Source of the DNA: Liolophura sinensis
Lineage: Eukaryota; Mollusca; Polyplacophora; Chitonida; Chitonidae
Length of the DNA stretch: 64,000 bases
NCBI RefSeq assembly: GCF_032854445.1
Contig: NC_088300.1
Span: forward strand, 5,456,001-5,520,000
Direction: 5' to 3'
Shown: positions 1-64,000 of the stretch, in pieces
Position numbering within the stretch: position 1 is the stretch's first letter
How the letters are laid out: each line of letters opens with the position of its first letter
Translations under genes and position numbers: made by a program
Notes under the pieces: model-generated
Seen by the model: the letters and a program-made list of their open reading frames with translations, nothing else
Database searches by the model: none
Told to the model about the DNA's origin: nothing

Positions 1-1650
1 ACAATGAGAATTGATCTGTATGCCAACGGAATATTGTGGACCTCGGTACTGTTTACCTGGCGTAATGTCTGATCTTACGACATGGATATGTATGCCGGCG
101 CATAAACGCTAGAAATACCCTGAGACCACACGACCGTGAGGTACATACAATACAGGCGGGTAAATGCACTGGAGTACACTATTATCAAGGGATTTGTTCA
201 CAGTAACTTATAAAACATTGTACTTCAACACACCCTCGTCACGCTACTTAAAGCCAGCTAATCCGTGTGAACCCACGCTCTAAACTTTATCCCCGGCAAT
301 ATTTGGCTTCGTCAATTGCATTATGACATTATGTACACGACACATATACAAATCTGTCTGCAATATACACGTGATACATGCAAATCCACGCGGTGGGCGT
401 TGTACATATATGTGGGAATCATGTTGTGTTTCCAAGCCAAATTTGATCTACAACCTGACCAAACACAACACATAGCGCGGACCTCTGTGAAAGCTGAGAC
501 AAATTTCACAACGAAATCGAGCGCCATAAATTTATAATCGGGCCGATTTAATCCTCTCCTTACGAGAGCGTGGGGTATAGAGGCGAGTGTGGAATTTAGA
601 TCGCAATTTACCAGGACGGCGACCCGAGTGAAACTCAAGTTACCGATCCCCCACCGGGCAGTTTGCCGGCAGTTCTTGACTAACCCCTATCATCTAAGTA
701 AACATAGAAAGTAATTTGCTGTTCGCGTGTATAATATATATTCAGTCATGTAAATAACGGAGTGAAATAGTCGTCGTTACCGAGACTCCCGCCCCGACAC
801 GCTCCCCCGGCATACCTCATCCGTCCGAACGGCAAGCTGGAGTAAGCACCGTGGAACCCGCAGCGACACAACACGTACCTCTACAGATACGTATGCATAT
901 CTTTTCTACAGCCAGGTATATTCTGTCAACAAGGATTGAGGCGAAAAACCCAAAGGTAAGACATTGCATCTTTAACACTATTTCAGGACTCAGTATACCG
1001 GTACATAAAAATGATAACACACACATGTATAATAATAAATGTCTAGGGCCGGATTGTTTGTTTAATCACGATATACATGTACCCTCCAGATCGAGCATCA
1101 GGGTTAAGTTAGGGTATTAAGTAGGCCTTTTGTCTTAGACATAGGGTTAACATGTATCAATGGTTCAAACCAAACTCAGCTTGGGAACCTATACAGCATC
1201 TTTGCAAGTCAGCTTGGGAAGCGTCTTGGCTAAATGCCTACAGTCTTGTTCTTGATACATATACATCGAATCTTTAAGTGTGTACTTGTGGTGTTTGTGG
1301 GTTGTATGTAAATGCCTTACCAGTTTGAGTGAGTACTTACATGGTTGGAAGTTTAGTTTTGGGCGTTTGTATTAAAGTAATTGCGATGTACTTTCTTATT
1401 TCATCTCTCTGTTTTCAACATTTGAATCCTTAGCCCTGTAACTGGCAATAATTTTTCCATGCCTTGAATATTTTAATGGTTTTTATATCTATATATCACT
1501 GTGCAAAGAGTTTGCAATGGTCAACATGAAGGGGGTTTATAGACATAGGCCTGTTTATCAGATCTATATCTTGTATTGTTGTAACCTACATGGAAAGGCA
1601 ACAGGATTTATAAATTACAGACTGAGCATTTTGCGCTGAAGCCTTAGTCA
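1..1650. other. Non-coding stretch, no gene seen
   Basis: Short open frames on both strands lack good starts, splice sites or recognisable protein patterns. No repeat structure was seen here. Confidence 0.5.
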
Positions 1651-1705
1651 CGGAGTAAGCCTATAATGTCACATTTACACACAAAAACGATCCATGTGAT
1701 ATTGG

Positions 1706-3170
1706 GGTACGCACAGTCCTTGAAACTCCTTGAAAGTGCTTGAAAAATACAATTTCAATTTCAAGTACTTGAAAGTCCTTAAAAAAGACAAATACTCCTG
1801 GAAACTCCTTGAAAATCTTAGTTTGTCCCGAACTTAAATATTGTCTGCTTACCGCCGAGTCTGTATATCGGGAGCTCGCTGATAATTCTCCCATAATCAG
1901 GGCTTCCTCTGGCACTCGACATTGTCGCAAATTTATAACAATTTTTGAAAATGGCGATAAAATTTGCAAACTGCGAATGTTTTTGACAACAAATTTATTT
2001 ACTTAAGAAACGTACAAACGTTATACAAAATCCACCATGGGAGTTTTCTGAGATTTTTTTTAGCATATTTTCGCAATTTTTCTAATTAAAATAATCCACT
2101 TTCATTTCGAACGACATCATCTCGGCGAAACAACAACAACACAGTTGTATGGCCATTACTTGACAGAAATCTTCAAAGGGGGTTCGGTATTGTTGCAAGT
2201 TGACTTGCATTAAATAACGTTTCAAGTCATTTTTATTAAATAACGAATGAGAATCATGGCATTTTGGGGGATGCCTTTCATTGCCAATTGTAAAAAAAAA
2301 ATAAATAAATATATCAAGGGAGATAAATCAAGGTAGAGTTACACCTGTAAATGAAGTTACCTGCCATGAAAAATTTAAACTTTTCCACTTTATAAACTAT
2401 TTTTTTTTGGATCCGAAGTAAATTTAATAGTTTTAGAATATGTGCCGTTACATGTGTGCGCCGTCTGGTTTTCTCCTGTCAGCCTGTTACTCCAATTTAC
2501 TGATGATAATGTTGCATTTAAATAAACTGAATTTGCAAATTAATTTCGCAACAAAGTTTTCTGATAGAAGAAATTACATTTTACTAGGATGTTACAGATG
2601 GGTTAAAAAAAGGATTGATTTTTGTTTTCAAAAACCAAAAGGACGTTTGTGGAGGGGAGGGGAGGACGTTTGATAAACTCCAGATATAGATGGAAGAGAC
2701 CAAACTGATTCTAGCAGCTACACCAAGGCAGATAAAAACGAATTACAGAAGGAGACCTACAAGAGTCATGGCCGCTAAGGAAGTATGGCTAAAGAAAAAT
2801 AGTATTTACTACAAAATCTGGTGGGTGGCTAAAGTGACTGGCTAAAAAAAATACTGACCCAGAGGAAGCCCTGCATAATGATATATGGCATTCATGTTTT
2901 TTTTTACTGAGCCAAGGCCGGGTCAAACAATGTGTCGCATTACAGAGGTGAAGGGCAGACATTTGATGCAAAAGCAAGCGAACTATTCAATATACTTGCA
3001 AATTAAAAGCCTCTATAATTCATACTTAAAATATAGCCTATAATTTGCACTATGGTATGTTTATACTAGCCTTGAAAATGACAAAAAAAAAACCTCCTGG
3101 AAAACTCCTTGAAAACTCCTTGAATTTCATTTTCATATACCTGTACGAACTCTGGATATGGTCTTGTGCC
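1706..3170. repeat. Relic transposon-like region with CCTTGAAA repeats
   Basis: Clusters of CTCCTTGAAA-type words occur at about 1711-1820 and again at 3070-3125. Between them, a 14-15 bp word (CAGGGCTTCCTCTGG) occurs once on each strand, near 1899 and 2855, so part of the interior is inverted. This resembles decayed non-autonomous DNA transposon sequence common in invertebrate genomes. No transposase frame or clean terminal repeats were found, so the class is not assigned and the outer limits are approximate. Confidence 0.4.
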
Positions 3171-3179
3171 CTGAAATCT

Positions 3180-6100
3180 TTTTGTAGATAAACAAAACCG
3201 TTTCAGCCTACACCATACATGCAGTTGCATATCACATATTGTAAATGAGCTGTCATACTTTGCTTGCATACCGATTAGCTGCCAACACATAAAGTCAGTA
3301 TTTATTTACACGGCTTTGCATATGTATATGTGAACTTATGTGTGGGATAACGGGTCTGGAGTGGACACTTCAGCGAGTCCTCAATGTGGTCAATACACCC
3401 AGAGACCGCCTTCAAATATACCTGTCACAATGTGAACTGTTAATAAACCGTGTAGTTTTGGACGTGCAGTAATCATTAACCAACCCTATACGTTCTTGAT
3501 TTAGTGTGTTTGTCTGTTAAGATTAATTAATGCCAGACTGGGGAGGGGGAGGACAAATGCATCACCTGGAAGTCTACACTCTGGGAAAATGTGTACAGAT
3601 TATAGGCTTAGGCTGTGTCAAACTCCCTTAGAGCTATGTACTAAAGCTTCCATGTTGTTCGATATTGTCAAGAAAGAGTTCTGTAATGGGAAAATTTTGT
3701 GTTATCTTTTAACCATATATACTGGTAATTCTAATTGGTGAATGCGTGCATTTGAGATACTCCCGAACCTATTTTCAGTTCTATGTAAATCTAGCAGTTG
3801 AACGGATGGGTCACTCTATACATAACAAAGGGCTGTACTTTGATGCCGCATTGTTCCATTATCCTTGGTACAAACCCTTTCAAACTTTAGTCACTCAAAT
3901 GCCATGATTTTGTTAATATACTGACCATACACTGATTTTCAAGGCCATAGCTGGAGTCTGTACACAGGGTTAAAATGAAAACATAGCCTCAAAAACGCAC
4001 GTTCCGGTGGCCCACATTACATCACCTGTCAGGTGTCATGAGTAGAGCGCCCGCTGCACCTGTGTGACACGTATCAAGGATTGCTGGAAAAAAAATTACT
4101 CTTAAGGAGATTCGGGTCCCAATCAGTTCACGGAAAAAACGTTTGCGCACCGTCTACCAAGAAGATGGTGGACCAATTGATCACCTTTTCAAGTAAAACA
4201 AGGTAGAGCATCACTTTGAAATGTCTTTGAACATACGTTTTTTTTTAACTCTGTTTTGATTTTGGTCCCATGAACAAAAATCTTATGGGATGAAATTGAA
4301 ATTTGGCCTGTATACTTAGGACATAATGGCTTTTGAATGTGTAAATTTTTAGAAGCTGACGTAAGAAAGTTTCGGAGATACTGAGTGTCACATTACGGCC
4401 CATTTTTTATGCTCACCCGAGATATGTTGGCTTAATGACCGAATGAAACCTACATAATTTTGAAACAATCTTCTGTTGCCCCGAAGTTGTTTCAAGCTAA
4501 GAATAACACACGGCTCGGAGCTTGATTTGAAGATGGAATTGGAAAGTTAAATTTGTTGTCCATTTCCTCTGATCAGGCACTCCTATAAATACTATTCGAT
4601 TTGCCCCCCGCAGTCACTGGATATTGGTCTGAAGTGTAATTACGACGAGGAGCGGGGGGGTCAGTAATCTGGCCTGGGCGAATTTCCAACTGTGGCGTTA
4701 CCAAGTCCCTTACAGGATCTGATGTCACCTATCCAGGGCATAGAAGATTACACCATCACGTTTTCAACGCTTTGAATGAGATCTCACGGGAATTTATGAG
4801 AGACAGTTGAATTACCAGTATTACTTCTCTACTTTGGTTATCGTAGAGTTTATTACTGTATTTATTTTCTACTTTTTTGGCAGGGAATCGAGTGTGTGTA
4901 GGGTAAGATTTTGACGTCAACTGTGAAAAATGGTCACAATCTGTATTCATCTGGAGTACATTTTGAGCTTCACGAATATATTATCATACCTTTGTCAAAA
5001 CTTTATCCCAAAAGTCACATTCATCGTGGTATATATAAGTGGTTCGGCGACATACAGCTAGCAGCGTACATGCATTGCGTTTCATTTATTAACAAAATCA
5101 CTGGCATATTTCCAATGCTGTAAACTTATATATGATCAGTTTATAGACTAATATTTTATTTTAGACAGGACAGTTGGGTAATCTCCTGTGCAGTTTCTTA
5201 GATATTTATAACTATGACGTGCGGTACACATTTCAAGCATGCATGTTGAGGAGCCGTCTTTTATACCGCAAAGCCTTCAACTGTAACAATTTCATCTCTC
5301 TTGTTTCACTTGTAAGTAATCAAGTTACCATTGCATTCTGGTTCAAATCATCCTAAAACAGGATCCACCGACTGCCTTTTCTGAGATTGCCAACGTATAT
5401 GTGGCATTTTACGTCACCCTCATGTTCCCATTCAGGTGAATAGTCACGTGATATGTTGAATAATTTCAAATTTGCATTTCAAGATCTTGCATAATTTTTT
5501 TGATAAGACCCGGATGCAAAAACAGTTCTTTTCTGCATTTGGTATTACAGAAACGCAGTGTTCATGGACTTTGTTTACTGAAGAGAAATCTTATAACCAG
5601 TTAATATAGTTCGGATCAGTCTTGGGAGATGTTCGTTTAGAATACTCATAAATTTTTATTTAAACTCGTTACGGTATAAACATGTATTCTCACTGGTTTG
5701 TATTCTGTTTTCAAGTCCATGTGAAAACAGTCCTTCACGGGCTTAGAGAAATATTGGATCTGATTTCAACAGAAAACAATCACTTTAATATTATGATGGT
5801 GCTGTGAATGGTATATACTGTCACCAATTGCCTAAAGAGTCCGTGTTAGTCAGGACAGACTACATGTATAATCAGACGGGATATGTATTTATTTTCCCTA
5901 TCGAACATGGTAACACTGTCTACACTGTAAGACTATAGCCATTGTCTTGTCCTCTACTGATTGCATTATGCTCGTTGGTTTAGAGCTCGTGTCGTAATGA
6001 CTGTATCGTGCTTCCTTGGGGAAGTTTTATCCAAGATACTGTAGCAACGGCAGATCTGTCCAGTTGTGTACGCCTACTTGGTCTTTGATGTTAGTGTATG

Positions 6101-9100
6101 TATATAGGTAAAGCGGTCTGGCATCATCATTGCCTACCGGAATGACGGTCACTTTGAACGGTCGCTGTGTAATAGCATTGTCCAGCGTGCACGAATCGTA
6201 TTACAAATCGAATGCTTATGCAGTGAGAATAAAAGACGGTCCATCTCGCTCCAGCTCTGAATTATAATGCGCCGGATGGCTTGAAATCCATTTCCTCAGA
6301 CAAATACTGCATGTTCGTTGAAATCGGTGGTTGACGGCAATGGTGTTTATCTAAGACCGGTCGATACCAGCCCAGGCGCTAACCCTCGGGGTGATAGGGA
6401 ACTATACTACCACCACTGGTCATACCATGGTGTCTGGTTACCATCGACCCCCACGGGCTGGCTGCGTGGACAATACCCCCAGACGCGTTTAGCCCAGGTA
6501 ACGTTTCATGTCACGTATTGCGTTACCAGCAGATCACCTCCAGGTATTATTAGCTCGGTCAACCACTGACAGCCCAAAGAGGCCACCATGCCGCTGGACA
6601 GGCCCGTTAAGGTACGGCTGTCATGACCGCTCTTGTCCCTTTAGGCCCTCTTGTGAGCAGCCCCTTAATCCCCTCCACGTGAGAGTCTCTGCTCAGCTGA
6701 CATGGCTATATGCTGTGTATGTACGTTGTTGATATATGAAAATAGTGACAATCAAATCGCAATTGAAATACATATTTTGGTGTACAAATACTTTATATAA
6801 ATTACCCTGGTACACAATTTGGACACTGATTATATTTATGAGTCAAAAACCCGTTTTGTGTCTTTTCTGCGCAATGGAAAGCTATTGAGTGATTATGTTG
6901 ACACGAATCCGTTCAAAATTCTTACTTTATATGCGCTAATTTCTGTGTTTGTGCTTGGTGTTGAACTTCGTTTTGGAAACTCGTTTAACAATTCTATGCC
7001 TGGAACGTCCGTTGTGCTTGTCGAATGGTGTACGAATGTTTCGTCACCATAAGCACAAGATCTTCCAACGTGTCAAGAGGGCCTTTTGCATTTATGTGGG
7101 CTTATGTACTTATGAAAAAGTGTTTGGCAAAATTATAAATAATGTCCAAGTTAATATGTAACAAAACTCAATTCGTTAATAGCATTAAGCATCTCAAGAC
7201 AAAATCTTGTAAGTAATAGTTAAGCAGGGACTTAAACAGTGAATGTTTGAACGTCTGAACGACGATGTATACGTCTATTAGGATAATAGACGCCCAGGAA
7301 ATATCTTTTGTGTATTAAATTGTCTCAGGAAAAGTCCTATTGTTTCTTGTAATGTTACAGAAGTGATGCTCTTTCTGATGCTCTTATTCTGATTTGATTG
7401 TGCTGCATACTGTGGGTAGAATTAGCCAGTAACATGAAAGGTTTCCGTACACCCATGTTTCCTGCTAAATACGTAAGTCAGACGTCATACCAGCGAACTG
7501 GCAAGGCGTCACCAAACGATGCAGTGCGAAAACAGCAACCATGCAATGTTCATTTCTTTAAATCACCAGAAAAGCCTCAGAGTACTACCGACGGAATATA
7601 GCTAAGGCGGGATCGCCTTTATTAGGGGTTTCATTTTTATTTTATTGCCCTATACATAACATTTACCAAGTATTGTTGGAGAAATACTTGCACTACGTTT
7701 CTCTATAAGGAAAGCCGTGGGAGCCGTTGCTGACCAGTGCACTGCGTGTCTGTTGTGGGTAATATTCCTCTTATGACGTTTACGTATCTTTCCTTGTAGC
7801 ATTTGTTAGATCTTGTAAATATGAACGTAATGTCCATAATGTATGTCGCTCTGCTACATACTTTTGTCTTGTCCTTGTTAATGTGATGGGGCTGGTGGGC
7901 AGATATGCATCGCGTTCAGCTACATTCAAAGCGCAACTGAGATGCGTATTTTTATAAGATTAGGATGATTTATAAATTAGCATGGTGCCCGATTTGGATA
8001 TTGATTTACGCGACTATAGAACATCCCTTCCCTCTTCTCAGCATCACTGAAAAATGTTTTGTGTACTTTATTCTTTTAATTGTGTTTAAATGACGTTGTT
8101 TTGGGTATTGGTGTAGCCACTGTTGACCTGAAACGTCCGTTTTGGTTGACGGCCGATATGTGAATGTCAGATATAACTCCTATAGATTTCCACACGCTTG
8201 GTCTGGAATGTCAGTGAAATAAGCTTGCCCTATATTGTGAAACATCGGTTGTAAAGAAAACTCACATACGTATAAATAAATAACATCAGCGCATCCCCCG
8301 TTATTACTTCACCAGCCATAAACTTTGGACTGATATGATCATTATATTGCATGAATGACAACTTCCAAAGTGACGTTGTCTCACAAAATCATTCACAAGT
8401 TACTGAGCTTACATCATGCACATCTATATCGTCACTAAGCTCATCTAGTTTGTCATCTGCAAAGATATGTGACCTAATACATACAAAACGATTGCATATA
8501 AACATGCGTTATACAAGTCAAATCACACAGCGGCTTTATGCACGTCTGTGAACTCACGAGGCGTTCATAAATACCTCGTGTATGACAAACAACCTTCATT
8601 ATTCTATTTAATGGGCCGCAGCACTTGAAATGGCCAGGTTTACGAGTGTTTACACGAGGCATCACTGTTTTAATTTTATTTTATTATGAAGTGTTTTTTC
8701 TTTTCATCGGGTGTACAATGTATATTGTATACGGATCTGCCATAGCTCCCCTGGACTGGTGACTCTGTCATATACTCTCCCGTCTATACAATCTGATTGA
8801 CACTTCTGTTGAGTGCAATCAACCTATAACTTCAATGGTAAAGTGCTTTCCGGCCGATTACCTCCAAATGCGAGACAATCGACACCTGCTGACTTCCAGA
8901 TTCAATCCTCCTCGCCAGTCAGAGAAGGTGGAATAAAAAGTAAAAAATACCATGTCACACCGACCAAGAAGGGCGCAAAAGTGAAGAGAGCAATTAAAAT
9001 ATTCACATAACGACGGCACTTTTGATTGAGAAGGCAGAGTTTTATGAGCTGTACTATTACGTAACAGCCATACATAACAGCCATACTCACGATCTCATGA

Positions 9101-9490
9101 CACGATGGGAGATGTATACATAGAGTCAGACTTGTTTGAATCTCCAAAAGATACCCGCTTTAGAGAATAATCACTTTACCGACATATTTCAATTTATATT
9201 TTACCGACAAGATCATAGATGTATAAGATATAACGATGTTGAAACGAAATATTTTAAGTTCTTTTATTTAAATTAATAATATAATAATAATAATACAGCT
9301 TTTTTGTTTGAGGAGGGGATGGGATGTTTTCTTTTTGATTTTGTGTGTGCTTTGGCTTTTTTTTTTGTTTGTTGTTTTTTGGTCAAATCCAAGCCATGAA
9401 ATGGACCTGATTTTCTAAATTTAAAATATTGAATAATCTCTTCAGGATTTAAAGGTCATCTAAGCGTTAGACACTTTCCCCGGTTTCTTA
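3180..9490. other. Non-coding stretch, no supported gene
   Basis: Nothing here can be tied to a gene. Two plus-strand frames, near 7,400-7,600 and 8,813-9,010, have protein-like composition (Ser/Pro/Lys-rich) but no convincing start or homology, and are treated as rejected candidates. A 32-bp word at 8,123 recurs at 14,240. Confidence 0.4.
8123..8154 (+). repeat. Dispersed 32-bp repeat, copy 1
   Basis: It begins TTGACCTGAAACGTCC and ends TTGACGGCC. A second copy at 14,240-14,271 on the same strand differs at about five or six positions. Probably a fragment of a longer, decayed interspersed element. Confidence 0.4.
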
Positions 9491-9494
9491 TCAG

Positions 9495-9580
9495 CATAAT
9501 GCTGGCCGCCATCGTATATTGTGAAATACTCTTGAGTGCGACGTAAAATATCAAATAAATAAATAAATAAATAAATTTCA
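9495..9580 (+). mobile_element. SINE 3'-end fragment
   Basis: This matches the 3' part of the main SINE family in the window: CATAATGCTGGCCGCCATCG, then a TGAAATACTCTTGAGTGCG block, then GACGTAAAATATCAAATAAA followed by an (AAAT)n tail. The tRNA-like head is missing, as expected from 5' truncation during target-primed insertion. Fuller relatives are at 43,307, 55,724 and 60,475. Confidence 0.75.
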
Positions 9581-12500
9581 ATCTGCCATAAGAAAAAAAT
9601 AAATCATTAAGTTGAGATTGTTTAGAAAACTGCAGGTTGATATAGTGTGACATTGTGATAAGTTGCTCAGCTTATCATCGGAGGAGAATGTCGGTTAAAT
9701 TGCATCTAGGATATGCATCATGCAACACTATAAAAATGCTAAAATAAAAGTCCTTCATCCCAGTTTAGCAGCTTTATCGCGTGCGTATTCCGTTGCTGTA
9801 AAAAAATACACCTAATAATATAGTCTGCTACACGAGAAAAATTATGGGATAACGGGGGTTATTAGACTGAATACAGACATCCTCGAGACGCAATAAAACA
9901 GCGCAAGTTGTAAAATAATAAAAGTTTACAACAGACATATCAATCGATCCACCGAATTGTGGATGTTAACGTTGTTAGCTGAAAAAGGACAGAGGCATAT
10001 CGTATACAACTACCCTATTTCTTCTAATTTCATTTTTGCGCAGCACAAACTTATATCACCTATAATTTATAATAAACCTAACAAATAAACCTAACGACTC
10101 CTCGACGTCATATAACTGAAAAAATTCCTAAGTACGGCGTAAAACTCCAAGCATACATACTTACATACGAAAATGACATAAAAATGCCAAATTAAGACAA
10201 GATATGAACTATAATCTTAATAGTATTCAAAAAACAATGTGTGTAAAAGGTTTGATATCAAGGGTGAAAAGATCTGATCTGTCAGGCAACTTCAGTGTTA
10301 AACAAAATAGAGAAAGATCATGGAGATGATGGATGTTATAGAGAGGAAGTTATGTGTGGCAGAGGACAGAGTAGTACTACGTACAGAGTTTTGTACACTC
10401 CACCGCGTTTTCATAATAAATGTGCAGTGTGAAGTAACTAATTCCTGTTAGATTATGACATCTAATCTGATTACGCTATATCTGCATCAGTGTCAACATG
10501 TATCAGCTTACTCTCGGGGAGTTCATCTATTCTAGTCTGAAGTTGAACTTGTCACTGATGACTTCACGATCAACTGACTACTTCATTTTGTTTATTCTTT
10601 GAGTGGTGTTTTATATTACGCCATTTATGAATATTCAGGTTTAGGAATGGTTTAGATAATAAAAGAGAAACTTAACACCGTCGAGGGCTGTTGCATACCC
10701 GTGATAAATCTTATGTAAAACGGCAGTTGAGCAAACAGGATCTATCATTTCAACATCAATAATTTACCTCGATTTTCGTCGAGTACCCTTTCACGTTACG
10801 GTCACTCTATTGATCTTTTTAAAGAAGACAAATCAACATGCTACCACAAAACTAAACTTCGAGAAATGTTGATTTGGGAATAGCAGTTTAAACATGTCCC
10901 TTTTGGAGTTTCAGTCTCACACTACAAAATCAAACTGATACAGAGTTAACTTGAATCATTCACTCTAAATATAAATCCTAATCTTTTGTAGTGTAGTACT
11001 GTTAGGAAATGTTCATGACGGTTCGGAAATTAATACCTTGCTCACCTTTTACATTGTTCCAAAAACATATAACTTTACACTATAAACGAATGAAATTGCG
11101 TTTCTAATCATCTCAAACTATGTGAAATCCCGTTAAACATTTTGCTTGACACTTTACCATATTAACCCACTCTATAACAAGGACAATTTTCCCGATTATA
11201 CATTACTGTTTTAACCGAATCAACTTGTAACTGATACCGAAACTCCCGTTTCTTAGAACCCCCGGGTCGTTCGTCATCATATTGGGGCAAGTCTAGAGTT
11301 ATAACAGGATGATCAGACAGGACATATGCTTTCTCACGTACAACCAATAAGTATGCACCAGAGTGTGCCAAGAGCAAAATTATGCGTCAATACGATTCGC
11401 AACGCATTCTGGACAGACTGGATACACGTCTGACAAGTAATTCTGACAACGTCGTACAAAGACAGAACATTGTTCTCAGGTAAGTGGAAATGAATGGGTT
11501 TACTCGAGAGGGAAGGGGCGGTGGTGAAAAGTATAGTTATACATAAGCCCTTTTATGCCCCAAGCTTCCGGCGCCAGATAGAGGTATCGCCATACAGACT
11601 TATATTGTTTTGGTGGCCATCTTGATTAATTTTTTTTTATTTCAGTTCGAGGTGGGAACTTCCAAGGCTTAAAATGTACGCACTCAGGCCACACATTCAC
11701 ATAAAACTTTGTTTTTGCATGATGCTGCAGAAAAATCCACGGTGATAGAAACTACATGTAATTATGAAGGAAACCAATGCGAACATGCGAAATGATAGGA
11801 GAGTCATCTGAACGAAGCACATTTGGCTCTATACTTATTGGAATGGCACCATCCCTGCATCTCTTGTTTAACCAACATATGTTTATTTAATTCAGTCCAG
11901 ACGCCAAATTTAGAATAGAATTCATAGGCCTCCATTTGTGTGAACAGCGTAATGTTCAAAGTCCTTTTTTCTTTATTTAAGTGCAAATGCGCTCCTCACT
12001 CAGGTGTGAAGTGCATTGCTTTTGATCTAGAAAATCATGGCGATCAACCTAAAGGAAATGTATAACTTCTTAGGTAATACACAGCCTGTCAGGCGCTGTA
12101 TGCCAAAATATGGCACCGATATGTCTATCAATGCCTCGGCATGGCGTTCGCTACGTCCAACAATAAAACAGGTAAATATATTTAGTTAATTAAGACGAAG
12201 CCTTATCATGGCTTAAACATAATTACCTTCGCTATTCAGCTTTCATCTATAATACGAAACAACTATGCCATTCTTTTCCTTAATTGGCCTCCAAACTTTA
12301 CACGAAATGGAGGAATATATCTCAGTGACAACACACGTTTTCGACATCTTCCCTACCTTGGCATAAAGAGACATTTTTTTGTCAATTTTAATGGTGCGAT
12401 TTGTTGTGTTGGTGCGGTTTTTTTTCAGCAAGCTACACTAACCATTACTGCATGTGTGATGTTTAAAGTCAAAAGTTGTATTGAGACAGAATAGTTGGCC

Positions 12501-13739
12501 AGCAAGAACTGAGCGTCTTTCTTGGACAAGGTCAAATGGTTATTACGGGCACAACATAAACTTCCGATTTTTCACAGAGGTCATAATCGTGTATCATCCA
12601 CAAAATAGACAGGAGGTGCATGCGTGTCAGATACAGTTTTGATATCTCTTTGGTGAAATTAAGTGATTCACTACAATACCATACCCGATATTGTAAACAG
12701 AGCCAAGTGTGGCCGGAAAAATCCCACAATACAGCTCGGTGTCTGTTAGTGCTAAATCATTTATCGGTAGACCATTTCGCAGTTAAATGAGACCGTTAGG
12801 GCCACGTGAACGGTCTCGGTGCTATATTGTCAGTGCCCGGCTTCGTACCCGGGAAGTACCAGGTCACCCTTTCCACACAGACAGAGAAAACGTGTTCTCA
12901 TTGTCACTTCACGCCGAAAAGCTTTAATGGGTAGTCGTTTAACGTTTCTCCTATTGTATCCTGTCGAGATAATATAGTTAACCGCTATCATATTTTACCA
13001 GTTCAGTAACTTGTGGAACGTATACACAATGAAAAAGCAATGCATTGGGCTGAATGGGAGAAAATTGCGCGGACTATCTGCCATATTATGACATTTGTGT
13101 TGGGCATATAACATTACGGTTTATTCAGCGGGCTAATTAACGCTACAGGCACACCTGAGATAGTGGAAGGACATATTATCTCGATTCACACTGTGGTACG
13201 ATCGTCCTCTGTTCAGTTCCTGTCTTTATATCGTTTATTTATGAAATGTATCTTCACGAAAATATGGTATATGAAATGCAAGCAAATAATAAGATATACT
13301 AGAGGAAAAAATTTCAGTTTTGCGAATAAGACAAAAAATTTCAAATCACTTTAAAATTGTTATTTCTTACGTTAAAGGTCAAAATATTGCTTAACAACGT
13401 AAATTCTGTGTAAGTTTTTATAAAACAAATATCAGCTAAATAACTGAAAGGGACATACCAAGATTAATGATTGAAATTTTGATTTAAGTCAAGGGGAGAA
13501 ATATTTTTTATCTTCATGCTAAATATGGGATGAATTGCAAGAAAACATCTTACACTTATATTCGGTAAACCAATGCGCACTTCGTGTTTATATGTTTTAT
13601 GAAAACAAAATAAAACAACTGTAATCTGTAGGCTCTAATATTTTAAACGTTTGAACATTTAGGGTACATTTCTTTTCATTTTGCTTTGAACAGAGAGGTA
13701 GATACTCCAAGGCGTTGGATTCAGATTATATAGGCTCTG

Positions 13740-13835
13740 TTTTATTGACATTTGTCTTTGATTACGGTTTAAGGGCGTAGCGGTATATACCCAGGAATGT
13801 TCACCGTTATTGGCGGTCAGTTTTATGGGTAGAAG
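13740..13835 (-). mobile_element. Decayed SINE body fragment
   Basis: The words TTGATTACGGTTTAAGGGCG, TTGGCGGTCAGTTTTATGGG and TAGAAGAAGC follow the order of the minus-strand SINE at 43,307 (TGATTGGAGATTTACGCC, ATGGCGGCCAGCATTATGG, GTGGAAACC) with heavy divergence. An old insertion. Confidence 0.4.
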
Positions 13836-14239
13836 AAGCGGTGTGCGGACGGAGTATTGAGCACTTTTCCACATGGGACGAAGAAATACGGAGAGAGCTC
13901 AGTATGTTCATATATGTCATAATGGTGGCAGTCAATGATCTTCACAGACCGTCATGTAAGTGCACACAAACGGCTGTATATTGCCATGCACCCATGCAGG
14001 CCCCGAGAGCACTGCAAATGGGGAGGATGCCGTCCGAGGCTCAGTCTGAACGAACAGCTTATGTTTATATTAACAATTGAATGCATGCATCATTATGACT
14101 TAACATAACTTCGGCAATATTGCAACCATCTCGTGGCGAACCCTAGCGCAGAGTAATGACCCAGGGAATCGTGGCGAACCTAGAGCAGGAGAAAGACAGA
14201 AGCTTGTTATCTACTCTTCTTGGCTGGTCTTTGAGATTA

Positions 14240-14271
14240 TTGACCTGGAACGTCCATATTGGATGACGGCT
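14240..14271 (+). repeat. Dispersed 32-bp repeat, copy 2
   Basis: Partner of the copy at 8,123-8,154. A SINE head fragment (CTAGCGCAGAGTAATGACCC) lies about 100 bp upstream, so both may belong to composite old repeat sequence. Confidence 0.35.
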
Positions 14272-16673
14272 AGTATAGGGATGTCTGTTTCGACGCATAG
14301 ACGTACAATTTTATAAAATTTTATGCCAGGCCCATGAACTGCGTTCGGTAGACCGAAGTTGACACTGAAATAATGCGTCCATTAGGACTGTAGGCCTACT
14401 CCCGAATTGAAAAAAAGGAAAAATACGATCAGGTTAAAAGAATTTGCGTCGTTTGAAGCGAGCTAAAATAAATGATTTGTGAACTTCGCTTATGCGTCAT
14501 GGAACTGGAAACGAAGCAACAATTACAGGATAAGGTACATACATAGAATATATAAATTGCGTGAGTAGTTTTTTTTTATTCGTTTATATTTTATTGTATC
14601 TTGCGCTTAAACGAGCATTAAGAGCTGACGAGAATCGGCAAATCAGATAAGCAGAGCGGTTCACCCTAGTCATTCATTGAAACTACTATAGGTCTACAAA
14701 TATTCCGACATTGAGTGTGAGGGAGAGGTAATTAAGCTGTTGGTTGTACAAACGTCAGTGGCTGGATCTTGTATGTCGTGGAAGCTTGAACCTAGCGTCG
14801 TTTGGAAGACTGTATTTCGGTCATAGATATGACATTCGACGTGAAACAGAGGGAAGGTCCAGTCGCCGTCAGGGTTTTGATACAACTTTTTCTGTATCTG
14901 TGGGAAGAACGGAGAGTGCGATGTGCTATCGAACCTCCTCGAATTCTCTCTGTCCTAGCCATACATGTACGTGTATATGTAATATTCTTGCTATTAATTT
15001 AAAATAAAAAAAACTGAAATTCATGAATAATTTTCGACAGCTGATATTTCTGATGCCAATTAATGTCAGATAACAAGAAGTAGTTCTTGAGAATTGGAAG
15101 TTAAAAATTAACCATCACGCTAATTATGCAGTGGACATTCATGATGTTGAAGTCCGTAAAGGGTCGTAACGCGTGTTTCAGAAATTCGATTTCAGTTTGC
15201 TTTGTTATGTTTTCGAATTCATACTTAAATCGATAGTTTTCAAGCACAGTGAAGTTGCATGTAAATTAAGAACATTTTTTTAAAGTTTATTCTCTTGAAA
15301 CGTGACAGTTTAAATTTGTCTCTGCGTCCAAGTGATAGTTTTTTGCTCTGGGTTTGAACTTGGACGCCTCCACATTCTATGCAAAGAAAATCATATTTGA
15401 CTATCATGGTAAGATTAAGTTTTATGCCCATATTCTAATTTTGGATATACTCTGGACAATATAGGAAGCAGCAGATAACATCTTCTCAAATTTTCTACCC
15501 TGCGGCAGAACAGACGGGCTGTGTTTGCGGCGCCTAGAGGCGCCCGGAAAGGCAAAGTCCAACGCAATACATACATGTATATCCCCCTCCCCTTCCAGTT
15601 AAACTTGCGCTGGAAAGAGGAGCACACAACAATGTGCTTAAATGCCAACATGTGACAAATATGTCAAACAGTTAAAGATATAGTAATGTGTTTATTGTTG
15701 GTGATACACAAGATAGGTGTGATGAACACGTTATACTGATATCAGGATAACGTTTAGATGTGTTATAAGAATAAAAACGCTTGGTATGAACAATTAAGGG
15801 GTTTCCATGGTTGGTTCGATAGACGATTAGGGAGTGGGGATGTTACTTTATTAGGGGGTTCTAATTAAGTCATATCAAGACGGCTCCTGCTTGTGGCAGG
15901 TCGGCGGAGTACACACTCATATACTTATAGTGCTGCATCACTGCAACATGATCCCAAGACACTACATATTAATATGTCATATCTGACTACCGGAATATTA
16001 TTTACTCTTAGGCTGAGTGCTGAGAGACCAAAAGGTACTTCGAAGTCTTGGGCATGCGGTGGACAGGGAAAGTTTTTGATAATGTCGCCCTTTATGTCTC
16101 ATGTACACGCGACATCAAATGTATTTGTTTATCTAGCACTACATTCATTACTAATATTCATGTACATGTGTCTATGTACACCAAGGATACAGTTTATAGA
16201 AATGAAATCTATAGAGGTGGCGGGGTGATTTTCCAAGTAATCGCGGGATCGGTCTTAATAATCTTTCTCTCACACTACAAATTCTATGCTCTCCTGTTAT
16301 TTTGTTTATATCTAATAAGCGCTCCAATTTACATCAGTTGGGCGGTACTCCAGGTACGACAACGTGACCCCGGTTTGACAGAAGCCCTCCCGCTCACGTA
16401 GCAACATTCAACATATATACACAATCGTCCGTGGTTACTATGGTAGTATCTCGGCAATACATGTGTATTTTAATGAATGCTGTTGTATCGCTATGAATGC
16501 CTCCCCCAGTCTAGCTGTAGGGACGTGAGTTAGAGATGACTTGTTAATACTGGTCAAGTGAGCAGCACAAATGAATGGTTCTGTTATAATCAACTCTGTG
16601 CTTGTAGCCAATCACAGCCGGCGGATGGGTTTATTCTGTACCTAATGAAGAGACCACGAAAGCTAAACCCGAG

Positions 16674-16675
<2 letters not shown>

Positions 16676-16749
<74 letters not shown>
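16676..16749. repeat. (AT)n microsatellite, about 37 units
   Basis: An uninterrupted alternating A/T tract of 74 bp. The length in the assembly may not be exact, as such tracts are prone to collapse or slippage. Confidence 0.95.
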
Positions 16750-16753
<4 letters not shown>

Positions 16754-18753
16754 CCAAGTAAGGCGTAAGGAAAAGAAAGTAATGCGCTACATATGCATGA
16801 CCTTTGAGAATTTCGTTATTTTATGAAGCTTATGTCTTACAACCCGTCGGTCATAAACAACTGTAAAATAGGCAATGGCTGGAAATGAACTTGCTCCAGT
16901 TGTGATCATACATACACTTGCGTGAACATTAATGGCCTGGTAGTTCAAAGCATGTACTAATGTAACAGGATAGCGATAAGACAAGACGGGATAGGATTAT
17001 AATTGGTTGGTGGAGTGGACGGTAACCCGAAGTTGTCCACTAAATCAATATCACATTGACCAGCCCTGCAAACTGTGATCTAGTGTCTAACCAGTGGTCA
17101 GTCATCTGATACATACACTGTATGTCTCAGAGGCTGTGCCTCTGTAAACGGATGGTGTAGAACAGGCTCCATGCAGCTAGCACAGACGACACTGGTTATG
17201 GCTGGGTGGGCTGTGAACAACAGTGCTTACTGTCAAGATAACAGATTGACTTTTTTTTTGAACTGTTAAAATACATGGTGACATAAATCGGCCGGACACG
17301 TCCGGACAGAGCCGAGAGTACGGGGACATAATTCTAATCCAACAAAGTTCTTAGTTCTTCTGCATGGATTATTGGTAGGTTACGTTACAGATATGTCGTC
17401 CTGGGGACTTACCTTTAAATCTAAGCCCACAAGGATTTAGCCGCTTAGAGAGGTCAGAGATTTATATAATTATTGATTGTCATATTCTCATAAGCGAATG
17501 GAGTTAACAGATTGAAAATAATACAACCTTAGCTTGACCGAAGATTAATATTTTCATAAGAGGTCATATATCGAGAGATTAAACCCAACGGTGCTGTCAA
17601 CCGTTGGCTGGAAGAAGACCAAGTTAAGGGCGTGCAACTGCTCGAGGTGTGACTGCCACTACTGACGCCCATGCTTGCTAGGAACGAGGTTGTTGCGTAG
17701 AACGGGAATCCAGTTAAGAACGTGCTCCCCATGTTCTGCTGATCGTGCCGCACAATCAGCTACATAATTTGTAGTGTGAAGACGCCTTCTGCTGAAGGCA
17801 CTGTCGTTAGGTTTGACAGGTAGGCGTAAATACAGTTTTGCCCTCATTTCATGTGCTCCACAATAACTGATGATTTATCCTTTTATTAGCCTACAGGTAA
17901 CATCCGCTCAGAGCCCTAAGCGTCGTGGGGGATTTACATTGAGTAATATACCGATGCTTGAACCACTCATGATATCCGCATATGCAAGTACTTCGATATT
18001 TACAAGTGGACGGTAGATGTGTATACATTTGGGTATGCGGAATGTTGACTTAAGTACTCGAGTGTCTGGGTGAATCCATCGCTATATCAGTACCCACGTA
18101 TACAATGTTTCACGCCTTGGTCTCCTTTCTGTTCAAATTCAAAAAGTCTGCGGACAGGTTAGCCGGCAGAGAAGAGCTCGTCTATCCTGTGTATTTGGTA
18201 ATGATCATGCGAATCATCGAGTGTAGCTCTGGGTTTGAAGTTAAGCCTTTGTACACCACTAGCAATGTGAAGTGACCGGTGAGTACAGCCTGTCTGACGC
18301 GATGTCGCGATCTATACAACTCTGTTTAAAAGTTTTGTATTTTGTTTTAAATATAATTAATAACTGCATTTTAACCGTTAACACACGCTACATTTTTACA
18401 TGTACATATATATCTGTGGAATATCTTCACGAACAGTTTTAACCGTAATATTTTTATCGTCAGTGAAAGTGTATGATATATGTATACCACGTCCAATGGT
18501 TACAAAATCGCGCTTCTCAACAACTGTAGTGTTACAGATAAGCTGTTACACACTCTGAAATGTACCTTTTGAAAAGGAAAACATTGTTACGTGTATACCG
18601 TACGAACTATCTTCCCAAATAACACTTAACCGGTACGGAGGCACGGTCTTATTGTCAAGCGAATGCATATACCTCCATGCTCCATGTAAGTGAAACGTCC
18701 AGTGTATGTACATGCCGGTGATTAAAAGATCGTCCTTCTCAACATTTGCATTG

Positions 18754-18754
<1 letters not shown>
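16750..18754. other. Non-coding stretch, no supported gene
   Basis: A 56-codon ATG-initiated frame at 18,105-18,275 (+) has a hydrophobic start and two possible splice donors, but nothing confirms it. No other feature was recognised. Confidence 0.35.

Positions 18755-18793
<39 letters not shown>
18755..18793. repeat. (TA)n microsatellite next to hairpin element
   Basis: A pure TA tract of about 39 bp immediately left of the palindromic element at 18,803. This fits insertion of that element into a TA-rich target. Confidence 0.9.
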
Positions 18794-18801
<8 letters not shown>

Positions 18802-18802
18802 T

Positions 18803-18994
18803 ACACGCTCTTCAAAATCTCTTCCCGCCTCCACGTTTTCATATGAGATCAGTAACACACTAGACGAAAAAAGTTGAACGCGGGTTTATACCTTCAACTT
18901 TTTTCGTGAACCTGCCTTCAACTTTTTTCGTGAAGTGTGATACTAATCTGATATAAAAACATGTAGAAGCGGGAAGAGATTTTAAAGAGAGTGT
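18803..18994. mobile_element. Palindromic MITE-like hairpin element
   Basis: Two arms of about 76 bp (18,803-18,878 and 18,917-18,994) are imperfect reverse complements: the left has AAAATCTCTTCCCGC and ACGAAAAAAGTTGAA, the right has TTCAACTTTTTTCGT and GCGGGAAGAGATTTT. The loop contains a second copy of CCTTCAACTTTTTTCGTGA in direct orientation (18,891 and 18,915). Terminal inverted arms, small size and a TA-rich flank suggest a non-autonomous DNA transposon (MITE) of undetermined superfamily. No transposase is present. Confidence 0.65.
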
Positions 18995-19830
18995 ACTCTC
19001 CACTGTTACGACTGTATCCTCTTGTAAAGCTCGTCATAATAGACTACCAAGTATATGGCTTAGTGGTGTTGGTCATTCCACCACTGCATTGTTAAGTGTG
19101 AGATTGGTGTGGTATATACTCACTAGAAATTGTTTCCCTAGAGAGTGTGGTCAACTGTTGGCTTGGTTATATAAACAGACAAGTGATTGGACACTGCACG
19201 GAGGTGTATTGATCTCTAGATAGCCAGCAATTCTATCTAACGTCTGCAGCCTTAGACTCTAAATAATAGATTTACAATGATTTGCACCTATAGACCCTAA
19301 TGGTGTGTTATTCATTTACCTGTCCATGTACAGTTACGGCGATAGCCCTTTGGTCGCTAAACAAACGCCATATGCCCACCTTAGCCATGGGCTATGTTTA
19401 TTTCCCTGTGGATAACTATTTGGTCCCTTTCTTGGTTTCAGAACGGGCACGTGGAAAGGTACGAGCCCAGAACAAAGTCCCGTGATATGAGGATTTCTGT
19501 GAATGGCGAGGACAGAGAGATTAACATGTGACTTATTTCCTCAGGAAAGGACAGAAGTTAGTCGGAAGCCAGGCACGAGGCTTTGTGTCTACAGCACATG
19601 AACACTACCCTCTTACTCGACCATTCACGGATAATGCTTTGATGCTATTACAATTAGCCGATATTGATTATAAGGGGCAAGTAATGGCTGCCGGTGCTCA
19701 CTGACCCGCGCGTACAACCCCGACCCCGGACATATTGGGGGATTTTTCTGTGTGCTTTTCAGAGATTACATTTCCACACACGGCCAAATATATTCGACTG
19801 TGGTGAGGAGAACAGCAATAGTCAGGGAAA
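18995..19830. other. 5' flank of the 373-codon gene
   Basis: A plausible acceptor (TGCTTTTCAG ending at 19,760) precedes the open frame by 70 bp, so the start codon may lie in a second, partly untranslated exon. No first exon or core promoter motif could be fixed. Confidence 0.35.
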
Positions 19831-20952
19831 ATGCCTTCCCACTTACTCGGGGATATGGCTACAGACAGACAGGACTGTGGACAGGGCCAAAAAAGTAATG
19901 GCTTATTTCCTCTTATAAATCGAAATGGTTCTGTGGAGTCGCACAATGGAACGGATTCTGAGTCTCCCAGTGACTGCTCTACGACTCTGCACAGATCCAG
20001 GTCTGTGTCAAGATCGGTGTCCAATGCAACGAACAGAGACGGTCTGTTACGTCTGCCCGCCATTGACCGCTCTAAAACCAACAGTATTTGTAGCTACGCT
20101 AGCAGCAATATTAGCTCCGTGACAACGTCGTCACGCCATCAACCCGGTTTTAAAATGTCACAAATTAACATAAGCAACCCCAGGTACAGCCAAGACTTCA
20201 ACGGTCAAAATGATGCCGATAGAATCGAGTCAGTCACGCCACAGTTTCATCACGAGCAGAACGGAACTTTGCATCCTGGGCCCAGATATAAACGGACAAG
20301 TAACCGACCAGAAGAAAAGGGATCAGACCTTAAACTTCCTGATATTTTTTCTTGTAAAAATAGCTCCATCGGGTCTCCGATTCAGTCGCCCTCGCCAACG
20401 TTTCGCCATCACAGTAGAATGAGCAAGAAAAAGTCGGCGTCTCTTCAGGATCTGGCAGGACAACTCCGTCGAGAAGAAAGTGTTCTGGGTGAAAATAAAA
20501 GAAACTTCAACCACAACCCTAACAGTTGTGTAACGATAGAAAACCATGGTTACCATAGGAATGACACTGTTAATTCCCTGACCGTCCGGTCCAGCTTACC
20601 CACGCCTGTTTTATTCCCAATGAGAGAGACGGAGAGTCGATTGTCTAGAAAAAGCAAAAGTTCGGTGAAAAGAAACAAGGAGAAGCAACAACGGCGAGAA
20701 AACGATAACATGTTGAAGGAGAACGACTTTAAAGAAGTTATAGAAAAGCTCGAAGCCTTCTCAAATGTAGAAAACGGATGCGATGAAAAAGCTTCTCTGG
20801 TTATTGGCAAACCAAACGCATTGCAAAAAGTGGGTGAAGAAACAGAGATCGATCAGTACATTTATGCTAATGGTTATGAACATCCGAGTAAAACACGGAA
20901 AGCTCAAAAGCGAGCTCAGAGTGAGGATAGACGATCAGCCAAAGTGCATTAA
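19831..20952 (+). CDS. Uncharacterised basic, Ser-rich disordered protein (373 aa)
   Basis: A single uninterrupted frame of 373 codons starts at an ATG in fair context (GGGAAAATGC) and ends with TAA. An in-frame TAG at 19,819 makes this ATG the likely start. The protein has no signal peptide, membrane helix or fold I recognise. It is rich in Ser, Asn, Arg and Lys, with Ser runs such as RSRSVSRSVSNAT (about residues 56-68), a basic stretch SRKSKSSVKRNKEKQQRRE (about 271-289) and a short possible helix near residues 291-310. Composition suggests an intrinsically disordered, perhaps phosphorylated or nuclear or scaffold protein; that is inference only. At 1.1 kb it is by far the longest frame in the left 27 kb, which supports a real exon rather than chance. 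Confidence 0.65.
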   Translation: MPSHLLGDMATDRQDCGQGQKSNGLFPLINRNGSVESHNGTDSESPSDCSTTLHRSRSVSRSVSNATNRDGLLRLPAIDRSKTNSICSYASSNISSVTTSSRHQPGFKMSQINISNPRYSQDFNGQNDADRIESVTPQFHHEQNGTLHPGPRYKRTSNRPEEKGSDLKLPDIFSCKNSSIGSPIQSPSPTFRHHSRMSKKKSASLQDLAGQLRREESVLGENKRNFNHNPNSCVTIENHGYHRNDTVNSLTVRSSLPTPVLFPMRETESRLSRKSKSSVKRNKEKQQRRENDNMLKENDFKEVIEKLEAFSNVENGCDEKASLVIGKPNALQKVGEETEIDQYIYANGYEHPSKTRKAQKRAQSEDRRSAKVH

Positions 20953-23900
20953 GAAAATGAATATGGTCACAGACTCATAAGACCGAACATTTGAACCCTG
21001 AGAGGTTTCCTATGGCTTCAAACAAGGTCAGAGTGACATGACGTCTCAATCGGAAGTGAGATCAACCATCATAGCGTATGCCTTTTCTGAAAGTAGCTAT
21101 CTCCACCATTCCAGTATACCCAAACCGAACAGGTTAGGGTGTTGTCAACTAGATATTTGACATATAGTTGCAAATTTTTTAAAGGAATGCTTTTCTTTTG
21201 ATTAAGCAATAACCTCAATGTTGCCGGATATCTATTTTTGAAGGATTTTTCAAAGTTAGTATTGCAACATATCTGCTAGGAATCAAGATACCAAAAGACA
21301 CCATTTCCATAATTTTCGTGATTTTCCAGACTTTTGCTCACGCGTTTGGTATCGATATGGGCGCCAGATGGACATCACCGTTCAGTATTTATTATTACTT
21401 ATATACAGGATGTTGTTTGCTGTAGATGAATAGATGTATTCCTGCCACTCGATGATGTTTTATATGGCGTATATTATAGGAGGAATCGAGGTCTTATACA
21501 GGGTCAGATGTTGATGTATTTTTACCCGGTGAACAATACACACAAGGTAGGCTATACAGTGCACTGGCTAATGCCAGTATTAAATCATGTTGCCTTGACT
21601 TTAATCCTGTTTTAATACAAAATCCATCACAAGGGATCAAAACATTAGCTAATGGTATTGAAACTTACAACTATAATGTTTTCAGTATATTATGGCGCAA
21701 CTGACCCCAGCTTAAAAGCAAGTCCTTGTTAAATTGTTTATCTTTGTTATACTAGAAACAAGCAATGCTACAGACTTCAAGAATCTGATGACTTTAAGAC
21801 AGATCATTTCCCGGGTGTCTTGTTACATTTTGTCTATCGTTTAGGAGTTCTGACATTGTAGCTAAAAGTACATCACAACTCTGTTCCGTTTTCACTCCAT
21901 TTTCCCAATGTTTTTGCTGTCATTTCATAATATTTGATCCCTTTTTCTATATTCATTAATGTGATATAAGTAAATGGCTCTCCATTTCAATTTTATGTTA
22001 CACCGGCACATGTCAGTTCCTAATATATGCGTATCATCTCTTTCTGAGATACTTTTCTTCTATTGTTCTGAGCTCTACAAGACTCTCACATATATCCTGT
22101 ACTTTTCAGTTCTTAGCATGCCTGTTAGTTTATGTATTACATTAGTCCTACATCCTTTTTCACCTAAGATGTCACAATGCGTGCATTTGTTACAACACAG
22201 GATGTTTATACAGGCTCCACATAACATGACCACAGCCAGCAACAATTCCATAAATCTCTGGTATGTAAATAATTAATTATTATTACGAAATTATATATTT
22301 TATCACACGTGTTATGTTCTATGAGCGTTTACCAATGTGAAGTCTCTGAATGTTTGATTTGTATAAAACCATGTTATGTATATATTCAGTGAAGCAGACT
22401 GTGCACCGCAGACTGGCGTCAGTTAAGGAAAAGCTATAGTTCGCTATAGTTCGGCTCCACTAATTTATCCCATACAAATTCAAGAAATCATCAATACTCT
22501 ATCATCGATCTATCGATCACTAGAGAATGTAAAGAGTCTAAACCTAATCCTCTCTAAATTATGAATAGTAAGCGAGTGTACACTCTGCAATAATGGCCTC
22601 CTATTGTATGCTGATGGTATATTGTACGCCCTCTCTACATGCAGTCTTTCATCCCAGGCGTCAGTAGGGAGACCTCATTATTTGGCGATAATATGTGTGT
22701 AGATATGACCTTGTGCTATACGGCTATGTGGCGGAAAACAGTTTTTCACAGGTTCCAGCAGTTTGTCGAACTTAACTGAGGTTATTGAGTCATACATATA
22801 TTAAATATCGAAAAGACCCCCCGAATGCAAGACGGAGGTCCAGTCCTATTGACAGATACAGAATATGTCCCGCTATCTGATGTAATCTGGTTATTAATTA
22901 ACTACTGTGTTCATTTTCAAGATAATTCAAATAATCATTGAGTTTCTCAGTTGACTGAACCTCCGTCCACATTTGACAAAATCTGTATTCTGGTATAGCC
23001 TTATCATTCGGTTGTATCATGCATCTATTCATATTTTAAGTTTGTATTAATGTTATTGTTTTTTTGTGTCAAACACTAAGCTATTTTTAATGATCTATTA
23101 TGTATGATATCTTCAAGTTTGAAACATTTTGGTGTTATCTGTAGTTCCACACATTTATGAATATAGTCATATATAGGTAACATTTATTTTATTTTGACAC
23201 GAATTATTTTTTGAACACAGCCACTACTGTGTTGAAGACTTTGTGTCATCTGGTGACCTGGATGTGTGCATGTGTGCGGGTGGGTTGAGGTGGAGTATGG
23301 TGGGGGTTGTTAGGGAGTAGGGTTTGTAGTGGGGCAGTGCCTGGGGTTGATGTCCATACAACGACACAAATTGGAAGAATGCGTGTTCATATTGCACTCT
23401 ATGAGCTGGTAATATTTTGACATATACAACTCGAATGTCTCAAATAATTAATGGCAACAGGCTTCACATTTCTTCACTATTTTACCAACTTTCGTGTAGT
23501 TATCTGCTTGTAAATTAAGCGCTTATTTATTCTTTTCTTATTCTTGTGTTTAAATGCTATGACCATTTTATATACATTTGTATACAGAAACCTATGGGTT
23601 CCGTGTGTAACACACGTAAACTGTGCGCATGGTACGATTTTTTTCAAAGGAGGTAAGGTGTATATTCAGATTTATTATGATTTTGAAACTATTTGTAAAG
23701 GCTTTTTCGTTCAAAAACTACAGAAAATGACGAAATGAATTTATTTTTGTTTTATATGTAAAAATAATTATCATTAAGTTTGTTAAATTTTTTTTCTGAC
23801 AAGCGCATCAGAAAAAAATATATTGTTTTGCTTTAAATTACGTTCATTTTATTTCATTCACTCATCTCCGTGCTCGAGGCAAACCGTAATATACAATATT

Positions 23901-24380
23901 ACAGAAACTGTTAAAATTAGGACATGCACTTTTGTCAAACGCTATTAAAGCCTCAATATGAAATTTTTTTAGTGAAAACAATTTTCGAGATGATGATTAC
24001 AAATGTTTACCATTGCATTTGCTATTTTTGCAGCGATGAGTGTGTATATTTTATAAGCGGTTCAGAAAATGCACATCATGCCTCTACCAAGTACTAGTCA
24101 GTACTATATGCAAATTCGGGCTTGGTGTATACAGAAACCATTTCCAGCCTGCGTCTTCGTACATCCGTTTCATAAGTATGTACAGGTTCATATCATACTA
24201 CCCAATATGTAAATATTCCATTGGTTGAAACATATAGTGCTTATATGAAAACGTGAATATATTATATGTACAGAGAATAAAAGCAGTATTGTCATTTCAT
24301 AACGTGGCCAAAGACAATCATTTTTTTTTGGTTAAAAGGTATCATGTCTGAAGGCTTCTCTACTTAGAGAAGAGTCGTAG
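20953..24380. other. Non-coding stretch downstream of the 373-codon gene
   Basis: The first part is probably 3' UTR. No clear AATAAA was found close to the stop. A G/T-rich patch is at 23,265-23,350. No other gene or repeat was recognised. Confidence 0.35.
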
Positions 24381-24384
24381 CTTC

Positions 24385-24720
24385 GTGTCTGAGCGTTGTT
24401 TAGCTACTTGTAGACACGCCAGACGTTATTGTCTTAACAGAGTTCAGCTACTTGAAGATGCGCCATAGCTTCTTGTCTAAATAATGTTAAGGTACTTGGT
24501 GTGGTGTCGCAGCTTCTTGTACGAACGACGTTCAGAACGATGCCTTTGAAAGGTGCCATAGCTTCTTACCAGAACGATGTTGCAGCTATCTGGAGATGTA
24601 CCTTAGCTTCTTGTCTGCACAGTGTTCAGTTGCTTGGAGAGGTGTCGTAGCTTGTCAGAACGATGTTCAGCTGCTCGGAGACGTGCCACATTTTTTTGTC
24701 TGAACAATGTTTAGCTGATG
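24385..24720. repeat. Degenerate minisatellite, period roughly 45-48 bp
   Basis: Repeated words AGCTTCTTGTCTGAACGATG, TTCAGCTACTTGGAGA and GTGCCATAGCTTC recur about seven times with many substitutions and small indels. A related pair of words (CGGTTCAGAAAATRCACATC) lies just outside on both sides, at about 24,059 and 24,761, suggesting the array sits inside a duplicated segment or longer element. Confidence 0.6.
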
Positions 24721-24729
24721 TTTTACCTG

Positions 24730-27027
24730 CGGTGTGTGTGTGTGTGTGTATGTTATAAACGGTTCAGAAAATACACATCGTGCACCTACCAAAGGTCAGT
24801 GGTTTTTGGCACTCCGGTTTCCTTCTCCCTTTGGTACTGAGGGGTCAACTTATGTACCGGCATAGGTGGTCGCCTCAAGATGTGTATTGCTAATCTAGCT
24901 CACATACGACCACCGCGTGACTATAGAGGCTTAATGAACAGGCAGTTAGATCTACTATAAATGCGACGTTGGGCGAGCCGTAACTTGTACATTGTCAATA
25001 CCTAAGGGTTTTGGGAAGCATATCTAATTAGAATCTACATCTGATGTACGCATATCTGATGACAATTTAACAGATTTATGCTTATTTTATCATCTCACAA
25101 ACGATTAACTAGTGCAGCACTTACAAAACGAGTCTATAGACAAGTGGTGCCGCACCAGAGCATAACGAGCAACACGGACCTCATACTGAGACCATGCTGG
25201 TACTTGTGACAACATGCATGGTTTAGATACATCAAGTCCGTGTCTGAGTAACTCTTGTGAAGACCTTACCACAACAAGCATTCCATAAGCGTAGCTTTCG
25301 CAATACATGTCCCCTACCACTGTGAGACATAGTTTTGTAGAACTTGAACTGTAACTTCTCTCGACGCTATGTGACGGCATGGTAGGGGAATAATTAAACT
25401 AGACCGGGGTGTGGGGCGGGTTTGCAGCTCTCTCCCACATATCTATCGTATCAATGTTTAACAAAGACGCACCGGTGAGTGGGGTTATTATGTAACTCCA
25501 GGTATGGTTAGCTCATAGTTACTGGTTCATATAAGCAGGATATATTATCAAGACGTACGTATATTTTCAGTCATGTAATGTTTATATGGTAACAATTTTA
25601 CAGTCACTTTATTGCATGAACACGCATGTATGCTCAAAGCCGCATCGGATTACTGCATATATTAACTGTGTGATGCATCAGGATAGGTGTGGATGTATAC
25701 ATGCCAGTAGTACTTTGAATAATCCCCACACCCAGGAGATGGATTTAGAAACTGATATAAACAAAGATCTTGTTGACACCTATATATTACATAGGCCTAC
25801 TAACAATTTAACATCAAGTCAAACTGACTGTAATATGTTATGTCACTCAAAGTGATGATGTCGCCTACTTCATTTCTTATTCATCGTATTCGTTCTTTTA
25901 CATGTATTTTCATAATATTAGCATGAGTGTGACGGAATTACAATGTCTGACACAACACATGAAGTACATTGATAATACTTATTTGGGTCCGACTGCTCAA
26001 AAGATCTCAGACTTAAATGACAATACCGGTATCATCCTAATACAATATAAATGGCAAATTAGACGGACTAGAGTTAATGCTGGACTTGAGTCTGAATACA
26101 CCGTTGAACAAAAGATAACTAAATGGCTAAAGGAAATAAAGCTTGCCATATCAGTATCATCAACAGTAAAATAATAATAAAGCGGCCAACTATCTATTAG
26201 TTACTAGAGTGAACGGCTACACACTTCTATCCAGAAATCTAATATAGGAATGTATAATTCCTGGTGTGATAGGGACTGATTTTCACAATACCATAATCTC
26301 CATAGGCATTTCCCACCTGAACTTTGCATTAATGGGCACTTTCACCACATCATTTTAACCAGAGTGTGTGAAAAATGGTAATGAAGTTACCTGTCAGTCG
26401 ACCGATTGCGAATAACAAAAGGTACTGGCTTAATACGCTCTGGCAATGGAAGTATTATGCGAGGCTTCCATGCCCTATACCGGCTTAGTTTACCTCCGTG
26501 ATGATCTCACAACGAAGATAAGCGCCTGAAATTAACGAACTGCCCGTCAAAGCACAGACATTTTTACAGGACTGACCACAGACAGGTCATGGAAGGTTAA
26601 TGATCGTGGGCATCGTTTGGATATTCCAAAGTCAATAAAACAGGACTTAATGAAAGTGTTCTTTGGAAACAATAAGCAACCATAACAACAGCGCAGTAAA
26701 TAAGACTTTAAATGCAACTGTTTCAATTGTACTCTATTCTCTTGGAAACAGAGGACGCCCACCAAATACCAGCCAACCAACTAACGGCGCCAAAAGCCAA
26801 AGGGAAACCAGACCATTCTGGTAACGTAAGGTAAAGGAAAAGCAGTTAAGTGTTCACAGGAAACCATACATATGCAGTAATCCCAAACCAAGCTCTAGGT
26901 AAGACAAAGGAAACTGCAGTGGAAAGTAATACAACAAATGAAGGAAAAGATTAATACACAGTGAGGAAGAACACTTGACCATGATGAATTCCAAGAAACA
27001 TTTAGTCAGGATTCACAATTTCAGAAC
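24730..27027. other. Non-coding stretch, no supported gene
   Basis: It includes SINE-like wording at about 24,780-24,840 (CACCTACCAAAGGTCAGTGG, then GGCACTCCGGTTTCC). Two isolated frames, minus 25,105-25,380 and plus 25,902-26,174, are listed as rejected. Nothing else was recognised. Confidence 0.35.
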
Positions 27028-27110
27028 ATCATTTATTCACTGTTTGATTGGTGTACATGTATCATGAAATGTTCATTTACATGGCAGTGGTCTGTTTTAT
27101 GGGTGGACGT
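27028..27110 (-). mobile_element. Decayed SINE 3'-end fragment
   Basis: The order TTTGATTGGTG, TCATGAAATGTTCA, GGCAGTGGTCTGTTTTATGG, GTGGA matches the minus-strand SINE body at 43,307 with heavy divergence. Probably old. Confidence 0.4.
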
Positions 27111-27178
27111 GTCTGCTGTAAACCCTCACTCCAAACAAAGTCAAGTTTGAAACTTAACACCATCTCACAAAGCTTAGA

Positions 27179-27184
27179 TTTATT
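27179..27184 (-). terminator. Candidate ERCC2 polyadenylation signal
   Basis: AATAAA on the minus strand, about 820 nt past the stop codon. I did not find a closer canonical hexamer, but a variant signal nearer the stop is possible. Confidence 0.3.
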
Positions 27185-27195
27185 TACTACATAAA

Positions 27196-27585
27196 ACAAA
27201 TTTCATAGCAGACCTTGGTTAATACTCAAATCATACCGCACGGAAAGCTATTATTGTTGCACAAATTTCATAGCAGACCTTGGTTAATATTCAAATCATA
27301 CCGCACGGAAAGCTATTATTGTTGCACAAATTTCATAGCAGACCTTGGTTAATATTCAAATCATACCGCACGGAAAGCTGTTATTGTTGCACAAATTTCA
27401 TAGCAGACCTTGGTTAATATTCAAATCATACCGCACGGAAAGCTGTTATTGTTGCACAAATTTCATAGCAGACCTTGGTTAATATTCAAATCATACCGCA
27501 CGGAAAGCTATTATTGTTGCACAAATTTCATAGCAGACCTTGGTTAATATTCAAATCATACCGCACGGAAAGCTATAATTGTTGC
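27196..27585. repeat. 65-bp tandem array, six copies
   Basis: Copies start at 27,196, 27,261, 27,326, 27,391, 27,456 and 27,521, each opening ACAAATTTCATAGCAGACC. They are nearly identical (single-base differences such as CTATTATTG versus CTGTTATTG), so the array is young or homogenised. It lies 420 bp past the ERCC2 stop on the minus strand and upstream (in transcript direction) of an AATAAA at 27,184-27,179, so it may be transcribed as part of the ERCC2 3' UTR. Confidence 0.95.
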
Positions 27586-28003
27586 TCTGATATATTCTGT
27601 TCTGTATGGATATTCAACTATGCTCATGTGGAGGTCTCATAATGTAGTGGCTTTGGTGGATCTTCACACATGATGAAGTATAACTGATGAAGATATGTAC
27701 AATGTGTGATGCTTACTGAAATAATCATCTGGATTCAAGCCAATGGCATAGCGAGATAACAATACATACTCATCATTTACATGTACACTACTAAACATTA
27801 CCACAAGCTGTATGTCTAGTGTATATAATATGTATAAACATTTCAACATGGGACATGTATGGCAGAAAGGGATGGCAATTCAAATTCATTACTTTCTGAG
27901 TGCTGTAAGTACAAGGCCAGTCAGGTAGAGTTTATCTTACAACCCTTTTTTCTCTGATAAAGACATTTTTCATAAACATTTACTATTGCACACATATTCC
28001 ACC

Positions 28004-31000
28004 CTACATAACTTGAACTCGAGATTCAATTTTCTTCTGCATTTCTTCAGACTCCAACTGCTCCACAGTGAGCAAGGAAAGTCCAAGCTGATCTTCCTGA
28101 AATACAGCAAACAGAATTATCTGAAAAAATCTTCCTGAAATACATTTATGATAAACTTATCTCATCTTCCTGAATAAGACTAAGCATAAAATTGTATTAG
28201 TTTCCTGAAATACACCAAACATAAATCGTCTTATCTTCAGGAAATACCTCAAACATAAATCTGTTTTACAAGAACAGATGAACTTCAATTTCCAGTACTT
28301 AATGTTTTGAATTCGTTTAGAAAAATTAACACATGGTCAGTGTATACAAAAGCGGATTTCACCCATGAGCATTAGATATCCCACTGATCATATGGCTACC
28401 AAAAAATGGAGATCTTGTCTGCGCACACGTCTCACCTTGCTAAAGGGCTGCGCCATCAGTCGGAGGAACCGTTTGGCTACCTGCACAGCTTCATCTACTG
28501 ATAAGTTACACAAACTGTCCTTCAAATGTTCCTGTATCCACTTGGGAAGTTTCCCACGCTTGTCTGCTCGTGCAAATCTCTGAAATTAACCAAAGGTCAT
28601 ATAGCAATGAAATCTCAAGGTGTTGTGTTACTTCTATGAGAAAGTGTACAGGTATAGAAAAAATATGTAATGCACTATAAAACACCCTTGGGCCGTACAT
28701 ACAGGTACAAAGATACATGTATTATGTTCAAGGCAATGGAAATAATTGAAAAATAGGTCATGGTCAGTGAAAATAAATAGGGTTCAGTTCTTTCCAATGC
28801 CAATGTGTGAAATGTTGTAGAAGTTTGGTAAATCTGGCGGCAAGCATTGAAGAAATAGAGTGGTTGCAAAGATGTGGACAGATAGAATGAGTAATGTAAG
28901 GAAATGATGGATATATTTTAAAAAATGTATGTCAAAGGATAATACAAGAACAACTGTTGGAAATATTCAATCATGTTTTACAGGTTAAGCAAATTACTCA
29001 CCTTGTCAGCAAACACCATGATGCCATAGTCAGTTTTTCCTCGTAGTGCTCTGCCCACACATTGTGCCCCATGTCTCATCGCATCAAATGTCAGGAAATC
29101 ATTCTCTCGGATTTGGAATTGTTCCCGCAGATATTCTAACCTGGCCTGTTTCCAAACAAAACCATTCAGATACAAACGAAAATGATAATTAGTTTTCTTC
29201 ACTTGGAAGATCAGATATATTTTGCAATGCCATGAAAGTTTTGTTACTAGTTTTCCTGTAATTATGCTTTTATTTACAGGCTATTAATTTGTTTTGCGAG
29301 AAAGCTGCGTGTTACAGCTGTAAACTTTGTACACATGTTCATTACCAAATTGTTTGAGCTACCTGCTGGAGTATAAAACTTCAACCACCTGTGACCCACC
29401 TTTTCAGCCATATTGGAGCAGAATGGAAATCTAAAAAAAAAAACTTCTTCTCCAGAAGCACTGATCTGATTATATTTAAAATTGATATGCATGTACAAGA
29501 CTACTGTGGGTATCAGGATTAAAAATTTTATGCAAATCAGTCGAGAAATGTGAAAGCTCGCTACTGGTCGTTTTAGTCACCTGATGACTTGTGGTTGAAT
29601 TCTGAAGAAACAAGATACAAATTAGATGTCGTTTGGATTGCTGAAGACCACCACGGTTTTAGTTTTTTCCTACGATGTATAACTTTTCTTTAAATTGCAA
29701 TTATAGCTCATATTAGTGTCATTTTTCAAATGTCACATGACCGGACACAGTAATAGCTATGTAGCTGAAAATTGGTCAGTAGATAGATCAACCTCAGCGC
29801 TTCATTTCTGACTGCACAGCTACGACCGATAGTTTGGCCATTAAAATGCATATAAAAACATGTTATTTTTATTCATAATCAGCTTGTAAAATTGCAGTAT
29901 CCCCAAAACCAGTAAAAACTTGGCAATTTTAATAGCCAACATATGAAACAGCTTTTAATGTTTCGTGCTGTTTGTTCAGTCACGTGATTTAGCTGCCATT
30001 TTGATTTTCATTGATACACTTAAACCATCTTTTTCCGTATATAAGCTAATGATCTTTCGATGAAACTTTACATGCAACTTTTAGGTGGATCACCGTAACT
30101 ATATTGTACAAAAACTTTTTGCTTGGTATCCAAAATGTGCTGTAACTGCGGCATGCAAAATGGTTACTGCAGAGAGCTGGCTACAGGGGGTGATTCTAAT
30201 TGTCTGGCGACAGGAACAGTAGATCAAAGGCATAATCTCTCTATAGACGTGGCCCAGCACTGCTATTTGAGAGCAATTTTTATTTTCTTTTCACTGTCTT
30301 TCACCATAGCCCCAATGAACATCACCCCTAGCAGTGTCTTGTTCAAATCCAGTTCATTCCTGCCAATCTCTTTTTTTTGGCAATTACCAGGAAATTATTA
30401 GGCACTAGACTACCAGTCCTAGAAGCCTGGGGTTCAAATCCAGTCTTCTCTTTATCTTTCTTTTTTTGGCACATAATATTTAGCAGTGTCATCTTCAAAA
30501 CCTACTAGCAATGCTGAAATAACTCACAAATCAAATACAGTTGCTACTTAACATAATCGAGAATAATAAATGATATGGACTGTACCGTGAAAAGCTGGGG
30601 CATGTTAACGTTGTAATCTTACTGTGACTGAACAAAGCGGGGTGGTGAACGCAGGTCAAATTTTACCAAATTCATTTCGTCTTTAAGTAAAGACACTACG
30701 GCTCATTTGTTGGCAATACGTCAGGTATTGCTGAAATAGAGATCTGCTTTCACGAAGGTACATGCAATTTACTTGTTCGGATAGTTCACTGCCTAATATG
30801 GCTTACCTGTTTTTTTCTTTGTATTAGAAAACCCTGTGGTTCTTTTCAGAAGAGCTTATAACTGATAGATTTGAACAGTCTATGGTGGAGAAAGTGGAAA
30901 ATTTTAAAAAGTGGATACTGAAAGCTCTGTGTACAGATTGCTTTGAAGCCTATAACTGCATGCAGTTCTAGTTTACATTACACTTGCAAGCAATTCGGAT

Positions 31001-34000
31001 TGGCAAGATCGACAGTATGCAAATTTAACCTCAACATCATTGAGAAAAAACTATCACCATGGGAAAAACGGTTTGAATCACATTGGTATTACAGACTGCA
31101 TATGAGTTTATTTATTTATTTATCTGATTGTTGTTTTATGCCATACTCAAGAATATTTCACTCATACAACGGCGGCCAGCAATATGGTGGGGGGAAACCC
31201 ACGACAATACAGCAGGCTGCCAGAAGACCTTCCCAAGGACGGCCTGAGAGGAGATTGGTGTTTGTAACATAATTTATATACATGTACATCGTATATACAC
31301 AAATGCTTTGATGCAAATAAACCACCAACTCATACCAAGCACACGCTACATGCAGTACAAGTACTTGTTCTAAGAATTAATGCAGTGGGGACTACTTCAA
31401 TTGTCAAGCCAAAGAGTGGAATGAGTTGATGGATACTGACATTTAGGCGATTATACAAGTAGCCAATCGTCTCACAGTTCTAATCTGTACTCTTTGGAGA
31501 GTACTTGTTATTGGCCAACAGATTTACGGACTATGACTGATCGGTAGTTACTGGTGTACACGTACAGCTAAGTAGGAAAATTCACAGGGTGTAACACACA
31601 CTGTATGGAGAGTCAAATATTGACTCCACATGAAAACATCATTATGTTCATGGAGACATAACACTACAAAGTGGCTGACTGAAGTAAGCATGTCTTCAGT
31701 TTAGCATGGGAACACTCCAAACTTTCCTATCCTCATTTTGTTAGACCTACATTACATGGCACAAAATGAATGTTTGGTCACAACAGAAATAAAGGCATTC
31801 AAACCTAACAATTAAACAGCCACTCCTTTAATACAGAAGTACAGTGACTCAAAATTGAGAAAGAAAACCCAAGGCAGACATAACATAATTTTTCTTACAG
31901 AATTATTCTTATTCAAAAGTTACAGAGACATACATGAAATATCAACTTATTTTATGGAAGTAAAACACAACCTCACTATTTTCATAAGTAAAGCCATTCA
32001 CACACCTGGTCCTATAAGCATATCCATGTAGATACAAGTACATACAGGTACATCAGGTCTAGAATTCAAACTGCTGCTGATTACATTTAGCACTGGGACA
32101 CACAGGTCCGGGTAAGTCAGGTGCATAAAGGCAATTAATGATAAATCAACACAGAAGAGCAGCCAGTAGATTAGAAACCAAAGAAAACTCTGTCAATCAA
32201 TTTCTCAAACAGAACCAAGAAAGTGATTTCAGTATTTACATGCAGCTGTAACAAGCCGTTTTATAAATATCTTTGTCTGTAGTCCACTGGGCAAATGTTT
32301 GACATTCTATCTTTCATAATGTGCTCTCAACTTAATGAGTGGCTCATTGGAAGACAACGCAAAAGCCTAGGTATTTTGCAGGATGTTGCAGCAGTTGTGA
32401 AGTTATGCTTGTTGAACATGAAAAATACTGAAATGATGCACATGACAACAAAACCTATGCATTTAAGATTGATTTTTTTTTTTTTTGATTGGTGTTTTAC
32501 GCCATACTCAAGAATATTTCACTTATACGACGGCGGCCAGCATTATGGTAGGTGGAAACCGGGCAGAGCCCAGAGGAAACCCACGACCATCTGCAGGTTG
32601 CTGGCAGACCTTCCCACTTACGGCTGGAGAGGAAGCCAGCATGAGTTGGACTTGAACTCATGCATTTAAGAGGACAGTAAGATGTTTTGATTTGTTCACT
32701 GAGATTCAGGTAAATACCTGTTGCACCTGTCAATACATGTATCTCCTGCCAATACAGGTAGTACCTGTCAATAAATTTAGTACTGGTCAATACATGTAGC
32801 CCCTGCCAATACATCTAGTGCCTGTGCTAGATGTATTGGCAGGGGCTACATGTATTGGTAGGTGCTTCCTCTATTGACAGGTACTACATGTATTGGCAGG
32901 TGCTACATGTATTGGCAAGGGCTACATGTATTGATGGGTACTACATGTATTGACATGTGCTACATGTATTGGCAGGGGCTACATGTATTGACCGGTACTA
33001 AATGTATTGACAGGTACTACATGTATTGACAGGTACTACATGTATTGGCAGGTGCTACATGTAGTACCTGTCAATACATGTAGCACCTGCCAATACATGT
33101 ACCACCTATTAATACATGTTGTACCTACCAATACATGTAATACCTGTCAGTACATGTTGTACCTGTCAATACATGTAGTACCTGTCAATACATGTATTAC
33201 CTGTCAACACATGTAGCACTTGTCAATACATGTTGTACCTGTCAATACATGTTGTACCTGTCAATACATGCAGTACCTGTCAATACATGTTGTACCTGTC
33301 AATACATGTTGTACCTGTCAATACATGTAGTACTTGTCAACACATGTAGCACCTGCCAATACATGTAGTACCTGTCAACACATGTTGTACCTACCTTAAG
33401 GATTCTGCTCTGTGTGTAGACATATGGAACTCCAAACATGACAACTGCACGGCCATAATGATGGTCTGAAAACACAAAATCTTACATTTACAGGTTGTAG
33501 TGTTAATGACATCGCAAACTTATAAACCTACTGTTTATCTCTAAACCACACAATAAAATCCCAACTTAAAAAACAAATATTTAATACACATAATTTTTAA
33601 AATATAGGAGTACAGATTTTCAGTTTTCAAACATGTCTGAGGAAAAGGATTTTGTTTCACTGTCAACTTTTCCTTTAAATAAAATACCAACGCTACTGCC
33701 TACATGTATAGACAAGAAGGTTTACCTGGTACTTTCAAAACAAAGAATACAGCTGCTCAGTCATAAATAATTCAAAATAATCTGTTACAACTTATAATTC
33801 ATCAGTGGATGCTCAGTTTTCAAGCCATGCACTCTGACACAAAAGCTAACAGAAAACACTACTTTTTTGTTAAAGGATGCATAAAAAGGTACCATAAAAC
33901 AAAGATTTTTGAGGCATATTTTGTATTTCTGAAGAGCCCCTCCATTTATGCATATTTTTCGTAAATGGTCAGAAATATTCGGTAATGACATCACTAGCGA

Positions 34001-35617
34001 ACATACTGAGAACCAGGTACCAGCTTAACACCCCAATTCACGCCCTCACTTCAACACAGTCTCTTTCTCACTTGCTCCAGCGATGATGTCACCTCAGCTG
34101 GCTACTTTATTTTCAGACTGACCACTGGGGCCTTAGTCTAAGTTATTTTTATGCCCAAAGAAAAGAGTTGGGGAACTTTTTTCTACTTTTATTCAAGTAT
34201 AATATGGAATTGTACAGGTAGTCTGTCTTATCATTTCTGGTACTTGGCAGATAACTTCACACACAGTCAGTAGAACTCCCAATAAACAGTTTTGACAGCA
34301 GACCTTCAGGCCCACTGCACACATGGAACATTTCTCATCTCGAAAATTTTAAAAATCAACACACACACACAAATAAATCAAAAACAAAATCTGAAATCAT
34401 ACTACCCTCAATACATATGGCTCTTCACATTTTCCATCCTTTATTTCAAACCTTCCAAATTCATTCTGAAGTCAAGAATATTTCCTAGTCCAAATCTATG
34501 TGTACTCACCAAAGTCGATTCCCTCTGAGACTTTTCCTCTGGCCACTGACAGCAGGACAGCACCTCTACCATTATCACAAGCCTTCAAAGTAAAATTACA
34601 GCAGACTTAGAAAACAATCTTCTTGCCCTGTATGAATACTTATTAATTAATCATATCAATGTGACATTTGATACCAATGTACCATACATATGTATAGAGT
34701 ACTCACACTGACAATGAATTCCTCCATGACCAACCTGACCATTTCCCGGATTCTGAGAGTTACATTGATTTTAGAAAGGTGTTTTGAGGTTTGCTTGGAA
34801 CAAGGAATGATATCTCTTGGAAAATTGTAAGTTTCAGCACCAAAAATAATACTGTGTGACATTTATTTGCCTCTAAGAATGCGCTTTTGCAGACAAAATT
34901 TTAGGTTATAAGGTATACATTGTCTGGAGTGCAGATGGTATGATGACTGTTTCCTGGAAGTGTTTCCACCTAACATATAACGGTTCTTCATGCTTTTCCT
35001 TCATGGAAACTCTGTCATAGACAAAGAAAAACAAATATTTCCAAATATGAACTTTTCCTGAATGTACATGTAATTTTTTGAAGTCAGCATTAGGTGAGGC
35101 TGGAATTAAGATAGTCTTGATCCCAGGTTGAGATCACATGGTTCCGAGGTTTGTCAGTTTGGGACAACTTGAAGGCACAACTTGTTGGCTCGCTCCCTGC
35201 CTTGGACACATCATTTTCAAGATTTCCCTCACCACCCACCACCCCCACCCCCAACCCAGTGTTCTCAGGTTGTTAAGTTACCAGCTTGTAGTTATTTGGG
35301 GTGAAAACCTGTGCATCACATGTGGGGAAGGTGGTCAACTACATCACAAGACTGATGGTTTACCTTTTTCTTTCCTCCAACGATAGTAGTGACCACTGCT
35401 GTATTAGGGTAAATAGTACTGTTGTAACTCGTGATCATGAAGTAAACATCAAGGAATCATTCATTTTAATATACATGTACATGTAGGTGTCTGTGTTTGA
35501 AGAAAAGCTGCCCTTGAATCTTACCTTTTGGTAATTGAGAAGAGCTAGACTTGTCTCTGCAGCATCTTGAGTCTCTATAAACAACAACTTATGTTTCTGG
35601 ACCTGGTCAATGATGCC
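28004..35617 (-). CDS. ERCC2: ERCC2 coding exons 19-24
   Basis: Exons: 35525-35617, 34510-34582, 33395-33465, 29002-29145, 28436-28579, 28004-28096. They encode residues 556-760: the rest of helicase domain 2 with [33 protein letters not shown] and motif VI, and the C-terminal tail, where XPD binds the p44 subunit. The tail ends IESRVQVM then TAG. Tandem arrays touch the exon 21 donor and the exon 24 acceptor (see repeats). Confidence 0.94.
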
Positions 35618-38600
35618 CTGAAACAAAACTACTGCCGTGTGAAAACAAGTATATTATGGATACAGCCAATCAACATCTTCATTTTCAAAGGTACATTGTA
35701 AGCAGATAAATATAAGGACAGCATATGGTTCCCTTATGTCAGCAAGGGGCATAAATCAACAAATTAGATTTGCAAAACATTCACCATTTTCACATTTTTA
35801 TCAAAAATAATTGAGTATACATCTGTGAAACCAGTGAAGAAGTTTTAGTATTCTATCACTTGCACATACAACCAGTCAGAAATCTGGAAATGCTCAAATT
35901 GTAAGGAAAATTTAGTAAACTTTCTATAATTTCTCAAGAAATGTTAATTTCATTTAGCCAAAAATATATATTGAATTCCAAATGGATCCTTGAAAGTTTT
36001 ATCTCTGCAACATTTCCTCAATACACATATGCACTGAAGACATTGATTTTCTGTGCCTAACATTTCTCTTTTCTTTCATAAAATATGAACATACATAAAA
36101 ATGCATATAAATATGAATATATGCATACATCTCTTAACTACTTCAATTCTTTTTTTGCACATATGACTAACTCAGTGCATTTATTACCTTCACCTAACTA
36201 TGTACATTTAGATACCAGGTGGAGTACTTTATACATTATCAAAGATCTTGTGTGATTATAGTCTGAGAATCTCTTAATATCTACTGCAAAAATAAATCAA
36301 TTTTTGAGAGTTGACTTATATGTGGTAATCAGCACACGTAAATGTAGCCTAATGGAATATCAGTGATCTAAGGCGAAATCATGCTTTAGAGCGAGATTTG
36401 CAGGTTGTCGGATAGACCAGTGTTAACGTGTCAGTTCTATCATTTTGAATTAATTCACACCGAGAAGTAGGATTTTGCATTACATGAACTGTATCTGAAC
36501 CTAACTGTTCTGTATCTATATCCTGATCACTCCCAATGATTTAACTGCGCCAATAAATTTGAAAATCCATTTCACCTCACCCATTTCACCTCACCTCACC
36601 TAAACATGTAACAACACAGGTTTATTCTAAGCTAGCTGTAACCTTTTTATAAAATTATGACCGAAAATAAGACCAACAGAAAAGAGGCAAAAAATGGAAT
36701 TTTGTATGGTAAAAATACATGCACTTTTCACAAAGAGCCAAGCATCTCAGAGCTACAATAATTTACATTTCACAGAAAAAAAAAACAAGCACATCAGATT
36801 TCTACGGGATTTACATAATTTGCATATATTAAAAATAAACACAAATATTGTAAAATCAGATTGGACCACATATCATGCTATTCAGTAAATATCAAATTTC
36901 ATTTTTTGATAATATTTTCTTTTGTCCAAAAAAAAGCCACTAATAACTTCACAGAAACTGCATGGAGAAATTTAAAGAATGACAGGGTTTTGAACTTTCA
37001 TCTGTTTCTGGATCAAGGCATGGGTGTTCCTCAAGAAGAGATGTGAGCACATTCTTTCGTGTTCTGTTGTGTGAGAAAACATAAAGCACACAACTAGACT
37101 CCCCAAGCCAACAAACTTCAGAAAAAGAAAGCAAGAAAAAAAACACGAAATTTTGTCACCGGTAATCTGTATTATGTATTCATCATGGAATCATGTCACA
37201 GGGTGAACATGGTTAAGACCAGGCACCCATGGAAATACTGATGTCTGTCAAGGACACTTGTGTTTTTCTAAAGCTTATTGTTTGATAGCCCCCACACCTA
37301 CCCCCAAGCTGACACAGTCTTAAACACAGACCAGACACAATGGCAGTTAACCAGACAGCTTTTTGTCTAAAAAGAGACTGAAAAAAGTTCACAGTAACAC
37401 CAGCAAGGGAACATTTTTCATGCCTTTGCCAAGGTCAAGGCTGAAAAAGGGGCTTTAAATACTGAGAGAGCATTGAGTGTTGCTCAGGAGTGAAGTGACC
37501 GCTGCGGAGCTGATACCACTATCTGACCAGTCCACTGAATAACTGAGGTACTGAGACCAGCTTTAGACTGACCATTTGGAACTGTCATCTTGTGAATAAG
37601 AACAACAAGGGAACTAAGACCATGGACAACCAAGACTTCAAACCTACCCATGCTCAAGCATTCAGTGAACTCTGTCAAGTTGTAGGCCCAACAGAAATGC
37701 AAGAAATTCTGAACAGCTACAATAAGTGTCCTACTGGAGGTCATGCACACATGAGCAGTCTGTACGGGGCAGTACATCAGCAGAGCTTCTCTCAGTACCA
37801 ACAAGCGGCAGTGCCGGAAGCCACCGACAGCATACTGGCATTGGACATGTACGACCTTTACACAGGTAACTGCTATGATTACCGAGGTGCCGAGGGGTCG
37901 TACTGGTCACAGAGCTGTACCTCACCTGTACAGTATAGCACTGTCAGTGTACACGCCCAACACGCCATTCCTCCAAACTTCCAGCAAAACAGCTTCCAGC
38001 ACCAGACCAGCTCTCCGTACAGCTGTGCTGGTTCCATTGCTCCACACTCAACACCATTCTCCTCCAATCCTAACAACCTGTACGCCAACTATCCAATTCA
38101 GCCTTCCATGAGAACCGCTTCTGTGGCTCCTCCCACGGCTGAGGAAGCAACATCTGCTTCGATTAACCACTGTGGAAGAAGATTGCGGACAGTAAAGCTG
38201 ATCAGATCAGAAACCCACTCAACCCATGAGCCAGTAGATTCCAGGAGATGTCTGATGTCAGGACTTCAGTCTTCTCCTGACCTTAGCCCAGCCGTGAACT
38301 CTGACCTCCATAACCTGACCCCAAACCAACTCACCCCAAGTCGACGGTCCTTAACCAATGAGAGCCTCAACGACAGTGGCTTTGGCTCTGAGCTTGGAAC
38401 ACCACCCCCTTTGAACAAGGAACAGAAAACGGTAAGAGCTTTTTCTTTAACAACAAGGATCCACTTTTACAGAACTTAGTAAATCAACTTTTGGCAACTT
38501 TCCTCGTAGATCATATTATCTTTACATGTCACTAACACTTATAGCCCATGCCTTAACTTACAAACAAGTCACCAGAAATAAGACTAACAAGTCACCAGAA

Positions 38601-41600
38601 ATAAGACTAACAAAGTTTTGTGAAAGTGGACCCGGTAATTTTAACATGTATATTTGTGCAAAAACGTTTCAGAGCCAAGGAATCTTACATTGTAAACTAT
38701 TTTTGCCTTCACATGAGATCGTCACTGTATCTGCATGTAATGTGACACTAATCCTATTCTTCAAGTACTGTCCCTTTTACGTGTTAACATTTGCAAGTAT
38801 CTGAAAACACTGTGGCCAGTGTGGATTGCCAATCATGGAATGATTTTGATTTGGGGTGGCTAATTAAGAAACGATTTTTATAGGCCTGACCAAGCTGGTG
38901 GTACCAGTATTCCCATACACATATAGGCCTAATTGACAGATCAATATAAAGCATTAAGAAAACTTTATGTAACACTATGGCAAATTGTATGGTAAAGAAA
39001 TATTCACAGCATACTCAAAAATCTAAAAAAGCATTTTAAACTTCAGAATAAGAACTAGTCCCATTAGAGACAACTGCTCATTCCACTGTCATTTTAGGAA
39101 GCCTCTTCTAAACCTGTTCTACACCTGACCCCCTCTCCTCTCCTACAGCTACAGTCCTGTCTCATCAGCTCCACAAGCAGTCCGCTATCCTACAGCCTAC
39201 CCTTAACACCGGTTAACAAATCCCTGACACCTGAAAACAAACCTGCAGAGGATGTCAAGCCTATATTGGACATCAAACCATCTAAGAAACGCCCCGCATG
39301 TGACATGCCCATCAACCAACCTAATGGCAAGAAAACTCGGCACAATCAACCTCTCAACAACAACGCTGTCAGCATCATGCAGAGCTGGTATGATTCACAC
39401 AAGCACAATCCTTATCCAACAAAAGAGGAAAAGAAAACGCTAGCCACCATGGGTGGCATCTCTGTTGCTCAAGTCAAGTCCTGGTTTGCCAACAAGAGAA
39501 ACCGAAGCAACAACACCCGTCCCAAGGTCGAGAAGCAGAAAATGGAACAGAAACTTCTCCACATCTGTAAGCAGCTGGCATCCGACAACAAGCGGCCTCA
39601 AGAAACCAATACACTGATCATAAACCAACTGTCTTCTCTCCTGCAAGCTCAGGGAAACTATGTGTAAGGTAACTATCAACTCTGGCCTCTGAGCTCACAT
39701 CAAATATAGTGCTATTATACGTTTGCTGTCACTACATCACACAGGTTTAGTGTATTTCTTATGCTTTGCATCTGATATACCTTCATACAGTCAATGATTT
39801 TTGTTTGCATTTTGTATGGTGATTGTCCCTCTCTTCGGTTTCCTCGTCACTCCTTTGACAGCAAACATACAGAGTTGTTTTGTTGTGTTTGTGTGAGTAT
39901 GGCTGTGTGCTTGAATTGTATGGGAGAACGTCTGTGATAAATTATTAAATCTACACGTGGCCTTCAACACACTCTTTTGTCACACACAGATACTGTCTAG
40001 AAATGTAAAACAATTTTAAACACTGGGATACTCCACGAAGTGCTAGCTATCATCAATGTGGGACATACAGTGAGATGTAAGATCAGTTATTTACCATTAT
40101 TTTGCTTTTGAATGTTTCTTTCTCTGTTTTAACTGATATATGGGCAAATCCACATTAAAGAGGGCATTGATCGAAATTACATAATCTGGATAATGTATTT
40201 GGATCATGTATTTCAATCAGTATCTTGCCCACTTATGCCAAAATGCGAACACCTTTAGCCCTGAAAACTGAGGTTTTTCTATCACACTGGTTCACTGTAC
40301 ATACTCATAGACACTTTCGTCTTTTTCCATCCTAAGCTGTCTGCTGCCACTATATGTATTTTATGAAATTTTACAAGTTTGTTTTTACATGATTGCATGA
40401 ATAGTGCTACTTTTTCATACAATTCATCAATATGACAAATTGTTCTTATTTAGATATATGGTTATTTTATGCATTAGCTTTGTTACCTAGCAATGTTTTG
40501 GAAAGTAAATATACATAATTATATTTATGAGAAAGATTTGTGCGATTTATATGAACTAATTTATTCTTGTTCAGAGTTTGATGTGCTATGAAGTAACTTG
40601 TGAATTTTACAGTTTTGGGGAATGTTTTTAATGTATTTAAATAACTTTTTGTCACTTTTGGTTATAACAGTTTTATCACAAAATAAATTTCTTAAAACCT
40701 GTCTGAAGAACAATCTGTTTGGGTTTCTTTTATTTTATTATACAAAATTTCCAGTAGGTGAAGGTGCTCTTGTACCTCTTGAAACCGAGTGTTTGAATCA
40801 AACCTGCACTGTTTCATCATGGACTTTGATAGTGAAAGTCGTCAGATGTTGTGTGAACTCTTGTGTATCACTGATCTAAATACACATTTGAATACTGTAA
40901 CAAAGGGGCAAAACTGCGTGTACATTCTGTCCCCATACATTATGTCACCTTGTAGAGACACAACACAGACAATGTGTGTTGTAGAAAGTTTCTTGAATAT
41001 AAACTGGCCCCGATAGCACAGTTGGTAGAGCATCCGCTTCGGGAGTAGTAGATCCAGGGTTAAACCTGGGTTGAGTCACATCTAAGACCTTAAAAGAGGA
41101 AGTTGTAACTTGGCATTCAGCATGATGGGGATAGTGCAATGACCGGTTGACCTGTATCAGTATAATGGCTCGGCCGGGCGGCTTACTTGCCTTTGATAAG
41201 GCGTCTCAGTGAAGCAGCACTAGACAAAAGAGTGATGGAAATCCGTCCTGCAACAAGGAGGCACATCGCATGCACTCTAAGGATGCCTTAGTAGTCACAT
41301 GACTCAAAAATTATTAAGTACAATTTTAAGCCCCAAGCACTCACTCACTCATGAATATAAATGTAGGCTATTTCACTAATGTGTCTGCTGTGATAAACTC
41401 TGCCTTGACCTTAGTATGTCTATCAGGTGAAGGAGAAAATGTTACGGGATGGTTTACACTGTCAGCCAGAACACACAAACAAAGAGAAATGACTAATATT
41501 CAGACAGAAGCTGTAATACATGCATACATGTCGTTAAAAAATGCACCCCATGATCAAAAGTAAGAACATGCTCTCTTACCAAACACTGTCCTCCCACAGA

Positions 41601-44600
41601 GAGCTGCTCTAATCATCGTGGCTAAAACTCACACTTGGGCTTACGGGTGAAAAGTATGTGTACATCAAAATTTCTCAATTCTTCCCAGTCCTGTTTTCTG
41701 GTTACAAATAAATTATTTATAAGGAAAGTTTCAAATGTCCTAGCTTATGCTTGGACACATAACTCACCTGCTCATACCATGATGCCACAATGGATTCCTG
41801 GAAAACAATAAAAAAATCTTTTCAATAATAAAGTCAAGAAAACTTCATGTATGCTTTTAACTACACCACATTCTCGCACAGACTGATGTTACATAACTGT
41901 GTACACAAAACAAGTAAGAATGTAAACCTGAGAGAAAATGTTTTCAGTTGAACAGTTTTTAGGTGAGAGCATATCGATCTTTGTGTCCCAACACACAAAC
42001 TTAAATGAAATAAAACTTTTAATGATGTCGAGGAAAGTTAAAGAATTCTTGGGTTTGTGGTAAATGCACAACACAAATACTACTTTATACATGCTATACA
42101 TTTTTGTCACTGTGATATTAACCCTTACCATGTATACATAGCTGGTGAAGAAACAGACAAGGCCATCTGGTACAATAGTAGCCAGCTCCACCAACAGGTT
42201 GCCATAGTTACGCACCACAGCTGGATAAATGATGAAAAATTTATGCTTTGTAAGCAGTTTTAACTGATTTACACCAGTTGTATTGTCTAGTTTCTATGTT
42301 GGTGTAAAAAAACAAACTTCAAGTATGAGAAAACCATGACTGAACAAAATTGTTCCATATGCTACATTAAGCCATTATGTATCTGTTGTGAATACTTGTA
42401 AATGGCATAGGCTCACATAAATTTTAATTATTAGGTAATTTAAGAGTAATTAAAGTGTATTTATTTTACTTCATGTTCAATTCCATACTCCAGAATAAAT
42501 GTGTAGATGTTTCACCCGTCATACACTGAACTGTTGCGTGAAAACCATCATATTTTGATGGGCTCCTATCTAACTTCTGGCTTAAAATTGCGACAAAAAC
42601 AGATGGAGAAAGATTCAAACATGCAAACAATTGGTCAAGAGCTGACTGTCTTCCTGGATAGCCCATTAAACAACTTTATAACTAAAAGGGGGTCAAAATA
42701 TTTAGAATTAATCAATGAACAAATTACCTATGTCCTCCCTTGTTTCATATTTTGATGAAATGGCCACCTGATCATTCCCCCGACTTACTATCTGAAATGG
42801 AAAGACCACACAATTTCTATCAACAGTAATAACCCCTAATTGTGACTAGTATACCTGAGAACACAACTCATCTTACTATGAAAGAGAAAGACTGGATAAA
42901 ATTATCTTTAAACTTTATCTCTTGAATTTAAAATAAAGCTGGGAAACACAGTCAAAGACCCTTTTCAAAGTTGACCGCTTGAAGTAAAAAAAAAGTCATC
43001 AAAAATCATAAGATTATTTTAAAACCCTTGAATTCAGGTCTTTCCTTGGGCCTTTGTCCTTAGTACAAAACTGCACACAGTACAGTGAACTTAATCGGCA
43101 TGGCCCTACATCACTTGTGGTTTTCAACCACTACTGGCTGATTACATGGATTAAAATATTGACATGTACCTGTCAGAGCCCATTCAGGGTATATAAGTCA
43201 CACTGTGGGTTTACATAATATGTAGCCTAAAGAGCTGAATTACTGCCACACAGTAAGCATGACAACTTCCACTGATGTTATTTTTCTTTGTGACGCTGCA
43301 GTCCATTTATTTATTTGATTGGAGATTTACGCCGTACTCAAGAGTATTTCACTTATACGATGGCGGCCAGCATTATGGTGGGTGGAAACCGGGCAGAGCC
43401 AGGGGGAAACCCACGACCAACCGCAGGTTGCTGCCAGACCTTCTCACGTACGGCCGGAGAGGAAGACAGCATGAGCTGGGCTTGAACTCACAGCGACCGC
43501 ATTGGTGAGAGACTTCTGGGTCATTACGCTGCGATAGCGCGCTAACCAACTGAGCCATTTGAGCCCCGCTGCAGTCCATAAAGTGTCACACAACTATATC
43601 AGTGTTGTCTTTAGAGGACATGACTAGCATGATTTTTCTTATCTCAGCTTTACATATACAAAAGAATGCTTTTCTACTTGATAAATATTGTAGGCACAAT
43701 ATCATTATCATGCTATTGAGAATAGCATTTGGGCTTTAACTGGGAGTGATATTTTAACCACCGAGTTAAATAGATTCCCCAACATCAAAGCCTGTGTATG
43801 AATGATGGCTCCAGCAGGCTTTGTGGTCAAGTGGTTGACAGATAAAAGTACTTTGTATACTTGATTCCCTCCACCTGATCACCACAAGATTACCAATCAA
43901 GGACAGGAATTCACAGGAAACACAGAAAACTCCATATTTAATTCCATTAAACTCACCATAGGACAAATACACACTCTTGACAATGACATGGTAAATGTTG
44001 CCATGGTAACCGGACGGAAGTCCAGGATTTTAGGATACATGTCTAATGGGGAGAGTGTCTGGAAATAAAGACAAAACATCTCTGAATGCAGAGACACATC
44101 TAGGTTAAGTATTGCCCAAGATCGAGTTGTGCATGTAACATAAAATTACAGTTTATGATTTCTTGTTTACGGTCAGAAACCTAACTCTTCAATAAGTTAA
44201 ACGCATCAACAAAATTCATACACATATATTTTATGTCAGAAATAGCTGAAGACTTATCAGCCGTATTTCACGAAGTTGAAGCAACTGAGGCAGTAATACA
44301 CTTTTAAATGATGTTTACAACACAGGAATTGTAATTTAGCACTGATGACCAGAATTGTTGATGTTCAAATACATTGTACACAGCATTAGCATAGGTATCA
44401 GCTCTTAAACCAATGCTCTCAATCTCACCAAAATTTTAGCTCCTAATCAAACTAGATCAACTGGTCACATACTGGTACAATGATGGATTCATGTCATAGC
44501 TCCACAGCTGAGAATTCCTGAAAACTCTCACCCCCGAAGTGACGACGACTGTCTGGAATCTATCAAAAACTGGCTTGACAGCGATGGAGGCATCCAGACA

Positions 44601-47600
44601 GCTGAACTGAAGGATGGGGTTGGAGATGGTGGGTGTGCGGTCATCAAACGGTTCAATAATCAGCGTGAAACCTGAAACACAATCCATATGCATGACCAGG
44701 CACAGGGCAGAGATGGCCACTTAACAGGGATGCACATACATGCACATGTACTGTATATACATCATATATCACTGGAGATGGCCAATGATCCAAGGCATTT
44801 CAGTGTTCAATTTATCATAATTTCTTTGCATGAATTCAATCTGAAATGACTTTCTAGTTGCAAAAAAATGATTTCAATCCAGGGAGTATCTTGATTTTAA
44901 ATCTGAACCTGGAACTTCCACTTAAACACTAGGCACACCTTTCAGCAATCTACCACAAAAAGCAGATCACGAAAACTGGAAAGAATTTTATAATTTAACG
45001 AGTGCCCAACTCTTTACCTTGAACATATGTACTAATCAGTGTAGCAAAATGAGCTACTGCCGTTAATGGTGAGAAGTCTTGTAGGTCCGACAGTTCTAAT
45101 GTCCGCATCAGGGAATGTAACCTCTCAGCACAAAATCTGAAACAATGAAATCATTATACAGGTGTGGCTGTAAGTAAAATGTTCACATTTACTATTTGAT
45201 ATTTACACCATGCTACACTCAGTACTTAGTTTTTGTTTATTTAACTGCATGGTGTTTAAAGCCATAAAAACCTTTCAAAACCTTTTCACTTATACAAGAC
45301 AGTGGTCAACTTTATGAGTGGAAGAAACCAGAGTGCACAGGACAAACCAGTGATCTTCATCAAGTCCTTGACAAGCTGCCTGGGTCACAGCTAAGCTGAT
45401 GACCTTTGCCAGGTGCCTGTTAACCCTCCTGATTTAAAGCTACAGCTGGATCCAGTAAGAAGATTCAGGTGTACAACCTTGATGATCCAGGGACAATAGG
45501 CTGCAACTCAACGTGCATATAGGATTGGGTCACTGGATGATCAATGCATGTACATTATGCCTCTCCAGGCAAGCAACGATGTAGTACCACTTGCTTGGCA
45601 TACAGGTACCACTCGCCAGATATGTAAATACCACTCACCAGACATACAGATATGACTCACCTGATACAAGCGGCTCTCAAGATAAACAGGTATGACTCAC
45701 CTCAATGGTTTTCTCTCTATACACACGCGTGCTGCACAGTCTTTCAGAAAGGATGGAGGACTTTCTGCTACAACATGTTGTACTCTCATCCGTGTTTTCA
45801 GATACTCCAAAAATCGTTTCATGAAGCTGAGGAAATGGTCAGCCTTTCTGATATTTCCAGGGACGGATCCTGAGGAAAAAAGAACATCACCCATGAATCA
45901 ATTTCATATCATTTATTTCACACAAGCATGTGCAAACAAACAAAATTTTGCATTTTCAAGACGGTACAGGTATAAACAAATTCAATTTGTATTAAAATTG
46001 TATATCTGGCTGGTCCAGAAACCTCATGAAGCTTTCAATATACCTGTATACATATATAATGTTATCTATCTTAACACATCCAGAGATGGTAATTTATCCT
46101 ATGAGAAAATTCATCAGAATAAAAAAAAATTTTAACACATCATCCTATGCGTTTTATTCAACAATCCAGGTTTTGAAGCATTTTTTGGCTGACAATGAGG
46201 GTTTCTAGACAGACTGCCTTTTCTTCAGGTTACCCTGTAGAACCTGGTCCGGCAGTACAGGATTAGCCAGGACCACATCCCCCTCCCTGGCCAGATTGGC
46301 TTCTCTCAAGCCCTCTACAAGTTGGTCATATTCTTTTTCTAGTCTCTGTGAGTCTGCTTGCTTCAAACTGCAAAATAAGAAAACACAAAAATAGTACAGT
46401 AGTCTTTTAGTCCCATGAGTCAACACTAGTCCCATTTATTTATTTGTTTATTTGATTTGTGGTTTAGTGTACTCTAGGATATTTCAATTATACGACAGTG
46501 GCCAGCATTATGGTGGGAAGAAACTGGGCTGAGCTCGGGGAAACCCACGGCCATTTGCAGGTTGTGGTCCCATTGAAAATACATATTCCTAAAAATACTT
46601 ACAAATATCCACATTTGGCTATAACCTGCTGTACATACCGATGAATTTGTTGGCTGAGAGTTTCCAGATTTTTCTGACATTTGTCCAGTGTTTTCCTCGT
46701 AAGGTACACACTCATGGATTCTATACAAACATTATCTGAAATTAAAATACACAGATTCTCTATCACAAAAAAAAAAGTTGACATGAATTTTTCTTTATTT
46801 ACACATCCAAAACCAATACTGGCATCAATCACCTGTTTGAGATGAACTATTTCTACTACTTATATGGACTTTTGTACATATACATGTATACATGTAATTA
46901 CAAAAAAAACATGACATTACTTTTTCCATCCTGTCAAGCATGCACATTACCAAACGTCTAACATAATCCATTAACAATAATTGATACAGACCGCAATTTA
47001 CATAGCAACTGTCTACAGTTTCATGAATATTATTTTCACTGGCAACACAATGTGTAAAATGCAATCTGACAATATTAGAACGATATATACCGACACATCT
47101 GATAAATTTTTCCTTGAAATCAAGACATACACAGTTACTAATGCAAATATGCTATGAATTATGCTAATTAATAAAGCTGCAATCACAGCCTTTATCAATC
47201 AAACAATTGACTTCAGTACTTACCAATGTTATGCGCTTCATCAAACACAACCACAGACTGTTTTGCCAACTCCTTAGAAACCATATTGGCAATCTTTGGA
47301 TCCAGAAGGTAATAATAACTGTAGACCACAATGTTGGCATGGGTGATCTGGAATCCATTAAATGACAACAACGTGATTTTTAACATGTGGTTGTGTGGTT
47401 GTGTAATGAACATTTAGACTCCCTTTATTTAGAAAACATATATCTGAGCACAGTTTTGCTATTCCTTGGAGTTAATGTTTGACCACGAAAACATAGTGAA
47501 ATTTAGTTCAGCTATTCTGTGCCCAAGTATCACTTTACAGACAAAAGAAGAGAAACTGCAGACTTCACTGGTTCAGCCTGGTTAATGTCCTGATCTTGTA

Positions 47601-50600
47601 ACCAACAGGCCTTGGGCCAATGACGTAGTTGGTTTGGTACGTCGCCAACCAGTGTGGTTCTTTAGGGATTTGCTGCATTTCCTCTACTTTCAATCTTGAC
47701 CTCTGCAGTATGCGTGACATACAAAGAAGTACGTTTCCAGTGTCAACATATCTTTGGTGCTGCCTCACTAGCATGCCATGCTCCTTCTGGTTTATACAGT
47801 ATAGTGAGTAACACCAAGCAGTACACTACTTCAGCCATCCTCTTTATTATACAGGTTTGATCATAATGTTTGATTTATCCACAACAGCATCATATTTATC
47901 ACTTCTAGGTGTATGGGGCCATCAATTAAAAATCCATTCATCAGTAAACGAGAATGCATCTCAAAAATACTGACCGCATGTCTGGCCAGGAAATAAGGGC
48001 AAAGATTATGTCTTCTGCCATATTCTTTAAGCTCGTCCTGCAAGAGACAGTATTAAAACATCACACAGAGCAAAGATACACTATGTAGACCTTTTGAAGA
48101 TATGAATTCAGAGCTGCATTTCATGTTAAAGTGGAAATAATAAACATTACTGCTTTAGTAATGTCAGTCAATAATCAGAAAATATCATCACCTGTTGGCA
48201 GTGATAACATGATAACTGTATACCTATTCAAACTACCGTGGCAACATGATCTAGCTGACATGTGCATTACAACAAAGTAACAATTCCAGCAAAACTATCT
48301 TTATCACAACCACATGAATTATTACACGGTTTTCAGCCCATTAAAATACAGTCCTCATTTAAACCATAACAAAACATTTTTTATTCTTACAAGCAATAGG
48401 TGGTAATATTATACAACTTCTAAAACAGCATTTAAATTGTCAAGACCGTATACCACAACAGATAACTTATAAATCAACCACGATAACCCTGCAGTCAAGA
48501 GTTATCTCTCTTCCCATCAGCTGGAGGATCAGTATTCTCAAATAAACAGTAATTTAGTAAATGAAACGCTCATCTTACCAGACCATAGATTCCTGACGGT
48601 AAGATTGTGTCTCTGCCCACAGCTTCAAAGTTCTGCAACAGACAGGAAACAGTACTGAACATGACACAACCAGTAGTACAAATAGTACTCTATGGTTAGT
48701 TGTGGGGCAGCTCTGAGATCAGTTGGTCATGTTGCCTGCGTTGTCCTGTAAGTGTCAATGCTGTACGCCACAAAATGATGTGTTCCATGAGTTTAAAGTA
48801 ATTCTGAATTTGTATCACCTCATTTTACGGGAATAATAAAGACCGTACCATTGCAATTAATACAAATGTAGCCAACACATCCATTCAGACAGCATCAGAA
48901 CCTGGCAAACTGCAAACACGTGACTCTGTTGCTATGGTGAACTCGGTTGCTCTTTCCAAAATTAAAGAATTTAAAGTACGAACTCCTAAGCAATTTGTCA
49001 ATCGTCCTTTTAACTGTGTATCTCATTGGTTTCAATCCAATCGTTCGACGAGTTTATTTTTTCCGGAAGATTCCGAGTGGGCTGGCTCAAACTGAAAATG
49101 GCGGTTGGCGAAGTTTGGCTCGCTGCCGATCCGCCAGGTATATTTGTGATAATTATGATGTTAAATGGTCTTTGATCTGAGTTTAACATTACTACAGGAT
49201 TAGAGAAGACATGTCTTTGTGGCATACAGCCTTCACATATTGAGGACAGCACACTGGAAAAGATCGAATTCCAGGTTGATGAATGGAAGCGTACAGATCT
49301 GTATTTCTGGAAGATAAGCTGGGAATCATAGAGCAGATCTCAGATGATTAGAAGGATGAGATTGCTGGGAAATCTAGTGATGATGCTACGTACCAATTAT
49401 ACTCTTTACTATTACATGCTATAATTATACTCTGTTACTGTTGCATGTTACAATTATACTCTGTTACTTTGGCATGTTACAATTATATTCTGTTGATGTA
49501 ACATGTTACTATCATACTCTGTTACTATGACATGCCATAATTATACTCTGTTGCTGTAACATGTTACGATTCTACTCTGATGCTGTGACTTGTTACACTT
49601 ATACTCTGTTACGATAACATGCTACAATCACACTCTATGACATTCTAAGTTACTCTGCGTGATCTTCACAACAATTGGTTGTGAATGGTCTCTTGTTTTT
49701 CTATGAGGGAACCAACTTGAATTTGGGATCTATTCCAGTTATAACATGAATTAATCCTGTAGAAGACATTCTTTTCTTCTTAATTTTTGGACATAAATTT
49801 AATGTGAAGTCAAAGAAAATACCAGAACACAAGTTACATGTCACAGAATGACATTATTTACCATGTACAAAAATCTCACCTCAAAATAGTCACAAATAGG
49901 CACATTAGGGTCATGTTTGTTTCGCTGTCTGACAAAGGAAGCCGTCAGTGAGTGACAACGACTGTCCACCACCTTCCCGTCCCGATTCTGACTCACCTAG
50001 TTAGCATATCAATAGGAGCATTCATTATTGCAATAACAGCAAGTCCCTGTCATATTCAATTCAAAAAATTGGCTTAAACTATACTTACAAAATATGAAAC
50101 AACAGGTACTTTGTGCTTTAAAAGTAGGAAGATTCGAGTTCTAAACACTGCCTGTGTCCATGTATGCCATAAAAAGACATTTCACATGCTTCACATCTGA
50201 TCCTGACATAGCAGACATGCATACCCACAAGAGCCACAATGAGCAATGCTGTCCATTGTTTTTTCACTTCCTTCACCTACATGTATTTGCCGGGACTTTT
50301 TCTGTAAGCACAAACCAGTCCTGTGTTCATGTTACCTGTGGGTGAATACAGAGGTTTTTCCTTGAACTAAGAGCCAGTCCAAGTATATTGTGGCTTTCTC
50401 CTGTCATCTTCTCATAATATTTCATCAACTCGCTCAGTTCCTCTACCACCTAGAACAAATCAAATTACATTCGCATATCACCATTTTGCATGTTAAATTT
50501 GACAAAAATACATTATGCTTGTATCTACCTGCACCAATGGGATTGAATGGTGGCTGTATTGCTGGCTGAATGAGGAAGCATTTTCACTTGCTAACCAGCA

Positions 50601-52465
50601 CACTGTCAGCGATACTCTGATTTCATTCACTATTATGTAGTGTTTTAAACAGTAGTTACAGAAGCCACATTCTATCCCACAGACAGGATTAATGGTAAAA
50701 GATCTATGTTTATAATAAAGCATGATGTTCCACTACTACAAAAGCTTGTATCAAGGTTCTGCACTGACATCATCCTAAACTGTGCTACAAATGACAACAG
50801 GGAGCACATCTTTATGAAAAAAGAAATCTCTGTATGAATACAAACTTCTAAAAAGCCACTGAATGGCATCCTTGTCACTCGTATTTCTCAGCCACACAGT
50901 CATGCAGGTCCTTCACACGTACACATGAACGCGTTAGCACTGCCTCTCTGACATGTACATATCATGCTGATGACACCAGACAAGACCCTACACCTGTAAA
51001 TACTGAGTGTCCAATTGCCAAACAGCAAGTACCTTTTCTTGTTGGCATGGACATGGATCTTGGCCTTAACTATCAGCCTGTTATAATTAAGCAGGCATAA
51101 TTATGTGTAACTAATGCACAAACCTTTTCCAATTCTGGAACTGTTCTTGAACAATAAATAAGTTTGGTAACATCTCTGGGGTTTGCCTGTAAATATATAT
51201 TGTGAGATTATATCAGTAACCCTAATGTTTAAACTTTCACAATAAACTTATATGGGTGATTGCGGAAATTTTTCTCTTAAAATTATATTCGTCACATGAT
51301 GACAGTATCTCCTAACATGAAAACCTTCCCAAATCTGCTGTTTCATCCCTGGAGAACACTTAAACCCTTGACCATAACAGTCATGTTCAATGTTGGCAAG
51401 GGGCTGTTGGACATAAAATTGGACGATGTACCGGAATATAATTAGCAAACAATGGACTGGAGATAGAAATGTACCACATGTGAGTAAAGACGCACCCTCA
51501 TATAGGCCACAATCAGAGACAACAGAGATATGGTCTTCCCAGTCCCTGAGGGCATCTCCAGAACACAGTGACCCTGAAAACATTGAAAAACAAGAACAAC
51601 TAATTTACCTAGTGTTATTATTACCCTTGGAATAGAATACTGAAGAGGAAAAATATTACCATAAGCACAGTAAGTTTCTATGATATATAAATTTATAAAC
51701 AAGATTGCAAAATTAAGACAATTAAATTTATCATGACTGTTTTGGATGACTGGTGAACAAGACATATGAAAGTTCAGGAAAGTTCATATCTCATGTTATG
51801 CAAGTGACAAATTTACAAAAACTGAAGCTTCTAAGTTAACTTAGCATTCTGAATGTAGCCTATATCATAACAGATATGGTATATGTTCAGCTTTTTGAAT
51901 GTATTATTATCTCCATACAAATATGTCTTACCTTAGCATCTATAGATCTTTTCAGCTCCAGCATATATGTGTACTGTTCTGGATAAATATATTCATATGG
52001 GAAATAAACTAGCAACCCGTCAACATTCAGCCTGCAAAACACAGCAATACATATATTTACACTTAAATTTAACCGATTGATGACACATATTGATCTGTTA
52101 AAGTGTTGAAATGAAATGAAAAGGAATGATAAAAAAAAAAAATAGTACTTGCTGCATCGCAATCTGTAATTGTAAGAATTTGTGTTTCTTTCACCGATGA
52201 CTTATGATAACTCAGTGAAAATATAAATGTTAAGGCCTATATTTACCATATTAAATAAGCTTTTACTCTATCCTTGACTTTTGCTACATAAAAGGGTAAC
52301 ACATTTCATTTATTGCCTCTGTTACAATATCAATGATACAGCAATTTGTTATTAAGAGAATTTAATAGCGAATGTGCATTATTATGTTTAACACATAAGC
52401 ACAAGGATCAAAATTTAGTTCAGGTGTACAATTTAAATTGACTTTGTGGCATATACTCACTTCAT
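28004..52465 (-). CDS. ERCC2: ERCC2/XPD, TFIIH 5'-3' DNA helicase (24 coding exons, complete)
   Basis: XPD is the Fe-S superfamily 2 helicase of TFIIH. It opens DNA around damage in nucleotide excision repair and bridges the core to the CAK kinase module in transcription. Joining 24 exons with GT/AG borders gives 2,283 nt, i.e. 760 residues plus TAG, the same length as human XPD. Visible motifs: Walker A SGTGKT with Lys48; four Fe-S cysteines at 116, 134, 155 and 190; DEAH box at 234-237; FDDRTP; motif [16 protein letters not shown] (662-675); Arg683, equivalent to a human XP-D site. All key residues are present, so the gene looks functional. The start is ATG at 52,465; the first coding exon holds only ATGAA. 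It faces PEX6 head-to-head and hosts two antisense genes in introns 6 and 18. Confidence 0.97.
28091..28265. repeat. 35-38 bp degenerate array copying the ERCC2 exon 24 acceptor
   Basis: ATCTTCCTGAAATACA-type words start at 28,091, 28,129, 28,164, 28,199 and 28,233. On the minus strand the first copy is the real intron 23 acceptor plus the first six exon bases (TGTATTTCAG|GAAGAT). The copy at 28,129 is identical over this stretch, so it is a duplicate acceptor. Confidence 0.75.
31104..31255 (-). mobile_element. SINE, 5'-truncated, in ERCC2 intron 21
   Basis: It reads TTTATTTATTTATCTGATTG, TTTTATGCCATACTCAAGAA, TATTTCACTCATACAACGGC, GGCCAGCAATATGG, as in the complete minus-strand copy at 43,307. 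The tRNA-like head is missing at the right end. Confidence 0.8.
32469..32659 (-). mobile_element. SINE, 5'-truncated, with 12-bp target duplication
   Basis: The body runs from a T-tract through ACGCCATACTCAAGAATATT to AGCATGAGTTGGACTTGAAC. The flanks ATGCATTTAAGA at 32,457-32,468 and 32,660-32,671 form a perfect 12-bp target site duplication, showing insertion by target-primed reverse transcription with loss of the 5' head. Confidence 0.9.
32700..33394. repeat. 19-bp minisatellite with two orientation flips, abutting ERCC2 exon 21 donor
   Basis: The unit on the plus strand is about GTCAATACATGTTGTACCT (19 bp). Copies run plus from about 32,700 to 32,820, inverted from 32,826 to about 33,060, then plus again to the exon 21 donor at 33,394. 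Flip points are themselves palindromic: CATCTAG..CTAGATG around 32,815-32,836, and GCTACATGTAGTACC near 33,055. The array could fold into long hairpins. On the minus strand each unit contains CAGGTACW, close to a donor consensus. Confidence 0.93.
35618..37440. other. ERCC2 intron 18, left of the homeobox gene
   Basis: Upstream flank of the nested homeobox gene. It has AT-rich sequence and a short CACCT-repeat patch at about 36,565-36,603. No other element was recognised, though enhancers for the homeobox gene could lie here. Confidence 0.4.
37454..37461 (+). promoter_or_regulatory. TATA-like box of the nested homeobox gene
   Basis: TTTAAATA lies about 165 bp before the ATG, preceded by G-rich sequence. 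Transcription would start near 37,485-37,495. It differs from the TATA-less, ETS-bearing promoter of the host gene and suggests regulated rather than housekeeping expression. Inference from motif and position only. Confidence 0.4.
37622..39667 (+). CDS. TALE-class homeobox protein, SPILE-like (two exons, 459 aa), nested in ERCC2 intron 18
   Basis: Exons 37,622-38,431 and 39,098-39,667 join at phase 0 (ACG|GTAAGA ... TTTTAG|GAA), giving 459 residues. The start is ATG in ACCATGG context. The N-terminal 330 residues are Ser/Pro/Gln/Asn-rich. A homeodomain spans about 348-410, with the three-residue extension typical of TALE (NPYP at 374-377) and a recognition helix [12 protein letters not shown] (W399, F400, N402, R404). 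This helix differs from MEIS/TGIF (WFINARRR), IRX (WFANARRR) and PBX (WFGNKRIR). No MEIS, PBC or IRO box was seen. The spiralian-specific SPILE group is the best fit by inference; a divergent PBX-like or other TALE is the alternative. It is antisense to ERCC2 with its own TATA-like box. Candidate poly(A) signals: ATTAAA at 40,154 and AATAAA at 40,682. Confidence 0.88.
41004..41351 (+). mobile_element. tRNA-derived SINE with ACTCACTCACTCA tail, 10-bp target duplication
   Basis: The 5' end looks like a tRNA: box A TAGCACAGTTGGTAGAGC, an arm CCGCTTCGGGAGTAG and box B-like GGGTTAAACCTGGG. A central body follows, then a tail ending TTTTAAGCCCCAAGCACTCA and more CTCA repeats. TGAATATAAA at 40,994-41,003 and 41,352-41,361 is a perfect target duplication. 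It is unrelated to the main SINE family here. The body and tail recall V-type bivalve SINEs; family name not verified. Confidence 0.85.
41768..46735 (-). CDS. ERCC2: ERCC2 coding exons 10-18
   Basis: Exons: 46639-46735, 46234-46367, 45701-45869, 45018-45136, 44532-44671, 43957-44058, 42728-42791, 42129-42220, 41768-41797. They encode residues 240-555: the Arch domain (exons 10-12) and the start of helicase domain 2 (TSG, then [10 protein letters not shown] across exons 14/15). Exon 10 has two in-frame-looking donors; the one after HRY-coding sequence (GTAAGT) would add 12 residues, while the upstream GTATGT at 46,638 restores the family length and was chosen. Exon 18 is only 30 nt. Confidence 0.92.
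43307..43566 (-). mobile_element. Full-length main-family SINE with 13-bp target duplication
   Basis: Read on the minus strand: head GGGGCTCAAATGGCTCAGTT with box A TGGCTCAGTTGG, AGCGTAATGACCCAGAAGTC, box B-like GAGTTCAAGCCC, body, then GAGTACGGCGTAAATCTCCA and an (AAAT)n tail. CGCTGCAGTCCAT flanks both ends (43,294-43,306 and 43,567-43,579). It lies in ERCC2 intron 15. Confidence 0.92.
45232..45420 (-). mobile_element. Old, divergent SINE fragment in ERCC2 intron 12
   Basis: TTTATTTAACTGCATGGTGT, CACTTATACAAGACAGTGG and TATGAGTGGAAGAAACC follow the order of the main SINE family with many changes. Boundaries are approximate. Confidence 0.45.
45585..45705. repeat. 22-bp array copying the ERCC2 exon 12 donor
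   Basis: Units TACCACTCRCCAGAYATR start at 45,585, 45,607, 45,629 and 45,651. A further copy at 45,691 (TATGACTCACCTCAA) contains the true exon 12 donor. On the minus strand several copies keep GGTGAGT, a perfect donor core, so the intron carries extra consensus donors within 75 bp of the real one. Confidence 0.75.
46437..46566 (-). mobile_element. 5'-truncated SINE in ERCC2 intron 10
   Basis: It runs from TATTTATTTGTTTATTTGAT through CGACAGTGGCCAGCATTATG to CCATTTGCAGGTTG. The flanks share GTCCCATT (46,429-46,436 and 46,567-46,574), a probable 8-bp target duplication. Confidence 0.8.
47224..52465 (-). CDS. ERCC2: ERCC2 coding exons 1-9
   Basis: Exons in transcript order: 52461-52465, 51932-52031, 51496-51573, 51124-51186, 50336-50449, 49880-49996, 48579-48632, 47975-48037, 47224-47347. 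They encode residues 1-240: helicase domain 1 with Walker A in exon 3, the Fe-S domain in exons 5-8 and DEAH in exon 9. Most borders are phase 0, and exon 9 ends after the first base of codon 240. Intron 6 contains the antisense microgene. Confidence 0.93.
48917..49104 (+). promoter_or_regulatory. Compact TATA-less promoter of the intron 6 microgene
   Basis: Ordered motifs within 190 bp: E-box CACGTG (48,917), an RFX X-box-like GTTGCTATGGTGAAC (48,928), ATTGG and CCAAT boxes (49,025 and 49,037), an ETS site CCGGAAG (49,063) and a YY1-like AAAATGGCGG at 49,095-49,104 that includes the start codon. YY1 sites in TATA-less housekeeping promoters often lie just downstream of transcription start and overlap the ATG. 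The combination is unusual for random intron sequence. Binding is inferred. Confidence 0.55.
49098..49331 (+). CDS. Candidate 57-residue microprotein, two exons, antisense in ERCC2 intron 6
   Basis: ATG at 49,098 opens [15 protein letters not shown] donor (G|GTATAT, exon end 49,137) and acceptor (ACTACAG, exon start 49,198) bracket a 60-bp intron, and the frame continues to TAG at 49,329-49,331, giving 57 residues that end KISWES. The C-terminal part is charged and Trp-rich and contains a CLC motif. I do not recognise the protein. Without splicing the frame closes after 25 codons. Support comes mainly from the promoter motifs. A longer gene with a further splice (CAG|GTTGAT at about 49,274) or a 5' fragment of a decayed gene are alternatives. 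A 29-bp minisatellite begins 70 bp downstream. Confidence 0.4.
49401..49640. repeat. 29-bp minisatellite, about nine copies
   Basis: The core ATTATACTCTGTTACTGTTG repeats with ACTCT starting at 49,401, 49,429, 49,458, then about every 29 bp to 49,632. Copies are moderately diverged (for example CTGTTGCTGTAACATG). It lies in ERCC2 intron 6, just downstream of the candidate microgene. Confidence 0.88.
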
Positions 52466-52726
52466 TTTCTCGATCTGCAATTAATAACTCTACTGCAGAC
52501 CGTTAAAAAAACAAAAATTAGCAAGAAATGTCTGAAGTTGGCCTGGTTTTCTGTCCATCAGTTTATTTACCGGAAGCACGTGTTGCTTTCGCTATCGTTT
52601 GTTAATGCGCCTGCGTGGTATTCTCCATGACTAGCGTATGAGACGAAATACTGCGTTTATAAGAAACTTTGTCAACATAAAGGCGATGAGTGGAGAGTGT
52701 GGGACAAAGCTCATGGCTGTTTGGGG
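52466..52726. promoter_or_regulatory. ERCC2-PEX6 bidirectional promoter
   Basis: Only 261 bp separate the two start codons. In the middle, an ETS site ACCGGAAGC (52,569-52,577) overlaps a palindromic E-box CACGTG (52,577-52,582), and no TATA box is visible for either gene. This is the usual architecture of divergent housekeeping pairs. The ERCC2 5' UTR and a 5-nt coding part share exon 1 to the left; the PEX6 leader is at most about 145 nt if transcription starts near the motifs. Confidence 0.7.

Positions 52727-52730
<4 letters not shown>
52686..52730 (+). CDS. Short upstream ORF overlapping the PEX6 start
   Basis: An ATG at 52,686 opens a 14-codon frame whose TGA overlaps the PEX6 ATG as ATGA (52,727-52,730). 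It would be translated only if the leader begins upstream of 52,686. Such a frame could dampen or couple PEX6 translation by reinitiation; that effect is inferred. Confidence 0.35.
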
Positions 52731-63873
<11,143 letters not shown>

Positions 63874-64000
63874 GTAAGAAGGGAAGCATACTTATATGGG
63901 AATGACTGTAGAAGAGTTTCTCATAATTCAGACTTTGGATTTTTGTGGAGCAGTTCTGTTTTTTGGTTCACTTTATTTTGACCCCTTATTAAAGATGGTC

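What the first reader, a model, noticed from the sequence alone, without database searches (positions are those of the whole stretch)
37454..39667. SPILE-like TALE homeobox gene nested antisense in ERCC2 intron 18
The recognition helix [12 protein letters not shown] and lack of MEIS/PBC/IRO boxes set it apart from the ancestral TALE families; spiralians have an expanded TALE set (SPILE) used in early embryo quartet patterning. A zygotic-type regulator with a TATA-like box inside a constitutively transcribed repair gene, in opposite orientation, raises the question of transcriptional interference in the early embryo.
Basis: partly seen in the sequence, partly recalled or inferred. Interest (0 to 1): 0.7.

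Follow-up and report, generated by a model that had tools for sequence, protein, structure and literature searches.

The report
Homeobox gene inside ERCC2 intron
An intact gene for an unusual TALE-type homeobox regulator sits, in the opposite direction, inside an intron of the DNA-repair gene ERCC2; it looks like a real but fairly ordinary nested gene, and whether it belongs to the spiralian SPILE group could not be tested here.

Summary
ERCC2 lies on the minus strand: exons 2-24 were rebuilt with GT-AG junctions and one open frame (759 codons; 563 identities to recalled human XPD), plus an exon-1 candidate. Intron 18 (35618-41767) wholly contains, on the plus strand, an intact gene with two coding exons (ATG 37622, stop 39667; 440-459 aa depending on the acceptor) and one TALE homeodomain (Pfam Homeobox_KN 5e-14).

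The homeodomain is too divergent for an ordinary canonical TALE orthologue (best identity 25 of 62, PBX1; PBX1 and fly EXD share 59) and Pfam gives no other domain. Trees place it nowhere firmly: weakly with PBC (77/81, 74/83), IRX and MKX not rejected. No SPILE sequence, host genome or species label was reachable, so 'SPILE', 'spiralian', 'zygotic' and 'interference' stay untested. The TATA-like octamer is about as common as chance. Opposite-strand nesting is common among nested genes (63% in human, cited in PMC3192792). Verdict: a real, divergent TALE gene; new member of a known kind.

The parts
37454..37461 (+). TATA-like octamer TTTAAATA upstream of the TALE gene
   Evidence: Sequence; 10 copies in window vs 7.46 expected by chance: not evidence of a promoter by itself
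37622..38431 (+). TALE gene coding exon 1 (270 codons); no Pfam domain; the 348 residues before the homeodomain core are rich in S, P, L, T, Q, A, N
   Evidence: Open frame, start context, GT donor; no Pfam hit; codon score
38432..39097 (+). Intron of the TALE gene (alternative in-frame acceptors end it at 39148 or 39154)
   Evidence: GTAAGA...TTTTAG; three acceptors keep the frame
39098..39667 (+). TALE gene coding exon 2 with the homeodomain, helical C-terminal tail and stop
   Evidence: Pfam Homeobox_KN 5e-14; predicted homeodomain fold
39329..39517 (+). TALE homeodomain, residues 348-410 of the 459-aa reading
   Evidence: coordinates computed from residue number in exon 2
39944..39949 (+). 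First polyadenylation-signal-like hexamer (ATTAAA) after the stop
   Evidence: Pattern only
35618..41767 (-). ERCC2 intron 18, 6150 bp, containing the whole TALE gene
   Evidence: Spliced reconstruction of ERCC2, numbering with the exon-1 candidate
28004..52465 (-). ERCC2/XPD host gene, 24 exons including the exon-1 candidate
   Evidence: tblastn with recalled human XPD, splice model, phmmer to XPD chains E=0

Best explanation
An intact, divergent, single-homeodomain TALE transcription-factor gene nested antisense in intron 18 of ERCC2. Its protein most likely binds DNA through the third homeodomain helix (N51 and R55 kept, A50 as in IRX/MKX, K52 as in PBX, unusual N54) and acts through a long, probably disordered N-terminal region and a helical C-terminal tail. 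It most likely belongs to one of the spiralian-expanded non-canonical TALE clades (SPILE or a neighbouring clade). The nesting is most likely neutral: a separate gene with its own promoter and polyadenylation site. Shown: gene structure, class, nesting. Inferred: DNA contacts (homeodomain numbering recalled), spiralian clade, disorder, independence from the host gene.
For: Intact frame across two coding exons with usable splice sites; Homeobox_KN 5e-14; the three-residue TALE loop, absent from the EN and SIX1 rows, is present; fold matches PBX1/EXD best by E-value (PBX1 1puf_B 9.4e-5; EXD 4cyc_B and 1b8i_B 1.0 A over 57 columns; MEIS2 3k2a 0.6 A over 48); 25/62 identity at best (PBX1) while PBX1 and EXD share 59; no other Pfam domain at E<=1; ERCC2 exons surround the gene in order. 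Spiralians carry many orphan TALE genes (PMC6118893, PMC8524836, PMC5322547; sections or passages).
Against: Species not known; no spiralian TALE sequence compared; no transcript; exon 1 has no recognised domain and codon usage supports it only weakly; both 11-row trees put the gene weakly with PBC (77/81 and 74/83), and in the 15-row tree a PBC grouping is as likely as the best tree (p-AU 0.501).
Confidence: 0.75

Rival explanations
1. A SPILE gene proper (clade A/C, D or E), expressed in early cleavage and specifying quartets. This is a narrower form of the best explanation, not exclusive of it.
For: A single divergent TALE homeodomain without another Pfam domain fits the published A/C, D and E clades; the E clade lacks PADRE (PMC8524836).
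Against: No SPILE sequence compared; host not shown to be a spiralian; non-SPILE spiralian TALE genes exist (PMC6118893). The two homeodomains of clade B are not seen: one only in this gene model, no second match in the window.
Confidence: 0.4
2. A fast-evolving derivative of a canonical family, most likely PBC, less likely IRX or MKX.
For: PBX1 is the best PDB sequence hit and PBC the weak sister in both 11-row trees (77/81; 74/83), not rejected in the 15-row tree (p-AU 0.501); IRX and MKX not rejected (p-AU 0.13 to 0.246).
Against: Only 25/62 identity to PBX1 while PBX1 and EXD share 59; no PBC domain by Pfam; A50 and N54 in place of G50 and I54 (alignment).
Confidence: 0.2
3. Head-on transcription of the two genes makes a regulatory switch (transcriptional interference) in the embryo.
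For: Opposite strands within one intron; PMC3192792 (passages) reports nested genes perturbing host transcripts, and cites that some nested genes correlate negatively with their host.
Against: No expression data here. [quoted passage not shown] for protein-coding pairs the paper looked at tandemly arranged ones.
Confidence: 0.07
4. Pseudogene, retrocopy or misassembly.
For: No transcript evidence; weak codon-usage signal.
Against: Intact frame with an intron, no N runs, ERCC2 exons complete and in order on both sides.
Confidence: 0.05

Closest known systems
SPILE / spiralian orphan TALE clades (Paps 2015 TALE I-IX; Barton-Owen 2018 I-XIX; Morino 2017 as cited; Phuangphong 2021 clades A/C, B, D, E)
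   Same: Divergent TALE homeodomain, no canonical companion domain by Pfam, alanine at position 50 (I/A/G listed for TALE in PMC5322547)
   Different: Clade not determined; PADRE domain not testable; expression unknown; the two-homeodomain form (clade B/TALE-IV) not seen
PBC family (PBX/EXD)
   Same: Best PDB sequence hit, NKR at positions 51-53, best fold match by E-value
   Different: 25/62 identity to PBX1, no PBC domain by Pfam, A50 and N54
IRX and MKX families
   Same: A50 and the NPYPTK..EK stretch (alignment)
   Different: 22 (IRX1) and 24 (MKX) of 62 identical; K52 not A52, N54 not R54
Opposite-strand nested genes
   Same: Small gene wholly inside a host intron on the other strand; common in human (PMC3192792)
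   Different: No difference found; this host and guest pair was not found in the paper searches made

Membership tests
TALE-class homeobox | Homeodomain with three extra residues between helices 1 and 2 | tested here: met
   Alignment with EN and SIX1 rows, which lack three residues there; Homeobox_KN 5e-14
SPILE | Homeodomain falls in the SPILE clade | not testable with these tools
   No SPILE letters reachable; two scans with this gene's own domain found no relative in prokaryote genome or viral contigs; papers read give no sequences; supplements not open to me
[quoted passage not shown] not found in E) | not testable with these tools
   No Pfam family matched exon 1 or the region before the homeodomain; the PADRE alignment is in a supplement
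SPILE clade B / TALE-IV | Two homeodomains | tested here: not met
   One homeodomain by Pfam in this gene model; no second match of the protein in the window
SPILE | Early quartet-specific expression in a spiralian embryo | not testable with these tools
   No expression data, species unknown
PBC | PBC domain N-terminal to the homeodomain | tested here: not met
   No such Pfam hit at E<=1 on the 459-aa protein
PBC | Homeodomain grouping | tested here: inconclusive
   Weak sister, 77/81 and 74/83; p-AU 0.501
MEIS/PKNOX | MEIS domain and homeodomain grouping | tested here: not met
   No Pfam hit; grouping rejected, p-AU 0.018, 0.021, 0.042
TGIF | Homeodomain grouping | tested here: inconclusive
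   Rejected under the mixture model (p-AU 0.012, 0.022), not under LG+G4 (0.116)
IRX | Homeodomain grouping | tested here: inconclusive
   Not rejected (p-AU 0.212, 0.131, 0.201)
IRX | IRO box | not tested
   No search made for it
MKX | Homeodomain grouping | tested here: inconclusive
   Not rejected (p-AU 0.13, 0.148, 0.246)

The most novel reading that the evidence does not exclude
A SPILE-type cell-fate gene has been captured in an ERCC2 intron in its lineage, and head-on transcription with this TFIIH-subunit gene couples early zygotic activation of the fate gene to expression of the general transcription machinery.
Probability: 0.03. Interest if true: 0.75.

Novelty: new member of a known kind. 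Interest (0 to 1): 0.3.

Why it matters
Orphan TALE genes of spiralians are hard to survey (PMC6118893, says three searches of the Capitella genome each produced a different set), so a clean gene model inside a conserved host gene gives a positional marker: the ERCC2 intron can be checked in other genomes for orthology that a 63-residue homeodomain tree cannot settle.

Tried and rejected
Whole-genome search for sibling TALE genes: not possible, no genome held. Relatives in prokaryote genome contigs and viral contigs: none confirmed (65 and 4 pattern matches, none a relative); plasmid and phage collections were not searched. Peptide strings of the recognition helix in the paper library: none. 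Identification of the species by an interspersed tRNA-SINE-like repeat (nine copies aligned): a 38-base exact core was not found in genome or viral contigs; the three sequence strings were not in the library (its 10 hits were for SINE names; passages of one, PMC11121367, seen). I recall such repeats from molluscs, but that is untested. A paper search on homeodomain positions 50 and 54 gave nothing. DSGFGS at residues 251-256 fits a recalled beta-TrCP degron pattern; 0.345% of 20,000 shuffles of the region before the homeodomain hold the strict pattern and 1.655% a looser one, but the pattern was picked after looking, so it is only a lead (one search gave one paper, not opened). Rfam and tRNA scans of the window: no hit. 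Four recalled corepressor or HOX-cofactor patterns: none in the protein. In the 114-aa piece at E<=10, two DUF models also hit below their cut-offs (0.017, 0.02); taken as chance.

Full report
Host gene. A recalled human XPD sequence matched the minus strand of the window from 52033 to about 28025 in order (one further weak hit on the plus strand at 20132, E=2.6, holds a stop and was dropped as chance). A splice-aware reconstruction, which allowed only GT-AG introns, gave exons 2-24 with one open frame of 759 codons and 563 identical residues in a 760-column alignment; phmmer of this protein hits XPD chains with E=0. Exon 1 is a candidate by pattern only: ATGAA|GTGAGTA at 52465, in phase with exon 2 (a second pattern match at 52977 lies within the neighbouring plus-strand open frame). 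The intron between exons 18 and 19 is 35618-41767, 6150 bp, the longest of the 22 measured (next 4249 bp).

Nested gene. Inside that intron, on the plus strand, an ATG at 37622 opens 270 codons to a GT donor at 38432. Three AG acceptors (exon 2 from 39098, 39149 or 39155) keep the frame, giving 459, 442 or 440 residues to the stop at 39665-39667. The open stretch of exon 1 (310 codons) is longer than any in 500 single-base shuffles of three times its length (maximum 221), but codon-usage scores support coding only weakly, and one antisense frame of exon 2 scores higher though it holds 8 stops. The TATA-like octamer is there, but the window holds 10 against 7.46 expected.

Protein. At E<=1 Pfam finds only Homeobox_KN (5e-14) and Homeodomain (1.1e-7) in the 459 residues; exon 1 alone gives nothing at E<=10. 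PDB sequence hits run PBX1 (1.5e-11), EXD, PKNOX1, MEIS, TGIF, then other classes (60 of 95 rows shown). A single-sequence AlphaFold model of exon 2 has mean pLDDT 65.7 and pTM 0.36; over the homeodomain the ten-residue blocks 81-130 score 77-95, block 131-140 66. It has helices 88-100, 109-119 and a long one, 123-162. Foldseek ranks PBX1 1puf_B first (E 9.4e-5, rmsd 4.0), EXD next (1.0 A over 57 columns), with PKNOX1, TGIF1 and MEIS close behind. Alignment to recalled canonical sequences shows the TALE loop, A50, N51, K52, N54, R55 (numbering recalled).

Placement. In a 15-row tree no branch was starred and the gene stood alone; holding it with PBC cost nothing (p-AU 0.501). In 11-row trees it joined PBC with 77/81 (mixture model) and 74/83 (LG+G4), not starred, on an end branch of 1.86 or 1.21 changes per site. 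Grouping with MEIS/PKNOX was rejected in three of three tests, TGIF in two of three, IRX and MKX in none of three.

Literature. SPILE genes fall in four molluscan clades; A/C, D and most B carry a PADRE-like region, B has two homeodomains, none was found in E (PMC8524836: abstract, Background, first part of Results, one methods section). Barton-Owen 2018 lists TALE I-XIX, calls six regeneration-transcriptome sequences non-SPILE, and reports SPILE monophyly with low support (PMC6118893: TALE results, first part of the Discussion, passages). Paps 2015 passages describe the PADRE domain and early expression of 12 of 14 novel oyster TALE genes (PMC5322547). An annelid study reports over ten unclassified TALE genes rising early (PMC12550047, passages); a review lists dicyemid TALE groups outside known families (PMC6543705, passages). 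For nesting, PMC3192792 passages cite 63% of human nested genes on the opposite strand, some negative correlation with hosts, and a study with no correlation. A search for ERCC2 with nested gene, intron and antisense gave one paper, on human transposable elements by its title, not opened; none of the 20 papers listed (of 23) held ERCC2.

What it probably does. A sequence-specific DNA-binding regulator; most likely a member of the spiralian orphan TALE radiation if the window is spiralian, which is not shown. The nesting is most simply neutral.

Changes after checking: the p-AU range, pLDDT blocks, array coordinates and the list of non-SPILE clades were corrected (TALE-V was taken out, since PMC8524836 puts it within clade A/C); results against the reading were added (the tied PBC test, the codon score between acceptors).

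Noticed in passing
52631-54148 and 62112-62357 (+): A 505-codon stop-to-stop open frame begins about 170 bases from the ERCC2 exon-1 candidate, head to head, with no Pfam or PDB hit. Further on, a 43-residue piece matches type II AAA ATPases; PEX6 is matched over its full length (7.3e-11), though CDC48/p97 score higher over 33 residues. Possibly a PEX6 gene divergent from ERCC2.
   Followed up: partly
31107-31199, 32468-32660, 43305-43537, 46434-46564, 55753-55980, 60518-60759 and others: A tRNA-SINE-like repeat, nine copies aligned, some partial, with a conserved 3' core; the exact core was not found in genome or viral contigs.
   Followed up: partly
19822-20949 (+): A 376-codon open frame without a Pfam domain above cut-off.
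   Followed up: no
38372-38389 (+), protein residues 251-256: DSGFGS, a recalled beta-TrCP degron pattern in the TALE protein; may mean regulated turnover.
   Followed up: partly
62266-62619 and 62857-63225: Two 30-base tandem arrays (11.8 and 12.3 copies) next to the putative PEX6 piece.
   Followed up: no
41768-41797 (-): ERCC2 exon 18 is only 30 bases long, directly upstream of the host intron.
   Followed up: no
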